Source: Streptomyces sp. SID13726 (GTDB lineage Bacteria; Actinomycetota; Actinomycetes; Streptomycetales; Streptomycetaceae). Taken from it: DNA of 64,000 bases. Made by a program: the position numbers and the translations under genes. Positions 1 through 64,000 of this stretch are shown here, one piece after another. Position 1 is the stretch's first letter; each line of letters starts with the position of its first letter. The notes below the pieces were generated by a model. The model had not been told where the DNA came from. It saw only the letters and a list, made by a program, of their open reading frames with translations, and did not search any database. The stretch is taken from the NCBI RefSeq assembly GCF_010548375.1, contig NZ_JAAGLY010000001.1:682001-746000 (forward strand), given 5' to 3'.

Positions 1-1
1 C

Positions 2-550
2 GTCACACTCTCCGTACAGGCGGGCGCCGCGCCGGCCGCGCCGCGGTTCCTCTCGGCCGCCGACCTCCCGCCGCACCCCTCGTCCGCCTGGACGGCGGGC
101 AAGGTGACCGACGGCGTCCCGGACGAGCTGCGGCTCTGCCTGGACGAGGCGCTGCCGGGCTACGACTCCCGGTACCGCGACTTCCGCACCGACCTGGACA
201 CCAGCGCCCGCCAGCTGACCATCGAGGTCGGCACCAAGGCCAAGGCCGCCGCGCTCGCCACCCGCCTGGACAAGGAGATCCGTGCCTGCGCGGGCCGCCT
301 CGAACAGTCCGACCCGGAGCTGGAGGCCGAGTACAAGGACTACGGCAAGGTGGCGGTCGAGGAGGGCGCCCGGGTGCACGGCCTGCACACGGAGTACTCG
401 TACGGCGCCACCGACATCCGCCTGCTGTCCGTCGGCCGGGACGACCGGACCGTCACCGTCGTGGAATGGGCCCAGATGGGCGACTTCGCCGACGCCCCGG
501 TGAAGGCCTTCAAGAAGACCACCGCCACCGCGGTGAACAAGCTCCACTGA
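2..550 (+). CDS. Exported protein of unknown function, 5' end missing
   Basis: The frame is already open at base 2 and runs to a TGA at 548-550, so the gene starts before the window; about 182 residues are visible. The first visible residues (VTLSVQAGAAPAAPRFLSAA) are Ala-rich and fit the end of a signal peptide or a linker after one. A GTG at 104 is in frame but lies in continuous coding sequence with no ribosome site, so it is not taken as the start. The rest is a soluble, charged domain with a Lys-rich C-terminal helix. I do not recognise the family. The next gene downstream also encodes a small exported protein. Confidence 0.7.
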   Translation, partial: VTLSVQAGAAPAAPRFLSAADLPPHPSSAWTAGKVTDGVPDELRLCLDEALPGYDSRYRDFRTDLDTSARQLTIEVGTKAKAAALATRLDKEIRACAGRLEQSDPELEAEYKDYGKVAVEEGARVHGLHTEYSYGATDIRLLSVGRDDRTVTVVEWAQMGDFADAPVKAFKKTTATAVNKLH

Positions 551-553
551 GAC

Positions 554-596
554 GCGGGGCCGCCCTCTCGCACGGGGGTCGGGCGGGCGGCCCCGC
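554..596 (+). terminator. Hairpin after the first gene
   Basis: An 11-bp perfect stem (GCGGGGCCGCC at 554-564 with GGCGGCCCCGC at 586-596) encloses a 21-nt loop, starting 4 bases after the stop codon. There is no T-run, as is common for actinomycete terminators. It separates two small exported-protein genes. The long loop lowers confidence. Confidence 0.45.
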
Positions 597-652
597 ACGG
601 ACCACATCACCGCGGCACCAACGTCAGCAGCATCGGAAAACGGGGAACGAAC

Positions 653-1117
653 ATGAACAGCACCAAGGCCACCCGCCGCACCACCCTGGCCCTGGGCCTC
701 GCCCTGGCCCTCGGTCTCGGCGTCACCGCCCAGGCCTCCGCGGGAGCGCCCCGCAGCGTCAGCGGCAAGCCGTCCGACAACATCACCCGCATCGCCGACT
801 TCTACGGCGCCTACGTCGACGCCGTCACCGACGAGGGCGGCGGCGAGCTCAAGGACGCCCTGCGCGCGCACTACCTCACGCCCGCCTTCCAGAAGGAGCT
901 GAGGGCCTGGGAGGAGAAGGAGCACGCCGACGGCGTCCTGCGCGCCCAGAACGTCCCCCTCGCCTGGAAGGTCACCGACAACGGAACCTCCGACCACACG
1001 GAGGCCGTCGTCACCCTCACCTGGAGCGCCGGCCAGACCAGCACGCTCGTCGTCGACATGACCCGCGGCAGCCAGAAGATCTTCCACATCGGCACCAAGG
1101 GCAACGAAGGCACCTGA
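653..1117 (+). CDS. Small secreted protein of unknown function
   Basis: 154 residues. A classical Sec signal peptide is clear: a basic start (MNSTKATRRTT), an Ala/Leu core to about residue 25, and a probable signal peptidase I cut at AQASAG-AP near residue 31. The mature part of about 120 residues is charged and has a β-rich end (VVTLTWSAGQTSTLVVDM). It resembles the nuclear-transport-factor-like secreted proteins of Streptomyces only in general look; no catalytic motif is visible. The ATG follows a GGGGAACGAAC ribosome site. It has the same strand and character as the gene before it, so the two may be related exported proteins. Confidence 0.75.
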   Translation: MNSTKATRRTTLALGLALALGLGVTAQASAGAPRSVSGKPSDNITRIADFYGAYVDAVTDEGGGELKDALRAHYLTPAFQKELRAWEEKEHADGVLRAQNVPLAWKVTDNGTSDHTEAVVTLTWSAGQTSTLVVDMTRGSQKIFHIGTKGNEGT

Positions 1118-1874
1118 CAGCGCATTCCGGCCACATTCCCAGCTGCCCCATCCCTTCGTCCCGTACGGCGAGATGGGCAGCCAGGAGTCGTCGGATCGGC
1201 CCACGCCGCGCGGTACCGGTGTCCCGGCGCCGCGTGGGTCACGGGCCCCGCGGCACCGCAGGGTCGGCTGCCGCCACCAGGAACAGATGCACCGCCTCAC
1301 CTCCGCTCGCCGTACCCCGACCGTCGGGACCGGCGGCGGGGGTGCTCGCGTAGGCGAGGGGTGCCCCGGCCGTCGTAGGGCAGCCGCCGGGACTGTGGAC
1401 CGAGTCCGGAACCCGTCCCTCCGGGGCTGCACACCGATCCGCCGGGTCGGTGTCCCAGCCTTCCGAGCGGCCGTCCCGATGGGCTGAGTCGCCTCGCTGA
1501 CCTGGTGTTTCCCTGTCCCACCCTGGCCTTGGGACATGCGCAGGCCGTGCTCGGCGCAGGGCCTGCCGGCACCGGGTTGCCGGGCACATGCCACAGGGCA
1601 GGGACCAGCGGCACAGGCGCCGGGTGCCGGGAGGGTCGTACGGACCGCCGGGAGGTGTCGTGCCGCTCGAACGGGGCCGTCCCGTACGGCGATCCGGAGG
1701 GGCTTTTCCGGGATGTGTCCGGCCTGTCGGGCGGGTCCGGGGCGTTGTCGTCCGAGTGGCCGAACACCCGGTCGTTGATGATTCGACATGACTGCCGCAT
1801 GAACTATCGGGCATGGATCCCCGTGAACGTGTTCGAGCAGGAGGGGAACCGACATCGGCACGCGGGCGGGGGTC
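1118..1874. other. 757-bp stretch with no supported gene
   Basis: Reading frames exist on both strands here, but their translations are dominated by Arg, Gly and Pro. They lack hydrophobic cores and signal peptides and do not follow third-position GC bias. I see no tRNA, insertion sequence or long repeat. The last 80 bases probably hold the promoter and leader of the ATP-binding protein gene that starts at 1875. Confidence 0.55.
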
Positions 1875-2357
1875 ATGAAGAGGCAGGCACGAGGAGGCGG
1901 TCCCACGGCAGTCGGGGCCTTCTCGGCTCAGACAGTGGAGGAGACGGCCGACGGCGCCACGGAGCAGGCGCGGTCGCCTCAGCTCCGGCGCAGACTGGAG
2001 CGGGCGGACCTGGGGGCGGTCCCCGAGACACGCAGGGCGCTGCGCGAGTTGTTACGACAGTGGGGGAGGCCCGGACGGTCCGAGATAGCCGAACTGCTCA
2101 CCAGCGAACTCGTCACCAACGCACTGGTCCACACCGACCACGACGCGGTCGTCACCGCCACGGTCGGGCCGCGGGCGCTGCGGGTGGAGGTGCGGGACTT
2201 CGTCGCCCGCAGACCGCGCGTGCGCGTACCGAACGCCGACGACGGTACGCACGGCCGGGGCCTGGTTCTGGTGCAGTCCCTCGCGGACTCCTGGGGCGTG
2301 CGGGCGCACGGCGTCGGGAAGTCCGTGTGGTTCGAACTGGACGCCGAGGCGGCCTGA
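1875..2357 (+). CDS. HATPase-domain anti-sigma-like regulator (RsbW/SpoIIAB type)
   Basis: 160 residues: about 50 variable residues and then a compact GHKL ATPase fold. The N-box is ELVTNALVH near residue 77, the G1-like strand is VEVRDF, and the G2 loop is GTHGRGLVLVQSL near residue 125. Such single-domain kinases in Streptomyces bind anti-anti-sigma partners or sigma factors; none is adjacent, so the partner is unknown. Codons 59-60 read TTG TTA (TTA at 2052-2054), so translation should need the bldA leucyl-tRNA and may be tied to development. The ATG at 1875 follows a weak G-rich site (GCGGGGGTC), so the start is moderately certain. Confidence 0.85.
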   Translation: MKRQARGGGPTAVGAFSAQTVEETADGATEQARSPQLRRRLERADLGAVPETRRALRELLRQWGRPGRSEIAELLTSELVTNALVHTDHDAVVTATVGPRALRVEVRDFVARRPRVRVPNADDGTHGRGLVLVQSLADSWGVRAHGVGKSVWFELDAEAA

Positions 2358-2367
2358 GACGCAACGG

Positions 2368-2400
2368 AAGGGGGCGTGACCGCGACGGTCACGCCCCCTT
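2368..2400. terminator. Perfect 15-bp stem-loop terminator
   Basis: AAGGGGGCGTGACCG (2368-2382) pairs perfectly with 2386-2400 across a 3-nt CGA loop. Because the arms begin with AA and end with TT it can work in both directions. It lies between two convergent genes: the HATPase ends at 2357 and the DUF2637 gene ends at 2439. Confidence 0.85.
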
Positions 2401-2438
2401 CCCGTGGTGCTCGGGCCCCGTGGACCCCGTTCGGTGAC

Positions 2439-3479
2439 TCAGCCGAACTGCTGCTCAAGATCCTTGAGCTTGCGCTCCAGCGAGTCGAGACGCGGTAGAG
2501 CCATTGTGTCGTCCTCCGCGGTGAGATCGACGGAGGAATCAGACCCATGGCGGACCGGCTGGAGCGACGGACGCTGTCGCACGGGCAGCGGCTGGGGCTC
2601 CGGCGCCGATATGGCAGGCTCCGCGGTGGCACGCTCCAGGGCCGCCGCCTGCTGCGGCTGCTCCAGCTGACGCGCGCCCCGGCCGACGAAGCCACGGTGG
2701 CCGCGGCTGATCGCCTTGAGCTGCGCCCGCTCGACACGCTGCTGGTCGCGGCGGCGGATGCGGGCCGCCTCCTTCTGACGCTGGTCCTCGCGGACCTCGT
2801 CGACCGCCTCGTCCAGGCTGCGGACGTTCTCCAGCAGCATCAGCGACCAGGCCTTGTACGTCTCACGGGGCGCCCTCAGCCAGCGCACCACGCGGATCTG
2901 CGGCAGCGGCCGCGGCACCAGACCTTGCTCCCGCAGGGCGGCCCGGCGGGTCTGCTTCAGCGCGCGGTCGAACAGCACGGCCGCCGAGAGCGACATGCCG
3001 GAGAAGAACTGGGGGGCGCCGTCGTGGCCGAAGCCCCGCGGCGCGTGCACCCAGTTGAACCAGGCCGCGGCACCCGCGAACGTCCACACCAGTATCCGGG
3101 AGCCGAGCGCCGCGTCACCGTGGCTGGCCTCGCGCACCGCGAGGACGGAGCAGAACATCGCCGCGCCGTCCAGACCGAACGGCACCAGGTACTGCCAGCC
3201 GCCCGAGAGGCTCAGGTTCTCCTCACCGAAGCCGACCAGGCCGCGGAAGGAGAGGGCCGCGGCGACCGCCGCGCAGCAGAACAGAAGGACATAGGAGGCG
3301 GTGCCGTATATGGCCTCCTTGCGCCTGCGGCGCTCCTCGCTGCGCTCCCACGAGTCGTCTTTCGCGTGCTCCCCGCCGGACCGCTTGCTCCGCGCGAGCA
3401 CCGCAACCGCCGCCAGCATGCCCAGGAGCAGTACGGCGCCCGGAAGCAACCAGTTCAGCGATATGTCGGTCAGTCTCAT
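2439..3479 (-). CDS. DUF2637-family membrane protein (Spd-like)
   Basis: 346 residues from the ATG at 3479 (MRLTDISLNWLLPG). A GTG 17 codons upstream is possible, but its extension is polar and lacks the family's usual hydrophobic start, while AAGGGACC precedes the chosen ATG. One membrane helix lies near residues 8-28 and three more near 62-85, 97-118 and 125-146. A long charged, probably coiled-coil tail (DEVREDQRQKEAARIRRRDQ) and a Pro/Gln-rich end follow. DUF2637 is found in Streptomyces plasmid-spread (Spd) and chromosomal membrane proteins; the molecular role is unknown. No transfer or replication gene is nearby, so this copy looks chromosomal rather than part of an integrated element. 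Confidence 0.8.
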   Translation of the reverse strand: MRLTDISLNWLLPGAVLLLGMLAAVAVLARSKRSGGEHAKDDSWERSEERRRRKEAIYGTASYVLLFCCAAVAAALSFRGLVGFGEENLSLSGGWQYLVPFGLDGAAMFCSVLAVREASHGDAALGSRILVWTFAGAAAWFNWVHAPRGFGHDGAPQFFSGMSLSAAVLFDRALKQTRRAALREQGLVPRPLPQIRVVRWLRAPRETYKAWSLMLLENVRSLDEAVDEVREDQRQKEAARIRRRDQQRVERAQLKAISRGHRGFVGRGARQLEQPQQAAALERATAEPAISAPEPQPLPVRQRPSLQPVRHGSDSSVDLTAEDDTMALPRLDSLERKLKDLEQQFG

Positions 3480-3795
3480 CTGGGGTCCCTTGCATTGGGA
3501 TAGGGCGTAACGCCCGCCATAGTGGCCCACTCCCGCCAGCCCTCAGGGGGTTTCGGGGCAAGAGGCCGCCAAGGAAGTGCAAGGGAGTTGCCCAGGGCAG
3601 CGTTTTGCTCGAACTGCCGCTTGAGGGGCGGGAGTTGAGTTCGAATAAGACTACCCGTACGGGTGGTTCCACGGAAAGTTCCTGCGTCGAGTGAGGAAGT
3701 TGTGAATTACCTGTAACCGTACGGGCGTCCCAGTCGGCGTTGATCTTACGGGACCCGGCGGCGGGCCCTGTCGCGGGGGTCCCCCTGACAGGGAC
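3480..3795. other. Intergenic region with a near-perfect palindrome
   Basis: No gene is supported in these 316 bases. They should hold the promoter of the leftward DUF2637 gene. A palindrome centred on ACCCGTACGGGT (3653-3664, perfect 12 bp) extends with one mismatch to 3650-3667. It sits in a slightly AT-richer patch (GAATAAGAC) and could be an operator. The right end is the 3' side of the fhuF-like gene. Confidence 0.4.
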
Positions 3796-4677
3796 TCAAC
3801 TGGCGGCGGCCGCCGTGAGCTTGGCGATCCTGACGCTGTCGCAGGTGCGCGGGCAGGAGGGGCAGGTGTCGTCCGGGTCCAGCGTGTAGTACATGCAGCA
3901 GCTGATCCGGTCCCGGGTGGGCAGCGGTTCACCGCTCGGTCCCCGGAGGACCCGGAACGCCGGGGAGCCGACGTACGGCTTCGTCGTGCCCGGCAGCAGG
4001 AGGTCCAGCGCGTGCTCGGCGCGGCGCTTCTCGTGCTCGCCGAGGAGTTCGGCGACGTACCAGAGCCCCTCGACCACCTCGTCCGTGATCATGCCCCACA
4101 GGGCCCTGCCGCGACGGCGCATGCGCGGGCCGAAGGAGGCGAGCAGCGGCTCCATGTGCTCGGCCACCGCCTCCCGGAGCTCGGCGCGCAGGGCCTCCTC
4201 GTCGGGGACCGGGCGGGCGTCGGGGTGCGCCGCCGCGGGGTCGTCCGGGAGGCAGGCGAAGGTGGTCGGGTGCACCGCGAAGTTCATGGGGCCCCGGGTG
4301 CGGTCGTACGAGACGTGCGTCACGGGGAGGCGGGGGACCCTGCGGTGCAGGAACCACGGTGCCGTGAAGAGGAGACAGGCCGGCCAGGCGTAGCGGTGCA
4401 GTCCGAAGCTGGCGATGACGTCCGGGCGGCCCTGCCTGCCGTTGTCCCGCAGTACCTGCTCGTCGTCCCAGGCGAGGAACGTGTCCATCGCGGTGCCGCC
4501 CGCCGCGAGCGCCGCCGCGGTGACCCAGCCGTCGGTCGCCGGGAGCTCTACGGCGCTGTCCAGTTCCGTGACCGTGAGGGCGGGGAGGGCTTTCGTCAGG
4601 TCCGCGTAGGCGGGGGCGACGGGGGAACCGGGTGCCGGGGTCGGGGCGGAACGGGGGGCGGGCAGCGGTATGGGCAT
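3796..4677 (-). CDS. FhuF-like ferric-siderophore reductase, [2Fe-2S]
   Basis: 293 residues. The C-terminus carries the FhuF iron-sulfur signature: Cys260-Cys261, ten residues, Cys272, two residues, Cys275, matching the C-C-x10-C-x2-C arrangement of the E. coli FhuF [2Fe-2S] centre. The preceding 230 residues match the usual actinobacterial FhuF/IucA-like region, with no signal peptide, so it should be cytoplasmic. The expected role is reduction of ferric siderophores to release iron. A palindromic iron box lies 23-37 bases upstream of the ATG, so expression should rise when iron is scarce. No siderophore synthesis or transporter genes are adjacent. Confidence 0.85.
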   Translation of the reverse strand: MPIPLPAPRSAPTPAPGSPVAPAYADLTKALPALTVTELDSAVELPATDGWVTAAALAAGGTAMDTFLAWDDEQVLRDNGRQGRPDVIASFGLHRYAWPACLLFTAPWFLHRRVPRLPVTHVSYDRTRGPMNFAVHPTTFACLPDDPAAAHPDARPVPDEEALRAELREAVAEHMEPLLASFGPRMRRRGRALWGMITDEVVEGLWYVAELLGEHEKRRAEHALDLLLPGTTKPYVGSPAFRVLRGPSGEPLPTRDRISCCMYYTLDPDDTCPSCPRTCDSVRIAKLTAAAAS

Positions 4678-4699
4678 GCGGGGCCACCGATTCGGTTGG

Positions 4700-4714
4700 A
4701 GGTAAGGCTTACCT
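4700..4714. promoter_or_regulatory. Iron box (DmdR/IdeR-type operator)
   Basis: AGGTAAG-G-CTTACCT is a perfect 7-bp dyad around one central base and matches the core of the actinomycete iron box (TTAGGTTAGGCTAACCT). It lies directly upstream of the FhuF-like gene on the minus strand, about where a promoter would be. DmdR1 with Fe2+ would be expected to bind and repress. Confidence 0.8.
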
Positions 4715-4826
4715 TACCCAATCTCCTCGGGATTTGAACTGAGGCGTTCTGCGCCTAAGGTGCTTGACGGGTGAGTAACAACCCGTCGTAATGACCCCAA
4801 GTACCGACACGTCCGGAGGAGGACCC

Positions 4827-5654
4827 GTGAAGCAGGGTGCGCAGGGCTCCGCCGGGGTGGGGGAGGTTCGGGTGCCGGCGCAGGTGCGTTCGGCTGTGGC
4901 CGGGGTGTCTGGAGTGTCCGGGGCTTCTGGGGTGCCTGGTGTGTCTCGGGGGCTGGGTGATGTGTCGGGTGGGGTTGGGGTTGGGGTTCGGGGGGAGCAC
5001 ACCCACAGTGAGGTGCCCATTCCTCGGCCCGTCGTGCAGCGGGCCTCCGTGCGGGGGCAGATTCTCGACGCGCTTCGTACGGCTCTGGTGGCTGGGGAGT
5101 TGAGGCCCGGTGAGGTGTACTCGGCGCCCGCGCTCGGGGAGCGGTTCGGGGTGTCGGCCACGCCGGTGCGGGAGGCCATGCAGCAGCTCGCGCTGGAGGG
5201 GGCGGTGGAGGTCGTTCCCAACCGGGGGTTCCGGGTGGTGGAGCGGGGGGCTCGTGAGTTGGCCGAGCTGTCCGAGGTGCGGGCGTTGATCGAGGTGCCG
5301 GTGGTGTTGCGGCTGGCTCGGACGGTGGCGGTGGAGCGGTGGGCGGAGTTGCGACCGCTGGCCGAGGCGACGGTGCGGGCGGCGTCCGCGGGGTGCCGGG
5401 CGAGTTACGCGGAGTGCGATCGGGCGTTTCATCGCGGTGTGCTGATGCTGTCGGGGAACGAGCAGTTGGTGCAGGTGGCGGAGGATCTGCATCGGCGGTC
5501 GCAGTGGCCGTTGGAGGGTGGGGTGGGGGTTCGGGGGCGGGTGGATCTTGTTGCGGATGCGGCGGAGCATACGGCGTTGTTGGACGCGTTGATCGCTCGG
5601 GATCTGGATGTGGTGCGGGGGTTGGTGGGGGAGCATTTTGCGTCGGTGGGGTGA
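4827..5654 (+). CDS. GntR-family regulator, FadR/FCD type
   Basis: 275 residues from GTG 4827, chosen because GGAGGAGG (4815-4822) sits just upstream; an ATG at 4791 lacks such a site. The N-terminal 50 residues are low-complexity (repeated VSG, GVS, GVG). A winged helix-turn-helix follows: QILDALRTALVAGELRPGE, then ALGERFGVSATPVREAMQQL. The C-terminal FCD domain is all-helical, with the ligand/metal positions ECDRAFHRGVL and AAEHTALLDAL. FadR-type GntR proteins sense organic acids. The target is unknown: the neighbouring fhuF gene is divergent and has its own iron box. The coding strand is unusually rich in G and T compared with its neighbours. Confidence 0.85.
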   Translation: MKQGAQGSAGVGEVRVPAQVRSAVAGVSGVSGASGVPGVSRGLGDVSGGVGVGVRGEHTHSEVPIPRPVVQRASVRGQILDALRTALVAGELRPGEVYSAPALGERFGVSATPVREAMQQLALEGAVEVVPNRGFRVVERGARELAELSEVRALIEVPVVLRLARTVAVERWAELRPLAEATVRAASAGCRASYAECDRAFHRGVLMLSGNEQLVQVAEDLHRRSQWPLEGGVGVRGRVDLVADAAEHTALLDALIARDLDVVRGLVGEHFASVG

Positions 5655-5712
5655 GGGGTGGGTGTCTGCGGGTGCGGGTGTCGTCTGCGGGTTCGGTGGG
5701 GGCGGGCGTTTT

Positions 5713-5732
5713 GCGCAGTTCCCCGCGCCCCT
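5713..5732 (-). repeat. Interspersed Streptomyces repeat, copy 1 (inverted)
   Basis: The minus strand reads AGGGGCGCGGGGAACTGCGC, identical to the first 20 bases of the copy at 5966. Copies of this sequence are scattered through intergenic DNA of many Streptomyces. With copy 2 it forms an inverted pair about 230 bases apart. Confidence 0.75.
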
Positions 5733-5965
5733 GAGATGCCTGCGGCGGCCCGCTCGGCCCCGGTGGGGGCTTGTGTAGCGCGTGCTGGTGCGTTGTGGGT
5801 CGGGGCCGGGGTGGGGGGTATCCGTCCTCGGTCCGGCGGCTCGGTCACTCAAAGAGGTGCTCGGTTATGGACGCCGGCCGCTGCGGGCGGACACCCCCCA
5901 CCCCGTCCCCTGCGCACCGTCCGCGGCCAACGGCCCGTGGTGGCGCGCGTCAGGTGCAACCCCCC

Positions 5966-5994
5966 AGGGGCGCGGGGAACTGCGCGACAAGCCA
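5966..5994 (+). repeat. Interspersed Streptomyces repeat, copy 2
   Basis: Begins AGGGGCGCGGGGAACTGCGC and continues GACAAGCCAC; the tail after 5994 (GACGGACCCGCACCCGC) resembles that after copy 3. The internal GCGCGGGGAACTGCGC is partly self-complementary. Confidence 0.75.
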
Positions 5995-6070
5995 CGACGG
6001 ACCCGCACCCGCCAGACCACACCACGAGGCACCCTCATAGGCGCCCGGCTCAAGCCCAGCGCAGCTGCCC

Positions 6071-6094
6071 GCGGGGAACTGCGCGACAAGCCAC
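6071..6094 (+). repeat. Interspersed Streptomyces repeat, copy 3
   Basis: GCGGGGAACTGCGCGACAAG followed by CCAC matches copy 2 exactly over 24 bases, 105 bases downstream in the same orientation, and is followed by a similar CCCGCACCCGC tail. The spacing suggests duplication of a roughly 105-bp unit. Confidence 0.7.
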
Positions 6095-6148
6095 AACTCA
6101 CCCGCACCCGCAACACAACCGAACCTGGCACCCCCCTAGGCGAACAGC

Positions 6149-6922
6149 TCACGCACTCGCAGCCGGTGGAGTCAACTGGCGGGCCAGCCACGTCGGTACG
6201 CCGCCCAGCAATCGGTACAGCCGGCGCGCCTCCTCGCGGAGTCGGGATGCCTCGGGTTCTGATTCCGCGTCGGCGAGGGAGGCCAGGGCCGGGGCTGTTC
6301 CTACGAGGTAGCCCAACTCCTCGCGGATGCGGAGGGATTCGGCGAAACCGTGGCGGGCTTCGGTCAACTCGCCGTCGCGCAGGGCGAGTCCGGCGAGGTG
6401 GCGCCAGGTGAAGGAGAGGAGCAGGGGGTCGGACTGGGCCGTGGCGCCGGCGTGGGCTCGGCGGTAGGCGGCTCGGGCCGACTGGGGGGAGTGGGCGAGG
6501 TTCTCCGCCAGGAGGCCGCGGCGGAAGTCGAGGAGGGCTCTGCCCTCGGCTCCGGGAGGGATCAGGGCCGCGGCCCGGCCCAGTGCCGCCCGCGCCTCGT
6601 CCGCACGGTCGCGGACCCCGTGCAGCGTCGCCGCGTACGCAAGGTGCCCGCGTTCACAAGCGGCCGCCCCCCGCTCGTCGTCGCTGTGGGCCAGCGCCTC
6701 CGCGGTGCGCAGGGCGTCCTCGGCCTCGGGCCAGCCCTGTTCGGTGTAGAGACAGCGCTCCACCAGCAGTGCCGTGCGTTGGAGCGCCGCCTGTGCCGTG
6801 ACCGGTTGGAGCAGGGCGGCCGCGTCGGCCCAGCAGGCCCTTGAGCGCAGCCGCCATACCGCGGTCTGGAGTGGATCGTCACCGGCGGTCGTTCCGTTAC
6901 CAGACATGGCGGTATCCGCCAC
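6149..6922 (-). CDS. Tetratricopeptide-like helical repeat protein
   Basis: 257 residues, all helical and Ala/Leu/Arg-rich. Repeated helix pairs resemble TPR units (AEDALRTAEALAHSDDERGA, ARAALGRAAALIPPGAEGRA, ARHGFAESLRIREELGYLVG). No signal peptide, membrane helix or catalytic motif is seen. The GTG at 6922 has a good GGGGAGGG site 4 bases upstream; an ATG five codons later is an alternative. It lies 127 bases downstream of pucR on the same strand, but that spacing does not demand an operon. The likely role is protein-protein contact. Confidence 0.7.
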   Translation of the reverse strand: MADTAMSGNGTTAGDDPLQTAVWRLRSRACWADAAALLQPVTAQAALQRTALLVERCLYTEQGWPEAEDALRTAEALAHSDDERGAAACERGHLAYAATLHGVRDRADEARAALGRAAALIPPGAEGRALLDFRRGLLAENLAHSPQSARAAYRRAHAGATAQSDPLLLSFTWRHLAGLALRDGELTEARHGFAESLRIREELGYLVGTAPALASLADAESEPEASRLREEARRLYRLLGGVPTWLARQLTPPAASA

Positions 6923-7049
6923 ATTGCCCTCCCCGAGCGCGCCATCGAGCTATGAGTGGTGGGCGCAGTTCAGCATGAATCCGCGGGCCCGGCCAAGGGG
7001 GTGGGTGAAGGAATTCACAAAGTCGTGGGGGCCCGACGGCTCACAGGTT

Positions 7050-8723
7050 TCAGCTCATCCGCAGTGCCAGGAAGAAATCCAGCTTGTCCTCAAGGCGTGA
7101 CAGGTCACGGCTCGTCAACTGCTCGATGCGGCCGACGCGGTAGCGCAGCGTGTTGACGTGCAGGTGGAGGCGGGTGGCGCAGCGGGTCCAGGAGCCGTCG
7201 CAGTCCAGGAAGGCCTCCAGGGTGGGGATGAGTTCGGCGCGGTGGCGGCGGTCGTACTCGCGGAGCGGGTCGAGGAGACGGGCGGTGAAGGCTCGTCGTA
7301 CGTCGTCGGGGACGAAGGGGAGCAGCAGGACGTGGGACGCCAGTTCCTGGTGGCCCGCCGCGCAGACCCGTCCCGGGCGGGCCGCCGCCACCCTGCGGGC
7401 GTGCCTCGCCTCCTCCAGGGCGCCGCGCAGGCCCTCCGCCGAGTGGACCGACGCGCTGACGCCCAGGGTGACCCTGCCGTCGTCGTCCAGGCCCGCGGAG
7501 AGGGGGTCGCGGACAGACTCCAGGAGGGCGTCCGCCAGGATGCCCGTCTCCGAGCCGTCGTGTTCCGCGGCGACCGCGGGGAGGGGCACCAGGGCGATCG
7601 CCTCGTCGCCGGTGTGGGCCACCGCTATGCGGTCGGAGGGCTCCGGGCCCATGGCCGCGGGGTCCACCAGGATCTCCTCCAGCAGGGACTGGGCCACCGG
7701 GCCGCCCTCCAGGTCGGCGTCCTGCCATTCGACCCGCGCCACGACCACCTGCCAGTGCGGGGCCGCTCCGAGGCCGGGGAGGAGGACCGGGGCCGCGACG
7801 CGCAGGCGGGCCGCGATCTCGGCGGGGGCGGCTCCCGTTTGGACCAGTTCCAGGACCTCCTGGGCCAGGCGGCGGCGGACCGTGCGGGCCGCGTCCCTGC
7901 GGTCGCGTTCCACCGAGATCAGCTGGGTGACGCCCTGGAGGAGGTCCAGGCGCTCCTCCGGCCAGTCGCCCGCGTCCGCCTCCACCGCGAGCAGCCAGTC
8001 CGACAGGACCGTCTCGCGGACGTCCCGCGAGGCCTGGGGGGAGCGGCCGCTGCTGCGGACCGGGAACAGGGAGTACGTCGACGGGCCGAGCGTGACTCTG
8101 TGCGGGCCCCGGCGGCCGGTGCGGGCCGCCGCCAGGTGCTCCGCCGCGAGCTTCGCGCAGGTGTCCGCCGGGAGGCCGGGGCCCGCCGCCTTCGGCCCCG
8201 CGATCAGGCGGCCCGTGGGGGACATGACCCAGGCGCGCAGGTCCAGGTCGGAGCCCAGGAGGTCCAGGACCACGTCCGGGCCGCCGCCCGCCGGGCCCGA
8301 CGTCATCATGCGCCGGTGCCGGTCCACCACGGCCGCCAGGTCACCCGCGCGCTCGCCCGAGACCTGCCGTACGACATGCTCGGTGATCGTCGCGAACGCC
8401 ACCGACTCGTGCACGGCGAACAGGGGGAGGCGGTGGCGGGCACAGGCCACCGCGAGGTCGTCCGGGACGTCACCCAGCTCGGCCTCGCCGGCCGCCAGCG
8501 CGACCACTCCGGCCTGCACGAGGAGTCGTACGAACGGCTCCGAGTCGGCCGCGTCCCGGCGCCAGGCGAGGCCTGTCAGGACCAGTTCCCCGCCCGAGAG
8601 ATAGCGGCTGGGGTCGCGCAGGTCCGTGGTCATCACCCCGCGCACGGTGCGATCCAGTTCGTCCTCGCCGCCGAGCAGCCGCAGGCCCAGCGCGTCGGTG
8701 TCCAGCAGTGCGCGCAGCCGCAT
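7050..8723 (-). CDS. pucR: PucR-family transcriptional regulator of purine catabolism
   Basis: 557 residues with full PucR layout. The N-terminal PucR sensor domain covers about 1-125 (ALLDTDALGLRLLGGEDELDR, then TTDLRDPSRYLSGGELVLTG). A central GGDEF-like/CdaR region follows, and a C-terminal HTH_30 near 500-550 (CATRLHLHVNTLRYRVGRIE). In Bacillus and actinobacteria PucR-type proteins control uptake and breakdown of purines. Here the gene is divergent from the xanthine dehydrogenase operon across a 343-bp region, which strongly suggests that operon as its target. There is no signal peptide. Confidence 0.88.
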   Translation of the reverse strand: MRLRALLDTDALGLRLLGGEDELDRTVRGVMTTDLRDPSRYLSGGELVLTGLAWRRDAADSEPFVRLLVQAGVVALAAGEAELGDVPDDLAVACARHRLPLFAVHESVAFATITEHVVRQVSGERAGDLAAVVDRHRRMMTSGPAGGGPDVVLDLLGSDLDLRAWVMSPTGRLIAGPKAAGPGLPADTCAKLAAEHLAAARTGRRGPHRVTLGPSTYSLFPVRSSGRSPQASRDVRETVLSDWLLAVEADAGDWPEERLDLLQGVTQLISVERDRRDAARTVRRRLAQEVLELVQTGAAPAEIAARLRVAAPVLLPGLGAAPHWQVVVARVEWQDADLEGGPVAQSLLEEILVDPAAMGPEPSDRIAVAHTGDEAIALVPLPAVAAEHDGSETGILADALLESVRDPLSAGLDDDGRVTLGVSASVHSAEGLRGALEEARHARRVAAARPGRVCAAGHQELASHVLLLPFVPDDVRRAFTARLLDPLREYDRRHRAELIPTLEAFLDCDGSWTRCATRLHLHVNTLRYRVGRIEQLTSRDLSRLEDKLDFFLALRMS

Positions 8724-9066
8724 TCTCGTCGCCGCCGATCTTTGTCTCGAAATCTACGATGGGGAGGGGGTCCGGTGGAGGGGGGAGCGGCTTCTGCCGT
8801 CTCCGGGGCTGTGTCGCAGGTCACGTGGCCTGTGGCGCACGTTTCCGCAGGAAAGCATGGAGGTTACCGGTGACCTCCGTTCATACGAATCTACAAGATG
8901 AGGGCGCCGACCAGCCAACTCCTTCATGGTTTCCGTGACTGACCCCGTCGGAGTACACCGCTGTGTACTGGCTCCACTCCACGTAAACAGCACATGAACG
9001 AGCCGGGCCCGCCGCACACGATCTGGCTCGATCCGAACGATCACGAGACGTAGAAGAGAGCCGGTC
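8724..9066. promoter_or_regulatory. Divergent pucR/xanthine dehydrogenase control region
   Basis: This 343-bp gap carries both promoters. A perfect inverted repeat, AGTACAC-CGCT-GTGTACT, lies at 8952-8969, about 100 bases upstream of the dehydrogenase start, and is the best operator candidate for PucR. Two direct CGATC half-sites lie near 9033-9046. No small gene is supported. Confidence 0.6.
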
Positions 9067-9957
9067 ATGGACTTCCTTCGCCCCGCCAGCTGGGAGGAGG
9101 CGCTCGCCGCCAAGGCTGAGCACCCCACCGCTGTGCCCATCGCGGGCGGCACCGATGTGATGGTCGAGATCAACTTCGACCACCGGCGGCCCGAGTACCT
9201 GCTCGACCTCAACCGGATCACCGAGCTCACCGAGTGGGAGGTGGGCCAGGACTCCGTGCGGCTCGGCGCGTCCGTGCCGTACACCGGGATCATGGAGCAC
9301 CTGCGCGGCGAGCTGCCGGGCCTGGCCCTCGCCTCGCACACCGTGGCCTCCCCGCAGATCCGCAACCGCGGCGGCGTCGGCGGCAACCTCGGCACCGCCT
9401 CCCCGGCCGGAGACGCCCACCCCGCGCTCCTTGCGGCGGGCGCCGAGGTCGAGGTGGAGTCCGTACGGGGATCGCGTCTCATCCCGATCGACGAGTTCTA
9501 CACCGGCGTGAAGCGCAACGCGCTGGCCGCCGACGAACTCATCCGCGCCGTTCACGTGAAGAAGGCCGACGGGCCTCAGCAGTACTCCAAGGTCGGCACC
9601 CGCAACGCCATGGTCATCGCCGTGTGCGCCTTCGGGCTCGCGCTGCATCCCGAGACGCGGACCGTGCGGACCGGGATCGGCTCCGCTGCCCCCACGCCCG
9701 TGCGGGCCAAGGCCGCCGAGGAGTTCCTGAACGCCGCGCTGGACGAGGGCGGGTTCTGGGAGAACGGCAAGATCATCACCCCTTCGGCCGTCAAGCAGTT
9801 CGCGGACCTGTGCGCCGCGTCCTGCAACCCGATCGACGACGTCCGCGGCACGGCGAGCTACCGCCGCCACGCGGTCGGCATCATGGCCCGCCGCACGCTG
9901 ACCTGGACCTGGGAGTCGTACCGCGGTACCCGCCGCGCCACGGAGGGAGCTGCGTAA
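9067..9957 (+). CDS. Xanthine dehydrogenase, FAD-binding subunit
   Basis: 296 residues, the usual length for the medium (M) subunit of molybdenum hydroxylases. FAD-contact motifs are PIAGGTDVMVEI near residue 25 and GGVGGNLGTASPAGDA near 100; the C-terminal CODH flavoprotein domain follows (RTGIGSAAPTPVRAKAAEEF). It passes electrons from the iron-sulfur subunit to NAD+ or another acceptor. AGAGAGCCGGTC precedes the ATG. Its stop overlaps the next start (TAATG), so the subunits are translationally coupled. Together with the next two genes it makes the cytoplasmic enzyme that converts hypoxanthine and xanthine to urate. Confidence 0.92.
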   Translation: MDFLRPASWEEALAAKAEHPTAVPIAGGTDVMVEINFDHRRPEYLLDLNRITELTEWEVGQDSVRLGASVPYTGIMEHLRGELPGLALASHTVASPQIRNRGGVGGNLGTASPAGDAHPALLAAGAEVEVESVRGSRLIPIDEFYTGVKRNALAADELIRAVHVKKADGPQQYSKVGTRNAMVIAVCAFGLALHPETRTVRTGIGSAAPTPVRAKAAEEFLNAALDEGGFWENGKIITPSAVKQFADLCAASCNPIDDVRGTASYRRHAVGIMARRTLTWTWESYRGTRRATEGAA

Positions 9958-10493
9958 TGCGCGTCAACTTCACTGTCAACGGTCGTCCGCAGGAAGCCGA
10001 CGACGTCTGGGAGGGCGAGTCCCTGCTGTACGTGCTGAGGGAGCGGCTCGGGCTGCCGGGGTCCAAGAACGCCTGCGAGCAGGGTGAGTGCGGGTCCTGC
10101 ACGGTCCGGCTCGACGGTGTTCCGGTGTGCTCGTGCCTCGTCGCGGCCGGGCAGGTCGAGGGGCGCGAGGTCGTCACCGTCGAGGGGCTCGCCGACTACG
10201 CCAAGCAGCGTGCGTGTGGGCATCCGGCTCCCGAGGGCCAGGACTCCCAGACCGGCGAGGGCGCCGAGCTCTCCCCGATCCAGCAGGCGTTCATCGACGC
10301 TGGTGCCGTCCAGTGCGGCTTCTGCACACCGGGGCTGCTGGTCGCCGCCGACGAGATGCTGGAGCGCACCCCCAACCCGAGCGACGCGGACATCCGTGAG
10401 GCGCTGTCGGGCAACCTGTGCCGCTGCACGGGCTACGAGAAGATCATGGACGCGGTCCGCCTCGCGGCCGCCCGGCAGTCCGAGGGGGTCTGA
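9957..10493 (+). CDS. Xanthine dehydrogenase, [2Fe-2S] subunit
   Basis: 178 residues from the ATG at 9957, which shares a base with the previous stop and has GGAGGGAG upstream; longer readings of this frame run through the previous gene. The plant-ferredoxin-type cluster is CEQGECGSCTV plus the later PVCSC; the second, all-helical cluster is CGFCTPG plus CRCTGY. An insert of about 20 residues between the domains (HPAPEGQDSQTGEGAELS) is longer than in typical CoxS-type subunits. It transfers electrons from molybdenum to FAD. Confidence 0.93.
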   Translation: MRVNFTVNGRPQEADDVWEGESLLYVLRERLGLPGSKNACEQGECGSCTVRLDGVPVCSCLVAAGQVEGREVVTVEGLADYAKQRACGHPAPEGQDSQTGEGAELSPIQQAFIDAGAVQCGFCTPGLLVAADEMLERTPNPSDADIREALSGNLCRCTGYEKIMDAVRLAAARQSEGV

Positions 10494-10495
10494 GC

Positions 10496-12883
10496 ATGCC
10501 CGCCAAAGGCGCTCCCACGAAGATCAACCAGGGTTCCCAGACCAAGGGCGGCATCGGCGAGTCCACGCTCCGCCCGGACGGCACCCTCAAGGTCACCGGC
10601 GAGTTCGCGTACTCGTCCGACATGTGGCACGAGGACATGCTCTGGGGGCAGATCCTCCGCTCGACCGTCGCGCACGCCGAGATCGTGTCCATCGACACGA
10701 GTGAGGCCCTCGCCATGCCGGGCGTGTACGCCGTCATGACGTACGACGACCTGCCGACCGAGGTGAAGAACTACGGCCTGGAGATCCAGGACACCCCGGT
10801 CCTCGCCCACGGCAAGGTCCGCCACCATGGCGAGCCGGTCGCCATCGTCGCCGCCGACCATCCCGAGACCGCTCGTCGCGCCGCCGCCAAGATCAAGGTC
10901 GAGTACCGGGAACTGCCCGTCATCACCGACGAGGCCTCCGCGACCGCCCCGGACGCGATCCTCGTCCACGAGGGCCGCGACGACCACCACATCGGGCACG
11001 TCCCGCACCCGAACATCGTCCACCGCCAGCCGATCGTCCGTGGCGACGCCCGACAGGCCGCCGAGCGGGCCGACTTCGTCGTCAAGGGCGAGTACACCTT
11101 CGGCATGCAGGACCAGGCCTTCCTCGGCCCCGAGTCGGGACTCGCGGTGCCGGACGAGGACGGCGGTGTCCATCTGTACATCGCCACCCAGTGGTTGCAC
11201 TCCGACCTCCGGCAGATCGCGCCCGTGCTCGGGCTGCCCGAGCGCAAGGTCCGTATGACGCTGTCCGGTGTCGGCGGGGCCTTCGGCGGTCGCGAGGACC
11301 TGTCGATGCAGATCCACGCCTGCTTGCTGGCGATGCGGACGGGGAAGCCCGTCAAGATCGTCTACAACCGGTTCGAGTCCTTCTTCGGACACGTCCACCG
11401 GCACCCGGCCAAGCTGTACTACGAGCACGGGGCCACGCGTGACGGCAAGTTGACGCATGTGAAGTGCCGGATCGTCCTCGACGGGGGCGCGTACGCCTCC
11501 GCCTCCCCGGCCGTGGTCGGCAACGCCTCCTCGCTGTCCATCGGGCCGTACGTCGTCGACGACGTCGACATCGAGGCCATCGCCCTCTACACCAACAACC
11601 CGCCCTGCGGCGCGATGCGCGGCTTCGGCGCGGTCCAGGCCTGCTTCGCCTACGAGGCCCAGATGGACAAGCTCGCCGACGCGGTGGGCATGGACCGGGT
11701 GGAGTTCCGGCAGCTCAACGCCATGGAGCAGGGGACCATCATGCCGACGGGGCAGCCGGTGGATTCGCCCGCCCCCGTCGCCGAACTCCTGCGCCGCGTC
11801 AAGGCGATGCCTCTTCCTCCGGAGCAGCAGTGGCTCTCCGCCGGCGAGGCCGCGGACGTACGACAGCTGCCGGGCGGTCTGTCCAACACCACTCATGGCG
11901 AAGGCGTGGTGCGGGGCGTGGGCTACGCGGTCGGCATCAAGAACGTCGGTTTCTCCGAGGGGTTCGACGACTACTCCACCGCCAAGGTGCGCATGGAGGT
12001 GGTCGGCGGTGAACCCGTCGCCACCGTGCACACCGCCATGGCGGAGGTCGGGCAGGGCGGGGTCACCGTGCACGCCCAGATCGCCCGCACCGAACTCGGC
12101 GTCGCCCAGGTGACCATCCACCCGGCGGACACCCAGGTGGGCTCGGCCGGTTCGACCTCGGCCTCCCGGCAGACGTACGTCACCGGCGGCGCCGTCAAGA
12201 ACTCCTGCGAGCTGGTCCGGGAGAAGGTCCTGGAGATCGGGCGCCGCAAGTTCGGTTCGTACCACCCCGCTTGGGCCACCGCCGAGCTGCTCCTGGAGGG
12301 CGGCAAGGTCGTCACCGACGGCGGCGAGGTCCTCGCGGATCTGGTCGACGTGCTGGAGAACGAGTCCGTCGAGGTCGAGGCGGAGTGGCGGCACCGGCCC
12401 ACCGAGGCCTTCGACCTGCGCACCGGACAGGGCTTCGGACATGTCCAGTACTCCTTCGCCGCCCACCGCGCGGTCGTCGAGGTCGACACCGAGCTCGGCC
12501 TGGTCAAGGTGATCGAGCTGGCCTGCGCCCAGGACGTCGGCAAGGCGCTCAACCCGCTGTCCGTCATCGGCCAGATCCAGGGCGGCACCATCCAGGGTCT
12601 CGGCGTCGCGGTGATGGAGGAGATCATCGTCGACCCGAAGACCGCCAAGGTCAGGAACCCGTCCTTCACGGACTACCTGATCCCCACCATCCTCGACACG
12701 CCGACCATCCCCGTCGACGTGCTCGAACTCGCCGACGACCACGCGCCGTACGGGCTCCGTGGCATCGGCGAGGCACCCACGCTGTCCTCGACTCCCGCTG
12801 TGCTCGCGGCGATCCGCAACGCGACGGGGCTGGAGCTGGACAGGACGCCGGTCAGGCCCGAACACCTCACGGGCCAGGCGTAG
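10496..12883 (+). CDS. Xanthine dehydrogenase, molybdopterin-binding catalytic subunit
   Basis: 795 residues from the ATG at 10496, two bases after the previous stop; a longer frame upstream is only overlap. Ald_Xan_dh_C is N-terminal (GTLKVTGEFAYSSDM), and the large molybdenum-binding region follows, with GVGGAFGGREDLSMQ near 260, CGAMRGFGAVQACFAYE near 370 and the C-terminal GLRGIGEAPTLSSTPAV whose Glu is the expected catalytic base. It hydroxylates the purine ring at the molybdenum centre. Maturation needs XdhC, encoded downstream at 14558. Substrate preference cannot be fixed from motifs alone, but PucR and the purine permease support xanthine. Confidence 0.92.
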   Translation: MPAKGAPTKINQGSQTKGGIGESTLRPDGTLKVTGEFAYSSDMWHEDMLWGQILRSTVAHAEIVSIDTSEALAMPGVYAVMTYDDLPTEVKNYGLEIQDTPVLAHGKVRHHGEPVAIVAADHPETARRAAAKIKVEYRELPVITDEASATAPDAILVHEGRDDHHIGHVPHPNIVHRQPIVRGDARQAAERADFVVKGEYTFGMQDQAFLGPESGLAVPDEDGGVHLYIATQWLHSDLRQIAPVLGLPERKVRMTLSGVGGAFGGREDLSMQIHACLLAMRTGKPVKIVYNRFESFFGHVHRHPAKLYYEHGATRDGKLTHVKCRIVLDGGAYASASPAVVGNASSLSIGPYVVDDVDIEAIALYTNNPPCGAMRGFGAVQACFAYEAQMDKLADAVGMDRVEFRQLNAMEQGTIMPTGQPVDSPAPVAELLRRVKAMPLPPEQQWLSAGEAADVRQLPGGLSNTTHGEGVVRGVGYAVGIKNVGFSEGFDDYSTAKVRMEVVGGEPVATVHTAMAEVGQGGVTVHAQIARTELGVAQVTIHPADTQVGSAGSTSASRQTYVTGGAVKNSCELVREKVLEIGRRKFGSYHPAWATAELLLEGGKVVTDGGEVLADLVDVLENESVEVEAEWRHRPTEAFDLRTGQGFGHVQYSFAAHRAVVEVDTELGLVKVIELACAQDVGKALNPLSVIGQIQGGTIQGLGVAVMEEIIVDPKTAKVRNPSFTDYLIPTILDTPTIPVDVLELADDHAPYGLRGIGEAPTLSSTPAVLAAIRNATGLELDRTPVRPEHLTGQA

Positions 12884-12891
12884 CAAGACTC

Positions 12892-12935
12892 TCCGGGCGG
12901 CGCCGGGAACGTCACACTTCGCCGCGCCGCCCGGA
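12892..12935 (+). terminator. Hairpin between dehydrogenase and permease genes
   Basis: TCCGGGCGGCG (12892-12902) pairs with CGCCGCCCGGA (12925-12935), 11 bp perfect, starting 8 bases after the stop. With no T-run it may terminate only in part and set the level of permease and xdhC expression. Confidence 0.45.
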
Positions 12936-13054
12936 GTGCCCAGTTCGTTCGTCTCGGGCCGTCCCCCGGGTCGTGCGGCCGAAGCAGTTTCCCAAATCCC
13001 GCAGCCGCAGAGGCGGTTGACGGGGGCCCCTGTGAACCTTGGGAGTAGGCCCAC

Positions 13055-14512
13055 ATGACCCAGCAGTCACTGGAGCCGGAGACCGTCGCCGAAGACGCGG
13101 GAGAAGGCACCCGCGTCCCGGCCGGACGGTCCTGGCTCGACCGGTACTTCCACATCTCCCAGCGAGGGTCGACCGTCGCCCGCGAAGTGCGCGGCGGCAC
13201 CACGACCTTCATGGCGATGGCGTACATCCTCCTGCTCAACCCCCTGATCCTGTCCGGCAAGGACGTGGCGGGCGACACCCTCGGCCAGAAGGCGCTGATC
13301 ACCGCGACGGCCTTCGCGGCGGCCTTCACCACGCTGCTGATGGGCTTCTTCGGCAAGGTGCCCCTCGCGCTCGCCGCCGGCCTCTCCGTATCCGGAGTGC
13401 TGTCCTCGCAGGTCGCGCCCGCGATGACCTGGCCGCAGGCCATGGGCATGTGCGTGATGTACGGCGTGGTCATCATGCTGCTGGTCGTCACCGGCCTGCG
13501 CGAGATGATCATGAACGCCATTCCGCTGGCCCTCAAGCACGCGATCACCATGGGCATCGGCCTGTTCGTCGCCCTGATCGGCTTCTACAAGGCCGGCTTC
13601 GTCCACCAGGGCAAGGCGACCCCGGTCACCCTCGGCCCGACGGGTGAACTCGCGGGCTGGCCCGTCCTGTTGTTCGCCGTCACCCTGCTCGCCATCTTCA
13701 TGCTCCAGGCCCGTGGAGTGCCCGGCGCGATCCTGATCGGGATCGTCGGCGGGACCGTACTCGCCGTAGTGCTCAACGCCGTTGGCGCCATCGCCCCCAA
13801 GCAGTGGGCGAGCGGAGCCCCTGAACTGCACGGCAGCGCGGTGTCGATGCCGGACTTCTCGATCTTCGGGAAGGTGGAGTTCGGCGGCTGGGGCCAGGTC
13901 GGCGCGATGACGGTCGGCATGATCGTGTTCACGCTGGTGCTCGCCGGGTTCTTCGACGCGATGGCCACCATCATCGGCGTCGGCACCGAGGCCAAGCTCG
14001 CCGACGCGCAGGGCCGGATGCCGGGCCTGTCCAAGGCGCTGTTCATCGACGGCGCGGGCGGTGCGATCGGCGGAGTGGCGGGAGCCTCAGGCCAGACCGT
14101 CTTCGTCGAGTCGGCGACGGGTGTCGGCGAAGGAGCCCGCACGGGGCTGTCCTCCGTCGTCACCGGCCTGTTCTTCGCGGCCTGTCTCTTCTTCACCCCG
14201 CTCACGGCGATCGTGCCCGGCGCGGTCGCGGCCGCCGCCCTGGTGGTGATCGGCGCCATGATGATGATGAACGCCCGCCATGTCGACTGGGCCGACCGCG
14301 CCACCGCGATCCCGGTCTTCCTGACCGTCGTGATCATGCCGTTCACCTACTCGATCACGGCGGGTGTCGCCGCGGGCGTCATCTCGTACGTCGCGATCAA
14401 GACCGCCCAGGGCAAGGCCCGCGAGATCGGGGCGTTCATGTGGGCCCTGACGGTGATCTTCGTCGTCTACTTCGCCCTCAACCCCATCGAGAGCTGGATG
14501 GGCGTGCACTAG
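13055..14512 (+). CDS. NCS2-family purine permease (AzgA-like)
   Basis: 485 residues with about 12-14 membrane helices. NCS2/AzgA features include GGTTTFMAMAYILLLNP near residue 50, the substrate-site segment FFDAMATIIGVGTEAKL near 305, and GASGQTVFVESATGVGEGAR near 350. AzgA-type members carry adenine, guanine or hypoxanthine by proton symport. Its place between the catalytic genes and xdhC, on the same strand as the dehydrogenase, implies it imports the purine substrate. The ATG is preceded by TGGGAGTAGG. Confidence 0.9.
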   Translation: MTQQSLEPETVAEDAGEGTRVPAGRSWLDRYFHISQRGSTVAREVRGGTTTFMAMAYILLLNPLILSGKDVAGDTLGQKALITATAFAAAFTTLLMGFFGKVPLALAAGLSVSGVLSSQVAPAMTWPQAMGMCVMYGVVIMLLVVTGLREMIMNAIPLALKHAITMGIGLFVALIGFYKAGFVHQGKATPVTLGPTGELAGWPVLLFAVTLLAIFMLQARGVPGAILIGIVGGTVLAVVLNAVGAIAPKQWASGAPELHGSAVSMPDFSIFGKVEFGGWGQVGAMTVGMIVFTLVLAGFFDAMATIIGVGTEAKLADAQGRMPGLSKALFIDGAGGAIGGVAGASGQTVFVESATGVGEGARTGLSSVVTGLFFAACLFFTPLTAIVPGAVAAAALVVIGAMMMMNARHVDWADRATAIPVFLTVVIMPFTYSITAGVAAGVISYVAIKTAQGKAREIGAFMWALTVIFVVYFALNPIESWMGVH

Positions 14513-14557
14513 CAGCCCCCAACTCCCCTGTACGCAACCGCTGTTAAGGAGACCGAG

Positions 14558-15715
14558 ATGCTGGACATCGCCGAAGAGCTGCACCGGTGGGTCGAGCAGG
14601 GACGTGACTTCGCCGTGGCCACCGTGGTGGCCGTCGGCGGCAGCGCGCCCCGCCAGCCCGGCGCCGCCCTCGCGGTGGCCGCCGACGGCACGGCGATCGG
14701 CTCGGTCTCCGGCGGCTGTGTGGAGGGCGCGGTGTACGAACTGTGCGGGCAGGCCCTGGAGGACGGCGAGTCGATCCTCGAACGCTTCGGCTACAGCGAC
14801 GACGACGCCTTCGCGGTCGGTCTGACCTGCGGCGGAGTCATCGACATCCTCGTCACCCCGGTCCGGTCCTGCGACCCCGTCCGCCCGGTCGTCACGGCCG
14901 CCCTCGAAGCCGCCGTGAAGGGCCGGGCGGCGGCGCTGGCCCGGATCGTCTCCGGCCCGCGCGAACTCGTCGGCCGCGCGCTCGTCGTACGTCCCGAGGA
15001 CGGCCCGGCGTACGACGGCGGCTTCGGCGCCCATCCCGAACTGGACCGCACGGTCGCCGCGGAGGCCGCCGCCGTCCTCGACGCCGGCCGCACCGGCACC
15101 CTGGAGATCGGCGAACAGGGCTCCCGCTGCGAAGCCCCCCTCACGGTCCTGGTGGAGTCCTCCGTCCCCCCGCCCCGGATGATCGTCTTCGGCGCGATCG
15201 ACTTCGCCTCGGCACTGGTACGCGTCGGCAAGTTCCTCGGCTACCGGGTCACGGTGTGCGACGCCCGCCCGGTGTTCGCGACGCGGGCCCGCTTCCCGGA
15301 CGCCGACGAGATCGTCGTCGAGTGGCCCCACAAGTACCTGGAGCGCACCGAGGTGGACCCCCGCACCGTCCTGTGCGTCCTCACCCACGACGCCAAGTTC
15401 GACGTCCCCCTCCTGCGCCTCGCCCTCAAGCTCCCGGTCGCCTACATCGGCGCCATGGGCTCCCGCCGAACCCACCTCGACCGCAACGACCGCCTCCGCC
15501 AAGTAGGCGTCACCGAACTGGAGTTGACCCGCCTCCGGTCCCCGATCGGCCTCGACCTCGGCGCCCGCACACCGGAGGAGACGGCCCTGTCGATCGGCGC
15601 GGAGATCGTCGCGAACCGGCGGGGCGGGAGCGGGGTGTCACTCGCCGGGGCGCATACGCCGATCCATCATGACGGGGCGGCGGTACCGGCCCGGCGGATC
15701 GGCTCGGTGGCCTGA
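14558..15715 (+). CDS. xdhC: XdhC-type xanthine dehydrogenase maturation factor
   Basis: 385 residues in two parts: an N-terminal XdhC/CoxI domain (VVAVGGSAPRQPGAALAV, then GSVSGGCVEGAVYE) and a C-terminal Rossmann domain (MIVFGAIDFASALVRVGKF, and YIGAMGSRRTHLDR). XdhC proteins bind the molybdenum cofactor, promote its sulfuration and insert it into the dehydrogenase. TTAAGGAGACCGAG gives a strong ribosome site. The last 49 bases overlap the convergent LanC-like gene, so the 3' ends of the two messages are complementary. Confidence 0.9.
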   Translation: MLDIAEELHRWVEQGRDFAVATVVAVGGSAPRQPGAALAVAADGTAIGSVSGGCVEGAVYELCGQALEDGESILERFGYSDDDAFAVGLTCGGVIDILVTPVRSCDPVRPVVTAALEAAVKGRAAALARIVSGPRELVGRALVVRPEDGPAYDGGFGAHPELDRTVAAEAAAVLDAGRTGTLEIGEQGSRCEAPLTVLVESSVPPPRMIVFGAIDFASALVRVGKFLGYRVTVCDARPVFATRARFPDADEIVVEWPHKYLERTEVDPRTVLCVLTHDAKFDVPLLRLALKLPVAYIGAMGSRRTHLDRNDRLRQVGVTELELTRLRSPIGLDLGARTPEETALSIGAEIVANRRGGSGVSLAGAHTPIHHDGAAVPARRIGSVA

Positions 15716-16968
15716 GCCGACACCGGCGGCTGGTCCGGCCAGCTGAACGCGTACCCCGTCTCCCCACCCCGGCTCACCCGCACGAACCGCAGCAGTTCGC
15801 GCACGATGCCCGCGTTGCCCTGTGCCCAGTCCGGGCGGGGTGCCAGGTCGCTCGGGGTGGCGCGGTGTTCGGTGTTGGACCAGCGGGCTCCCGTGCTGTC
15901 GTGGGTCGCCCGGGTGGTGAGGTCGGTGACGAGCAGGGTCGCGAAGTCGTGGGCGTCCCGGCCTTCGGCGAGGCGGTCGCAGGCCAGGGCGAGGACCCCG
16001 GCGGTGCCGCAGCAGCGGCCGTTGTTGTCCCAGAAGCCGGGGTGCCGGCGGCGGGGGAGGCCGGAGTGGGTGACGGTGTGCCAGCAGCGGTCGGCGAGGG
16101 CGGACCAGGACGGGTCGCCCTGGGTGTCGCGCAGCAGGCGGAAGAGCTGGGCGTCGCCGGTCGGACCGTGGCACCAGCCGTAGCTGATCGGGTCGATCAC
16201 GTCCGGGCGGAACTGCGGGGTGGAGTGGCGGACCAGGAAGCCGTCCGGGCCGTCCTCGTCACGGGCCACGACGTCCCCGACCCCGGCCAGCGCCGTCCCG
16301 ACCAGGTCCGCCCGGCCGGTCGCGTGGCCGATCCGGGCGAGGGAGTAGGCGATGCCGAGGGTGCCGTGCGACATGTGGTGCATACGGGCGTCCGTGCCGG
16401 GGCGGTGCGGCCACGTGACACCCGTCGGGGTGGGCTCCGCCGCCCGTAGGTACGGCTCCACCGCGAGGACGGCGAACTCCGGGTCACCGCAGGCCAGGGC
16501 CGCCAGACCGATCCCGCCGTTGCCGCCCATCAGCTCGAACAGCTCGCCCCAGCGCTCGCCGTCGAAGTGCGCGCGTACGAGGGCCAGGGCGCGGTCGGAC
16601 GCCGTACGGCAGGCGGTGTCGCCCAACTCGTCGTGCAGGGCCCGCAGGGCGAGCGCCATGCCGGCGCGGCCGAAGTACAGGGAGTCGTCCTCGTGGTCGT
16701 CGACGGCGGCCGCCACGCTGCGGCCCGCGCGCAGCGCCAGGTCGGCGTAGGAGTCGTCGCCGAAGTGCCGCCAGGCCTCCAGCAGTACGGGGACGATGCC
16801 CGCCGTGCCGCTGTAGAGGGTCGGGTTCGAGGGGGACGACGACCAGGAGAGGCCCCCGTCCGGCGTCTCCCCGGCCTCGGCCACCAGCCACCGCAGCCCG
16901 TCCACCGCGAGCTGCTCGACCTCGTCCACCCGCACCGTCGTACCGTCAACTGCCGTCATGGCGCCCAC
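15667..16968 (-). CDS. Orphan LanC-like cyclase
   Basis: 433 residues with the LanC α/α toroid. The zinc site is Cys266 (GWCHGPTG) plus Cys319-Cys320 (GRCCGTAG); the usual Cys-His pair is replaced by Cys-Cys, as in ProcM-type cyclases with three Cys ligands. The active-site His is His201 in MSHGTLGIAY, and the GxxG repeats (YSGTAGIVP, YFGRAGMALA, MGGNGGIGLAA) are all present. LanC enzymes add Cys thiols to dehydroamino acids. No precursor peptide, dehydratase, protease or transporter is nearby, so the substrate is unknown. The start is GTG 16968 or ATG 16959; neither has a strong ribosome site. Confidence 0.85.
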   Translation of the reverse strand: MGAMTAVDGTTVRVDEVEQLAVDGLRWLVAEAGETPDGGLSWSSSPSNPTLYSGTAGIVPVLLEAWRHFGDDSYADLALRAGRSVAAAVDDHEDDSLYFGRAGMALALRALHDELGDTACRTASDRALALVRAHFDGERWGELFELMGGNGGIGLAALACGDPEFAVLAVEPYLRAAEPTPTGVTWPHRPGTDARMHHMSHGTLGIAYSLARIGHATGRADLVGTALAGVGDVVARDEDGPDGFLVRHSTPQFRPDVIDPISYGWCHGPTGDAQLFRLLRDTQGDPSWSALADRCWHTVTHSGLPRRRHPGFWDNNGRCCGTAGVLALACDRLAEGRDAHDFATLLVTDLTTRATHDSTGARWSNTEHRATPSDLAPRPDWAQGNAGIVRELLRFVRVSRGGETGYAFSWPDQPPVSAQATEPIRRAGTAAPS

Positions 16969-17086
16969 TTTCGCACGTCGGTCACCGCTCCGGCAGCAGC
17001 CCGGATCAAGGCCTGCCGGGCGCCGTCCGCCGGTCCCCGCACATGCCTGCCGAACACCGCCCGCCCCGTCACCCGCCCCGCGGCAG

Positions 17087-17140
17087 CCGATTCACCACCA
17101 CCACGGCAACCGATTCACCGCCCCCGCAGCAACCGATTCA
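17087..17140 (-). repeat. Three 23-bp degenerate tandem repeats
   Basis: CCGATTCA recurs at 17087, 17110 and 17133 with C-rich spacers, giving a 23-bp period. The third unit lies inside the 3' end of the SRPBCC gene and encodes its last residues (NRLLRG); the other two lie just beyond its stop. Since 23 is not a multiple of 3 the extra copies are out of frame. Confidence 0.65.
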
Positions 17141-17546
17141 ACGCCCGCCCGAACACCGACCTCGCCGCCACCCCCAGCACCACCCCCGGCACCAGCGGAA
17201 CCCGCAGCTCCTCCCGCCAGATCACCCGGGCCCGGCCGCCGGGGCCCGGGCGTACCTCCAGTTCGGCCCAGCCCCGCACCACCCGGCCGCGCTTCTCCAG
17301 CCGGCACAGCCCTGAGACGCCCTCTGCGGGCGGGCGCCAGACGGTGACCTCCATGGTGTCGTCGAAGGCGAGCGGGCCCACCCCCGAGCGGGCCACGACG
17401 CGTGTGCCCTCGGTCGTCGGGCCCGGTGGGACGACGGTGACGCGGGTCAGGGGGACGACCTCGCCATGGCGGGGCCACTCCGTGAGGCGGCGCCAGGCCT
17501 CGTCCTGGGAGAGCGGGGCCGTGCGTTCGAGGAGGAAGGTGACCAC
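17115..17546 (-). CDS. SRPBCC (START-like) ligand-binding protein
   Basis: 143 residues with the polyketide cyclase/dehydrase-type START pattern: LLERTAPLSQDEAWRRLTEW at the N-terminus, β-strands VVPLTRVTVVPPG, DTMEVTVWRP and RARVIWREEL, and a C-terminal amphipathic helix (GVAARSVFGRALNRLLRGR). Members bind hydrophobic ligands in a helix-grip pocket; the ligand is unknown. There is no polyketide cluster here, so it is not read as a tailoring cyclase. The GTG at 17546 is the first start in the frame with homologous N-terminal strand content. Its extreme 3' end is part of a tandem repeat. Confidence 0.8.
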   Translation of the reverse strand: MVTFLLERTAPLSQDEAWRRLTEWPRHGEVVPLTRVTVVPPGPTTEGTRVVARSGVGPLAFDDTMEVTVWRPPAEGVSGLCRLEKRGRVVRGWAELEVRPGPGGRARVIWREELRVPLVPGVVLGVAARSVFGRALNRLLRGR

Positions 17547-17731
17547 GGGGCCGATCTTAGGGAATCCGGCCTGCTCAGCGGGGATTTCATAGCGGTCTCA
17601 CATACATGGCGCAGCCGGACCCGGGCGCGCGGACGTACGTCGGGTGAACTCGCCCTCGCGGCAGGCCGGGGAGTCCTACCCTTTGCCCCATGGAGGGGCA
17701 GTCCGTCCCTCTTCAGGGGGAGTTGATCGTC

Positions 17732-18745
17732 ATGCCTTTGAAGACCTACGGCGTACTGATCACGCGGGCCGACGACACCCGGCGCGAGGGTGGCCACGAC
17801 ACACCGCACTACCAGATCCACCTCGCCGACGACGCGGGCACGCACTACCGCGCGGCCGTCAACGTCCTGTCCTCGGAGCAGCCCTCCGAGCTGCTCTATC
17901 TCGTCAGCGAGGACTTCCGGCACCCCGTCACGGACCGGCTGGAGGGGCTGGAGGGCGGCTGGAACACCCTGCCGTCCGGACCCGGCGGGCCCAACCTCGA
18001 CTTCGTGCGCGGCAACCTCTTCGACCCGGCGCTCCTGCGTACCCTGCCGCCGGACGTCTCCGGGCCCGACAACGACCTCGCCGACCTCCTCGACCACCAC
18101 GTCCGACGTGCCGTCGCCGACCCGCAGGCCCGGCTGTACGTGTTCGGTGAGCGCTGGGGGCCCGAAACCGGCGTCAAGGACAAGGTGTTCGGCTTCAAGC
18201 CGGGCAACGGCATCCACGACATCCACATGAACCAAGGCAACAGCAGGCGCTTCCAGGGCGACGACGGCGTGTGGCAGGACGGCGGCCTCCTCATCCACTT
18301 CCCGGCACAGCGGCGCTGGGTCGGTGTCTTCCTCGCCTTCCAGAGCCAGTCCTGGCACACCGACGACCTCACCGGCCACACCCTGGAGGGCGTCGACCCC
18401 ACCCGGCCCGAGCCCGGCACCCAGCCCGTCCGGCTCGTCGCCGCGCTCGTCAACCCTCGCGGCCCGGCCCCCGAACCGGAGAGCGTGACCCTCCTCAACG
18501 CCTCGCCCGACCCCGTCGACCTGACCGGCTGGCGTCTCCTCGACCGCCTGGGCCAGTCCTCCCCGGTACCGCCGGGGCCGCTCGCCGCCGGCGCCACTCT
18601 GCTCGCGCCCCTCGGCGGCGGCGGTGCCCAACTCGGGAACCACGGCGGCGAGATCACCCTCCTCGACGCCAACTCCCTGAAGGTGCACGGGGTTTCGTAC
18701 ACCGCCGAGCAGGCCGGGCGCGAGGGCTGGTCCGTCGTGTTTTGA
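17732..18745 (+). CDS. DUF2278-family protein with lamin-tail-like C-terminus
   Basis: 337 residues from the ATG at 17732, chosen because GGGGGAG precedes it and because DUF2278 (YukJ) proteins begin M-P-L-K-x-Y-G-V, as here; an ATG 14 codons earlier is rejected. DUF2278 covers about 1-205, with the conserved HDIHMNQGNS near residue 165 and GGLLIHFP near 190. A second domain near 225-330 (ESVTLLNASPDPVDLTGWRL) looks like the lamin-tail/LTD β-sandwich often joined to DUF2278. Function is unknown. There is no signal peptide, and it stands alone between divergent and co-directional genes. Confidence 0.82.
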   Translation: MPLKTYGVLITRADDTRREGGHDTPHYQIHLADDAGTHYRAAVNVLSSEQPSELLYLVSEDFRHPVTDRLEGLEGGWNTLPSGPGGPNLDFVRGNLFDPALLRTLPPDVSGPDNDLADLLDHHVRRAVADPQARLYVFGERWGPETGVKDKVFGFKPGNGIHDIHMNQGNSRRFQGDDGVWQDGGLLIHFPAQRRWVGVFLAFQSQSWHTDDLTGHTLEGVDPTRPEPGTQPVRLVAALVNPRGPAPEPESVTLLNASPDPVDLTGWRLLDRLGQSSPVPPGPLAAGATLLAPLGGGGAQLGNHGGEITLLDANSLKVHGVSYTAEQAGREGWSVVF

Positions 18746-18824
18746 CGCGCGCTTGCATGTACACCCCCGCGGCCGTACGGGACCATGAGCGCGACTCGCA
18801 CCGACCGGCCGCAGGGGGCGTCCC

Positions 18825-20039
18825 GTGGACAGCGAACGGCACGGCAGACTCGACGCGTTGCAGAGCGACCCGTACCCGCACTACGACCACGCACGGAACG
18901 CCGACGGCCTGGCCCGCGTCGCCGAACTCGACGCCTGGCTGGTCGCCCGGGACGCCGACGTACGCGAAGTGCTGCGCCGCCCCGAGGACTTCTCCTCGGC
19001 CAACGCCCTCGTGCCCGACGTCCTGCCGTCTCCCGCCGCGCTCGCCGTCCTCGGCGGCGGGTTCGGCGGGCGCCCGGTCGTCGTGACCGCCGACGGCGAC
19101 CTGCACCAGCGGCTGCGCGCGCCGATCGTGCGCGGACTCTCGCCGTCGCGGGTCGCCGCGGTCCTTCCGTACGCCGCCGAGCGCGCGGCCGCCCTCGTCG
19201 ACGGGTTCGCCGAGGACGGCCGGGTCGAGCTGATGTCGGCGTACGCCCAGCGGCTGCCCGGCGATGTCATCGGGCGGATCGTCGGCCTCGACCCCGCCGA
19301 CGTCCCGGCCGTCGTGCACGGCGGGCACCGCGCCGAGGAGCTGCTGTTCCGGCCGCTGGAGGAGGCCGAGCAGGTCGCCGCCGCCGAGGACGTGGTGGCG
19401 ATGCAGCACCTCCTCGACCGGTACGCGCGCGAGCGGCACGCCGGACCGCGCGAGGACCTGTGCACCGAACTCGTCGCGTCCCTCACCGAGCCGGGCGAAC
19501 TCACCCTCGACCACCGCCACGAACTCGTCGCACACCTCCAGAACCTGCTGATCGCCGGGCATTTGACCACCACCGCGCTGATCGGCACGACCGTTCTGCA
19601 TCTGTTGCGCCACCCCGGCCAGTGGGAGCTGCTGTGCGCGGAGCCGGAGCGCATCCCGGCCGCCGTCGAGGAGGCCGCCCGTTACGACGGAGCCCTCCAG
19701 GGCTTCCGCCGGGTCACCACCCGTGCCGTCACCCTGGCCGGTACCGAACTCCCCGCAGGCGCAACGGTGTTCGTGGCCTTCGCCGGCGCCAACCGGGACG
19801 GAGTACGGCATCCGCGCCCCGACGCCTTCGACATCACCCGCCCGCCCGGCCGCCATCTCGCCTTCGGATTCGGGGTGCACAGCTGCCCCGGCTCCCAACT
19901 GGCCCGCGAACAGCTCCGCCTCACCCTCCAGGAGCTGACCCGCCGGCTGCCGGGGCTGCGGCTCGCCGAGGGAGAGCCGGTCACCATGCGGCCGACGATG
20001 ATCCACCGCTCGCCCCAACGCCTGCACCTGACCTGGTAG
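18825..20039 (+). CDS. Cytochrome P450
   Basis: 404 residues, normal for a soluble bacterial class I P450. The heme-binding loop is AFGFGVHSCPGSQLAREQ with Cys354 as iron ligand; the I-helix oxygen-binding groove is LLIAGHLTTTALIG near residue 245; the K-helix EAAR is near 285. The GTG start follows AGGGGGCG. No ferredoxin or ferredoxin reductase gene is adjacent, so redox partners must come from elsewhere. It is 69 bases upstream of the HAD-like gene on the same strand and may be co-transcribed. The substrate cannot be inferred. Confidence 0.92.
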   Translation: MDSERHGRLDALQSDPYPHYDHARNADGLARVAELDAWLVARDADVREVLRRPEDFSSANALVPDVLPSPAALAVLGGGFGGRPVVVTADGDLHQRLRAPIVRGLSPSRVAAVLPYAAERAAALVDGFAEDGRVELMSAYAQRLPGDVIGRIVGLDPADVPAVVHGGHRAEELLFRPLEEAEQVAAAEDVVAMQHLLDRYARERHAGPREDLCTELVASLTEPGELTLDHRHELVAHLQNLLIAGHLTTTALIGTTVLHLLRHPGQWELLCAEPERIPAAVEEAARYDGALQGFRRVTTRAVTLAGTELPAGATVFVAFAGANRDGVRHPRPDAFDITRPPGRHLAFGFGVHSCPGSQLAREQLRLTLQELTRRLPGLRLAEGEPVTMRPTMIHRSPQRLHLTW

Positions 20040-20108
20040 ATCACACTCGTCTCGCATGGAAGGACCCCGTCGGGTTACCCGGACCGAGGAGAACCGGGAG
20101 GTGGCCCC

Positions 20109-20678
20109 ATGGCGCGCACCCGCACGCGTACGGTGCTGTTCGACCGCGACAGCATCCTCGCCGACGACACCCTCGACCCGGACCGGCTGCGCCCGGCCCC
20201 CGGCGCCGGCGAGGCCCTCGGCCTGCTGCGCCTGCACGGCGTGCGCACCGGATTCCTCGCCGTGGGGAAGGGGGCACGGAAGGACCTGAGCGACGCCGAC
20301 GTACGGGCCCTCAACCACCGCGTCGACGCACTCCTCGGCCCCTTCGACATCCGCGGAGTGTGCCCGCACGGCCCCGACGAGCACTGTCACTGCCGGCCAC
20401 CCGAACCGGGCCTGATCCTCTGGGCGGCGGGCCGTCTGTGCACGGCCCCCGCCGACTGCGCGGTCGTCGGCACCGCCGCGGACGCCGAGGCCGCGGCCCG
20501 GGTGGGCGCCCACGGGATCCTCGTGCCGGACGAGCGGACCCGGCCGGAGGAGACGGCACGGGCCGAACAGGTGGCGCCGGACGTCCTGACCGCCGTACGG
20601 GCGCTGCTGACCGGGCCGCCGCAGGGGCGGGTCCTGGTGGACGAACGGCCGATCGAGGAGGCCTTCGGGGACGGCTGA
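20109..20678 (+). CDS. Degenerate GmhB-like HAD phosphatase
   Basis: 189 residues. The HAD nucleophile motif is LFDRDSILADD (Asp12, Asp14). The zinc loop typical of heptose-bisphosphate phosphatase GmhB is kept: Cys85-x-His87 with Cys93-x-Cys95, then RPPEPGLI. Motif IV, normally V-G-D-x3-D, reads VGTAADAEAA, so the two magnesium-binding acids are lost or shifted. Activity may be weak, altered or absent. GmhB acts on heptose 1,7-bisphosphate, but no other heptose gene is nearby. The ATG has GGGAGGTG upstream. Confidence 0.8.
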   Translation: MARTRTRTVLFDRDSILADDTLDPDRLRPAPGAGEALGLLRLHGVRTGFLAVGKGARKDLSDADVRALNHRVDALLGPFDIRGVCPHGPDEHCHCRPPEPGLILWAAGRLCTAPADCAVVGTAADAEAAARVGAHGILVPDERTRPEETARAEQVAPDVLTAVRALLTGPPQGRVLVDERPIEEAFGDG

Positions 20679-20708
20679 CCGAGTGGGCCCCCGGCGGCGG
20701 CCGACCGC

Positions 20709-21017
20709 TCAGCGTTCCGTCCACCGGCACACCAGCCGGAACACCGCGAACAGGGTCAGCGGCCAGACGCCCGCGAAGGCCCAGATCACCGGGGGCCGGG
20801 CGGTGACGATGCCGGTCACCAGGAGTGCCGTCGAGACCGCGAGCAGCAGGCTCACGGTCAGGACGTGCGGCCGGTAGTGGGTGACCCGGGACAGGTCAGG
20901 CCGCCGGCGCAGCCGCAGCGTGCGCAGCCGGCGGTCCAGACGGCGGTCGCGACGCAGGGCGCGTTCCACCTCGTCCAGAATGCGCTGCTCGTGATCGGGG
21001 AGTCGCCCTGTCGTCAC
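20709..21017 (-). CDS. DUF3040 small membrane protein
   Basis: 102 residues from GTG 21017, which has GAGGAGCG just upstream; the frame continues far upstream only as an antisense shadow of the xylosidase gene. Residues 1-45 are basic and amphipathic (LPDHEQRILDEVERALRRDR); two membrane helices follow (HVLTVSLLLAVSTALLVTGI and VIWAFAGVWPLTLFAVFRLV). The LPDHEQRILDEVERAL opening is typical of DUF3040, a common actinobacterial family of unknown role. It lies just downstream of the GH43 terminator and is probably transcribed on its own. Confidence 0.82.
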   Translation of the reverse strand: MTTGRLPDHEQRILDEVERALRRDRRLDRRLRTLRLRRRPDLSRVTHYRPHVLTVSLLLAVSTALLVTGIVTARPPVIWAFAGVWPLTLFAVFRLVCRWTER

Positions 21018-21040
21018 TGTCGCTCCTCGCGGATCCGGAG

Positions 21041-21072
21041 GGGTCCTTCTCCGAGTGCCCGGAGAAGGACCC
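21041..21072. terminator. 13-bp stem-loop after the GH43 genes
   Basis: GGGTCCTTCTCCG (21041-21053) pairs perfectly with 21060-21072 across a 6-nt loop (AGTGCC). It lies 22 bases beyond the stop of the leftward GH43 operon and so ends it; the DUF3040 ribosome site follows immediately. Confidence 0.75.
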
Positions 21073-21094
21073 GCGAACCGTCCGGTGACCGGGC

Positions 21095-22534
21095 TCACTG
21101 GGCGTAGAAGGTCGCGTCCCCCTGGTCCGTGGCCGTGCCCGGAGTCTGCACGTACAGCAGGTAGTTGTAGTGCCGGACGTAACGGCCCGCGTAGTTGTAC
21201 GACTCGTACGAGACTCCCGCCGAGTCGGCGAGCCCGGCCCGCTGGTAGAAGCTGGCGTCGGCGGCGAAGGCCGTCGTGCCGTCGTTCTTCTCCAGCCACA
21301 CCTCGAAGTTCTTGTGGCGCAGGTAGTAGCCGGGGAAGTTGGCCGACTCCAGGGAGACCGTGCCGGTACCGGCGAGCCCGGTGACGACCCTGAACTGCGA
21401 GTCCGCCAGCGGCGACACGTTCGTCTCGATCTTCGCCCGGTACTCCCAGTGCCGCACGAAGCGGTCCGCGAAGTTGTACGACGAGAAGCGCTTCGGAGTG
21501 ACGCCGTCGGCGACCGGGATGCCGAAGTCGGGGGTGCCGTCGGCCTTCCAGTAGACCTTCTGCACGCGGGTGCGGCGGTTGGGGTCGTTCAGCGGGTCGC
21601 CGCTGATGTCCTTGTAGCTGCGGTCGTGGTAGACGAGGATGTCCGACTTGCCGTCCTCGGACGTGGTGAAGGAGTTGTGGCCCGGACCGTACTGCGAGGT
21701 GGCGGCGCTGGACTGGAAGACCGGGGTCTGGGACTTCGTCCAGGACGCCGGGTTCGTCAGGTCGGCCGTCGCGGACGCGGTCAGCATCCCCAGACAGTAG
21801 TTGGCGTCCGTCGCGCTCGCCGAGTACGTCAGGAACACCTTGCCGCCGTGCTGGATCAGCGCGGGGCCCTCGTTGACCTTGTAGCCGATCGTCTCCCAGG
21901 ACAGCGTCGGCTGGGACAGCTCGGCCGGAGTCCCGCTGATGGTCCAGGGGTTGGCCAACTTGGCGATGAAGACACTGGTGTTGTTGTCCTCGGCCGGGTT
22001 GCGCTGCGCCCACGCGAGGTAGCGCACGCCGTTCACGACGAAGGTCGTCGCGTCCAGCGAGAAGCTCTCCCAGGTGGTCTTGATCTGCCCCTTCTCGGTC
22101 CAGGTCGCGGTCAGCGGGTTGGCGCCGGTACCTTCGAGGACGTACATCCGGATCGCCCACACGTCACTGGTCGACCCGGCGGCGAAGTACACGTACCACT
22201 TGCCGTCGATGAAGTGGATCTCCGGCGCCCAGATGTGCGCGCCCATGACCCCGCTGGAGTGCTTGGTCCAGATCGTGGTCTCGGCGGCCGTCGCGAGGCC
22301 CTGGATGGTGGTGGCCCGGCGCAGCACGATCCGGTCGTACTCGGGGACGGTCGCGGTGAAGTAGTAGTAGCCGTCGGTGTGTTTGAAGATGTGCGGGTCG
22401 GCCCGCTTCTCGGCGATCGGGTTGGTGTAGGTCACGGCGGGGGAGTCGGGCACGGCGGCGTGGGCGGGGACGCCGACGCCTATCAGGACGGCGGCGAGGA
22501 CGGCTGTCAGCAGCCGAACGACGGTGCGTCTCAA
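21095..22534 (-). CDS. Secreted GH43 glycosidase with AbfB (CBM42) domain
   Basis: 479 residues from a TTG at 22534, preceded by CTGGAG and giving a proper signal peptide (RRTVVRLLTAVLAAVLIGVG, cut after PAHA). Starting at 22627 would add an unlikely 31-residue leader overlapping the upstream gene. The five-bladed GH43 fold has the catalytic base Asp in YTNPIAEKRADPHIFKHTDG, an Asp in FSLDATTF and the acid Glu in YKVNEGPALIQ. An arabinofuran-binding AbfB domain fills the last 130 residues (FSSYNFADRFVRHWEYRAKI). It should cut arabinose or xylose side chains of plant xylan. The gene is 38 bases downstream of the second GH43 gene, so the two form an operon. Confidence 0.87.
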   Translation of the reverse strand: MRRTVVRLLTAVLAAVLIGVGVPAHAAVPDSPAVTYTNPIAEKRADPHIFKHTDGYYYFTATVPEYDRIVLRRATTIQGLATAAETTIWTKHSSGVMGAHIWAPEIHFIDGKWYVYFAAGSTSDVWAIRMYVLEGTGANPLTATWTEKGQIKTTWESFSLDATTFVVNGVRYLAWAQRNPAEDNNTSVFIAKLANPWTISGTPAELSQPTLSWETIGYKVNEGPALIQHGGKVFLTYSASATDANYCLGMLTASATADLTNPASWTKSQTPVFQSSAATSQYGPGHNSFTTSEDGKSDILVYHDRSYKDISGDPLNDPNRRTRVQKVYWKADGTPDFGIPVADGVTPKRFSSYNFADRFVRHWEYRAKIETNVSPLADSQFRVVTGLAGTGTVSLESANFPGYYLRHKNFEVWLEKNDGTTAFAADASFYQRAGLADSAGVSYESYNYAGRYVRHYNYLLYVQTPGTATDQGDATFYAQ

Positions 22535-22572
22535 GGGAGTTCTCCAGTTCCGGGCGGGCCCGGTCGGGCCGG

Positions 22573-24045
22573 TCACGTCGTCGGTACGAGGCGCCACTGC
22601 TGGCAGTTGTTGTTCAGCCAGGTCCACTGCCGTACGTCGGCTCCGTTCGCGGTGGAGCAGTCGGCGACGTCGGCGACCTTGCCGGTGGACTCGTTGACGA
22701 GCCGGACGTAGTCACCGCCGGCGGTGAACACCAGGCGGAAGCGCTGGCACTTGTTGTTGAGCCAGGACCACTGGCGGATGTCGGCGCCGTCCGCGCTGGA
22801 GCAGTCGGCCACGTCGGCCACCTTGCCGGTCGCCACGTTCACCAGCCGGTTGGTGTCGTCGGCGAGATCCTCGATCCGCCACTTCTGGTTGGAGCCGCCG
22901 GTGCAGGTCCACTGGAAGATGTTGGCGCCGTCGGCCGTCGAACCGTTGTTGAGGTCGAGGCACTTGCCGCTGTTGCGGTTGACCAGGGTGTACGACGTCG
23001 GCGTGGCCGCGGTCTCGCCGGACGGGCCGGGCAGGCTGGTGCCGAGGGCGACCGGGGTGCCGAAGTTCGGGGTGCCGTCGGCGTTCCAGGTGAACTCCTG
23101 GGCGCGGGTGGTGCGTCCGTTGCCGCAGCCGCCGTTCGCGGCGGAGTTGGCGTGGTAGACGATCCAGTTCTCGGTGCCGTCCGGCGAGGTGAAGAAGCCG
23201 TTGTGGCCGGGCCCGTACACGCCATTGGCGTCACTGCGCTGGAAGACCGGGGTCTGCTTCTTCGTCCAGGACGCCGGGTTCAGCGGGTCGGAGCCGGTCA
23301 ACTCCAGTTGGCCGAGCTTGTAGTCGGCCGTTGCGCAGAAGCTCGCCGAGTAGGTCAGGAAGGTGCGGCCGTCGTGGTACAGCGGCTCGGGGCCCTCGTT
23401 GACCGCGCCGCCGGAGGTCTCCCAGCTCAGCGTGGGGCTGGAGATGACGGTGAAGGTGTTGCTGGCCAGCGTGTACGGATTGCTCATCGGCGCGATGACC
23501 AGGCTCTGCGTACTGCCGTTGACGAACCCGCTTCCGACCAGGTACAGACTCCCGTCGTGCTGGAGCACGCTGGCGTCGATGAGCCAGCCGCTCGGCGTGA
23601 GGTTGGAGCCGGTGAGCGTGTTCTTGTAGGTGTAGGGGCCCATCGGGTCGGTCCCGGCGCTCTCCAGCACATGGGTGCGCTGGGAGTCGCAGCAGGCGAC
23701 CCCGCTCTGGCCGGCCGAGTAGTACAGGTACCAGTGGCCGTCCAGGAAGTGCAGCTCCGGCGCCCAGATGTTGGTGTTGCGGGTCGACGTGGTGTCCGAC
23801 CACACCTGGACGTTCGGCGCGGTGGCCAGACCCGCCAGGGTCGGGGACTTGCGGATGCCCAGGATGCCGGTGAACGTCGTGGTCACCAGGTAGTAGTTGC
23901 CGTCGTAGTACTCCAGCCAGGGATCCGCGCCCTTCGACGACTTGAGCGGATTGGTGTAGGGGCGGCCGTCGGCCGCGGTGGCCGAGGGGTTCGCCGACAC
24001 CAGGGCGAGCAGCAAGGCGAACACACAGACCAGCAGTCGACGCAT
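22573..24045 (-). CDS. Secreted GH43 glycosidase with ricin-type (CBM13) domain
   Basis: 490 residues from the ATG at 24045, where the signal peptide starts (MRRLLVCVFALLLALVSANP, cut near SATAA). Catalytic residues match the neighbour: Asp in SSKGADPWLEYYDG, Asp in GWLIDASVLQHDG and Glu in GAVNEGPEPLYHDG. The C-terminal 135 residues are a β-trefoil lectin with three QxW units (NQKWRIED, CQRFRLVF, CQQWRLVP); the middle unit has Phe for Trp. It likely acts on arabinan or arabinoxylan. First gene of a two-gene operon; an inverted repeat lies just upstream. Confidence 0.87.
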   Translation of the reverse strand: MRRLLVCVFALLLALVSANPSATAADGRPYTNPLKSSKGADPWLEYYDGNYYLVTTTFTGILGIRKSPTLAGLATAPNVQVWSDTTSTRNTNIWAPELHFLDGHWYLYYSAGQSGVACCDSQRTHVLESAGTDPMGPYTYKNTLTGSNLTPSGWLIDASVLQHDGSLYLVGSGFVNGSTQSLVIAPMSNPYTLASNTFTVISSPTLSWETSGGAVNEGPEPLYHDGRTFLTYSASFCATADYKLGQLELTGSDPLNPASWTKKQTPVFQRSDANGVYGPGHNGFFTSPDGTENWIVYHANSAANGGCGNGRTTRAQEFTWNADGTPNFGTPVALGTSLPGPSGETAATPTSYTLVNRNSGKCLDLNNGSTADGANIFQWTCTGGSNQKWRIEDLADDTNRLVNVATGKVADVADCSSADGADIRQWSWLNNKCQRFRLVFTAGGDYVRLVNESTGKVADVADCSTANGADVRQWTWLNNNCQQWRLVPTT

Positions 24046-24073
24046 CCGGGACCGTCCGTCCTGTCCGTAATTT

Positions 24074-24086
24074 CGAACGCAGTTCG
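24074..24086. promoter_or_regulatory. Inverted repeat upstream of the GH43 operon
   Basis: CGAAC-GCA-GTTCG is a perfect dyad 29 bases upstream of the first GH43 start, in an AT-richer patch (GTAATTTCGAAC). It could be the operator for a LacI-type sugar regulator, but no such regulator is adjacent, so this is inference. Confidence 0.45.
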
Positions 24087-24181
24087 TAACTTCGGTCAGA
24101 AGATAAGGGCGGGTCAAGAACTCGTCAACGCTTCCGTCACACGCATTTCATCTGCACGAGACACCCCAACCGCCCCGGGAG

Positions 24182-24219
24182 GCCGCGGTGTCCGCACCGA
24201 GGGGCGCGGACACCGCGGC
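24182..24219. terminator. 14-bp stem-loop after the DUF305 gene
   Basis: GCCGCGGTGTCCGC (24182-24195) pairs perfectly with 24206-24219 over a 10-nt loop. It starts 14 bases beyond the stop of the leftward DUF305 gene and separates that operon from the GH43 promoter. Confidence 0.7.
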
Positions 24220-24233
24220 GACAAGCGGACGTG

Positions 24234-24785
24234 TCACTTCTCGCCGAGCAGCTTCCTCATCTCGCTGATCTCGGCGTTCTGCGTGGTGACGATGGAGTCG
24301 GCCATGGCCGTGGCGTCCTTGTACTCGCCCTTGGCCTTCTCGGCCGTGGCCATCTCGACGGCACCCTCGTGGTGTTCGACCATCATGGTCAGGAACAGGG
24401 AGTCGAAGTCCTTGCCGGACACCTTCTCCAGCTTGCCCATGTCGGCGTCGTCCATCATCCCGGCCATGCCGGAGTGCGCGGAGTGGTCCATCCCGGCCAT
24501 CGACGACGGGACGTCCTCGCCCCAGGTCTTCAGCCAGCCGCTCATGGTCCTGATCTCGGGCCCCTGCGCCTTCTCGACGCGTGCGGCGAGGTCCTTGACC
24601 TGGCTGGAGGAGGCTCGCCCGTCGGCGAGTCGGGCCATCTCCACGGCCTGCCGGTGGTGCGGGATCATCCCCTGGGCGAACGAGACGTCCTGGGAGTTGT
24701 GCGACTCGGCGCCGTCACCGCCCCCACAGGCGGCGAGGGCGAACACGGCGCTGACGGACAGCGCGGCGAAACGGGTGGTGCGCAT
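24234..24785 (-). CDS. DUF305 ferritin-like lipoprotein
   Basis: 183 residues from the ATG at 24785, preceded by CAGGAG. The lipobox LAAC places the lipid-bearing Cys at residue 20. DUF305 is a four-helix bundle with two paired HH motifs: MIPHHRQAVEMARLA near residue 40 and MVEHHEGAVEMATAE near 135. Met- and His-rich segments between them (SMAGMDHSAHSGMAGMMDD) suggest copper or other metal binding. It acts outside the membrane. The DUF6153 gene lies 53 bases upstream on the same strand. Confidence 0.87.
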   Translation of the reverse strand: MRTTRFAALSVSAVFALAACGGGDGAESHNSQDVSFAQGMIPHHRQAVEMARLADGRASSSQVKDLAARVEKAQGPEIRTMSGWLKTWGEDVPSSMAGMDHSAHSGMAGMMDDADMGKLEKVSGKDFDSLFLTMMVEHHEGAVEMATAEKAKGEYKDATAMADSIVTTQNAEISEMRKLLGEK

Positions 24786-24838
24786 GCTGGAACTCCTGTT
24801 GTGCGAAACGGATCCGGACGCGACGAAGCACGCTGTCT

Positions 24839-25225
24839 CTAGATCCGCAGCAACTGGAGTTCCGACAGGGAGGGCGGCGCCCGGGCCCCGTCCTGCGACG
24901 CGACCACCTCGGAGCACGGCTCGTCCTGGCCCACGACGGTCAGGGCCGGGTCGGGAGCGAGCGCGGGCAACACCGGCCCACCGCTCAGCGCTCCCGACGC
25001 ACAGGTCGAGTCGGCATGGTGAAGATGCCCGGACCCGCACCCGTCATGACAGCCCTCGTCGAGGGTCACCGCATGGGCGGACTCCACCCGTTCATGCCCA
25101 TGGACCCCGCCCCCGGGAGCCAGCCCGTGCATCCCGAGGAGCCCGACGAGCAACGCGAGCAGGAGCAACGCCCGCCACCGGGGCGGGCGCGCGTCACTCT
25201 GCTTCGGTCGGGTCATCGGGCTCAT
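24839..25225 (-). CDS. DUF6153-like His/Cys-rich exported protein
   Basis: 128 residues from the ATG at 25225; a second ATG at 25216 has AGGATGAG upstream and is equally likely. One N-terminal hydrophobic helix (WRALLLLALLVGLLGMHGL) is followed by a metal-ligand-rich stretch (GVHGHERVESAHAV, GCHDGCGSGHLHHADSTC). Small membrane proteins of this pattern neighbour DUF305 lipoproteins in many Streptomyces, which supports a shared role with metals, perhaps copper. It starts 27 bases after the upstream flavoprotein stop. Confidence 0.75.
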   Translation of the reverse strand: MSPMTRPKQSDARPPRWRALLLLALLVGLLGMHGLAPGGGVHGHERVESAHAVTLDEGCHDGCGSGHLHHADSTCASGALSGGPVLPALAPDPALTVVGQDEPCSEVVASQDGARAPPSLSELQLLRI

Positions 25226-25251
25226 CCTAGAGCCACGGCACCGACCGGGTG

Positions 25252-27039
25252 CTACGCCGTCGCCGCGGCCGCCGCCTTCCCGGCCTGCCGCCCCGAGAAC
25301 AGGCACCCGCCCAGGAACGTCCCCTCCAGCGACCGGTATCCGTGCACCCCGCCACCCCCGAACCCGGCAACCTCCCCGGCCGCGTAGAGCCCGGGCACCG
25401 GCGCTCCGTCGGCGCCCAGCACCCGCCCGGCCAGATCCGTCTGCAGCCCCCCGAGCGTCTTCCGGGTGAGAACGTTCAGCCGTACGGCGATCAGCGGCCC
25501 GGCACTCGAATCGAGGATCTTGTGGATGGCGGCCGTCCGACTCAGCGAGTCCCCGGGGTAGTTGAGCGCGTTGCGAATCCCCATCACCTGGAGGTCCTTG
25601 GTGTACGGATTGTCGATCTCGCGGTCCCGCGCCTCGATCTGCCGCTTCAGATCGGCGAGTCGGATCAGGTTGTCCCCGGTCAACTTGTTCATCCCGGCGA
25701 CGAGTTCGGACAGCGTGGACGCGACCACGAAGTCCTCCCCCTTCTCCTTGAACCGCTCGATCGGCTCCGGCGTCTGCCAGATCCGGGACAGCAGCTGCCA
25801 GATGTCCTTGTTGGTGAGGTCGGGGTTCTGCTCGGACCCGGAGAGCGCGAACTCCTTGGCGATGATCTTCTGCGTGGTGACGAACCACGAGTAGTCGTAC
25901 CCGGAGTCGGTGATCGACTTGAGGGTGTGGAGGGTGTCGTAGCCCGGCAGGTCGGGTGCCCCGAAGCGGCGGCCCTTCGCGTCGAACCACATCGAGGACG
26001 GGCCCGGCAGGATGCGGATGCCGTGACCGGGCCAGATCGGGTCGTAGTTGCGCAGGCCCTCGGTGTAGTGCCACATCCGGTCGGGGTTGACGATCCGCCC
26101 GCCCGCCTGCTCGGTGATCGCCAGCATCCGGCCGTCGACGTGCGCGGGCACCCCCGTCACCATGAACTTGGGCGGGGTGCCGAGCCGGGCCGGCCAGTTC
26201 TGCCGTACGAGGTCGTGGTTGGCGCCGATGCCGCCCGAGGTGACGACGACCACCGGGGCGCGCAGCTCGAAGTCGCCGACGACCGTACGGGAGCTGGGCT
26301 TGCCGCGGGCGGCGCCGCTCGGCTCCAGGATCGCGCCGCGCACACCGGTGACCGTCCCGCCGGTGGTCACCAGCCCGTCCACGCGGTGCCGGAACTTGAA
26401 GGTGACCTTGCCGGCGGCGACCGCGGCCCGGACTTTCTTCTCGAACGGCTCGACCACGGCGGGACCCGTGCCCCAGGTGACGTGGAAGCGCGGCACCGAG
26501 TTGCCGTGTCCGTCCGCGAGGCCGCCGCCGCGCTCGGCCCAGCCGACGATCGGGAACCACTGCACGCCGAGCCCGGCGAGCCAGGACCGCTTCTCGCCGG
26601 ACGCGAAGTCCACATATGACTCGGCCCACTTGTAGGCCCAGTAGTCCTGGCCCGAGGGGTCGTCGATACCGCGGTCGAAGCCGGCCGTGCCGAGCCAGTC
26701 CTGCCAGGCGAGTTCCCTGGAGTCCTTGACGCCCATCAGGCGCTGTTCGTCGGAGTTGACGAAGAAGAGCCCGCCGAAGGACCAGAACGCCTGGCCGCCC
26801 AGGCTCGCCTCCGGCTCCTGGTCCAGGAGCAGCACCTTGCGTCCCGCGGCGGCGAGTTCGGCGGTGGCGACCAGTCCGGCGAGGCCGTGGCCGACGACGA
26901 TGGCGTCGGCGTCCTGCGACTCGGCGGCGAAGGCCGGGAAGGCGCTCTGGGCGAGGGCGGCACCGGCCAGCACACCTCCGGCCACGGTCAGGGCGTGGCG
27001 GCGGGTGACGCCGTCGCCGGCGGATACGGGTGTGTCCAT
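25252..27039 (-). CDS. Tat-exported FAD-binding dehydrogenase (KstD/fumarate reductase fold)
   Basis: 595 residues from the ATG at 27039, preceded by GGAGGTG; longer readings upstream run antisense over the divergent regulator. A twin-arginine signal (VTRRHALTVAGGVLAG) ends near residue 38. The FAD site is AIVVGHGLAGLVATAELA near 48, and the C-terminal FAD loop GLYAAGEVAGFGGGGVHGYR is near 555. This is the FAD_binding_2 family that includes ketosteroid dehydrogenases and fumarate reductases; the substrate is not evident. It may be first gene of an operon with the DUF6153 and DUF305 genes. Confidence 0.87.
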   Translation of the reverse strand: MDTPVSAGDGVTRRHALTVAGGVLAGAALAQSAFPAFAAESQDADAIVVGHGLAGLVATAELAAAGRKVLLLDQEPEASLGGQAFWSFGGLFFVNSDEQRLMGVKDSRELAWQDWLGTAGFDRGIDDPSGQDYWAYKWAESYVDFASGEKRSWLAGLGVQWFPIVGWAERGGGLADGHGNSVPRFHVTWGTGPAVVEPFEKKVRAAVAAGKVTFKFRHRVDGLVTTGGTVTGVRGAILEPSGAARGKPSSRTVVGDFELRAPVVVVTSGGIGANHDLVRQNWPARLGTPPKFMVTGVPAHVDGRMLAITEQAGGRIVNPDRMWHYTEGLRNYDPIWPGHGIRILPGPSSMWFDAKGRRFGAPDLPGYDTLHTLKSITDSGYDYSWFVTTQKIIAKEFALSGSEQNPDLTNKDIWQLLSRIWQTPEPIERFKEKGEDFVVASTLSELVAGMNKLTGDNLIRLADLKRQIEARDREIDNPYTKDLQVMGIRNALNYPGDSLSRTAAIHKILDSSAGPLIAVRLNVLTRKTLGGLQTDLAGRVLGADGAPVPGLYAAGEVAGFGGGGVHGYRSLEGTFLGGCLFSGRQAGKAAAAATA

Positions 27040-27223
27040 GGAGCACCTCCGGGGCAGATGACAGGGGAAGTCAAGAGAGGGCAAAGGGTGTTGCTGCGCC
27101 AACTGCGCTGTTACCGTCGGTAGCCCACAGGAAAGCAGCACGTCGTTCCGGAGCGGTAGTGGCCGGGTGTCAACGCGGCCCCCCTCGCGTTGTGTCCCGG
27201 AGACAGTCGCGGGAGGGGAGCTC
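27040..27223. promoter_or_regulatory. Divergent promoter region, flavoprotein/regulator
   Basis: 184 bases between divergent genes. It holds one short perfect palindrome, TACCG-T-CGGTA at 27112-27122, midway between the two starts and a reasonable operator for the regulator encoded at 27224. Confidence 0.4.
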
Positions 27224-28351
27224 ATGACCGTGGTCCACGGCCCCGAGCCGGTCATCGGCATCCTGCTGGACATGGCCTCGGACACCGACGTCTGCGGAGA
27301 ACTCGTCCGCGCAGCCCGCACCCGCTCCCCGGAACTGGCCAGGATCGGCGAGGCGGAGACCCGCTCGCACGTCACGGCGCTGATCCGGGCGGCCGGACCC
27401 TGGCTCGCCGCCCTGGGACGCGCCGAGGCCGTCGACGAACAGGACTTCGGCGCCGCCCTGTTGCTCGGCGCCGACCGCGCCGTGCAGGGGGTCGCCGTGA
27501 CGGCCGTGCTCCAGGGCGTCCAGGCCGGGCTCACCCGCGCGGTGGAACTGGCCGTCGACCGCTGCCGCGACGCCGGGATCCCCGACGCCGCACTGCTCTC
27601 GGTCGTGCTGCGGATGAAGGAGTACGGCGACGCGGTCGAACGCCATGTCGTCAACGGCTACCGGGCCGCCGAACAGGAGGCGCCCAGGGAGGCGGGCGCG
27701 GTCCGGGGACGGCTGCTGCGGCAGCTGCTGATCGACGGAGTCGTGCCGCCCGCCGAGGAGTTGACGCGGGCGGGCCTGCACCCGAACGCCGACGGACTGC
27801 ACCACTGCTTCGCCGCCACCGCGGCCCGTCCGCACACCCTGCCCGTCTCCGCCCTCCTCGACGGCCGTGTGGCCGGCCTCGCCCCGCGCCCGCCGGACCC
27901 CGGGGAACTCCCGCCCGGCGCCCTGGTCGGCGTGGCCCCGGCCGCCCCCGCCGCCGAACTGCGCGCGCTGTACCGGCTGTGCGCCCGGGCCGTCGACCTC
28001 GGCGGACCCCAGGGCCGGGTCGGCCTGTACGACCTCACCGACCTCGCCGCCGAACTCGCCCTCGCCGAACAGCCGCTCCTCGGCGCCCACTTGAGCAGCC
28101 GCCTGCTCGGCGCGCTGGACCCGGCGGACGACTTCCACCGCCAACTCGCCCTGACCGCACGGACCTTCCTGGAGCACGGCCGACGGCTCGACCAGACGGC
28201 GGCGGCCCTGTTCACCCACCCCAACACCGTCCGCTACCGCCTCGGCCGGTTCCAGCAGATCACCGGCGACCAGCCGGGGGAGGGCAGTTCGGGCCCGCTG
28301 CACACCCTCCAGTGGTGGTGGGCGCTCACGACCTGGCTCGGCGTGGCGTAG
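27224..28351 (+). CDS. PucR/CdaR-type transcriptional regulator
   Basis: 375 residues from the ATG at 27224, which has GGGAGGGGAG upstream; an upstream GTG lacks a site. The N-terminal half is helical and lacks the PucR sensor domain. The C-terminal HTH_30 is clear near residue 330 (AAALFTHPNTVRYRLGRFQQ). It diverges from the Tat-exported flavoprotein, its probable target, across a 184-bp region. An 8-bp hairpin (GCCCGTCG with CGACGGGC, 28394-28414) follows the gene. Confidence 0.82.
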   Translation: MTVVHGPEPVIGILLDMASDTDVCGELVRAARTRSPELARIGEAETRSHVTALIRAAGPWLAALGRAEAVDEQDFGAALLLGADRAVQGVAVTAVLQGVQAGLTRAVELAVDRCRDAGIPDAALLSVVLRMKEYGDAVERHVVNGYRAAEQEAPREAGAVRGRLLRQLLIDGVVPPAEELTRAGLHPNADGLHHCFAATAARPHTLPVSALLDGRVAGLAPRPPDPGELPPGALVGVAPAAPAAELRALYRLCARAVDLGGPQGRVGLYDLTDLAAELALAEQPLLGAHLSSRLLGALDPADDFHRQLALTARTFLEHGRRLDQTAAALFTHPNTVRYRLGRFQQITGDQPGEGSSGPLHTLQWWWALTTWLGVA

Positions 28352-28427
28352 CCGACATGCGCCGCCGGGCCCCGCGGCGTACCTTCGCCGTGAGCCCGTC
28401 GAGGGGCGACGGGCCGGGAAGGACCGC

Positions 28428-29279
28428 GTGGACACCGACAGCCGAGCCAAGGCGCAGCGCTTCGCCGACCTGCACCGGGAGGGCTGCTTCCTGCTCCCCA
28501 ACGCGTGGGACGTGGGCAGCGCCCGCGTCCTGGAGGCGGCCGGGTTCCCGGCCGTGGCAACCACCAGCGCGGGCGTCGCGTTCTCTCTCGGACGGCCCGA
28601 CCACGACTTCTTCGCCGAACAGCCGCCCGAGGACCGCGTCGACCGCGACACCATGCTGGGCCGGGTCCGGGAGATCGCGGCCGGGATCGCCGTACCGCTG
28701 AGCGCGGACCTGGAGGACGGGTACGGCGAGTCGCCCGAGACCGTCGCCGCCACCGTCGCAAGGACGCTCGCCGCCGGGGCCGCGGGCGGCAACATCGAGG
28801 ACTTCACCGGCGACCGCGCCCGCCCGCTCCACGACGAGAAGCTCTCCGCCGACCGCATCCGCGCCGCCCGCGAGACCCTGGCGGCCGGCGGCGAGCCCTT
28901 CGTCCTGGTCGGCCGCACCGACGTGCTCCTCGTCGGCGGCCCGCTCGACGAGGCCGTACGGCGGGCCAACGCCTATCTGGAGGCGGGCGCCGACTGCGCG
29001 TTCGTCCCCGGCGCCGCCGACGCGGAGACCATCGCCACCCTGGTCCGGGAGATCGACGGCCCCCTCAACGTGGTGATGGGCCTGACCGGCAACGCCCTCT
29101 CCCTCGACGACCTGCGCGAACTCGGCGTCCGGCGGGTCACCGTCGGCGGCAGCATCGCCCGCGCGATGTACCGCCATCTGCTGGACGCGGCACGGGAGTT
29201 GGCCGACCGGGGCACCTTCTCCTACGCCTCGGACCAGCTCTCCCAGACAGAGCTCAACGACCTGTTCCGGCAGGGCTAG
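28428..29279 (+). CDS. Isocitrate lyase/PEP mutase-family enzyme
   Basis: 283 residues with the ICL/PEPM TIM-barrel signatures: LLPNAWDVGSARVLEAAGFP near residue 22, the metal-binding SADLEDGYGES near 95, GGNIED near 120 and VGRTDVLLVGG near 160. The isocitrate lyase KKCGH loop is absent, so it belongs with the oxaloacetate decarboxylase/carboxyphosphonoenolpyruvate mutase-like members. It is cytoplasmic. The GTG start follows GGGAAGGA. The 3' end overlaps the convergent lipoprotein gene by 26 bases. The actual substrate is unknown. Confidence 0.85.
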   Translation: MDTDSRAKAQRFADLHREGCFLLPNAWDVGSARVLEAAGFPAVATTSAGVAFSLGRPDHDFFAEQPPEDRVDRDTMLGRVREIAAGIAVPLSADLEDGYGESPETVAATVARTLAAGAAGGNIEDFTGDRARPLHDEKLSADRIRAARETLAAGGEPFVLVGRTDVLLVGGPLDEAVRRANAYLEAGADCAFVPGAADAETIATLVREIDGPLNVVMGLTGNALSLDDLRELGVRRVTVGGSIARAMYRHLLDAARELADRGTFSYASDQLSQTELNDLFRQG

Positions 29280-29865
29280 CCGACACGAGCGCACAGCTCG
29301 GCGCCTCGGGGGCGTCCTCGGCGTGCCGGGTCAGCCCGCAGACCGTGCGCAGGGCGACCTTCCAGTTCCCGTCCTGGAGTACGGCCGCCCCCGGGCCGCC
29401 GGTGTCCAGCCGGCGGTCGTCGAGCGTGAGGTCGTAGGCCACCCGGGCGGCCGTGTCCGAGGTGTACGACACGGAGGTCACCTCGGCGCGCAGCCTGCCG
29501 CCGGTCCGGTCGCGGAAGAGGTTGTCGATCATCAGGGCGTTCTCGTCGCCGTCCTCGACGACGTCACTGCGCTCGTCCAGGGAGGACTTCGGGTCGAAGA
29601 GCACCGTCCACGCCTCCCGGACGTCCCGCTCGGCGCCCTCCGGGTCCGCGGGCGCGGTGGCGGTCGGCGTCGGGGAGGGGGAGGGCGCCGGGGAGCCCCC
29701 GGTCGAGGGCGGGCCCGGTGAGCCGGTGGCGGAGGGCCGGGCCGTCCGGGACGCCCCGGCGTCACCACCGTCGCCGTCGTCGCAGGCTCCGGTGAGGACA
29801 AGGGCGGTGACGGCGAGGGCCACCGCCCAGATCCCGTGCCGTGTGGGGGAGTTCGTGCAGGTCAT
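29254..29865 (-). CDS. Lipoprotein with Pro/Ser-rich linker
   Basis: 203 residues from the ATG at 29865. The lipobox LTGAC puts the lipidated Cys at residue 28. An acidic patch (DDGDGGDAG), a Pro/Ser/Thr-rich linker to about residue 80 and a globular domain of about 110 residues follow. The domain (AWTVLFDPKSSLDERSDVVE, TAARVAYDLTLDD, LQDGNWKVALRTVCGLTR) resembles the low-molecular-weight NTF2-like exported domains of actinobacteria. It is membrane-anchored on the outside; function unknown. Confidence 0.75.
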   Translation of the reverse strand: MTCTNSPTRHGIWAVALAVTALVLTGACDDGDGGDAGASRTARPSATGSPGPPSTGGSPAPSPSPTPTATAPADPEGAERDVREAWTVLFDPKSSLDERSDVVEDGDENALMIDNLFRDRTGGRLRAEVTSVSYTSDTAARVAYDLTLDDRRLDTGGPGAAVLQDGNWKVALRTVCGLTRHAEDAPEAPSCALVSASPAGTGR

Positions 29866-29958
29866 GGCACTCCATCTCCGGGTACGCCGTGTGGCTGGCC
29901 TACCCGGAGGCGGGAGATTCATCCGGGACCCGCGGGAAAACCCCGGGACCGGGAGCGC

Positions 29959-30687
29959 CTACTCCTCGGTGCCGGTGCCGGTGTTGGTCGCGCCCCGGCG
30001 CCGTACCGCGAAGACCACGGCGGCCACCGCCACCAGGACGCCTGCGCCGATGCCGGTCCAGGCGCCCGCGGACAGCCCGCCCTCGTCGTCCTTCGCGGTG
30101 GCGGCGGCCTGCGGGGAGGACTCGGGGGCCGTCTCCTCCGGGGTGGTCCGCGCGGGTGCGGGCGTGGGGCTCGCCGTCACGCTCGGCGAGGGGCTGACCG
30201 CCTTCGCGCCCGGTGCCGCCGCCTTCAGCTTCAGCGTCGGTGCCGGGGTCTCGCTGTTCTCGTCCAGCTCGATCCAGCGGTCCACGTGCCCGTCGCCGTA
30301 GGTCTGGAGGGTCTTGAAGGGCACCTCCTCGGCGTCGGGCAACTGCCGTACGACGACGGAGTACTCGGCGCTCGCACCGGTCTTCAGCTCCGGGCCCCCG
30401 ACCGTGTAGCCGTCGGCGCTCGCGGTGAACTTCCAGCCCTTGGGGCCCTCGCCGTACTTCACGTCGGCCGGGGCGATCCCCTCGGGCAGGACCACGCGCA
30501 CCGACGTGATCCCGGAGCTGTCGGACTCGGCCTCGGCGTGGAACGAGACGGTGACGTTCTCGGCCAGGGCCTGCGCCTTGTCGGCCTCGACCTCGGTGTG
30601 GGCGGCGGCCGGAACGGCGGTGAGCAGCACGGTGGTTGCCGCGAAGGCGGCGGCGACGGACAGGCGGGGCAGGGTGATACGGGACAT
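29959..30687 (-). CDS. YcnI-like (DUF1775) copper-binding protein
   Basis: 242 residues. The signal peptide ends at AAA-HTEVE, leaving His30 as the mature N-terminus. YcnI proteins bind Cu(II) through this N-terminal His with a Glu and a Trp; a Trp is present in GPKGWKFTA and another in HVDRWIELDE. A Pro/Thr-rich wall-spanning linker and a C-terminal membrane helix with basic tail (GIGAGVLVAVAAVVFAVRRR) anchor it. The usual neighbours (PCu(A)C, Sco or CopCD) are absent here; the next gene encodes an unrelated membrane protein. Confidence 0.88.
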   Translation of the reverse strand: MSRITLPRLSVAAAFAATTVLLTAVPAAAHTEVEADKAQALAENVTVSFHAEAESDSSGITSVRVVLPEGIAPADVKYGEGPKGWKFTASADGYTVGGPELKTGASAEYSVVVRQLPDAEEVPFKTLQTYGDGHVDRWIELDENSETPAPTLKLKAAAPGAKAVSPSPSVTASPTPAPARTTPEETAPESSPQAAATAKDDEGGLSAGAWTGIGAGVLVAVAAVVFAVRRRGATNTGTGTEE

Positions 30688-30757
30688 GCGTGTCTCCAGG
30701 CAGGGTGGTACGACGGGACAGCTGTCCGGGGTGGCCGGACCGGCGCCCCGGTCGGGG

Positions 30758-31414
30758 TCAGTGGGCGAGAGCCGTGCCCGCCGCCGGAGGACCCCGCCGT
30801 ACCACCGCGTGCGCCAGCAACGGCCGTGCGGTGAGCGGCCGTTCGTCGTACACCGGCACGGCGGTCACCGAGGCCGTGCGCGCCGGTGCCGTGGGCCGGG
30901 CGAACAGCAGCCGGGCGGCGGCCAGTCGGGCCCGTACCGCGTCGAGCGCCGCCGTCACCCCGCGGGCCACCGTCCAGCAGGCCGCGTCCGCGCGGTGCAG
31001 CAGGACGGCGACGAGCGTGGCGGCCACCGCGTGCGCCGCCGTCATGGCCAGGGAGCCGTGCAGCCGCTCGTGCCACGCCAGATGGGCTCCGTGCGGTTGC
31101 CCGCCGTGCCGATGGAGGGCCGGAGTGTGCGCGGTCAGCGACAGCCACAGATGCAGCCCGGACTGTCCCGCCACACTGCACGCGACGACCGCGGCCAGAC
31201 TCCGGGGCCGCTGCGCGCCGACCAGCCCCACCGCGAACAGCACCGCCGCCGCGGCCGCCCCCTGCCTCCAGGGCACCGGGCCCTCGGCGAGCAGATGATG
31301 GGCGCTGACCCCGAGCACCGTGCCGACGACGGCGAACACCGCGGCCCGCGGAACGGGCAGAGGCGCGCGAGTCGTCGTGACGGAACTGTGCATGGCCCGC
31401 TCATCATGGGCCAT
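30758..31414 (-). CDS. Multi-pass membrane protein with His-rich loop
   Basis: 218 residues from ATG 31414; an ATG at 31393 is also possible. At least four hydrophobic segments are visible (AAVFAVVGTVLGVSAHHLLA, AAAAAVLFAVGLVG, SLAAVVACSVAGQSGLHLWL, LAMTAAHAVAATLVAVLLHR). A His-rich loop (HTPALHRHGGQPHGAHLAWH) could bind metal. It lies 70 bases upstream of the YcnI gene on the same strand, and such proteins commonly accompany YcnI in Streptomyces, so a copper-related role is inferred. The family is otherwise not recognised. Confidence 0.72.
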   Translation of the reverse strand: MAHDERAMHSSVTTTRAPLPVPRAAVFAVVGTVLGVSAHHLLAEGPVPWRQGAAAAAVLFAVGLVGAQRPRSLAAVVACSVAGQSGLHLWLSLTAHTPALHRHGGQPHGAHLAWHERLHGSLAMTAAHAVAATLVAVLLHRADAACWTVARGVTAALDAVRARLAAARLLFARPTAPARTASVTAVPVYDERPLTARPLLAHAVVRRGPPAAGTALAH

Positions 31415-31529
31415 CCCGGGCCCCCTTGGCAGGCGGGTCCGGCAAAGGCCCGTGCTCCCGGCAGCGTATGTACCGATCGGTCCCCGCCCTCACGGCGGGA
31501 ACGTGAAGATCCGGAGGCCGCGGTACGGC

Positions 31530-31751
31530 TCAGCGGCTGCCCGGCCCCTGCGGCTCCGAAGCCGTGCCGGGCTCGACGACCTCGCCCTGGATCACCTGGG
31601 GCGCCGGCTGCCCCTCCTGCGCGGCCCGCTTCTCCGCCTTGAGGATGCGGGCCGACTTGCCCGCCGAGCGCGCCAGTTCGGGGCCCTTCTTGACGGCGAG
31701 GACCGCTATGACGACGATCAGGATGATCGCGAGTTCGCTCAGTCCGAACAT
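31530..31751 (-). CDS. tatA: TatA/TatE-type twin-arginine translocase subunit
   Basis: 73 residues: a short N-terminal membrane helix (LSELAIILIVVIAVLAVKKG), then the amphipathic helix (PELARSAGKSARILKAEKRA) and an acidic/Pro-rich tail. The Phe-Gly hinge of classical TatA is replaced by KKG. The ATG follows CGGAGG. TatB/TatC are not encoded nearby, so this is an extra paralog. It diverges from the BlaI gene, and a BlaI-type operator lies between them, so it may be stress-regulated. Confidence 0.82.
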   Translation of the reverse strand: MFGLSELAIILIVVIAVLAVKKGPELARSAGKSARILKAEKRAAQEGQPAPQVIQGEVVEPGTASEPQGPGSR

Positions 31752-31856
31752 GTGAAGTCCTCCGTCAGACGTAGACGCCGAAGTCGGACGCGACGCCCGC
31801 CGGACCGGCAGCGTACCCGCATCCTCCCGCTGTGCGAAGCGCTGGACGAGCGTGAC

Positions 31857-31872
31857 TCTACAGCACTGTAGA
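31857..31872. promoter_or_regulatory. BlaI-type operator, site 1 (blaI/tatA)
   Basis: TCTACAG-CA-CTGTAGA is a perfect 7-bp dyad, flanked by a further CGTGA/TCACG pair. It lies 84 bases upstream of the BlaI-like start and 105 bases upstream of the divergent tatA start. The TACA-N-TGTA core is the known BlaI/MecI recognition pattern, which supports autoregulation. Confidence 0.8.
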
Positions 31873-31955
31873 AATCACGTCAGGGGCGCGCGGGGCCCCG
31901 GTGTCCTTACGATGGACCGCCCGTGACGTGCGCGGCAGCGGAAGGGAGACAGAGC

Positions 31956-32342
31956 ATGACGGACCACCGGCGACCCCGGCGGCGGGGACAGGGCGAGCTG
32001 GAGGTGCAGGTCCTGTCGGCCCTGCGGGCGGCGGACGGACCGGCGACCGCGGGCTGGGTGCAGGAACGCCTCGGCTCCGACCTCGCCTATACGACGGTCA
32101 TCACCATCCTGACCAGGCTGCTGGCCAAGGGCGCGGTCACCCGGGAGCGCTCGGGCCGCTCCTTCGCCTGGACCCCGGTCGCGGACGAGGCCGGGCTCGC
32201 GGCGCACCGGATGCGCAGGCTGCTGGACGGCGAGAGCGACCGGGAGGCGGTGCTGGCGAGCTTCGTCACCTCGCTCGACGCCGACGACGAGAAGCTGCTG
32301 CGGGAGCTGCTGGGTCGGACCCGGGACGAAGGGGAAGACTAA
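31956..32342 (+). CDS. BlaI/MecI-family repressor
   Basis: 128 residues from the ATG at 31956, which follows GGAAGGGAG. The winged helix covers about 8-75 (LEVQVLSALRAADGPATAGW, LAYTTVITILTRLLAKGAVT, RSGRSFAWTPV). A dimerisation helix bundle follows, where the co-encoded protease class normally inactivates the protein. It should repress its own operon and others through the palindrome at 31857. The stop is 6 bases from the M56 gene, the classical repressor-sensor arrangement. Confidence 0.9.
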   Translation: MTDHRRPRRRGQGELEVQVLSALRAADGPATAGWVQERLGSDLAYTTVITILTRLLAKGAVTRERSGRSFAWTPVADEAGLAAHRMRRLLDGESDREAVLASFVTSLDADDEKLLRELLGRTRDEGED

Positions 32343-32348
32343 AGCCTC

Positions 32349-33431
32349 ATGGGGTTGTTCGTCTTTCTGCCACTGGTCCTGCCGCTCACGGCCTGGCCCA
32401 TCGCCCGGCTCGCCGAGCAGCATCTGCACCCACGCGTCGCCACCCGGCTGCTGACCGCCGTGGCCGGCGTGATGGCCCTGTGCAGCACGGTCTGCCTCGG
32501 CCTGCTCATGGTCGTCGGCACCGCGCAGCTGCCCGGCAACCCGCTGCCCGACGGCTGGTCCGACCCGGAGGTGCGGGCGGCCGTGCCCTACGACGAGGTC
32601 GCGGGCAAGGCCGCCATCCCGGGCCTCCTCGCCGTCGCCGCGGTGGGCTTGCGCACGCTGTGGCGGCACGGCCGGGTGCGCCGCCGCGCCCATCGCGCGC
32701 TGACCGGGCTGCCGGGCACGGAGGTCGCGGTGCTCGCCGACGAACTGCCGTACGCCTACGCCCTTCCCGGCGGCACCCGCGACCGCATCGTGGTGACCAC
32801 GGCCCTGCTCACCGGCCTGCGGCCCGCCGAGCGCCGCGCCCTGTTCGCCCACGAGCGCGCCCACCTGGCCGCCCGCCACCACCGCTTCCTGCTGGTCGTC
32901 CAGCTGGCCGCGGGCGCCAACCCCTTCCTGCGGCCCCTGCGTACGGCCGTCTCGTACACGGCGGAGCGCTGGGCCGATGAGGAGGCGGCCCGCGTGGTCG
33001 GCGACCGCAGGACCGTGGCGCAGGCGATCGGCAGAGCGGCCCTGATCTCCCGCGGCACACCGGTCCCGACGCTGGCGGGTTTCGCGGCCCCGGGGCGCGG
33101 GCGCACCGGTCTCGGCTTCGGCGGGGCCCGGTGTTCCGGTCCCGCCGCTCCGGTGCGGAGGCTCGTCGCCCGCCGCGGCCCGGCGCCGGGGTCCTCCGGT
33201 TCGGGCGACCCGGGCTCCGCGCTGCCCCGTTTCGCCCTGCCGGGCCCCGTGCCACGGCGGGTGGCCGCCCTGCTGGGGCCCGCGCCCGCGACCCGCAGCT
33301 GGCCCTCGCTGTTCACGGCCGTGGGGGCGGCGGCCTGGACGGCTGCCGCCGGTACGGCCATGTCGGCGATGTCCTCCGCGAACTCGGCGCTGACCCTGGC
33401 CCTGGTGCTGCACGCGGCGACGCCCCTGTAG
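32349..33431 (+). CDS. M56-family membrane metallopeptidase (BlaR1-like)
   Basis: 360 residues. Hydrophobic helices lie near residues 1-20, 35-56 and 92-105; the zinc protease motif HERAH is near residue 170 (LFAHERAHLAARHH), with a later Glu in AERWADEEAAR. No penicillin-binding domain follows, so the inducing signal is not a β-lactam; a Gly/Pro-rich stretch and two C-terminal hydrophobic segments end the protein. It probably senses an envelope signal and cleaves the adjacent BlaI-like repressor. Confidence 0.87.
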   Translation: MGLFVFLPLVLPLTAWPIARLAEQHLHPRVATRLLTAVAGVMALCSTVCLGLLMVVGTAQLPGNPLPDGWSDPEVRAAVPYDEVAGKAAIPGLLAVAAVGLRTLWRHGRVRRRAHRALTGLPGTEVAVLADELPYAYALPGGTRDRIVVTTALLTGLRPAERRALFAHERAHLAARHHRFLLVVQLAAGANPFLRPLRTAVSYTAERWADEEAARVVGDRRTVAQAIGRAALISRGTPVPTLAGFAAPGRGRTGLGFGGARCSGPAAPVRRLVARRGPAPGSSGSGDPGSALPRFALPGPVPRRVAALLGPAPATRSWPSLFTAVGAAAWTAAAGTAMSAMSSANSALTLALVLHAATPL

Positions 33432-33466
33432 CCGACGCGGGCCGGGAGGGCGTCCCCGCGCGTGAC

Positions 33467-34435
33467 TCAGTCCTCCTCGTCGCCCTCGAAGAAGTCGCCG
33501 ACCTCGTCGATCACCTCGGCCGCGACCATCCCGCCCACGACACCGACCGCGAGTCCGGCCGCGCCCGCGGCCACGGCGGTGCCGATGCCCGGTCCCGAGC
33601 GGTGGCCGTCGTGGCGGTCCTCGTGGTGGTGCTCGCCGTGCGCGTAGTGGCTCTCGTGCCCGTACGACCCCCGGTGCTCGACCAACTGGCTGATCCACCC
33701 GTCCACTTCGGTGTTCCAGTCCCGGACGTCGTGGTGGCCGACGAAGACGCGGGTCAGGGCGTCCTGGCCCGACGAGAAGAGCCCGCCGCGCTTGTCCGCC
33801 TCCAGGACGACCTCCAGACCCGCGGGGCCCGCCAGGAAGGTCACCTCGATCTCGTTCACCTGGTGCGCGTAGCGCGGGGACGGGGTGATCTCGATCTCCT
33901 GGTAGAACGGCAACTGCTGGCCGGTGCCGCCGATCCGCCCGTACTCCAGGTCGGCCGACCTGAAGCCGAAGCCCAGCTGCCCGAAGGCCTCCAGGATCGC
34001 CTCCTGCGCCGGCAGCGCCGTCACGGTCAGCTGGTCCAGGTCGCCCTTGTCCTTCGCGCCGGCCACCGCCAGCTCGGTGCGCAGCCCCAGCACGACGCCC
34101 AGCGGCTGGCCGTACAGCTCGGTGATCGGTGTCTCCCACGGCAGCGTCACCGTGAACGGCACGCTGTGCCGCTCGCCCGCCGCGAGCCGGAAGCCGCCGC
34201 CGACGGTGAACCGCTCGAAGACGACGACCCCCTCGCTCTCGCCGTCCTCGTGCTCGGCCTCGACCCGCGCCACCAGTTCCAGGCCGATGTGCTCGATGTC
34301 GAAGTCGGCCTCGCCGCCCACCAGATGGACCTGCCCCGACAGTCCGCCGCCCGGCCGGACCGCGCCCGGGTCGAGGACCGTGTCCACCGTGGGCCCGCCC
34401 ACGCCGAGCGAGCCGAGCAGCCGTTTGAACACCAT
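33467..34435 (-). CDS. spo0M: Spo0M-family protein
   Basis: 322 residues from ATG 34435, where the family start M-x-F-K-R-L-L lies; a GTG 4 codons earlier is possible. The arrestin-like Spo0M core covers about 1-245 (GGLSGQVHLVGGEADFDIEH, SVPFTVTLPWETPITELYG, FLAGPAGLEVVLEADKRGGL). A His-rich segment (HESHYAHGEHHHEDRHDGH) follows, then a hydrophobic Gly/Ala tail ending in acidic residues. In Bacillus Spo0M affects sporulation control; in Streptomyces the role is open. A BlaI-type operator lies 35 bases upstream. Confidence 0.87.
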   Translation of the reverse strand: MVFKRLLGSLGVGGPTVDTVLDPGAVRPGGGLSGQVHLVGGEADFDIEHIGLELVARVEAEHEDGESEGVVVFERFTVGGGFRLAAGERHSVPFTVTLPWETPITELYGQPLGVVLGLRTELAVAGAKDKGDLDQLTVTALPAQEAILEAFGQLGFGFRSADLEYGRIGGTGQQLPFYQEIEITPSPRYAHQVNEIEVTFLAGPAGLEVVLEADKRGGLFSSGQDALTRVFVGHHDVRDWNTEVDGWISQLVEHRGSYGHESHYAHGEHHHEDRHDGHRSGPGIGTAVAAGAAGLAVGVVGGMVAAEVIDEVGDFFEGDEED

Positions 34436-34469
34436 GGCGGTATTCACTCCCCATTCTCCGTTGCTTTTC

Positions 34470-34485
34470 TCTACAGGTGCGTAGA
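34470..34485. promoter_or_regulatory. BlaI-type operator, site 2 (spo0M/CNNM cluster)
   Basis: TCTACAGGTGCGTAGA shares the TCTACAG half and the GTAGA end with the site in front of the BlaI gene; the arms TCTAC/GTAGA pair. It lies 35 bases upstream of the spo0M start and 158 bases upstream of the divergent CNNM cluster. Confidence 0.7.
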
Positions 34486-34642
34486 AGCATAGGGTGATCG
34501 CACCCCGCCAGGTTGCTTTGCCTGTCCTTTACCATTGGGTGAGACCAGTCCCGACCCGAAGGAGCCACGGACCCGCAATGGGTGAGCCTCCCAGTACCGA
34601 CCGCGCCGCGTCCCACCCGTACGGGCGAGCGGGGGTGGCCAG

Positions 34643-35959
34643 GTGACCGAGATCCTGCTGCTCGCGCTGGCCCTGCTGCTGACGCTGGCGTGTGCCGTGT
34701 TCGTCGCCGCCGAGTTCTCCCTGACCACCGTCGAGCGCGGTGACCTGGAGCGGGCCGCCGAGTCCGGTGAGCGGGGCGCCGAGGGCGCCCTGAAGGCCGT
34801 ACGCCGGCTGACCTTCCAGCTCTCCGGCGCCCAGCTCGGCATCACCGTCACCTCCCTGGTGATCGGCATGCTCGCCGAACCCTCCCTCGCGGCCCTCCTC
34901 AGAGGCCCGCTGGCGGCGATCGGCCTGGGCGGAGCCTCCGCGCCGGTGGCGACCGCGCTGGGCGTGGCCCTGTCCACCGTCGTGCTGATGGTGGTCGGCG
35001 AGCTGGTGCCGAAGAACTGGGCCATCTCCCGCCCCCTGGCCGTCGCCAAGGTGGTGGCCGGACCGCAGGCCGCCTTCACCGCCCTCTTCGGCCCGTTCAT
35101 CCGGCATCTCAACAACACCGCGAACCGGTTCGTACGACGCTTCGGCCTGGAGCCCGCCGAGGAGCTGGCCTCCGCCCGCAGCCCCGAGGAGCTGGTCGCG
35201 CTCGCCGAGCGCTCGGCCGCCGAGGGCGCCCTGGAGGCCGACTCCGCCGAGCTGTTCGTGCGCACCCTGCACCTGGGCGAGCTGACCGCGGAGAACGTCA
35301 TGACCCCGCGCGTCGACGTCAAGGCCCTGGAGACCCACGCGACCGCGGCCGACGCCGCGAACCTCACCCACGCCACCGGCCTGTCCCGCTTCCCGGTCTA
35401 CCGCGACAGCCTGGACGAGGTCGTCGGCACCGTGCACATCCGGGACGTGCTCGCCCTGGAGCCCGGCAAGCGGGCCGTCACCCCGGTCACCGAACTCGCC
35501 ACCGCGCCCCTGCTGGTCCCGGACAGCCTCACCGCCGACCGGCTCCTGGAGCGGCTGCGGGCCACCCGCACCATGGCCGTCGTCATCGACGAATACGGCG
35601 GCACCGCGGGCGTGGCCACCGTCGAGGACATCGTCGAGGAGGTCGTCGGCGAGGTCCGCGACGAACACGACCCCGTCGAAGTGCCCGACCTGCGGCCCGC
35701 CGGTGCCGGGACCTGGGAGGCGGAAGGCTCCGTCCGCGTCGACCGGCTCGGCGGAATAGGCCTCACCGCGCCCGAGGGGCCGTACGAAACCGTGGCCGGA
35801 CTGGTCGCCACCCGGCTCGCCCGTATCCCCGCCAAGGGCGACGACATCGAGGTCGACGGCGGCTGGCGCCTTGAGGTCCTGGAGGTCGAGCACCACCGCG
35901 CCGACCGGGTCCGGATCACCGCGCCGGTCCTGGTCCGGACGGGGGAGGAGTCCCGATGA
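34643..35959 (+). CDS. CNNM/CBS 'hemolysin' protein, long form (pair A)
   Basis: 438 residues: CNNM/DUF21 transmembrane domain about 1-185 (FVAAEFSLTTVERGDLERAA, LSGAQLGITVTSLVIGMLAE, VGELVPKNWAISRP), two CBS domains about 205-325 (VMTPRVDVKALE, VIDEYGGTAGVATVEDIVEE) and a CorC/HlyC domain about 335-430. The family moves Mg2+/Co2+ or senses divalent cations; haemolysis itself is not implied. GTG start. The stop overlaps the next ATG (ATGA). Confidence 0.88.
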   Translation: MTEILLLALALLLTLACAVFVAAEFSLTTVERGDLERAAESGERGAEGALKAVRRLTFQLSGAQLGITVTSLVIGMLAEPSLAALLRGPLAAIGLGGASAPVATALGVALSTVVLMVVGELVPKNWAISRPLAVAKVVAGPQAAFTALFGPFIRHLNNTANRFVRRFGLEPAEELASARSPEELVALAERSAAEGALEADSAELFVRTLHLGELTAENVMTPRVDVKALETHATAADAANLTHATGLSRFPVYRDSLDEVVGTVHIRDVLALEPGKRAVTPVTELATAPLLVPDSLTADRLLERLRATRTMAVVIDEYGGTAGVATVEDIVEEVVGEVRDEHDPVEVPDLRPAGAGTWEAEGSVRVDRLGGIGLTAPEGPYETVAGLVATRLARIPAKGDDIEVDGGWRLEVLEVEHHRADRVRITAPVLVRTGEESR

Positions 35960-36978
35960 CCACCGTGCAGCTGCTCGTCGGCGCCCTGACGCTGCTGACC
36001 AACGCCTTCTTCGTGGGCGGCGAGTTCGCCCTGATCTCCGTGCGCCGCAGCCAGATCGAGCCACGCGCGCGTGCGGGCCACAAGCGGGCCCGGATGACCC
36101 TGTGGGGTCTCGAACACCTCTCCGCGATGATGGCCACCGCCCAGCTCGGCATCACCGTCTCCTCGCTGGTCCTCGGCGCAGTCGCCGAACCGGCCGTCGC
36201 GCACCTCCTGGAGCCCGGCTTCGAGGCGGCCGGCGTCCCGGACGGGCTGGTCCACCCGATCGCCTTCGTGATCGCGCTCTCGCTGGCCACCTATCTGCAC
36301 ATGCTGATCGGCGAGATGGTCCCGAAGAACATCGCCCTCGCCGCCCCCGTGCCCACCGCGCTCCTCCTCGGACCGCCGCTGGTGGCGCTCACGCGCGCGC
36401 TCAGGCCGTTCGTGTTCGGCATCAACGCCTTCGCCAACACCCTGCTGAAGCTGCTGCGCGTGGAGCCCAAGGACGAGGTCGAGTCGGTCTTCACCGACGA
36501 CCAGCTCGCCCGGATGGTCGTCGAGGCCGGTGAGGCGGGGCTGCTCTCGCCCGCCGACGGCGAACGGCTCAGGGACGCCCTGGAGCTGGGCACCCGCCCG
36601 GTCGGCGAGATCCTCGTCCCGGTCCCCAAGATGCGGACCGTCGACGCCTCGGTCACCCCGGCCCGCCTGGAGCGGCTGGCCGCCGACGCCGGCTACTCCC
36701 GCTTCCCGGTCACCGGACCCGACGGCACCCTGCTGGGCTATCTGCACATCAAGGACACCCTCGGGGTCACCGACCGCGACCGGCCCTTCCCGCGCTCCGC
36801 CCTGCACCCGGTCACCCGGGTCCGCATCGACACCCCGCTGGACGACACCCTCACCGCGCTGCGCGCCGGTGGCAGCCACCTGGCCGCGGTCACCGGGGAG
36901 GCCGGTGCCGTGCTCGGCTTCGTGACCATGGAAGATGTCCTGTCCGAGCTGGTCGGCCCGGCACCGGCCGCGCTGTGA
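35956..36978 (+). CDS. CNNM/CBS protein, short form (pair A)
   Basis: 340 residues with CNNM (FVGGEFALISVRRSQIEPRA, GEMVPKNIALAAP) and tandem CBS domains (ILVPVPKMRTVDASVTPARL, GAVLGFVTMEDVLSELVG), but no CorC/HlyC domain. It overlaps the previous gene by 4 bases, so the two are co-translated, perhaps as a heterodimer. A short hairpin (GGGAAC-GCC-GTTCCC, 37014-37028) follows. Confidence 0.87.
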   Translation: MTTVQLLVGALTLLTNAFFVGGEFALISVRRSQIEPRARAGHKRARMTLWGLEHLSAMMATAQLGITVSSLVLGAVAEPAVAHLLEPGFEAAGVPDGLVHPIAFVIALSLATYLHMLIGEMVPKNIALAAPVPTALLLGPPLVALTRALRPFVFGINAFANTLLKLLRVEPKDEVESVFTDDQLARMVVEAGEAGLLSPADGERLRDALELGTRPVGEILVPVPKMRTVDASVTPARLERLAADAGYSRFPVTGPDGTLLGYLHIKDTLGVTDRDRPFPRSALHPVTRVRIDTPLDDTLTALRAGGSHLAAVTGEAGAVLGFVTMEDVLSELVGPAPAAL

Positions 36979-37075
36979 CCGGCGCGCGGGCGTGACGTAC
37001 GGCTGGTAGACCTGGGAACGCCGTTCCCGGCCCGGCCGTTCACCCGATGAACATCACTATCGAAGGAGCAAGCCC

Positions 37076-37126
37076 GTGTCCGCCCCATCGACGGACTCCC
37101 GCCCGACGCGATCGACGCGCCGTTGA
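37076..37126 (+). CDS. Possible 16-residue leader peptide coupled to the third CNNM gene
   Basis: A strong AAGGAG (37063-37068) stands 7 bases before GTG 37076, which opens a 16-codon frame (MSAPSTDSRPTRSTRR). Its TGA (37124-37126) overlaps the TTG start of the CNNM protein at 37123. This looks like translational coupling by a leader. Alternatively a single-base change displaced the true start; the CNNM start at 37123 has no ribosome site of its own. Confidence 0.4.
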   Translation: MSAPSTDSRPTRSTRR

Positions 37127-38445
37127 GTACCACCAGTGCCGTCCTGGGCCTGCTGGCCGTGTTCCTGCTGACCGCGGGCACCGGCTACTTCGTCGCCCAG
37201 GAGTTCGCGTACGTCTCGGCGGACCGCCTCGCCCTCGCCCGCGCCGCGGAGGCCGGTGACAAGAAGGCCGCCCGCGCGCTCAAGGTGCTGGAGCGGCTGT
37301 CGTTCATGCTCTCCGGCGCCCAGCTGGGCATCACGGTCACCGGTCTGGTCGTCGGCTTCATCGCCGAACCCTCGGTCTCCGCGCTGCTCAAGCCGGTTCT
37401 CACCGGCATGGGCATCCCCGAAGGGGCGGTCGGCGGCATCTCCGTCGTGCTGGCGTTCGTCCTGGCCACCGTCGTCCAGATGGTCCTCGGCGAGCTGGCC
37501 CCGAAGAACCTCGCGATCGCCGTCCCCGAGCAGCTGGCCAAGGCCCTCGCGCCCTCCACGATCGCCTACCTCAAGGTCGTCGGCCCGCTGGTGCGCGTCT
37601 TCGACGGCGCCGCCAACCGGCTGCTGCGCGGGATCGGCATCGAACCCGTCGAGGAACTCCACCACGGCGCCACCCTGGAGGAGCTGGGCCATCTCATCGG
37701 CGAGTCCCACGAACAGGGCGAGCTGCCCAAGGACACCGCCGAACTCCTCGACCACGCCCTGGAGTTCTCCGAGCGCACCCTCGACGAGGTGATGGTGCCG
37801 CGCGTCGACGCCGTCTTCGTCCGCAAGGACGCCACCGCCGCCGAGGCCGTCGACCTGATCGCCAAGCACGGCCACTCCACCTACCCCCTGCTCGGCGACC
37901 ACCCGGACGACGTCCCGGGCGTCCTGGGCGTACGCGAGCTGATGCGGCTGTCCGCGGACGAGCTGTCCCGGGCCACCGCGGGCGCCCTCGCCCGCACCCC
38001 GCTGCTGCTGCCGGACACGCTTCCGCTGCCGGAGGCCGTCGAGCAGATGCGGGAGCGGGACGACGAGTTCGCGGTCGTCCTCGACGAGCACGGCGGGGTC
38101 GCCGGGATCGTCACCTACGAGGACATCGCCGAGGAACTGGTCGGCGACATCGCCGACGAGACCGACACCGTCACCGAGATCGCCGTCGCGGACGGGCCGG
38201 GCTGGCTGGTGGACGCGGGCCGCCGTCTCGACGAGGTCGCCGAGGCCACCGGTGTCGAACTGCCCGAGGAGGACGACTACGACACCGTGGCCGGCCTGAT
38301 CGTCGACCGGCTCGGCCGCTTCCCGGCGATCGGCGACCGGATCACCGTGGACCTGCCGGACGGCGGGTGCGCGCGGATCGACGTACGCACTCTGGACCGG
38401 CATGTGCCGGAGCGGGTCCGCATCGAGAGGACGGGCGAGGCATGA
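37123..38445 (+). CDS. CNNM/CBS 'hemolysin' protein, long form (pair B)
   Basis: 440 residues with the same layout as the first long protein: CNNM (FVAQEFAYVSADRLALARAA, LSGAQLGITVTGLVVGFIAE, LGELAPKNLAIAVP), CBS pair (EVMVPRVDAVFVRKDA, VLDEHGGVAGIVTYEDIAEE) and CorC/HlyC end. The LSGAQLGITVT segment is identical to that of pair A. The start is a TTG overlapping the stop of a short upstream frame. It overlaps the next gene by 4 bases. Confidence 0.86.
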   Translation: MSTTSAVLGLLAVFLLTAGTGYFVAQEFAYVSADRLALARAAEAGDKKAARALKVLERLSFMLSGAQLGITVTGLVVGFIAEPSVSALLKPVLTGMGIPEGAVGGISVVLAFVLATVVQMVLGELAPKNLAIAVPEQLAKALAPSTIAYLKVVGPLVRVFDGAANRLLRGIGIEPVEELHHGATLEELGHLIGESHEQGELPKDTAELLDHALEFSERTLDEVMVPRVDAVFVRKDATAAEAVDLIAKHGHSTYPLLGDHPDDVPGVLGVRELMRLSADELSRATAGALARTPLLLPDTLPLPEAVEQMRERDDEFAVVLDEHGGVAGIVTYEDIAEELVGDIADETDTVTEIAVADGPGWLVDAGRRLDEVAEATGVELPEEDDYDTVAGLIVDRLGRFPAIGDRITVDLPDGGCARIDVRTLDRHVPERVRIERTGEA

Positions 38446-39485
38446 GCTTCCCTACGGCGATCTTCGTCACCGTCCTGCTGCTGATCGGCAGCGGGTTCTT
38501 CGTCGCCGCCGAGTTCGCGCTGGTCGCCGCCAAGCGGCACCGCATGGAGAAGGCCGCCGCGGAAGGCCGTCGCGGTGCGAAGGCGGCGCTGGCCGGGATG
38601 CGTGAGCTGTCCCTGATGCTGGCGGGCGCCCAACTCGGCATCACCGTCTGCACCCTGGGCCTCGGCTCGGTCTCCAAGCCCGCGATCTCCCACGAACTCG
38701 ACCCGCTGCTCCATGACCTGGGCCTGCCCAGCGCGCTCAGCTACGGCGTGGCCTTCGTGTTCGCCATGATCGTCGTGGTGTTCCTGCACATGGTGGTCGG
38801 TGAGATGGCCCCCAAGTCCTGGGCCATCGCCCACCCCGAGAGTTCCGCGATGCTCCTCTCGCCGCCCTTCCGGGGTGTCGTCAAGGTCGTCCGGCCGCTG
38901 ATCTCGGTGCTCAACCGGATGAGCAACACGCTGGTACGGCTGTGCCGGGTCACCCCGCGCGACGAGCTGACCGCCGTGCACAACCGTGAGCAACTGACCC
39001 ATCTGGTCGAGGAGTCGGAGCGGCTCGGACTGATCAGCGAGGCTGACTCCGAGCTGCTCACCCGCTCGCTCACCGAGCCCGATACGCCGGTGCGTGAACT
39101 CCAGATCCCGGCCGCGGAGATCACCTCGGTACCGGGCACCGCCGACCTCGACGCGATCCTGCGCACGGCCGCCGAGCACGACCGTACGCGGATGGTGGTG
39201 CGCGAGGGCCGGGAGGGGGACGGGGTCCCGGGGGACCGGATCCTCGGCTCCCTGCACGCGCGCGACGCGCTCGTCGCCCGCGCGCAGGGCCGCGCCGGCA
39301 CCGCCCGCACCCTCGCCCGCCCGATCCCGGAGCTGACCTGCACCACCACGGTCGCCGACGCGATCGACCTGCTCCGCAGACACCGGGCGTCGCTGGCGGT
39401 CGTACGGGACGAGAACGGCGAGCTGACGGGCCTGGTGACCCTGGACGACCTCCTCGCCCGGTACCTCCAGCCTCAGGGAGGCTAA
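38442..39485 (+). CDS. CNNM/CBS protein, short form (pair B)
   Basis: 347 residues from the ATG at 38442, overlapping the previous TGA. CNNM (FFVAAEFALVAAKRHRMEKA, GEMAPKSWAIAHP) and CBS domains (IPAAEITSVPGTADLDAILR, TGLVTLDDLLARYL) are present and the CorC/HlyC domain is absent, as in the first short protein. It is the last of four consecutive paralogs. The stop overlaps the convergent idonate dehydrogenase gene by 4 bases. Confidence 0.87.
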   Translation: MSFPTAIFVTVLLLIGSGFFVAAEFALVAAKRHRMEKAAAEGRRGAKAALAGMRELSLMLAGAQLGITVCTLGLGSVSKPAISHELDPLLHDLGLPSALSYGVAFVFAMIVVVFLHMVVGEMAPKSWAIAHPESSAMLLSPPFRGVVKVVRPLISVLNRMSNTLVRLCRVTPRDELTAVHNREQLTHLVEESERLGLISEADSELLTRSLTEPDTPVRELQIPAAEITSVPGTADLDAILRTAAEHDRTRMVVREGREGDGVPGDRILGSLHARDALVARAQGRAGTARTLARPIPELTCTTTVADAIDLLRRHRASLAVVRDENGELTGLVTLDDLLARYLQPQGG

Positions 39486-40507
39486 CGCCGGTCGTCGAGA
39501 TCCAGCAGCACCTTCGAGGCGACCCTCCGGTCGTGGGCGATGTCGAAGGCCGCGCGGGACTCGGCGAGCGGGAAGGTGTGGGTCACGATCGCGTCGACCG
39601 GGAGGTCCCCGGCGAGCAGGGTGAGGGCCTCGTCGAACTCCGTGTCGAAGCGGAAGGCCCCGCGCAGGTCGAGTTCGCGGGTGACGGCGATGTTGCCCAG
39701 GAGGGGGACCTCGCCGGGCGGCAGCAGGCCGAGGAGGACGACGGTGCCGCCGCGCCGGACGCGTTCCACGCAGGTGCGCAGGCCCGCGGGGGCTCCGGAG
39801 GCCTCGACGGCGATGTCGAACTCCCCGCCCCAGGCGCCGGGTTCGTCCGCACGGACCGTCGCGGTGGCGCCGGACGCCGAGGCGATCCGCAGTGGGGTCT
39901 CCAGGAGGTCGCTCACCACGACCTCGGCGGCGCCCCGGTGGCTCAGTACCGCGGTGACCAGACAGCCGATCGGACCGGCCCCGGTGACCAGGACCCGCCG
40001 TCCGCGCACGTCACCGGCCCGGTGCACGGCGTGCAGGGCCACCGACAAGGGCTCCGCCAACACCGCGCGGCGCAGGGGGAGTTCCGGCGGCAGTGGACGG
40101 ATCTGCGCGGCGGGCACGGTCACCCGCTGGGCGAACCCGCCCTGGACGTGCGGGGTGCGGGCGGCGCTGCCGAGGTAGCGGGTGTCCGCGCAGATGTTGC
40201 GGTGCCCGGTGGCGCAGTGGACGCACCGGTCGCACGGGGTGGCCGGGTGCACGGCGACCGGGGTGCCGACCGCGGGACCGTCGGTGCCGGGGCCGACGCC
40301 CGCGACACGGCCGACGATCTCGTGCCCGAGCACCATCGGCTCCCGCACGTCGAAGTCCCCGACCCGGCCGTGCCGGTAGTAGTGCAGATCCGAGCCGCAG
40401 ATCCCGCCGAGGGCGACCGACACGGTCACCTGACCGGGGCCGGCGGCGACGGGCTCGCGCTCCTCGACGCGGAGGTCTCCCGCCTTGTGGACGACGCAGG
40501 CGTGCAT
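39482..40507 (-). CDS. idnD: L-idonate 5-dehydrogenase-like zinc alcohol dehydrogenase
   Basis: 341 residues from the ATG at 40507, preceded by AAGGAG. Medium-chain dehydrogenase: catalytic zinc ligands in GGICGSDLHYYRHGRVGDF and LGHE, structural zinc Cys in CDRCVHCATGHRNIC, NAD(P)-binding VTGAGPIGCLV. The YYRHGRVGDF segment is typical of IdnD/sorbitol-type enzymes. With the IdnO-like gene upstream on the same strand it would convert L-idonate to 5-ketogluconate and on to gluconate. No gluconate kinase is nearby. Confidence 0.82.
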   Translation of the reverse strand: MHACVVHKAGDLRVEEREPVAAGPGQVTVSVALGGICGSDLHYYRHGRVGDFDVREPMVLGHEIVGRVAGVGPGTDGPAVGTPVAVHPATPCDRCVHCATGHRNICADTRYLGSAARTPHVQGGFAQRVTVPAAQIRPLPPELPLRRAVLAEPLSVALHAVHRAGDVRGRRVLVTGAGPIGCLVTAVLSHRGAAEVVVSDLLETPLRIASASGATATVRADEPGAWGGEFDIAVEASGAPAGLRTCVERVRRGGTVVLLGLLPPGEVPLLGNIAVTRELDLRGAFRFDTEFDEALTLLAGDLPVDAIVTHTFPLAESRAAFDIAHDRRVASKVLLDLDDRR

Positions 40508-40541
40508 GTGGACGTCTCCTTCGATCACTGGAACAGGGGCC

Positions 40542-41312
40542 TCACAGGACGGACAGCATGCCTCCGTCGACGTACAGCACCTGGCCGTTGACGAAGTCGG
40601 ACGCGGGGGAGGACAGGTAGATCAGGGCGCCCACCAGGTCCTCGACGTTCCCCCAGCGCCCGGCCGGGGTCCGCTTGCGGACCCACGCGCTGAACTCCTC
40701 GTCGGCGACCAGGGCCGAGGTGAGCTCGGTGTCGAAGTAGCCGGGGCCGATGCCGTTGACCTGGATGCCGAGCGGGCCGAGGTCGGCGCACATGCCCTTG
40801 GTGAGCATCTTCAGACCGCCCTTGGTCGCCGAGTAGGGCGCGATGCCGGGGCGGACCGCCTCGCTCTGCAACGAGCAGATGTTGACGATCTTGCCGTGGC
40901 CGCGCGGGGCCATGCGGCGGGCGACCTCGCGGCCCACGAAGAACGCGCTGGTGAGGTTGGTGTCGACGAGCCTGCGCCAGTCCTCGTCGGTGAACTCCAG
41001 CAGGGGCGTGCGGTGTTGGACCCCGGTGTTGTTCACGAGGATGTCGAGCGGACCCGTCTCCTCCTCGACCCGGGCGATCCCGGCCGCGACCTCCGCCGAG
41101 TCCGTGACGTCGAAGGCGGCCGTGCGCACCCGGTCCCCGAAGGCGGCGGCGAGTTCCGCGCGGGCCTCCTCCAGTGTCTTGGCGTCCCGGCCGTTGAGGA
41201 CGACCGTGCAGCCCGCCTCCAGGAGTCCCTTGGCCAGCGCCTTGCCGATGCCCCGGCTGGAGCCGGTCACCAGGGCCACCTTGCCGGTGATGTCGAACAG
41301 GGGGTGGCTCAC
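40542..41312 (-). CDS. idnO: Gluconate 5-dehydrogenase-like SDR (IdnO)
   Basis: 256 residues, classical short-chain dehydrogenase: cofactor loop TGSSRGIGKALA near residue 16, NNTGV near 93, catalytic Ser in NICSLQSE and Tyr-x3-Lys in YSATKGG near 160. The MFDLTGKVALVTGSSRGIG-type opening and PAGRWGNVEDLVGALIYLSS fit gluconate 5-dehydrogenases. It overlaps the upstream 2-hydroxyacid dehydrogenase by 4 bases and lies 34 bases before idnD, so all three form an operon. Confidence 0.84.
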   Translation of the reverse strand: MSHPLFDITGKVALVTGSSRGIGKALAKGLLEAGCTVVLNGRDAKTLEEARAELAAAFGDRVRTAAFDVTDSAEVAAGIARVEEETGPLDILVNNTGVQHRTPLLEFTDEDWRRLVDTNLTSAFFVGREVARRMAPRGHGKIVNICSLQSEAVRPGIAPYSATKGGLKMLTKGMCADLGPLGIQVNGIGPGYFDTELTSALVADEEFSAWVRKRTPAGRWGNVEDLVGALIYLSSPASDFVNGQVLYVDGGMLSVL

Positions 41313-42304
41313 GCGGCCACCCCCGCGCGGGCCGCCGTACCGGGAAGCGGGGTGCGGGCGGGCCGGCCGTCCAGGACGTCCAGGATGTTGTCGACGGCCA
41401 GGTCGACCATCGCCGCCCGGGTGGGCTCGGTGGCCGAGCCGATGTGCGGCAGCGTCACCACGTGCTCCTCCGCCACCAGCGGCGACAACTCCCGTCCCAT
41501 CGGCTCGCGTTCGTAGACGTCGAGCCCGGCGGAGTGCAGCCGCCGCGACCGTACGGCGTCCAGCAGGGCCGCCTCGTCCACGACCCCGCCGCGCGAGGTG
41601 CTGACGAGGGTGGCCGTGGGCTTCATCGCCGCCAGTTCGCGGGCCGCGATCAGATGCCGGGTCTCGGCGGTGAGCGGGACGTGCAGGGAGACGACGTCCG
41701 ACTCGGCGAGCAGCGTGGTCAGGCTCGCCGGGGTCGACAGGCCGTCGTCGGAGGTGACGTCCGCGTAGGGGTCGTAATGGAGTACGCGCATGCCGAATCC
41801 CTGCCCCCGGCGGGCCACCGCACGCCCGATCTGGCCGTAGCCGATCAGGCCCAGCGTGGCGCCGTGGACGTCCAGGCCCAGGTAGTCGTGCATGCGGAAG
41901 ACGTCCCAGGACCCGGCGGCGAGGCTCTCGGTCGCGGCGCCCAGGCGGCGGCGGGCGGCCAGGATCAGGGCGAAGGTGAGGTCGGCGGTGGTCTCCGCGA
42001 GGACGCCCGGGGTATGGGTGACGACCACACCGCGTTCGGCCGCGGCGGTCCGGTCCACGTTGTCGTAGCCCATGCTCGCCAGCGCGATCACCCGCAGGGA
42101 GGGGCCCGCCGCGTCCATCAGGGCGGCGTCGACGGGGTCGTTGCCCAGCGCCAGCACGGCGCTCACGCCCGGCGCCAGCGCGGCCAGGTCCGCGGGACCG
42201 GGCTTGGCGGCCGCGGACCAGGCCACCACGTCGGCCGCCTCGGACAACCGGTCGAGGCCGTGGCCGGGCAGATTCTCACGGGTGGTCAGCACACGCTTTT
42301 TCAT
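41309..42304 (-). CDS. D-2-hydroxyacid (glyoxylate/hydroxypyruvate) dehydrogenase
   Basis: 331 residues from the ATG at 42304 (MKKRVLTTRENLPGHG); an upstream frame extension is rejected. NAD-binding GLIGYGQIGRAVARRGQGF near residue 147, catalytic Arg in STSRGGVVDE, Glu in YEREPMG and His in LPHIGSATEPTR are all present. It is probably a 2-ketogluconate or hydroxypyruvate/glyoxylate reductase. It lies 55 bases downstream of the LysR gene on the same strand and could be co-transcribed with it. Confidence 0.85.
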   Translation of the reverse strand: MKKRVLTTRENLPGHGLDRLSEAADVVAWSAAAKPGPADLAALAPGVSAVLALGNDPVDAALMDAAGPSLRVIALASMGYDNVDRTAAAERGVVVTHTPGVLAETTADLTFALILAARRRLGAATESLAAGSWDVFRMHDYLGLDVHGATLGLIGYGQIGRAVARRGQGFGMRVLHYDPYADVTSDDGLSTPASLTTLLAESDVVSLHVPLTAETRHLIAARELAAMKPTATLVSTSRGGVVDEAALLDAVRSRRLHSAGLDVYEREPMGRELSPLVAEEHVVTLPHIGSATEPTRAAMVDLAVDNILDVLDGRPARTPLPGTAARAGVAA

Positions 42305-42359
42305 GGCGTGGACGCTAACCGCGACAGGGGCCGGAGACAAATAGCAATTCGATGTGACG

Positions 42360-43256
42360 CTATTGCTGTTCCTTATCCAGGGCGGTGACCAGTTCCAGGA
42401 AAAGATCGTGCACGGCGAGTGCGGGCTCGGAAAGCGGCTGGCCGTCCGCGGTCACCACGGAGAGTTTCACCGGGATCACCGGGTCCACGATCCGGCGCAC
42501 CGCGAGCGCGCGGACGTCGAGGATCGCGCGGGCGGCCGACCAGGGCAGGACCGTGGCCCCGAGCCCCGCGTCCACGGCGTTGACGAGGGTCAGCGCGGAC
42601 TCGACCTCGCCGACCACCCGGGGCCGCAGCGAGGCCTGCTGGAACGCGGAGTCGACCACCTGCCGGATGGTGTGGATACGGCTCGGGAGCAGCAGCGGCA
42701 CCTCCGCGAGCTCCTCCAGCGGCACCTCGCCCGCCCCGCCGGGCGCGCCGATCAGGAACAGGTCCTCGGAGCGTATGGGCTCGAACTGCACCCCTTTGAG
42801 CGGCCCGGCGCCGTAGATGAACGCCATGTCCATCCGCCCGGTCATGATCGCTTCGCTGATCACCCCGCCGAAGTTCTCGTTGATGTGCAGCAGGATGCCG
42901 GGGTAGCGCTCGCGCACGCTCTTGAGCAGGGGGAGCGCGAGGGCCGCGCCCATGCTGTACGGGGCGAGGCCCACCGACACCCCGCCGGCGGGGGCCCGGC
43001 CCGAGACCTCCACGGCCGCGTGCGCGAGGTCGACCTGGCGGAGGATGAGCTGGGCGTGCCGGTACAGCGCCCGGCCCGCCTCGGTCGGGGCGATCCCGCG
43101 CTTGCTGCGGATCAGCAGCTGCTGCCCGAACTGCGCCTCCAGTGCCGAGAGCTGCTGGCTGAGGGCGGGCTGCGCGATGTGCAGGATGTCCGCCGCGCGC
43201 GTGATGCTCCCCGCGTCGACGATCTTGATGAACGAGTAGAGACGCCTGGTGTCCAT
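42360..43256 (-). CDS. LysR-family regulator
   Basis: 298 residues from the ATG at 43256, with GGAGGG upstream. The HTH is near residues 1-60 (LYSFIKIVDAGSITRAADIL, PALSQQLSALEAQFGQQLLI) and the substrate-binding domain follows. The N-terminal half resembles Nac/Cbl-like members. It diverges from the pxpABC operon and lies in front of the 2-hydroxyacid dehydrogenase/idnOD set, so it may control both. Confidence 0.87.
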   Translation of the reverse strand: MDTRRLYSFIKIVDAGSITRAADILHIAQPALSQQLSALEAQFGQQLLIRSKRGIAPTEAGRALYRHAQLILRQVDLAHAAVEVSGRAPAGGVSVGLAPYSMGAALALPLLKSVRERYPGILLHINENFGGVISEAIMTGRMDMAFIYGAGPLKGVQFEPIRSEDLFLIGAPGGAGEVPLEELAEVPLLLPSRIHTIRQVVDSAFQQASLRPRVVGEVESALTLVNAVDAGLGATVLPWSAARAILDVRALAVRRIVDPVIPVKLSVVTADGQPLSEPALAVHDLFLELVTALDKEQQ

Positions 43257-43455
43257 GCGGGGCCCTCCGATCGAGCGGAGCCTCATCGTAGGGAGCGGGG
43301 CGTGTGACCCGGGTCATAGCGGTCCGCGATAACGCCAAAGTGAACGCGTATTGGTCGCCGGGCGAGCGGCGCACTACGTTGTGGGAAACACATTCCAGGC
43401 CGTGCCGCCAAGGCGCCGGAATTCCTTTTCTTCTTTTCCTCGTTCGGAGGGCCCC
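43257..43455. promoter_or_regulatory. Divergent LysR/pxpA promoter with TGACCCGGGTCA palindrome
   Basis: A perfect 12-bp palindrome TGACCCGGGTCA lies at 43305-43316, 48 bases upstream of the LysR start. A second partial dyad (ATAACGC near 43329 with GCGTATT near 43346) fits a LysR-type activation site. A T/C-rich tract precedes the pxpA ribosome site (CGGAGG). Confidence 0.55.
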
Positions 43456-44238
43456 ATGACGCATACGGTCGATCTCGTGGCCGATCTCGGCGAGGGATTC
43501 GGCGCCTACACGATGGGCGACGACGAAGCCCTTCTCGAATTGCTGACGTCGGCCAATGTCGCCTGCGGATTCCACGCCGGGGATCCGCGCATCATGGACA
43601 CGACGGTTCGGCAGTGCGTGGAGAAGGGCGTGGCCGTCGGCGCGCACCCGAGCTTCCCCGACCTCGTCGGGTTCGGGCGCCGCGCGATGGACCTGACCCC
43701 GGACGAGGTCCGCACCGACGTGCTCTACCAGGTCGGCGCGCTCCAGGCCTTCGCCGTCGCCCACGGCACCCGGGTCCGCCATGTCGCCCCGCACGGCCGC
43801 CTCGGGAACCTGGTCGCCGTGCGCGACGACTACGCGCGGGCCGTCGTGGACGCGGTCGCCGCCCTCGACCCGTCGCTGATCGTCCTCGCGCAGGACGGCG
43901 AACTCGCCGACGCGGCCCGCAAGCGCGGGCTGCGCGTGGGGATCGTCGGGATCGCCGACCGGGCCTACCGCGACGACGGCACGCTCGTGCCGCGCTCCGA
44001 ACCGGGGGCCGTGATCCACGACGCCGAGGAGATCGCCCGGCGGACGCTGAGGATGGTCACGGAGGGGGTGATCCGCAGCGTCGGCGGACGTGACGTCCCC
44101 GTCGACTGCGACACGGTCCTCCTGCACGGCGACACCCCGGGGGCACTCGCCCTGGCCGCCCGGGTCCGGGAGCAACTCCTGGCGGCAGGCGTGAAGTTCG
44201 CCGCTCTGGACGAGGTCCTCGACGCCAAGGGGGCCTGA
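43456..44238 (+). CDS. pxpA: 5-oxoprolinase subunit A (LamB/YcsF family)
   Basis: 260 residues with the YcsF signature VDLVADLGEGFGAYTMGDDE at the start, NVACGFHAGDPRIM near 35, GAHPSFPDLVGFGRRAM near 62 and the C-terminal VLLHGDTPGALALA. PxpA with PxpB and PxpC cleaves 5-oxoproline (pyroglutamate) to glutamate with ATP. It is the first gene of the operon, and pxpB follows after one base. Because the operon continues with an aminotransferase and an aldolase, the real lactam may be a substituted oxoproline. Confidence 0.88.
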   Translation: MTHTVDLVADLGEGFGAYTMGDDEALLELLTSANVACGFHAGDPRIMDTTVRQCVEKGVAVGAHPSFPDLVGFGRRAMDLTPDEVRTDVLYQVGALQAFAVAHGTRVRHVAPHGRLGNLVAVRDDYARAVVDAVAALDPSLIVLAQDGELADAARKRGLRVGIVGIADRAYRDDGTLVPRSEPGAVIHDAEEIARRTLRMVTEGVIRSVGGRDVPVDCDTVLLHGDTPGALALAARVREQLLAAGVKFAALDEVLDAKGA

Positions 44239-44239
44239 C

Positions 44240-44989
44240 ATGACCGGCCACCTCACCGTCAAGGACTGCGGTGACTCCGCCGTCGTCGCCAGGGCCGTCG
44301 GCCTCGACCAGGAGGCCGCCTGGCGGCTCGTGCACACGCTCGCCGACGCTCTCGACGCCGTGCACCTGCCCGGTGTGCACGGGCTGGTGCCGGCGTACGA
44401 CGCGCTGCTCGTGGAGTTCGACTGCGCGGACACGGGCCACGAGACCGTACGACGGCTGCTGTGGCACGAGGCCGCACGGCTCGGCGTCGATCCCGGGCCC
44501 ACGGCCGCGCCCCGCCGTTTCGTCGTCCCCGTCGTCTACGGCGGTGAGCACGGCCCCGACCTGCCCGTGGTCGCCGCCCAACTCGGCCTGACCGAGGGCG
44601 AGGTGGTCGCCCTGCACTCCGGGTCCGACCTCACCGTGCGCTGCCTGGGCGCGCCCGCCGGAGCGCCGATGACGGACGGACCGCCCTTCCCGGTGCCGGT
44701 GCCCCGGCTGGCCTCGCCCCGTACCCGGGTCGACCCCGGCTCGGTCGCCGTCGCCGGCCGCCAGGCGGTGATCTGCCCGATGCCGTCCCCCGGCGGCTGG
44801 CCCCTCCTCGGCCGCACCCCGGTACGCGTCCTCGACCTCCATGCCGACCCCCTCACGCCGTACCGGCCCGGAGACACGTTCCGGTTCGTGCCGATCGGGG
44901 CGGAGCGGTGGGGGGAGTTCGCGGGGGTGTCGCTGGCGGAGTGTGCGGAGGGACGGGCGGATGGCCCGAGGCTGGTCCGGCATGGCTGA
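44240..44989 (+). CDS. pxpB: 5-oxoprolinase subunit B
   Basis: 249 residues of the KipI/allophanate hydrolase subunit 1 family: LTVKDCGDSAVVARAVGLDQ at the N-terminus, VYGGEHGPDLPVVAAQLGLT near 95, ASPRTRVDPGSVAVAGRQ near 155 and PGGWPLLGRTPVRVLDLHAD near 180. It forms the ATP-using complex with PxpC. The 3' end overlaps pxpC by 8 bases. Confidence 0.88.
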   Translation: MTGHLTVKDCGDSAVVARAVGLDQEAAWRLVHTLADALDAVHLPGVHGLVPAYDALLVEFDCADTGHETVRRLLWHEAARLGVDPGPTAAPRRFVVPVVYGGEHGPDLPVVAAQLGLTEGEVVALHSGSDLTVRCLGAPAGAPMTDGPPFPVPVPRLASPRTRVDPGSVAVAGRQAVICPMPSPGGWPLLGRTPVRVLDLHADPLTPYRPGDTFRFVPIGAERWGEFAGVSLAECAEGRADGPRLVRHG

Positions 44990-45980
44990 CACCCTCACCG
45001 TCCGTACCCCCGGTCACACCACCGTCCAGGACCTCGGCCGCACCGGTCGCTCCCGGCACGGCCTCCCCGCCAACGGAGCCCTCGACCAGCACTCCGCCCG
45101 CGTGGCCAACATCCTGTGCGGGAACGACGAGCGCGCGCCCCTGCTGGAGCTGACCGCCCTCGACTTCGCCTGCGTCCCCTCCGCCGACATCCTCGTCGCG
45201 GTCACCGGCGCCCCCGCCGACGTGACCGTCTCCGCCGCCCCCCGACCCCAGTGGGAGCCGTTCGTCGTCCGCGCCGGGGAGCCCCTCCGCGTCGCCGGCA
45301 TCCGGCAGGGACTGCGGGTCTACCTCGCCGTCCTCGGGTCGGTCGAGACCGAGTACCTCCAGGGCAGCTGCGCCCCCGACACCGTCCTCGGCTTCGGCCC
45401 CGCCCTGCGTGCCGGTGACGAACTCACCCTGCGCGCCTCCTGCCCGCCCCTCGACCACCCCTACTCCCGCATCCCCCTCTTCCGCCTGGCCGCCCCCGCC
45501 GCCGCCGCCTTCCCGGCGACCACGTGGACCATCGACGTCACCGACGGCCCCGACCGGGCCGAGTTCGGCGACACCGCATCCCGGCTCTTCGGCGCGCCCT
45601 TCACCGTGAGCCCGCGCAGCAACCACATCGGACTGCGGCTGGGCAGCGAAGGGCGCCTGCCCCGTCGTACCGATACAGGCGAAGTGCTCTCCCGGGGCGT
45701 ACCGATCGGCGCCGTCGAGGTGCCCGCCGGGGACGAACTCCTCGTCCTGCACCGCGGGCGCGGTGTGACGGCCGGCTACCCCGTCCTCGCCGTCGTCACC
45801 GCCACCGGCCTCTCCGCCCTCGGCCAGGTCCGCCCCGGCCAGGCCCTCCGCTTCCGGCACCGCACCCTCGACGAGGCGGTCACGGCGTACCGCGCACAAC
45901 GCGCCGCCGTGGACGCGCTCCGGGCCAGGGTCCGCACCGCCTTCGACACCCTCCGCATTCCGGTCCACGCCGGCGGCTGA
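44982..45980 (+). CDS. pxpC: 5-oxoprolinase subunit C (biotin-dependent carboxylase fold)
   Basis: 332 residues from ATG 44982; an ATG at 44961 with GGAGGG upstream is an alternative and adds 7 residues. KipA-type opening LTVRTPGHTTVQDLGRTGRS, then HGLPANGALDQHSARVANIL near 30, SPRSNHIGLRLGSEG near 220 and GYPVLAVVTATGLSALGQV near 265. It pairs with PxpB. Confidence 0.87.
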   Translation: MADTLTVRTPGHTTVQDLGRTGRSRHGLPANGALDQHSARVANILCGNDERAPLLELTALDFACVPSADILVAVTGAPADVTVSAAPRPQWEPFVVRAGEPLRVAGIRQGLRVYLAVLGSVETEYLQGSCAPDTVLGFGPALRAGDELTLRASCPPLDHPYSRIPLFRLAAPAAAAFPATTWTIDVTDGPDRAEFGDTASRLFGAPFTVSPRSNHIGLRLGSEGRLPRRTDTGEVLSRGVPIGAVEVPAGDELLVLHRGRGVTAGYPVLAVVTATGLSALGQVRPGQALRFRHRTLDEAVTAYRAQRAAVDALRARVRTAFDTLRIPVHAGG

Positions 45981-46019
45981 CCCCGACTGCCCCGCGTATC
46001 CGGGCCCAGACACCACAGG

Positions 46020-46051
46020 CCCCGCCCCCGCCCCCTCCCCCGCCCGCCCCC
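46020..46051 (-). other. Guanine-quadruplex-forming tract
   Basis: Six C-runs of 3-5 bases separated by single bases lie on the plus strand, so the minus strand has six G-runs with 1-nt loops, a very strong G4 pattern. It sits in the 120-bp gap between pxpC and the MFS gene, within an operon, where it could pause transcription or replication. Confidence 0.6.
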
Positions 46052-46100
46052 ACCGAGCCGAGCCCACCTCATCCCGCCCCTCCTCCCCGACAGGAGAGCC

Positions 46101-47414
46101 ATGAGCACCGTGGCCGCCGCTCAGCCGATACCGAACACCGTCGATCCCAGAACCGCCCGGAAGATCACCCTCGCCGGATGCGTCGGCATCTTCGCCGAGC
46201 TCTACGACAACGGCATCTTCGGCTTCATGGCCGGCACCCTCGCCGCCGTCTTCTTCCCCGGCTCCGAGAACGCCGTCCAGCTCGTCTTCCTCGGCTACGC
46301 CGTGTCGTTCTTCTTCCGCCCCCTCGGCGGGATCATCTGCGGCCACCTCGGCGACCGCATCGGCCGCCAGCGGATGCTGGTCTTCGTCATCATGCTGATC
46401 AGCGTCGCGACCGCCGCCATCGGCGTCCTGCCGACGTACGCCAGCATCGGCGTCGCCGCCCCCGCCCTGCTGATCCTGCTCCGCGTCGCCCAGGGCTTCT
46501 CCGTCGGCGGCGAGGCCTCCGGCGCGATGAGCTTCCTCGCCGAGCACGCCCCCGAGGGCAAGCGCGGGCTCTACACGAGCTACGCCCAGATCGCCTCGTT
46601 CCTCTCCCTGCTCACCGGCACCCTGATCGCCGCCGCCATGACCAGCGGACTCGGCGCCGAGCGCATGGAGTCCTGGGGCTGGCGCATCCCGTTCCTGCTC
46701 GCCGTGCCGCTCGGCATCACCGGCATCTACATCCGCAAGCGGATCAGCGACACCCCCAACTTCACGCGCCTGCAAGAAGAGGGCGGTCTGTCCAGGAACC
46801 CGCTCAAGGAGGCGTTCTCCTCCGCCGAGCACCGCCGCGCGATGCTGCTCGCCCTGTTCATCCCCCTGATGAACGGCTCCGGCTACTACGTCCTGTTCAG
46901 CTACATGCCCACCTTCATGAGCAGCGAGCTGGACTTCAGCAAGGTCCAGGGGCTCCTCGTCACCGCGTCCAGCCTGGTCGCGATCTGTATCGCCATCCCG
47001 TACATGGGCCGGCTCTCCGACCGGGTCGGCCGCAAGAAGGTCATCGCCGGGGCCGCGGTCGCCATGGCCGTCGTGGGCATCCCCTGCTACCTCCTGATCG
47101 GCACCGGCAACGTCGCACTCGCCGTCCTCGGCGCCTGTCTCATGGCCCTCGTCTTCGCCGGGCACACCGGTGTCATCCACATCCTGCTCGTCGAGCTCTT
47201 CCCGACCCGGGTCCGCTACTCCGCCTACGGCCTCGGCTACAACGTCTCCGCCGCCCTCTTCGGCGGCACCGCCCCGCTGCTCATGACCTACCTCATCGAC
47301 CGCACCGGCGACGTCCACATGCCGGCCTACTACGCCGTCGTCACCGCCCTGGGCACGCTCCTCGCCGTGTCCCGGGTCAAGGACCGGGCCCATCTGCCCC
47401 TGCGCGACGTCTGA
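46101..47414 (+). CDS. MFS transporter, metabolite:H+ symporter type
   Basis: 437 residues, 12 membrane helices. The MHS-family signature between helices 2 and 3 (GHLGDRIGRQRMLVFVIMLI) and its repeat between helices 8 and 9 (GRLSDRVGRKKVIAG) are present. FFRPLGGIICGHLGDRIGR is typical of carboxylate/betaine symporters such as KgtP, ShiA and ProP. The ATG follows CAGGAGAG. Position inside the operon suggests it imports the lactam or organic acid handled by the neighbouring enzymes. Confidence 0.88.
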   Translation: MSTVAAAQPIPNTVDPRTARKITLAGCVGIFAELYDNGIFGFMAGTLAAVFFPGSENAVQLVFLGYAVSFFFRPLGGIICGHLGDRIGRQRMLVFVIMLISVATAAIGVLPTYASIGVAAPALLILLRVAQGFSVGGEASGAMSFLAEHAPEGKRGLYTSYAQIASFLSLLTGTLIAAAMTSGLGAERMESWGWRIPFLLAVPLGITGIYIRKRISDTPNFTRLQEEGGLSRNPLKEAFSSAEHRRAMLLALFIPLMNGSGYYVLFSYMPTFMSSELDFSKVQGLLVTASSLVAICIAIPYMGRLSDRVGRKKVIAGAAVAMAVVGIPCYLLIGTGNVALAVLGACLMALVFAGHTGVIHILLVELFPTRVRYSAYGLGYNVSAALFGGTAPLLMTYLIDRTGDVHMPAYYAVVTALGTLLAVSRVKDRAHLPLRDV

Positions 47415-47450
47415 CACCCCCCCGAAAAACACCGAACAAGGAGCACCCGC

Positions 47451-48194
47451 ATGCCCATCTCCGACTACAGGACCGCACTCGTCACGGGAGCGTCCACCGG
47501 AATCGGAGCCGTGGTCGTGGAACGCCTGGCCAAGCGTGGGCTCGAAGTCCACGCCGTGGCCCGCAACGCGGAACGCCTCGAAGCCCTCGCCGACGCCACC
47601 GGCTGCGTCCCGCACGCCGTCGACATCACCGACACCACCGCGCTCACCGCCGCCCTGGGCGGCCTGGAGATCGACGTCCTCGTCAACAACGCGGGCGTCT
47701 CCCGCACCGGCAACATCCTCACCGCCGACGAGTTCGCCGTGGACGAGCAGGTCGCCGTCAACATCCAGGCCGTGCTGCACCTCGTACGGCTGCTCATGCC
47801 GGGCATGGTCGAGCGGGACCTCGGCCACATCGTCAACATCAGCTCCATCGCCGGGGTCTACAACTTCGGCGGCAACACGATCTACCACGCCACCAAGGCC
47901 GCCGTGCACACCCTCTCCCGCCAGCTGCGGGTCGACGGCTACGGCAAGCGGGTCCGGGTCACCGAGATCTGCCCCGGCCGGGTGGAGACCGAGATCTTCG
48001 GCCGGCTCCTCGGCGACATGGCGGAGGCCCAGCGGCAGTTCTACGACGGCTACGAGTCCCTCAAGCCCGAGGACATCGCCGACTCCATCGAGTTCGCCGT
48101 CGACTCGCCCCGGCACGTCAACATCGGCCACATCGAGATCCTGCCGACCTTCCAGGTCCCCGGCGGCCTCAACTTCGAGCGCAGGGAGGGCTGA
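47451..48194 (+). CDS. Short-chain dehydrogenase
   Basis: 247 residues: VTGASTGIGAVVVERLAKRG near residue 11, NNAGVSRTGN near 80, catalytic Ser in NISSIAGVYNFGG and Tyr-x3-Lys in YHATKAAV near 150, then CPGRVETEIFGR. NAD(P)-dependent; it probably oxidises a hydroxyl of the operon's substrate. AACAAGGAGC gives a good ribosome site, and the next gene starts 4 bases after the stop. Confidence 0.86.
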   Translation: MPISDYRTALVTGASTGIGAVVVERLAKRGLEVHAVARNAERLEALADATGCVPHAVDITDTTALTAALGGLEIDVLVNNAGVSRTGNILTADEFAVDEQVAVNIQAVLHLVRLLMPGMVERDLGHIVNISSIAGVYNFGGNTIYHATKAAVHTLSRQLRVDGYGKRVRVTEICPGRVETEIFGRLLGDMAEAQRQFYDGYESLKPEDIADSIEFAVDSPRHVNIGHIEILPTFQVPGGLNFERREG

Positions 48195-48198
48195 TCGC

Positions 48199-49416
48199 AT
48201 GCCTACGGCAGCACGGGTCCGCCGTATCAAGCCCTCGCCCAGCACGGCGGCGGCCCAGCGCGTCCGCGAACTCAAGGCCCAGGGCCACACGATCCTCGAC
48301 CTGACCGTGGGCGAGCCCGACTTCGACACCCCCGACCACGTCAAGGCGGCCGCGATCCGCGCGATCGAGGCGGGGGAGACCAAGTACACGCCGGTGAACG
48401 GCACTTCGGAGCTGCGCGCGGCGATCAGGGGCAAGCTCCTGGACCGCCACGGCCTGAAATACGACGACTCGCGGATCACCGTCGGCGGCGGGGCCAAGCA
48501 GGTCATCTTCCTCGCGCTCATGGCCACCCTGGACGAGGGCGACGAGGTCGTCGTACCGGCCCCGTACTGGGTGTCGTACCCCGACATGGTCCGCGCCAAC
48601 GACGGCACCCCGGTGATCGTCGACTGCCCGGAGTCCGACGGCTTCAAGCTGACCCCGGCCGGCCTGCCGGCCGCCCTCACCGACCGCACCCGCTGGCTGA
48701 TCCTCAACACCCCCGGCAACCCGACCGGCGCCGCCTACACCACCGGCGAACTCCGGGCGCTCGCCGAGGTGTTGCTGGACCATCCGCAGGTCCGCGTCCT
48801 CACCGACGAGATCTACGACGAGATCTGGTACGACGAGGGTGCCGGGCTGTCCCTCGCCGCCGCCGAACCCCGCCTGGCCGACCGGGTGTTCCTCACCAAC
48901 GGGGTCTCCAAGACGTACGCCATGACCGGCTGGCGGATCGGCTACGGGGTCGGTCCGGCCGACCTGGTGACCGCGATCAACACCCTCCAGTCGCAGATCT
49001 CCTCCTGCCCGTCCTCCGTCAGCCAGGCCGCCGCGGCCGCCGCGCTCACCGGACCGCAGGACTTCGTCCGGGAGACCGTCGAGGTGTACCGGGCCCGCCG
49101 GGACACCACCGTCAAACTCATCGGCGAGATACCGCAGTTGAGCTGCACCAGCCCGAGCGGCGGCTTCTATCTGCTGGTGAACTGCCGTGCGGCGCTGGGC
49201 CGGTCGACCCCCTCCGGTGAACTCCTGCGAGACGACGAGGACTTCGCCCGCTACCTCCTCGACCGTGAACAGGTGGCGGTGATCCACGGCTCCGCGTACG
49301 GCGCGCCCGGCTACTTCCGTATCTCCTTCGCCACGTCGGCGGACGTCCTGACCGAGGCGTGCGCGCGTCTCGCCGCCGCCTGTGCCGAACTGACCCCGTC
49401 CGAAAGGCCGTCATGA
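48199..49416 (+). CDS. PLP-dependent class I aminotransferase
   Basis: 405 residues from the ATG at 48199, preceded by GCAGGGAGGG; longer readings are overlap. Fold-type I features: LTVGEPDFDTPDHVKAAAI near 34, NTPGNPTGAAYT near 170, PLP lysine in TNGVSKTYAMTGWRIGYG near 237, and the substrate Arg in YFRISFA near 385. It resembles aspartate aminotransferases (AspC/AspB type). It likely converts the amino acid released by PxpABC into a 2-oxo acid. The TGA overlaps the next ATG. Confidence 0.88.
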   Translation: MPTAARVRRIKPSPSTAAAQRVRELKAQGHTILDLTVGEPDFDTPDHVKAAAIRAIEAGETKYTPVNGTSELRAAIRGKLLDRHGLKYDDSRITVGGGAKQVIFLALMATLDEGDEVVVPAPYWVSYPDMVRANDGTPVIVDCPESDGFKLTPAGLPAALTDRTRWLILNTPGNPTGAAYTTGELRALAEVLLDHPQVRVLTDEIYDEIWYDEGAGLSLAAAEPRLADRVFLTNGVSKTYAMTGWRIGYGVGPADLVTAINTLQSQISSCPSSVSQAAAAAALTGPQDFVRETVEVYRARRDTTVKLIGEIPQLSCTSPSGGFYLLVNCRAALGRSTPSGELLRDDEDFARYLLDREQVAVIHGSAYGAPGYFRISFATSADVLTEACARLAAACAELTPSERPS

Positions 49417-50087
49417 TCCGCGTCAGCACGAAGTTCGACCGTCCCGCGCCGGAGTTGGTCGAGCGGCTCGGCACGTACTCCTCGGCCACCATCCACGAAG
49501 CGCAGGGCAGGCTCGGCGCGCTGGACTCGTCCATCAAGCCGGTCGACCACCGCATGTCGCTGTGCGGACCCGCGTTCACGGTCCAGTGCGCGCCCCGCGA
49601 CAACCTGATGCTCCAGACCGCCATCGCCTACGCCCGCCCCGGCGACGTGGTCGTGGTCTCCGCCGGCGCCTACACCGAGGCCGGCTCCTTCGGTGACGTC
49701 CTCGCCAACGCCTGTCAGTCCAAGGGCCTCGCCGGCCTCGTCACCGACACGGGCGTTCGCGACACCGAGGACCTGCGCGCCCTCGGCTTCCCGGTCTTCT
49801 CCCACAGCGTCTGCATCAAGGGCACGGTGAAGGAGACCGTCGGCCCGATGTGCGAACCGGTCACGATCGGCGGCCAGTTGGTGCGCCCCGGTGACGTGGT
49901 CCGCGCGGACGCCGACGGCGTGGTGGTCGTCCGCCGCGAGGACGCCGAGCAGGTGGCCGAGGCTTCCCGGCAACGCGTCGACACCGAGGCCGAGTACATC
50001 GCCGCGTACCGGGCCGGGAAGACGGTGACGGAGATCTGCGGACTGGAGCCGCTCCTCGCGGCCAAGGGACTGGTCATCGAGGAGTAG
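49413..50087 (+). CDS. RraA-family aldolase (HMG/CHA aldolase type)
   Basis: 224 residues from ATG 49413, overlapping the previous stop. RraA fold: SSATIHEAQGRLGALDSSIK near 24, GPAFTVQCAPRDNLML near 52, and the catalytic/metal-binding GLVTDTGVRDTEDLRALGFP near 105, which keeps the Arg-Asp pair of active aldolases. Members split 4-hydroxy-4-methyl-2-oxoglutarate to two pyruvates or decarboxylate oxaloacetate. Here it would act on the oxo acid made by the aminotransferase. Confidence 0.85.
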   Translation: MIRVSTKFDRPAPELVERLGTYSSATIHEAQGRLGALDSSIKPVDHRMSLCGPAFTVQCAPRDNLMLQTAIAYARPGDVVVVSAGAYTEAGSFGDVLANACQSKGLAGLVTDTGVRDTEDLRALGFPVFSHSVCIKGTVKETVGPMCEPVTIGGQLVRPGDVVRADADGVVVVRREDAEQVAEASRQRVDTEAEYIAAYRAGKTVTEICGLEPLLAAKGLVIEE

Positions 50088-50102
50088 AGGAGTAGAGGAG
50101 CA
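50079..50102 (+). repeat. 8-bp purine-rich tandem repeat at the aldolase stop
   Basis: GAGGAGTA is present twice and GAGGAGCA once in a head-to-tail row, overlapping the TAG of the RraA-family gene and continuing as a G-rich purine tract to about 50123. It is probably a slippage-prone spacer. Confidence 0.6.
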
Positions 50103-50177
50103 GCGGGGTAGGGGGGAGGAGCAGAGGCGCGGGCAGTCCGCCGTGGGCAGCGCCCGCATCCGCCGCCCTCACCTTCT

Positions 50178-50220
50178 GATCGATTGATCGGTACGATGAC
50201 ACCGTCCCGGACAATCGATC
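50178..50220. promoter_or_regulatory. Operator-like inverted repeat before the DeoR/LacI hybrid gene
   Basis: GATCGATTG (50178-50186) and CAATCGATC (50212-50220) form a perfect 9-bp inverted repeat. The centres are 34 bases apart, about three helical turns, and the second arm ends 14 bases before the ATG. This fits autoregulation by the encoded repressor. Confidence 0.65.
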
Positions 50221-50234
50221 GGAAACGGTGAGCC

Positions 50235-51323
50235 ATGCGGGAGTCGGCGCGGCAGCGGCAGGCCCGGATCGCGGAGCTGGTGCGCGTGCGGGGGGTCGCG
50301 CGGATCGCCGACCTCGCCGACGAGCTCGGGGTCTCCGTCGTCACCGTGCGGCGGGACGTCGAGGAACTGGCGCACCGGGGGGAGGTGCGGCGGGGGCACG
50401 GGGTGGCGCGGTCGCTGCGGCCGGTGCCGGAGCAGAGCCCGGCCGGCGGGGACGCGGTCGCCATGATCGTGCCCGAGCGCAACACCTACCTCACCGACGC
50501 CGTCCAGGGCGCCCGGGAGGCCGCCGAGAAGGCCGGACTCCGCGTCGAACTGCACATCGCGCCCGGCGACGGCGGCGCCGAGCGCGAGGCGGTGCGCCAG
50601 GCACTGGACGGCGGCGCGCGCGGCCTGCTGCTCTCCCCGCACTGGCGCACCCGCGCCGAGGAGCTGGACGCGGACCACTCCTGGCTCACCGAACTGGACG
50701 TCCCCGTCGTCCTGGTGGAGCGCCGACCCGCCCGCACCAGCGCCATCTACCCCATGGACTCGGTCCGTTCGGACCACGCCTACGGCGTCCACCTGGCCCT
50801 GGAGCACCTGACCGCCCTCGGCCACCGCCGTGTCGTCCTGGCCGCCCGCGACGACAGCCCCACCGCCCGGGTGATCCGCGGCGAGTTCGCGGGCCAGACC
50901 GGTGCGAGAGGCCTCGCCGAGGGCTGCCGTACGATCCTCAGCTCCCGCGCCGCCGGCCCCGACCCGTCCGCCGCCGGCCCCGGCGCCGCCGACCTCGTGG
51001 CCGCCGTGCGCGAGGCGGGCGCCACGGCCGTGCTGATCCACAGCGACATGGACGCCCTGGTCCTCGTGCAGCGGCTCCAGGCCGCCGGGATCGACGTGCC
51101 GGGACGCTGCTCGGTGGTGGCGTACAACGACGTCGTCGCCGACATGGGCCCGGTCCCGCTGACCGCCGTCGCCCCGCCCAAGACCGAGCTGGGCCGCATC
51201 GGCCTCGGACTCCTGCTGCGCCGCCTCGACGCGGCCCGCGAGGGACTGCGGCCCATCGCGACCCGGCACGTGGAACTGCTCCCGGGCCTGGTGGTGAGGG
51301 GATCGACCGCCCCGGCCCCCTGA
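50235..51323 (+). CDS. DeoR-type HTH fused to a LacI-type sugar sensor
   Basis: 362 residues. The N-terminal 60 residues are a DeoR winged helix (RQRQARIAELVRVRGVARIA, LADELGVSVVTVRRDVEELA), not a LacI helix-turn-helix. From about residue 75 the protein is a LacI/periplasmic-binding-like sensor (VAMIVPERNTYLTDAVQGAR, LALEHLTALGHRRVVLAA, CSVVAYNDVVADMGPVPLTA). It should repress the following uptake operon until a sugar binds. The gene is 102 bases upstream of the binding-protein gene on the same strand. Confidence 0.86.
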   Translation: MRESARQRQARIAELVRVRGVARIADLADELGVSVVTVRRDVEELAHRGEVRRGHGVARSLRPVPEQSPAGGDAVAMIVPERNTYLTDAVQGAREAAEKAGLRVELHIAPGDGGAEREAVRQALDGGARGLLLSPHWRTRAEELDADHSWLTELDVPVVLVERRPARTSAIYPMDSVRSDHAYGVHLALEHLTALGHRRVVLAARDDSPTARVIRGEFAGQTGARGLAEGCRTILSSRAAGPDPSAAGPGAADLVAAVREAGATAVLIHSDMDALVLVQRLQAAGIDVPGRCSVVAYNDVVADMGPVPLTAVAPPKTELGRIGLGLLLRRLDAAREGLRPIATRHVELLPGLVVRGSTAPAP

Positions 51324-51425
51324 TTTGTTCGTTTGACCGCTTTATTTTCTTCTGTTCGATCCATTGACGCTTTTTTCGTCGCCCGCCCAAGATGCTGATG
51401 ACCCAGCAGAGACGCGGGAGGCCCC
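51324..51425 (+). promoter_or_regulatory. AT-rich promoter region of the sugar ABC operon
   Basis: This is one of the AT-richest stretches of the window. TTGACG (51364-51369) is followed at 18 bases by CAAGAT (51388-51393), a plausible sigma-70-type promoter. Two related blocks, TGTTCGTTTGAC near 51328 and TGTTCGATCCATTGAC near 51354, look like repeated operator half-sites. Confidence 0.5.
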
Positions 51426-52730
51426 ATGCCCGGCCGACGTGCCGCCGTACTGATCGTCACCGTCGCCCTGATCCTGGCGGGCTGCTCCTCCTCCAGGAGC
51501 GGCACCGGCACCGGGAGCGGGCCCGTGCACCTCACCTTCTGGTCGGCCCTGCGCGGCACCCAGGAGGTCGTGGACGAGTACAACCGCAGCCAGGACAGGA
51601 TCCGCGTCGACTACCAGCAGGTCCCCTCCGGACCCCAGGGCGGCTGGGCCAAGCTCAGCAACGCCGCCCGCGCCGGCAACGCCCCCGACGTCGCCACCAT
51701 GGAGTACCCCCAGCTCCCCGGCTACGCCATCGACGGCGTCCCCCGCGACCTCACCGACCTGCTCCCCGCCTCGGTACGCGCCGAGTTCCTCCCGCAGGCC
51801 CTCGACCTGACCACCCTCGACGGCCGTGTCTACGCCGTACCGGTGGACATCGAGCCGATGATGTTCTTCTACCGCAAGGACGTCTTCACCAAGTACGGCA
51901 TCCAAGTCCCCAGGACCTGGGCGGAGTTCGAGACCGCGGCCCGCAAGCTGAAGAAGGCCGACCCCGGCACCCGGATGGCCAGCTTCTTCACCAACGGCTC
52001 CCAGCACATGGCCGGTTTCGCCTGGCAGGCCGGCGGCCAGTGGTTCAGGGCCGTCGGCGACACCTGGCGGATCACCATGGCCGACGCCCCGACGAGCAAG
52101 GTCGCCGCCTACTGGCAGAACCTCGTCGACCAGGACCTGGTCCGGGTCGAACCGGTCGACAGCCAGCAGTGGCGGGCCCACCTCCAGAACGGCGAGACGG
52201 TCGGCTACATGGCAGGCGCCTGGGCCGCGGGCTCCCTGATGAAGTCCACCCCCGACGGCAAGGGCAAGTGGGCCATCGCCCCCCTCCCGCAGTGGAACCC
52301 CGCCGAACCCTCGCTCGGCACCCAGGGCGGCTCCACCTTCGCCGTCACCAAGGACAGCCGACACCCCAAGGAGGCACTGGAGTTCATCACCTGGATGGTC
52401 ACCAGCCCGGACGCCCTGCGCGCCAAGCTCTCCAGCGGGGTCAGCAGCGCCTACCCCGCCGTACCGGCACTCGTCCCCGTGGCCCGCAAGGAGATGGACA
52501 CCTCCTACTACTCCGGCCAGGACATCTTCGGCCTCTTCCAGCAGTCCGCCGAACTCATCTCCCCGCGCTGGCAGTGGGGTCCGCGGATGACCTCCACGAT
52601 CACCTCCGTCGAGGACGGCTTCGCCAAGGCGGGCGCAGGCAGCGGCAGCATCATCGGCTCCCTGCGCGAAGGAGAACGCCGGACCCTGCCCGATCTGAAG
52701 AGCCTCGGCCTGTCGGTGACGACCAAGTGA
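51426..52730 (+). CDS. Sugar ABC transporter substrate-binding lipoprotein
   Basis: 434 residues. A lipobox ILAGC places the lipid-bearing Cys at residue 19; a Ser/Gly linker and a family 1 extracellular solute-binding fold follow (VHLTFWSALRGTQEVVDEYN, GNAPDVATMEYPQLPGYAID, PVDIEPMMFFYRKDVF, GGSTFAVTKDSRHPKEALEF). It captures an oligosaccharide or sugar acid outside the membrane. Trp-rich segments (FAWQAGGQWFRAVGDTWR) are typical of sugar-stacking sites. First gene of the transport operon. Confidence 0.9.
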   Translation: MPGRRAAVLIVTVALILAGCSSSRSGTGTGSGPVHLTFWSALRGTQEVVDEYNRSQDRIRVDYQQVPSGPQGGWAKLSNAARAGNAPDVATMEYPQLPGYAIDGVPRDLTDLLPASVRAEFLPQALDLTTLDGRVYAVPVDIEPMMFFYRKDVFTKYGIQVPRTWAEFETAARKLKKADPGTRMASFFTNGSQHMAGFAWQAGGQWFRAVGDTWRITMADAPTSKVAAYWQNLVDQDLVRVEPVDSQQWRAHLQNGETVGYMAGAWAAGSLMKSTPDGKGKWAIAPLPQWNPAEPSLGTQGGSTFAVTKDSRHPKEALEFITWMVTSPDALRAKLSSGVSSAYPAVPALVPVARKEMDTSYYSGQDIFGLFQQSAELISPRWQWGPRMTSTITSVEDGFAKAGAGSGSIIGSLREGERRTLPDLKSLGLSVTTK

Positions 52731-52740
52731 GGTGCACCCC

Positions 52741-53709
52741 GTGAGCACAGTCCTTACCCCCGGCGAACGCACGGGGACCAAACCGCCCGCCCCGAGCGAG
52801 CCCCGCCCCCGCCGCGCCGGCCGCCGTCAGCAACTCCTCGCCTGCGCCACGCTCCTGGCCCCCTTCACGGCCCTGCTCGTCGCCGTCTTCCTCATCCCGG
52901 TCGGCTACGCGATCTACCTCAGCCTCTTCTCCCAGGACCACGAGGGCCTCGGCTTCGGCGGCGGCACCACCGTCTTCACCGGCCTGCGCAGCTACCTCGC
53001 GGTCCTCGGCGACCCGAGCTTCCGCTCCGGCTTCGGCGTGATCGCCCTCTACTGCCTGATCTTCGTCCCGGCGGTCGTCGTCGGCGCGCTCGCCCTCGCC
53101 CTGCTCCTGGACTCCGGCCTGGTCCGGCTGCGGCGCACCGCGCAGATGATGCTCTACCTGCCGCACGCCGTGCCCGGCATCATCGCCGCCGTCATCTGGC
53201 TGTACCTCTACACACCCGGACTCAGCCCCGTCATCAGGGCGTTCGGCGCGGCGGACATCCACATCGACTTCCTCGGCCTGCACACCGTGCTGCCCGCCAT
53301 CGTCAACATCGCCCTGTGGAGCGGCCTCGGCTACAACATGGTCATCTTCTACGCCGCCCTCCAGGCCCTGCCCCGCGAGGTGATCGAGGCCGCCCGCATC
53401 GACGGCGCGGGCGGGATGCGCACCGCGCTGCTCGTCAAGGTCCCCATCATCCGCGGCACCGTCGTGATGGTCTGCGTGTTCGCCCTGATCGGCGCGCTCC
53501 AGCTGTTCACCGAACCCACCCTGATGAACCAGGCCACCCCGATGGTCAACTCCCGCTACACGCCCAACATGTACATCTACGACGCCGCCTTCCGCCGCAA
53601 CAACTACGGCCTGGCGTCCGCCGCTTCCGTGATCCTCCTCCTCGTCACCTGCGCCCTGTCGTACGCGGTGACCCGCTGGACCGGCCGCAAGGAGCGCAGC
53701 CCCCGATGA
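52741..53709 (+). CDS. Sugar ABC transporter permease 1
   Basis: 322 residues from GTG 52741, preceded by GAGGTG; a GTG at 52732 is less likely. Six membrane helices and the MalF-type EAA loop (LPREVIEAARIDGAGGMRTA) that docks the ATPase. It works with the next permease; no ATP-binding gene is present, so the shared MsiK ATPase of Streptomyces is expected to power it. The stop overlaps the next ATG. Confidence 0.9.
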   Translation: MSTVLTPGERTGTKPPAPSEPRPRRAGRRQQLLACATLLAPFTALLVAVFLIPVGYAIYLSLFSQDHEGLGFGGGTTVFTGLRSYLAVLGDPSFRSGFGVIALYCLIFVPAVVVGALALALLLDSGLVRLRRTAQMMLYLPHAVPGIIAAVIWLYLYTPGLSPVIRAFGAADIHIDFLGLHTVLPAIVNIALWSGLGYNMVIFYAALQALPREVIEAARIDGAGGMRTALLVKVPIIRGTVVMVCVFALIGALQLFTEPTLMNQATPMVNSRYTPNMYIYDAAFRRNNYGLASAASVILLLVTCALSYAVTRWTGRKERSPR

Positions 53710-54548
53710 CCACCAGCCGACTCACCAGCCGCAGCGTCGCCAACGCCGTCGTCCTGATCGCGGCCCTCTACACCCTGCTGCCCGGCCTGTGGCTGCTGCT
53801 CGCGTCCACCAAGAACTCCGACGCGCTCTTCGGCAGCGACATCCTCTCCCTCGGCGACTTCTCGCTCGGGCAGAACCTGCGCGACCTGTTCTCCATGGAG
53901 GACGGCGTCTACGACCGCTGGTACCTCAACAGCCTCCTCTACGCCGTCGGCGGCGCCCTCGTCGGCTCGCTGATCAGCGTCGCCGCGGGGTACGCCTTCG
54001 ACAAGTACGCCTTCCCGCACAAGGAGAAGCTGTTCGGCCTCGTCCTCGCCGGAGTCATGGTCCCGCCGACCGTCCTCGCCCTGCCGCTCTACCTGGTGGC
54101 CTCCGGCATCGGCCTGGTCAACACCTTCTGGGCGGTGTTCGTCCCCGTCCTCTTCAACCCCTTCGGCGTCTACCTGGCCCGCCTGCTCAGCAACGGCTAT
54201 GTGCCCAACGAGGTGCTGGAGGCGTCCCGGGTCGACGGCGCGGGGGAGCTGCAGACCTACGTCCGGGTCAGCCTGCGCATGCTCGGACCCGGCTTCGTCA
54301 CCGTCTTCCTCTTCCAGCTGACCGCGATCTGGAACAACTTCTTCCTGCCGATGGTGATGCTCTCCGACGAGCACCTGTATCCGCTCAGCCTCGGCCTCTA
54401 CACCTGGAACAGCTCCGCCACCGTCTCACCCGAGTACTACCCGCTCGTCGTCATCGGCTCCCTGCTCGCCGTCGTCCCGCTGATCGTCGCGTTCGTGACG
54501 CTCCAGCGGTACTGGAAGTCCGGACTGACCGCCGGGAGCGTCAAGTGA
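53706..54548 (+). CDS. Sugar ABC transporter permease 2
   Basis: 280 residues from the ATG at 53706, overlapping the previous stop by 4 bases. MalG-type permease with six helices and the EAA loop (VPNEVLEASRVDGAGELQTY). It is the partner of the upstream permease. Its stop overlaps the following dehydrogenase start (GTGA). Confidence 0.9.
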   Translation: MTTSRLTSRSVANAVVLIAALYTLLPGLWLLLASTKNSDALFGSDILSLGDFSLGQNLRDLFSMEDGVYDRWYLNSLLYAVGGALVGSLISVAAGYAFDKYAFPHKEKLFGLVLAGVMVPPTVLALPLYLVASGIGLVNTFWAVFVPVLFNPFGVYLARLLSNGYVPNEVLEASRVDGAGELQTYVRVSLRMLGPGFVTVFLFQLTAIWNNFFLPMVMLSDEHLYPLSLGLYTWNSSATVSPEYYPLVVIGSLLAVVPLIVAFVTLQRYWKSGLTAGSVK

Positions 54549-55585
54549 CCAGCAAGGAGCCCCGGTTGACGCAGATCCGCCGCCGCCCGCGCACCGTCCT
54601 CGCCATGGCGCACCGGACCGCACGCCAGGTCCTCGACACCGACGTACGGCGCAGACTCGCGGCCCTCACCGACCTCGAACCGGACCTCGTCCTCGACGAC
54701 TTCACCACCCGGGAAGCCCACCGTGCCCTCGCGGACGCCGAGTTGCTCGTCACCGGCTGGGGCTGCCCGCCCGTCGACGCCGAAGTCCTGGCCGCCGCAC
54801 CCCGGTTGCGGGCGGTCGTGCACACCGCGGGCACGGTACGCCACCACATCACGCCCGCCTGCTGGGACCGCGGCCTGCTGGTCTCCTCCGCCGCCGCGGC
54901 CAACGCCGTACCGGTCGCCGAGTACACCCTCGCGATGATCCTCCTCGCCGGCAAACGGGTCCTGGAGACCGCCCGCGTCTACCGCGCCGAGCGCCGCCGC
55001 CTGGACTGGAACGACCGGCTCGCCGACGACGGCAACTACCACCGCACGGTGGGCATCCTCAGCGCCTCCGTCATCGGCCGCCGCGTCATCGAGCTGCTGC
55101 GCCCCCACGACCTGACGGTCCTGCTCCACGACCCCTACGTCACCGCCGCCGAGGCACACGACCTCGGAGCCGAACTCGTCCCGCTGCCCGAGCTGTTCAC
55201 CCGGGGTGACGTCGTCAGCGTGCACACCCCCTTACTGCCGGAGACCCGCGGACTGGTCAGCCGCGAGTACCTGGCCCGGATGGGCACCGGCGCCACCCTG
55301 ATCAACACCGCACGCGGAGCCGTCGTCGACCAGAACGCCCTCGTCGACGAAGTCGTCCCGGGCCGCCTCCACGCCGTCCTGGACGTCACCGAACCGGACG
55401 TCCTGCCCGCCGACTCGCCGCTTTACGACTGCCCGAACGTCCTGCTCACCCCGCACATCGCCGGCTCCAAGGGCGGTGAGCTGCGCCGCCTCGCCGAACT
55501 GGCCCTGGCCGAGGTGGAGTCGTACACGCTGGGCCGTCCCTTCGCCCACCCCGTCCGCCCCGAACGCCTGGCCCGCCTCGCCTGA
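54545..55585 (+). CDS. D-2-hydroxyacid dehydrogenase-like protein with TTA codon
   Basis: 346 residues from GTG 54545; a TTG at 54566 with AAGGAG upstream is an alternative. Fold features: catalytic Arg in INTARGAVVDQNALVDE, Glu in TEPDVLPADSPLYDC and His in LTPHIAGSKGG. The NAD loop reads GILSASVIGRRV instead of G-x-G-x2-G, so cofactor binding may differ. A TTA leucine codon at 55232-55234 makes translation bldA-dependent. Within the sugar operon it probably oxidises or reduces a sugar-acid intermediate. Confidence 0.82.
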   Translation: MTSKEPRLTQIRRRPRTVLAMAHRTARQVLDTDVRRRLAALTDLEPDLVLDDFTTREAHRALADAELLVTGWGCPPVDAEVLAAAPRLRAVVHTAGTVRHHITPACWDRGLLVSSAAAANAVPVAEYTLAMILLAGKRVLETARVYRAERRRLDWNDRLADDGNYHRTVGILSASVIGRRVIELLRPHDLTVLLHDPYVTAAEAHDLGAELVPLPELFTRGDVVSVHTPLLPETRGLVSREYLARMGTGATLINTARGAVVDQNALVDEVVPGRLHAVLDVTEPDVLPADSPLYDCPNVLLTPHIAGSKGGELRRLAELALAEVESYTLGRPFAHPVRPERLARLA

Positions 55586-55624
55586 CGCGGGAGCCCTGCG
55601 AAGAAGAGGAGGCGTGGCCCGGCC

Positions 55625-57553
55625 ATGCTCCGACTGCCGCCCGAAGACCGCACCCTGAGCCCGTACACCGGCTGCACACGAGCCCACTGGGAGGCCGCGG
55701 CCGACCAACTCCTCGACGCGGCCCTCCGGTACGCCACCCCGGGCCACGCCCTCCTCGACCTCCCCGGCCCGCCCTCCAGGTCCGGAGTCCGCTCCGACGG
55801 CCTCGAAGGCTACGCCCGCACCTTCCTGCTCGCCGCCCTGCGCACGGCGGGCGCCTCCGGCAAGGACCCGCGCGGCTACCTGGAGCGCTACACCGCGGGG
55901 CTCGCCCGGGGCACCCGCACCCCCGGCCGCGACGACACCGAGTCCTGGCCGGAGATCGGCCACCACGGCATCCAGGGCCAGCCCATGGTCGAGTCCGCGT
56001 CGGTCGCCCTCGCGCTCCGCCTCACCACGCCCTGGACCTGGGACACCCTCCCCGGCGCCGACCAGGACCGCGTCGAGCACTGGCTGCGCGGCGCGCTCAC
56101 CCACACGCCCGCGCCCAACAACTGGTACCTCTTCCCGCTGACGGTCGCGGGCTTCCTGGAGTCGGTCGGACGCGGCGACACCGACACCCGGCGGGCGATC
56201 GAGCGGGGCCTCGGGCTGCTGGAGGGCTGGTACCAGGGCCAGGGCTGGTACTCCGACGGCGACGGCCGCGCCTTCGACCACTACAACGGCTAGGCCCTGC
56301 ATCTCTACCCGCTGCTCCACGCCCACCTCGCCGAGGACCGGGCACTCTCCGATCAACTGGGCCCGCGACTGCGGGAGTTCCTCGACGGCTTCTCCCTGCT
56401 CTTCGACGCGAACGGCGCCCCGATCCACCACGGCCGTTCCCTGACCTACCGTTTCGCCGCGACCGCCGCCGTGGCCCTCGGCGCCCTCACCGGCCACACC
56501 CCGCTCACCCCCGGCACCACCCGCCGCCTCCTCAGCGGAGCCCTGCGCCACTTCCTCGACCGGGGCGCCCTCACTCCCGACGGCCTCCTCACCCTCGGCT
56601 GGTACGGCCCCCACGCGGCGACCCTCCAGCGCTACTCCGGCCCCGGCTCCCCGTACTGGGCGTCCAAGGCATTCCTCGCCCTGCTCCTTCCGCCCGAACA
56701 CCCGGTGTGGACGGCCACCGAGGAGCGCGCGCCCGCCGAGGGCCCCGACCGGGTCCTCGCCCTGTCCGCACCCGGACTGCTCGTCCAGACCACCGCCCGG
56801 GACGGTCTCGTACGGCTCCACAACCACGGCAGCTTCAAGCCGGACCCCCGTGAGCCGGCGCGCGAGACCCTCGGCAACCCGCTCTACGCCCGCCTCGCCT
56901 ACTCCACCCGCACCGGCCCGACGAGCGCCGCCAACACCCCGGACAACCACATCGCGTTGGAGTCCCGGGGCACCCGCAGCGCCCGCCTCCGCGTCAACCC
57001 CCTCGCGGCGGGCCCGAACTGGCTCGCCTCCTGGCATCACCCGGTCTTCCCCGACGGCGGCCCCGTCCTGCCCTCGGCCCGCGTCGAGAGCCTCACGCTG
57101 GCCCGCGGCCGGTTCGAACTCCGTGTGCACCGGACGGTGGGCGTGCCGCCGGGAACGCCGGTCCATCACTCCGGCTGGGCGGTCGCCCTGCCCCCTGAGG
57201 CACAGCCCGACGACACCGGCGACGAGATCCGCCTCGACGGCCCGGAGGTGACCGGCCAACTCCTGGGCCTGCACGGCTGGTCGGCCGACCGGGTCCGCCG
57301 CGCCCCCGAGGGCACCGCCTACGGCCCCTGGGCCCTCGTCCCCGAACTCACCGGAGCAGTGCGGGAGTTCCCGCCTGGCACCGTGTTCGTGGCGCTGGCC
57401 TCCCTCACCTCCGAACCCGACCCGCCCCCGCTCGCCGGCCAGGTCACCGCCGAGGTCGCCGACCTCACCGTCGTCGCGCGCTGGGCCGACGGCGGCCGTA
57501 CCGTCGTACGACTCGGCGACGGCGCTCCGACCGTGTCCGAGGAGCCGTCATGA
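55625..57553 (+). pseudogene. DUF2264 gene interrupted by one in-frame TAG
   Basis: The frame from ATG 55625 to TGA 57553 is open for 642 codons except TAG at 56291-56293 (codon 223). Before it the translation is FDHYNG, after it ALHLYPLLHAHLAEDRA; DUF2264 proteins read Y-N-G-W-A-x-H here, so the stop stands for a Trp TGG changed by one base. Everything else is intact: no frameshift, normal codon bias and family-like sequence to the end (HHSGWAVALPPE, GQLLGLHGWSADRVR). DUF2264 is a helical-barrel domain of unknown role in polysaccharide operons. It may be a fresh pseudogene, a suppressed stop or a sequence error. An internal ATG or GTG could still yield the C-terminal half. Confidence 0.85.
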
Positions 57554-58305
57554 CCCCGCGCATGGGCCTGTGTTCGGTCACCCTGCGCCACCTGGACGTG
57601 CCGGACGTGCTGAGGGCGGCGGCGGACGCCGGTCTCGACTGCGTGGAGTGGGGAGCCGACGTCCATGTCCCGGCCGGCGACACGGACACCGCGGCCCGGG
57701 TCCGGGACGACACGGCCGCCGCGGGGCTGGCGGTCGCCTCGTACGGGTCGTACTACCGCGCGGGGCACAGCGATCCGGCGGAGTTCAAACCGGTGCTCAG
57801 GTCGGCCGTCCGGCTGGGCGCACCCCGCATCCGGATCTGGGCGGGCGCGACGGGCACGGAGGCGACGAGTCCGGAGCGGCGTGCGGCGATCGTCGACGAC
57901 ACCCGGCGGACGGCGAGGGCGGCGGCCGAGGCGGGCATCGAGCTCGCCTACGAGTTCCACCGCAACACCCTCACCGACGGCGCCGAACACACCCTGCGGC
58001 TGCTCGACGAGGTCGACCGGGCCGCCGTACGGACGTACTGGCAACCGCCGTTGGACCTGGCGGACGCGGAGGCTCTCGCCGGTCTCGACCTGCTGGGCGA
58101 CCGGGTGGCCGCCGTGCACGCCTTCTCCTGGTGGCCCGGGACGACCCGGCTGCCCCTCGATGCCCGAACCGGCCTGTGGCGGGCGGCCCTTGGGCGGCTC
58201 CGGGACCGGGACCTCGACGTGCTGCTGGAGTTCGTCCCGGAGAACGACGAGAGAGTACTGACCCGCGAGGCCCGGACGCTCCGGGCACTCGCGGGTGCGG
58301 TCTGA
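57550..58305 (+). CDS. Sugar phosphate isomerase/epimerase (xylose-isomerase-like TIM barrel)
   Basis: 251 residues starting within the previous stop (ATGA). AP_endonuc_2-type barrel: MGLCSVTLRHLDVPDVLRAA, GLDCVEWGADVHVP, IRIWAGATGTEA, ELAYEFHRNTLTDGAEHTLR, and the acidic metal ligand in LLEFVPEND. Such enzymes epimerise or isomerise sugars and sugar acids with a divalent metal. Last gene of the sugar operon; 5 bases separate it from the convergent NCS1 gene. Confidence 0.86.
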   Translation: MTPRMGLCSVTLRHLDVPDVLRAAADAGLDCVEWGADVHVPAGDTDTAARVRDDTAAAGLAVASYGSYYRAGHSDPAEFKPVLRSAVRLGAPRIRIWAGATGTEATSPERRAAIVDDTRRTARAAAEAGIELAYEFHRNTLTDGAEHTLRLLDEVDRAAVRTYWQPPLDLADAEALAGLDLLGDRVAAVHAFSWWPGTTRLPLDARTGLWRAALGRLRDRDLDVLLEFVPENDERVLTREARTLRALAGAV

Positions 58306-58310
58306 GACCG

Positions 58311-59957
58311 TCAGACGGTGGCGGGCAGCACGTGGTCGCCCACCTTGTCGGTGCTCAGGCACAGCGAGCAGACCACCGCGTCGTGCGTGGCGCAGGCGGC
58401 CAGGTCGGGGCGCTCGTAGGGCTGGTGGCAGACGTGGCAGTCGTAGGTGACCGCGCTCGGGTTGCCGTCGGCGTCCAGCATCGGCTCGTCGATGCCGTCG
58501 TCGGTGCGGCGCAGGTAGTACTTGCCCTTCGTGACGATCGCCATCAGCGGGGTGAGGACGAAGGCGATGACGGCCGCGGCGACGGGGGAGTACGGCTGGA
58601 GGGTGTCGCCCAGGGCGTGGAAGTACATCGCGATGGACAGGCCGGAGGCGGCGACGAAGGCGACCACGCCGACGGGGTTGACGGCGTAGAGCATGCCGCG
58701 GCGGAACTCGGGGGCGTGCGGGGAGAGTTTGAGCAGGTACTTGTTGATGCCGATGTCGGTGGCGACGGTGACGACCCAGGCGATGGCGCAGTTCGAGTAG
58801 AAGCCGAGGATGTCGTTGAGGAAGCTGAACATGTCGGCCTCCATCAGGGCGAGCGCGAAGCCGAGGTTGACCAGGACGAAGACCATGCGGCCGGGGTAGT
58901 GCTTGGTGATGCGGGTGAAGGAGTTGGTCCAGGCGAGCGAGCCGGAGTAGGCGTTGGTCACGTTGATCTTGATCTGGCTGATCACGACGAGGACCACGGC
59001 CAGCGGGAGCACCAGCCAGGACGGCATCATCGCGTCGAAGGCGCCCTTGAACTGCTGGATCGGTTCGGGCGCGACGTCCGGGCCGACCTTGGCGAGGATG
59101 TACACGGCGAGGAAGACACCGATGGCCTGCTTGAGCGCGCCGAGGACGACCCAGCCGGGTCCGGCCATGATGACGGCGGTCCACCAACTGCGCTTGTTCG
59201 CCTCGGTCTTGGGCGGCATGAAGCGCAGGTAGTCGATCTGTTCGCCGATCTGCGCGATGAGCGAGAGACACACACCGGCGCCCAGCAGCACCGAGGCGGT
59301 GTTGACCCCGCCTTCGCCGTCGGTGCCCGCGTAGGCGAGGAAGCGGTCGACCGTGCCCGGGTCGGTGGAGATCAGGTAGACCAGCGGGCCGACCATCAGC
59401 AGCAGCCAGATCGGGGTCGTCCACACCTGGAGCTTGCTCAGCGCCTTCATGCCGTAGATGACGAGCGGGATCACCATGAGCGTGGAGACCAAGTAGCCCA
59501 GCCAGAGCGGGAGTCCGAGGCCGAGCTTGAGGCCCTGGGCCATGATCGAGCCTTCGAGGGCGAAGAAGATGAAGGTGAAACTGGCGAAGATGACGCTGGT
59601 GAGCACCGAGCCGTAGTAGCCGAAGCCGGAGCCGCGGGTGATCAGGTCGAGGTCGATGTTGTAGCGGGCGCCGTAGTAGGCGAGCGGGAAGCCGGTGACG
59701 AAGATGACCACGGCGGCCACGGCGATCGCCACGAGCGCGTTGCCGGTGCCGTGCGCCAGGCCGATGCCGGCGCCGATGGAGAAGTCGGCCATGTAGGCGA
59801 TGCCACCGAGGGCCGTGGTGGCCACGACCATCGGGGTCCAGCGGCGGTAGGTGCGGGGCGCGAAACGGAGGGTGTAGTCCTCCAGGGTCTCCTGGGCCGC
59901 CTGGTCGGCGGACTTCGTCGGGTCTGCCGTTGCCGACCGTGACTCGGTTGTGCTCAT
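58311..59957 (-). CDS. NCS1 purine/cytosine/allantoin-type permease with Cys-rich tail
   Basis: 548 residues, about 12 membrane helices. NCS1 signs: RFAPRTYRRWTPMVVATTAL near residue 32, GFGYYGSVLTSVIFASFTF near 115 and INVTNAYSGSLAWTNSF near 330. The last 50 residues are soluble and hold two Cys pairs (CHVCHQPYERPDLAAC and VVCSLCLSTD), a zinc-ribbon-like end not found in classical NCS1 carriers. Given the purine genes at 7-16 kb it may carry a purine or allantoin, but it is not close to them. The ATG follows CGGGAGGCG. Confidence 0.88.
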   Translation of the reverse strand: MSTTESRSATADPTKSADQAAQETLEDYTLRFAPRTYRRWTPMVVATTALGGIAYMADFSIGAGIGLAHGTGNALVAIAVAAVVIFVTGFPLAYYGARYNIDLDLITRGSGFGYYGSVLTSVIFASFTFIFFALEGSIMAQGLKLGLGLPLWLGYLVSTLMVIPLVIYGMKALSKLQVWTTPIWLLLMVGPLVYLISTDPGTVDRFLAYAGTDGEGGVNTASVLLGAGVCLSLIAQIGEQIDYLRFMPPKTEANKRSWWTAVIMAGPGWVVLGALKQAIGVFLAVYILAKVGPDVAPEPIQQFKGAFDAMMPSWLVLPLAVVLVVISQIKINVTNAYSGSLAWTNSFTRITKHYPGRMVFVLVNLGFALALMEADMFSFLNDILGFYSNCAIAWVVTVATDIGINKYLLKLSPHAPEFRRGMLYAVNPVGVVAFVAASGLSIAMYFHALGDTLQPYSPVAAAVIAFVLTPLMAIVTKGKYYLRRTDDGIDEPMLDADGNPSAVTYDCHVCHQPYERPDLAACATHDAVVCSLCLSTDKVGDHVLPATV

Positions 59958-60136
59958 GTCACGCCTCCCGGTGGGGCTCGGAGCGGATGGTGGGGGGACG
60001 CGTGGGAACCCCGCCGGGCGTCGTCGGCCGGAGGCGGTCGCCGGGTCGTCGTCAGCTGCCCGGCGGCCCTGTATACGACTGCGATCCCACGGCCCGCCAC
60101 GTTAGAAAGGGGTTGTTACCGAGGAGTCGGGCCGTA

Positions 60137-60685
60137 GTGAACGCGGTGTTTCCGGAAGCTCACGCGGGGAGCGCGGGGAGCGAGCGGGGCGGAACGGAGC
60201 GTGGCTGGACGGAGCGTGGCGGAACGGAGCGTGGCTCGGCGGTGCGGGCGAAATCCGTTTGGCGGCGCGCGCCCCGCAACCTCGATGGACCCAGCCCCGA
60301 AGGGGAGTTGGCCACCCTCCAGGACGTCCTCACCAACTTCCGTCTGACCCTGCGCATGAAGTGCGAGGGCCTGGACCCGGAGCAGCTCGCCCGCAGGTCC
60401 GTCCCCCCGTCGACGATGTCCCTGCTCGGCCTCCTGCGCCATCTCGCCGAGTCCGAGCGGGACTGGCTCAACTGGATCAGCGGCTCCGACCCGCTGCCGA
60501 AGCTGTACGGCGAGCAGTCCGCGACCGACGCCCTGCTGGCCCGGCACCCCGACCCGGCCGAGCGGCTGGGCGAGGGCGGGGCCTCGGTCCGGGAGCTGAT
60601 GGTGCACCGGGTCGAGGAGTACGCCCGGCACTGCGGTCACGCCGACCTGTTGAGGGAGTGCGTCGACGGCAGGGTGGGGCAGTAG
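60137..60685 (+). CDS. Short DinB/DUF664-family protein
   Basis: 182 residues from GTG 60137, which has GAGGAG upstream; later GTG codons (60242) are also possible. The core is DUF664/DinB: TLRMKCEGLDPEQLARRSVP, SLLGLLRHLAESERDWLNW and the C-terminal VHRVEEYARHCGHADLLREC. The central part of the domain is much shorter than usual (only about 30 residues between the two halves), as after an internal deletion. Residues 20-35 are a TERG repeat coded by a tandem DNA repeat, so they may lie outside the true gene. Confidence 0.65.
   Translation: MNAVFPEAHAGSAGSERGGTERGWTERGGTERGSAVRAKSVWRRAPRNLDGPSPEGELATLQDVLTNFRLTLRMKCEGLDPEQLARRSVPPSTMSLLGLLRHLAESERDWLNWISGSDPLPKLYGEQSATDALLARHPDPAERLGEGGASVRELMVHRVEEYARHCGHADLLRECVDGRVGQ
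60191..60236 (+). repeat. Three 14-16-bp tandem repeats (GGAACGGAGCGTGGCT)
   Basis: GGAACGGAGCGTGGCT at 60191 and 60221 flank a variant GGACGGAGCGTGGC at 60207. The array encodes TERGG/W units if the DUF664 gene starts at 60137; otherwise it lies in the leader. Confidence 0.7.
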
Positions 60686-60960
60686 GGCCCCTGCGCCGAC
60701 GGGAGGCCGGCACCCTCGACGACACCGGCGCGCCATGTCCGGCCCTCACCGGGAACCATGGGACGCGTCGGCCGAGCCGATGACGGGCGGCCCGTCCAAC
60801 GCCGGGATCACCGACCTGCTCGTGGTCGGCGAGAGCGCGGTCGCCAGGCTCATCGACAGCATCCTCGCCGGTTCCTGCGCGTGGCCTGAGCCCGGCCCGG
60901 GGGAGAGGCGCCCCAGCCGGAAGTACGGCCACGGCCGAGGGCGCCCGCACCACAGGTCGG

Positions 60961-61416
60961 TCAGAGGTCGAACTCGTGCGGCGCGAGCCCCAGCGCGAAG
61001 CACGCCTCCCGGACCACGGCCTGCTCGGTCTTGTCGAAGTCGCCGTCCGCGCCGCCGATGACGATGCCGATCTGGACCACGGCACGCGCCTCGGCGGGCT
61101 TCTTCTTCGCCTTGGCGATCTCCTGGAGCACGCTGACCTTGCCGAAGTCGAAGTCGGCGGTGAGCTTGTCGAGGTTCGCCTCGAAGCGGCGGCGCAGGTC
61201 GTCGGCGGCGAAGTTCTGCAACACCTCGTTGGTGGCGATGAGTTGGGCCACGCGCTGCCGCTCCGACGGATCGATGGTGCCGTCGGCCGCCGCGACCAGG
61301 GCGCACATCGCCATGCTCGCGTCCCGGAACGCGCCGCTCTTCAGGTCGTTCTTCGTCGCCACCAGCTGGGTCTGCATCGTCGACGCGGACTCCTTGATGC
61401 GGTCCCACAGGGCCAT
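60961..61416 (-). CDS. TerB-family tellurite/stress protein
   Basis: 151 residues from the ATG at 61416, preceded by a G-rich site. TerB helical bundle: MALWDRIKESASTMQTQLVA, AMCALVAAADGTIDPSERQR with the acidic metal site and GIVIGGADGDFDKTEQAVVR with its repeat. TerB and TerD/TerC belong to envelope-linked stress systems. A BlaI-type operator lies 63 bases upstream. It diverges from the squalene/phytoene synthase-like gene. Confidence 0.86.
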   Translation of the reverse strand: MALWDRIKESASTMQTQLVATKNDLKSGAFRDASMAMCALVAAADGTIDPSERQRVAQLIATNEVLQNFAADDLRRRFEANLDKLTADFDFGKVSVLQEIAKAKKKPAEARAVVQIGIVIGGADGDFDKTEQAVVREACFALGLAPHEFDL

Positions 61417-61478
61417 GAGCACTCCATACGGTCGGTCGAGGCCGGGACGCACCTCGTGGCGGCCCCGGTCCCTCAATC

Positions 61479-61494
61479 TCTACAGCAATGTAGA
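61479..61494. promoter_or_regulatory. BlaI-type operator, site 3 (terB/isoprenoid synthase)
   Basis: TCTACAGCAATGTAGA: a perfect 6-bp dyad TCTACA/TGTAGA, differing from site 1 by one base. It lies 63 bases upstream of the TerB start and 132 bases upstream of the divergent synthase start. Confidence 0.8.
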
Positions 61495-61625
61495 AACTAA
61501 CGGACGGCCGCACAAGTTCCCACGATCACCGCCCGGGTCCGCCCGCGCCCGCTCGTGTCTACCCGCCGGTGACCGGCGCGCCGGCGGCTAGGGTCGGTCG
61601 TGACGACAGGAAAGGGCGGTACGAC

Positions 61626-62540
61626 GTGCCGAGTTGGGATCGCAGGCTGAGCGCGGCCGGTGTCCGGGACCGTGCCCTGCGCGCGGACTACACGACCGCC
61701 GCCCGGGTCTTCGCCCGCAGAATCCTCGCCCACTACGCGGCCGTACGGCTGCTCGTGGCCCCGGAGCTGCACCCGCACGTGGTCGCCGCCTACGCCTTCC
61801 TCGCCCGCACCGACGACCTCGCCGACCAGGGCCCCCTCGACGAGCGCCTGCCCCGCTGGCACGCCTGGTCCGAACAGGTCACCGCGGGGCTGGAGTCCGG
61901 GCACGCCGACGACCCGGTGCTGCGGGCCTTCCTGCACACCGCGACCGCACGGCGGCTGCCGCACCACTGGGTGCACACCTACCTCAAGGCCACCACCGAG
62001 GAACTGCACTTCGCCGGGCACGCCACCGAGGCCGACTTCCAGCGCTACGTCGACAACCTCGCCCTGCCCGCCCTCATGCTGATCGAGGACCTTCAGTACG
62101 AGGGCGGCGGCGACGAGGAGTTCCGCGCCCGCTGCCGTTCGTTCGCCGAGGGCCTGCAACGCCTCGACTTCCTCACCGACCTCACCGAAGACCTCGGCGA
62201 GGGCCGCCTCTACCTCCCGCAGGAGGACCTGGACCGCTCCGGAGTCACCCGCGCCGACCTGGAAGGGGGCCAGGACACCGCGGCCGTAAGGGAGTTGGTC
62301 GCGCTGAGCTGTCGTAGAACCAGGAAGTCGCTGACCGACTCACGGGCCCTGGTGGACTCCACCGTGCCCGGCTTCCGGCCCTTGCAGCGCGCCCTCCTCG
62401 ACCTGGCCGAGCACCAGCTGTCCCGGGTCGAGACCACCGGTACCGCCGTCACCCGCCGCACGGTCGGCTACGGCGTGCGCGTCCCGCTCGCCGTCCTGTT
62501 CCGCGAGCGGCGTCGGCTCCGGGACGGCGGCCGGTCGTGA
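61626..62540 (+). CDS. Lone squalene/phytoene synthase-like protein
   Basis: 304 residues from GTG 61626, preceded by AGGAAAGGG. trans-IPPS head-to-head fold: first Asp-rich motif ARTDDLADQG near 59, second DFLTDLTEDLGEGRLYLPQE near 180. No other carotenoid or hopanoid gene is adjacent, so the product (squalene, phytoene or other) is open. Its position between terB and GlsB with BlaI-type sites on either side suggests a role in membrane lipids under stress. Confidence 0.84.
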   Translation: MPSWDRRLSAAGVRDRALRADYTTAARVFARRILAHYAAVRLLVAPELHPHVVAAYAFLARTDDLADQGPLDERLPRWHAWSEQVTAGLESGHADDPVLRAFLHTATARRLPHHWVHTYLKATTEELHFAGHATEADFQRYVDNLALPALMLIEDLQYEGGGDEEFRARCRSFAEGLQRLDFLTDLTEDLGEGRLYLPQEDLDRSGVTRADLEGGQDTAAVRELVALSCRRTRKSLTDSRALVDSTVPGFRPLQRALLDLAEHQLSRVETTGTAVTRRTVGYGVRVPLAVLFRERRRLRDGGRS

Positions 62541-62584
62541 CGTGGGCCGTCCGGCGACTCCCTCGCCGGACGGCCCACGTCACG
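62536..62584. terminator. 22-bp perfect stem-loop terminator
   Basis: The arms 62536-62557 and 62563-62584 pair without mismatch over a CTCCC loop, and CTTTTG follows. The left arm includes the synthase stop codon. It ends both the rightward synthase and the leftward GlsB gene (stop at 62595). Confidence 0.9.
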
Positions 62585-62594
62585 CTTTTGTCGG

Positions 62595-62858
62595 TCAGTG
62601 CCGCACCTTCACCTTGCTGACCGCCGCCACTCCGACCGCGGCCACGGCGATCTGGATCAGCCACTCGACCCAGTCGACGCCCTTGGTGTCCGCGACGTCG
62701 AGACCCGCCGCGATGCCCGTGCCGATGAAGGCGGCGACGATGCCGATCAGGATCGTCCACAGGATGCCGATGCGCTGGCGCCCGGGCACCACCAGCCGGC
62801 CGAGGACGCCGATCACGATGCCGATGACAATCGCGCTGATCACGCCTGAGATCTCCAT
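62595..62858 (-). CDS. GlsB/YeaQ/YmgE-type stress membrane protein
   Basis: 87 residues from the ATG at 62858, preceded by GGGGTGG; an in-frame ATG 5 codons earlier is possible. Three hydrophobic helices (ISGVISAIVIGIVIGVLGRL, IGILWTILIGIVAAFIGTGI, WLIQIAVAAVGVAAVSKVKV) and the GRLVVPGRQRIGILWT loop mark the transglycosylase-associated family, induced by envelope or acid stress elsewhere. It diverges from terD across a BlaI-type operator. Confidence 0.86.
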   Translation of the reverse strand: MEISGVISAIVIGIVIGVLGRLVVPGRQRIGILWTILIGIVAAFIGTGIAAGLDVADTKGVDWVEWLIQIAVAAVGVAAVSKVKVRH

Positions 62859-62963
62859 GCGGTGCCACCCCATCCGTAGTTGGTGACGCACGAGTGCCCG
62901 CCGGAGCGGGACACAGTCCACAGCTTTGGCCACCGGTTCACGCCCAGCGGCCCGCCGGTCACT

Positions 62964-62979
62964 TCTACAGTGTTGTAGA
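62964..62979. promoter_or_regulatory. BlaI-type operator, site 4 (terD/GlsB)
   Basis: TCTACAGTGTTGTAGA: a 6-bp dyad TCTACA/TGTAGA. It lies 54 bases upstream of terD and 105 bases upstream of the divergent GlsB-type gene. Confidence 0.8.
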
Positions 62980-63033
62980 TTTCAGATGGGGTCCGTGGCG
63001 CGGGCCCGTACCGATCGTGTGGAGGGATGCAGC

Positions 63034-63609
63034 ATGGGTGTTTCGCTGGCCAAGGGCGGCAATGTCTCGCTGAGCAAGGAGGCGCCGGGCCTGACCGCCG
63101 TCATCGTGGGGCTGGGCTGGGACGTGCGCACCACCACCGGCGCCGACTTCGACCTCGACGCCTCCGCGCTGCTCCTGGACGCCTCGGGCAAGGTCGTCTC
63201 GGATCGGCACTTCGTCTTCTACAACAACCTCACCAGCCCCGACGGTTCGGTCGAGCACACCGGCGACAACCTCACCGGTGAGGGCGACGGCGACGACGAG
63301 AGCGTCAAGGTGAACCTCGCCGCCGTGCCCGCCGAGGTCGAGCGGATCGTCTTCCCGGTGTCGATCCACGATGCCGAGGCGCGCGGACAGAGCTTCGGGC
63401 AGGTGCGCAACGCGTTCATCCGCGTGGTGAACCAGGCGGGCGGCGCCGAACTCGCCCGCTACGACCTCTCCGAGGACGCCTCCAGCGAGACCGCGATGGT
63501 CTTCGGCGAGCTGTACCGCAGCGGCGCGGAGTGGAAGTTCCGTGCGGTCGGCCAGGGTTACGCCTCCGGCCTGGCCGGTATCGCGTCCGACTTCGGTGTC
63601 CACGTCTGA
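63034..63609 (+). CDS. TerD-family stress protein
   Basis: 191 residues from the ATG at 63034, with GGAGGGATG upstream. TerD calcium-binding β-sandwich: [20 protein letters not shown] at the N-terminus, [20 protein letters not shown] near 31 with the Asp-rich Ca2+ site, [19 protein letters not shown] near 76 and [20 protein letters not shown] near 155. TerD proteins support resistance to tellurite, phage and colicins and act at the membrane. A BlaI-type operator lies upstream; a membrane-protein gene follows after 25 bases. Confidence 0.9.
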
Positions 63610-63634
63610 GCGCGGCGGCGGTGAGGGGGGTCGT

Positions 63635-64000
63635 GTGATCGGCGTGTCCGGGCTCCGTCCGCAGGACCGGGCGGACTTCGAGGGCGTGCTCCAACTGGCC
63701 CTCGACGACAGCGGTATCCGCTCGGCGCTCCGCGCGGACCCCACCGGGAGCGCCGAGGGGCGGCTGCGGATGCGTGCGCGGTCGGCGGCCGAGGAGATCG
63801 CGGCCGCCGCCGGGGACGAGTACCGCGCCTACCTGGCCGCCGAGCGGGCCGTGGGCCGACCGGGGTCGGGGGCCACCGAGGCCACCGGGTGGCTCCTGGT
63901 GGTGGTCCTCGCGCCCCTGGTGGCAGCGGTCGCGGCGACCGTCCTGCTGCTCCTCGGCTATGTCCTGCGGCTCACCGCCCCCGCCGTGGAGTTCGGCGGC
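63635..64000 (+). CDS. Membrane protein, 3' end outside window
   Basis: The frame from GTG 63635 (GAGGGGGG upstream) is open to the window end, 122 residues, so the gene is cut. A soluble charged N-terminus (LRPQDRADFEGVLQLALDDS, RSAAEEIAAAAGDEYRAYLA) is followed by one strong hydrophobic helix (LLVVVLAPLVAAVAATVLLL). It is probably co-transcribed with terD. The family is not recognised. Confidence 0.7.
   Translation, partial: MIGVSGLRPQDRADFEGVLQLALDDSGIRSALRADPTGSAEGRLRMRARSAAEEIAAAAGDEYRAYLAAERAVGRPGSGATEATGWLLVVVLAPLVAAVAATVLLLLGYVLRLTAPAVEFGG

Follow-up and report, generated by a model that had tools for sequence, protein, structure and literature searches.

Several described routes come close to the chemistry considered here. 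The hydroxyproline/4-hydroxyglutamate route combines an aminotransferase with a 4-hydroxy-2-oxoglutarate aldolase, and 4-hydroxy-4-methyl-2-oxoglutarate is a classic substrate of the HMG/CHA aldolase family. In Aspergillus niger, gluD and gluE encode a 2-keto-L-gulonate reductase and an L-idonate 5-dehydrogenase of D-glucuronate catabolism (PMC5306355). Within the window, by which we mean the whole 64-kb stretch of Streptomyces DNA analysed, genes resembling these enzymes lie in two divergent operons together with genes for a PxpABC lactamase. We consider, with a probability of roughly 0.6, that the two operons constitute one catabolic regulon acting on a lactam class of substrate, which would be cleaved to pyruvate and a hexulosonate. 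We infer the identity of the substrate, every reaction and the order of the SDR and RraA steps from gene content and conservation; the predicted logic of lactam opening, transamination and aldol cleavage is well supported.

The rightward operon, pxpA-pxpB-pxpC-MHS-SDR-AT-RraA, spans positions 43456-50087 on the + strand. The original prediction had named seven close or overlapping genes here, and all seven were recovered, with successive gaps of 1, -8, 120, 36, 4 and -4 bases. NCBIfam and Pfam profiles identified pxpA (43456..44238) as encoding a LamB/YcsF lactamase subunit, whereas pxpB (44240..44989) matched CT_C_D and pxpC (44982..45980) matched CT_A_B, with below-cut-off scores against TIGR00370 (118.1 bits) and TIGR00724 (192.5 bits), respectively. 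These genes are followed by an MHS-family MFS transporter, the proposed importer (46101..47414; best model TIGR00883, 349.4 bits, below cut-off), and by a YdfG-like SDR of the 3-hydroxy acid dehydrogenase family (47451..48194; family profile match), a proposed ketone reductase that shares 60-63% identity with the SDRs encoded in two alphaproteobacterial clusters. The PLP aminotransferase (AT; 48199..49416) scores 644.5 bits against PRK06107, 'aspartate transaminase' (cut-off 617), and its nearest solved relatives are aspartate aminotransferases B (6f35) and A (6f77). The final gene (49413..50087) encodes an RraA-type aldolase, predicted to release pyruvate, which scores 225.9 bits against PRK09262, '4-carboxy-4-hydroxy-2-oxoadipate aldolase/oxaloacetate decarboxylase' (cut-off 179), and matches the solved enzyme 3noj (E=4.3e-51). 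Its R116-D117 aligns with the Arg-Asp of 3noj, in agreement with the earlier claim that this pair is intact; the pair is kept in 80/80 type I RraA proteins (best 80 of 568 relatives) and 9/9 type II RraA proteins, both types being described below.

Genuine as these seven genes are, the original prediction omitted half of the system. A leftward operon, nac-2HADH-g5dh-idnD, runs on the - strand from 43253 down to 39482 with gaps of 19, -4 and 13 bases, and it belongs to the same system as the pxp operon. Its first gene (42360..43253) encodes a nac-like LysR regulator over the cut-off of PRK11233 NAC (342.1 vs 309). According to profile matches, 2HADH (41309..42340) encodes a D-isomer 2-hydroxyacid dehydrogenase of the glyoxylate reductase family, a proposed 2-keto-L-gulonate reductase; its top solved relatives are glyoxylate reductases, and the third is a 'probable 2-ketogluconate reductase'. 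The product of g5dh (40542..41312), a gluconate-5-dehydrogenase-like SDR, falls under both curated cut-offs (PRK07523, 357.9 vs 413; PRK08085 gluconate 5-dehydrogenase, 308.8 vs 408), and its counterpart in Paracoccus scores over PRK07523 (472.7 vs 413), a model described only as 'SDR family oxidoreductase'. The idnD gene (39482..40528) encodes a zinc alcohol dehydrogenase, named L-idonate-5-dehydrogenase-like only, with 298 bits against its best NCBIfam model, PRK09880 L-idonate 5-dehydrogenase, under the cut-off of 469. Between the operons, the divergent promoter region contains a conserved block (43313..43354, no strand assigned), a proposed LysR operator, in which conservation reached at least 90% in 21/42 columns versus 22/150 other columns across the window and 26 loci, and which has a single exact match within the window.

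We examined the recurrence of these genes in 80 loci anchored on RraA (32 actinobacterial and 48 other), which we designate type I and which are the closest ones, being the top 80 among 568 confirmed relatives. In these best 80 of 568, retrieved by searching with RraA only, pxpA, pxpC, AT and SDR all map no further than 10 kb from RraA in 27/32 actinobacterial and 38/48 other loci. The search for the same gene order that had been suggested earlier showed that the set recurs across other actinobacteria and in rhizobia, Paracoccus and related bacteria. The linkage of RraA with these four genes is not a chance arrangement. Within the same 80 loci and distance, at least one of 2HADH, idnD and g5dh was found in 23/32 actinobacterial and 20/48 other loci, all three in 7/32 and 16/48, and none in 9/32 and 28/48, some loci being incomplete. 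2HADH occurs in 21 of the 32 actinobacterial loci (from the best 80 of 568), 20 of these with nac, and gave no match in 3/27 cluster-bearing genomes at E<=1e-70 with the query used. The presence of idnD was dropped as a cluster marker; it is uninformative because every one of the 27 cluster-bearing actinobacterial genomes examined contains an idnD match somewhere at E<=1e-70. Among the best 80 of 568, pxpA was not found in 5/32 actinobacterial and 9/48 other loci, or in 2/26 and 7/41 when counting full-flank loci only. One genome (L106) contained zero PxpA and only a 32% HyuA, and two others (L069 and L076) contained canonical PxpA only; therefore, RraA can exist without this lactamase. L069 resembles a decayed cluster because its idnD and AT matches are incomplete. 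The alphaproteobacterial clusters also contain accB/accC genes, which the proposed pathway does not account for.

We compared PxpA proteins from such clusters with those from outside them, here termed canonical, among which only the E. coli protein is known to have been assayed. K111, Y117, E164, F166 and C222 (window numbering) were fixed in 21/21 canonical proteins, were also seen in the three PDB-chain alignments inspected, and were changed in 80/80 cluster proteins; the window PxpA has none of the five, carrying A111, G117, V164, I166 and L222. The core residues D10, E13, H113, D168, R169, H224 and D226 were kept in all 101 proteins. The cluster set came from 80/95 loci (27/32, 44/54 and 9/9) at >=60% identity to a reference, and the remaining 15 gave no PxpA, the gene being absent, cut off or below threshold. 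A survey of the Pfam family in 13 genomes, a non-random sample picked for holding an RraA ortholog, yielded 26 PxpA proteins, of which 13 had K, E and C changed. Twelve of these 13 lay beside AT or SDR genes; nine were already among the 80, and three of the four new ones lay beside AT and an RraA. The other 13, non-cluster proteins (10-kb flanks examined for four), kept K, E and C. Positions 117 and 166 vary even among PxpA proteins retaining these three residues, such that Y117 and F166 are fixed in the first sample only. Cluster and canonical forms split in the PxpA tree, with support of only 88/74. The window PxpA exceeds the subfamily models NF003814 and NF003816 and falls under every PxpA equivalog, the window PxpB and PxpC also fall under equivalog cut-offs, and E. 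coli PxpA passes two PxpA equivalogs. The canonical PxpA encoded elsewhere in this Streptomyces genome likewise fails the equivalogs, so these cut-offs cannot separate the two forms, and we discarded them as a functional criterion.

These residues bear on the possibility that the operon serves ordinary 5-oxoproline use, with PxpABC yielding glutamate, AT converting this to 2-oxoglutarate or handling aspartate, and RraA acting as an oxaloacetate decarboxylase. Although the PxpABC annotation and the oxaloacetate decarboxylase part of the RraA model name would fit, we consider this highly improbable and reject plain 5-oxoproline as the substrate, because a canonical pxpABC is encoded elsewhere in the same genome and the PxpA signature residues are altered in every cluster protein. 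Furthermore, in 19 canonical loci among 20 further pxpA loci examined, AT, RraA, idnD and 2HADH were absent at the thresholds used; the twentieth was itself a type II cluster (L207). Conversely, pxp genes were found in 0/18 loci of other RraA proteins (38-47% identical). In C. glutamicum, growth on 5-oxoproline requires pxpTABC, a cluster for which the accessible text names no AT or aldolase gene (PMC13274462).

Two further assemblies carry different enzymes. In Streptomyces, type II has its own RraA, AT, SDR and 2HADH, 32-35% identical to the type I counterparts, arranged as MHS-pxpABC-SDR2-AT2 facing RraA2. Matches occurred in 16/392 Streptomyces genomes, 10 of them at >=81%, and leaving out one on a 5-kb contig (L215) gave nine usable loci; 2HADH adjoins RraA2 in 8/9, g5dh and idnD come next in 3/9, and neither was seen in the other 6/9. 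In rhizobia, type III has HyuAB in place of PxpABC and an HpcH/HpaI aldolase in place of RraA, in the order LIV ABC-AT-nac-HyuA-HyuB-SDR-HpcH/HpaI aldolase (L263 without AT). We sampled L036 and nine spread-selected loci out of 45 plasmid records; g5dh-(gntK)-2HADH-idnD follows directly in 3/10 (L264, L266 and L268), and idnD and g5dh were not seen in 7/10. Genes for 2-hydroxyacid, L-idonate-5- and gluconate-5-dehydrogenase-like enzymes thus directly adjoin some members of all three assemblies.

The recurrence of 2HADH, IdnD and G5DH beside three assemblies despite the swapping of the other enzymes argues against a simple 4-substituted oxoproline or glutamate (e.g. 4-hydroxy-4-methyl) being imported, opened, transaminated and split into two pyruvate-like acids, with the sugar-acid genes as mere neighbours. 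Such a substrate would suit an RraA that passes the CHA aldolase model, and sugar-acid genes are not nearby in many loci, but it leaves the SDR and 2HADH jobless, and we judge it rather improbable. What had been claimed earlier stands in part: conserved gene sets, swapped-enzyme assemblies, canonical pxpABC elsewhere and the PxpA changes support a lactam other than 5-oxoproline that would be opened by PxpABC, transaminated and cleaved by a pyruvate aldolase, whereas the 4-hydroxy-4-methyl-type examples are not supported because they need no 2-hydroxyacid, L-idonate-5- or gluconate-5-dehydrogenase-like genes. The predicted 'pyruvate-like products' would probably be pyruvate and a hexulosonate instead. 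We also regard it as unlikely that a lactam amino acid and idonate/2-ketogulonate are handled by independent plant-nutrient modules that are kept adjacent by a common habitat or shared plasmids. Many loci are indeed plasmid-borne, and the modules are separable, as in one type I genome, where gntK-g5dh-idnD has its own locus (L157); however, a promoter region holding the conserved block is common to the two window operons, the sugar-acid genes of A. larrymoorei (type III) begin only 10 bases past the aldolase gene, and in six type I Streptomyces loci viewed further out (L151-L156), 2HADH still adjoins nac although idnD and g5dh are missing there.

In the single regulon that we favour, the MHS transporter would import a gamma-lactam, namely a 5-oxoproline that is hydroxylated at C4 and bears a polyhydroxyalkyl or polyhydroxyacyl chain on the same carbon, from which PxpABC, using ATP, would produce a 4-hydroxy-4-substituted glutamate. 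The C4 carboxylate of this product would derive from the lactam carbonyl and is the group that an HMG/CHA-type aldolase requires. AT would convert the opened amino acid to a 2-oxo acid, and RraA would cleave it, releasing pyruvate together with a six-carbon 2-oxo sugar acid (a hexulosonate, 2-keto-L-gulonate), the SDR reducing a side-chain ketone on either side of this cleavage. Subsequently, 2HADH would reduce 2-keto-L-gulonate to L-idonate, IdnD would produce 5-keto-D-gluconate, and gluconate 5-dehydrogenase would yield D-gluconate. The most likely candidate for the natural substrate, at somewhat less than even odds, is the lactam form of ascorbalamic acid, which is compatible on paper with each proposed step. 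We take this compound to be a plant vitamin C-alanine conjugate in which C2 of ascorbate is bonded to the beta carbon of alanine, and we presume that it forms a lactam. The formula of the proposed lactam, C9H13NO8, is the one given for ascorbalamic acid in PMC3976912 and PMC9229034. Tentatively, then, ascorbate carbon may be returned via 2-keto-L-gulonate and L-idonate to gluconate by a pathway that soil and root bacteria would have built at least three times, with different lactamases (PxpABC, HyuAB), aldolases (two RraA types, HpcH/HpaI) and reductases. The accessible ascorbalamic acid literature, with subscription journals largely outside the search, yielded no account of bacterial breakdown, and a full-text search including few subscription journals found no publication combining any two of oxoprolinase, idonate 5-dehydrogenase, 4-carboxy-4-hydroxy-2-oxoadipate aldolase and 2-ketogulonate. 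Rhizobium johnstonii 3841 carries a type I cluster on pRL10 and a type III cluster on pRL12; regarding mutant data for this strain, the pRL1004xx genes in the accessible parts of PMC11103875 and PMC5118466 could not be matched to the cluster.

If correct, the proposal would give a function to widely conserved genes labelled '5-oxoprolinase', 'aspartate transaminase' and '4-carboxy-4-hydroxy-2-oxoadipate aldolase', define a PxpA subfamily with a substrate other than 5-oxoproline, point to a plant metabolite perhaps consumed by soil and root bacteria, and make the aldolase a bridge between amino-acid-like lactams and sugar-acid metabolism. The hydroxyproline/4-hydroxyglutamate route is alike in using an aminotransferase and then a retro-aldol step to pyruvate and an oxo acid; it differs in having no lactam or PxpABC, an unbranched C4 and glyoxylate as the second product. 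The HMG/CHA aldolase (LigK/PRK09262, 3noj) shares its family and Arg-Asp pair with the window RraA, which is over the cut-off, whereas no aromatic-ring pathway was seen around the window RraA, for which a substrate with a sugar-like side chain is proposed. The PxpABC 5-oxoprolinases (C. glutamicum pxpTABC, PMC13274462; E. coli pxpBCA) belong to the same three-subunit ATP-dependent lactamase families, yet the window PxpA has changed signature residues, and genes for SDR, AT and aldolase come after. In C. glutamicum, a transporter gene adjoins pxpABC, as here, but belongs to another transporter family, and the regulator is the GntR-type PxpR instead of a nac-like LysR protein (same source). Finally, A. 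niger gluD/gluE parallels the proposed conversion of 2-keto-L-gulonate via L-idonate to 5-keto-gluconate with clustered genes, the fungal route being fed by D-glucuronate (PMC5306355), whereas the window route would be fed by an aldolase.

The window carries the proposed regulon as two divergent operons. The genes pxpA-pxpB-pxpC-MHS-SDR-AT-RraA (encoding PxpABC, a transporter, an SDR, a PLP aminotransferase (AT) and an RraA-type aldolase) run along the forward strand at 43456-50087 with gaps of 1, -8, 120, 36, 4 and -4 bases; facing them on the reverse strand, from 43253 down to 39482, lie nac (LysR regulator), 2HADH (2-hydroxyacid dehydrogenase), g5dh and idnD, with gaps of 19, -4 and 13 bases. 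In model searches with the window proteins, AT (PRK06107), RraA (PRK09262) and Nac (PRK11233) exceeded curated cut-offs, and IdnD and G5DH matched the L-idonate 5-dehydrogenase and gluconate 5-dehydrogenase models below cut-off. The nac-pxpA intergenic region contains a block at 43313-43354, conserved in the window and 26 actinobacterial loci, in which 21 of 42 columns were at least 90% conserved versus 22 of the 150 other columns compared; a LysR regulator bound there could control both operons. Downstream, ORFs at 50235-55585, named from their translations (a LacI-type regulator, sugar ABC transporter genes and a further D-2-hydroxyacid-dehydrogenase-like ORF), look like a separate sugar-uptake operon. 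The genome spans 10.9 Mb in 923 contigs.

Scanning named genomes with nine RraA sequences confirmed 568 relatives, of which the best 80 loci were analysed, the closest RraA relatives coming from Streptomyces; neighbours were counted within 10 kb of RraA at set identity thresholds. Among these best 80 of 568, pxpA, pxpC, AT and SDR co-occurred in 27 of 32 actinobacterial loci (Streptomyces, Nonomuraea, Amycolatopsis, Saccharopolyspora) and 38 of 48 others (rhizobia, Devosia, Roseibium, Aquamicrobium, Paracoccus and more). One or more of 2HADH, idnD and g5dh were present in 23/32 and 20/48 loci, and all three in 7/32 and 16/48, counts that are low because 10-kb flanks do not fully cover the position of idnD in actinobacteria. 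The 27 actinobacterial genomes searched (~289 Mb) held 45 idnD matches at E<=1e-70, and nine were seen in the 32 loci of 20 kb versus ~0.1 expected from genome density, an estimate that ignores shared descent. The sugar-acid genes adjoin the cluster frequently, not universally, and three of the 27 cluster-bearing actinobacterial genomes lacked a 2HADH match at E<=1e-70. As controls, AT, RraA, idnD and 2HADH were absent, at the thresholds used, from 19 of 20 further pxpA loci of relatives, the exception (L207) being itself a cluster of a second type, and pxp genes accompanied none of 18 other RraA loci (38-47% identical; 16 in other genomes, two in the window's own). Alphaproteobacterial clusters (L033, L037, L100 and others) also include, next to pxpB and pxpC, accB, accC and a gene for a small protein that matched no family. 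Among the 48 non-actinobacterial loci, L101 comes from a record labelled a cyanobacterial MAG (Kaiparowitsia implicata); the PxpA of its cluster groups with Devosia, which may reflect contamination.

Cluster PxpA differs from canonical PxpA, meaning PxpA outside such clusters. All 21 canonical sequences, E. coli included, have K111, Y117, E164, F166 and C222 (window numbering), versus A/S/G/N at 111, G at 117, V/L at 164, I/L at 166 and L at 222 in 80/80 cluster sequences; D10, E13, H113, D168, R169, H224 and D226 are retained in all 101. A second sample, selected by Pfam family without regard to similarity to the cluster, took all PxpA of 13 alphaproteobacterial genomes and gave 26 sequences in 12 of them, with K, E and C changed in 13 and retained in 13. 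Positions 117 and 166 are not diagnostic because they vary among the 13 that retain K, E and C (G or A at 117 in four, Y at 166 in six). Nine of the changed sequences overlap with the 80 cluster sequences above. The remaining four are new: three adjoin AT and an RraA (L244/L258, L250/L259, L252/L256); the last (L243/L254) is isolated, and the window-like (type I) cluster of its genome lacks pxpA. Neither AT nor RraA lay in the 10-kb flanks of the four K/E/C-retaining PxpA examined this way (of 13), one of which adjoins a 2HADH at 38%. In the tree, cluster and canonical PxpA fall on opposite sides (support 88/74, with some long branches). Beside TRAP transporter genes, two PxpA (L233, L234) with G117 that retain K111, E164 and C222 are possibly another subfamily.

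No pxpA was seen in 5/32 actinobacterial and 9/48 other loci of the best 80 of 568, or in 2/26 and 7/41 counting full flanks only. At L123 the lactamase genes lie just beyond the first 10-kb stretch (seen in L258), a full cluster lies elsewhere in the L104 genome (L259), and L085 is a 4.9-kb contig on which 2HADH adjoins RraA, with a type II pxpA in the same genome. PxpA is absent from the L106 genome, which holds just a HyuA at 32%; the genomes of L069 and L076 have only PxpA with canonical residues. L069 (Streptomyces sp. L-9-10, 7812-10672), where short idnD (729 bases) and AT (615 bases) matches lie less than 1 kb apart, the genes between them absent, and are followed by an intact-length RraA match, is probably a cluster that has lost an internal segment.

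The assembly recurs with other enzymes. In type II, a Streptomyces form found at L207 as MHS-pxpABC-SDR-AT facing RraA-2HADH, the AT, SDR, RraA and 2HADH are only 32-35% identical to the window's. Its AT occurs at >=81% in 10 of 392 Streptomyces genomes; nine usable loci keep the set, with 2HADH by RraA in 8/9, then g5dh and idnD in 3/9. In type III, from rhizobia, AT (63%) and nac (47%) are related to the window's, HyuA/HyuB replace PxpABC, and an HpcH/HpaI aldolase replaces RraA; AT is absent from its usual place in one of the ten loci examined (Terrarubrum, L263). Directly after type III, g5dh-(gntK)-2HADH-idnD follows in 3/10 loci (Microvirga ossetica, Agrobacterium larrymoorei, Neorhizobium sp. 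EC2-8), not in the remaining seven. In Rhizobium sp. RCAM05350, type III SDR and aldolase genes adjoin a type I cluster with sugar-acid genes, several genes of this locus being matched only in part. The window's 2HADH is 34% identical to the Paracoccus 2HADH in the same role. Across assemblies, enzymes are swapped while the predicted reaction list stays constant, our strongest argument that the lactam and sugar-acid halves would form one pathway. Rhizobium johnstonii 3841 bears type I on pRL10 (L149) and type III on pRL12 (L270); genes for alanine racemase and D-amino acid dehydrogenase come after the type III cluster. Elsewhere in the window's genome, L214 (G000:C222:352000-371900) has three consecutive RraA-family genes (near 360063, 360713 and 361351) beside an AT 49% identical to that of type II, a possible further aminotransferase-aldolase pathway; neither pxp nor hyu was matched in this stretch. 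Other Streptomyces (L224, L225, L226) pair a type II-like RraA (44-48%) with an AT (53-55%) near ABC ATPases, without pxp.

In the proposed chemistry, PxpABC, which opens 5-oxoproline, would convert the former lactam carbonyl into the C4-side carboxylate of a glutamate, and transamination would turn 4-hydroxy-4-R-glutamate into 4-hydroxy-4-R-2-oxoglutarate. HMG/CHA aldolases split such acids into pyruvate and R-CO-COOH (R = methyl, carboxymethyl). The R-CO-COOH from this aldol split would be reduced by 2HADH, and with a C4 polyhydroxy chain as R it would be a hexulosonate. To our knowledge, one natural compound has the required skeleton: ascorbalamic acid, reportedly described by Couchman et al. 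(Phytochemistry, 1973). Its formula is given as C9H13NO8 (PMC3976912; PMC9229034); the latter, a potato cyst nematode hatching study, putatively assigns the name to a mass in 'Extract', PMC11438217 lists it among raised metabolites, beside diketogulonic acid, in Fusobacterium nucleatum medium, and all three assignments come from untargeted mass data. The proposed lactam has the identical formula, and all steps balance on paper; we infer that free ascorbalamic acid forms the lactam. Opening would give C9H15NO9, transamination C9H12O10, and the split pyruvate (C3H4O3) plus 2,3-diketogulonate (C6H8O7), or 2-keto-L-gulonate (C6H10O7) if SDR acted before it; both the SDR reaction and its position in the route are guesses. 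2HADH, IdnD and G5DH would then lead from 2-keto-L-gulonate through L-idonate and 5-keto-D-gluconate to D-gluconate, an end that suits the gluconokinase genes in alphaproteobacterial clusters, one of which, when tested, exceeded the TIGR01313 cut-off. In Aspergillus niger, a clustered gene pair is known for the two steps from 2-keto-L-gulonate through L-idonate to 5-keto-D-gluconate (PMC5306355), and the same two steps are proposed in the grape tartrate route (PMC11066805).
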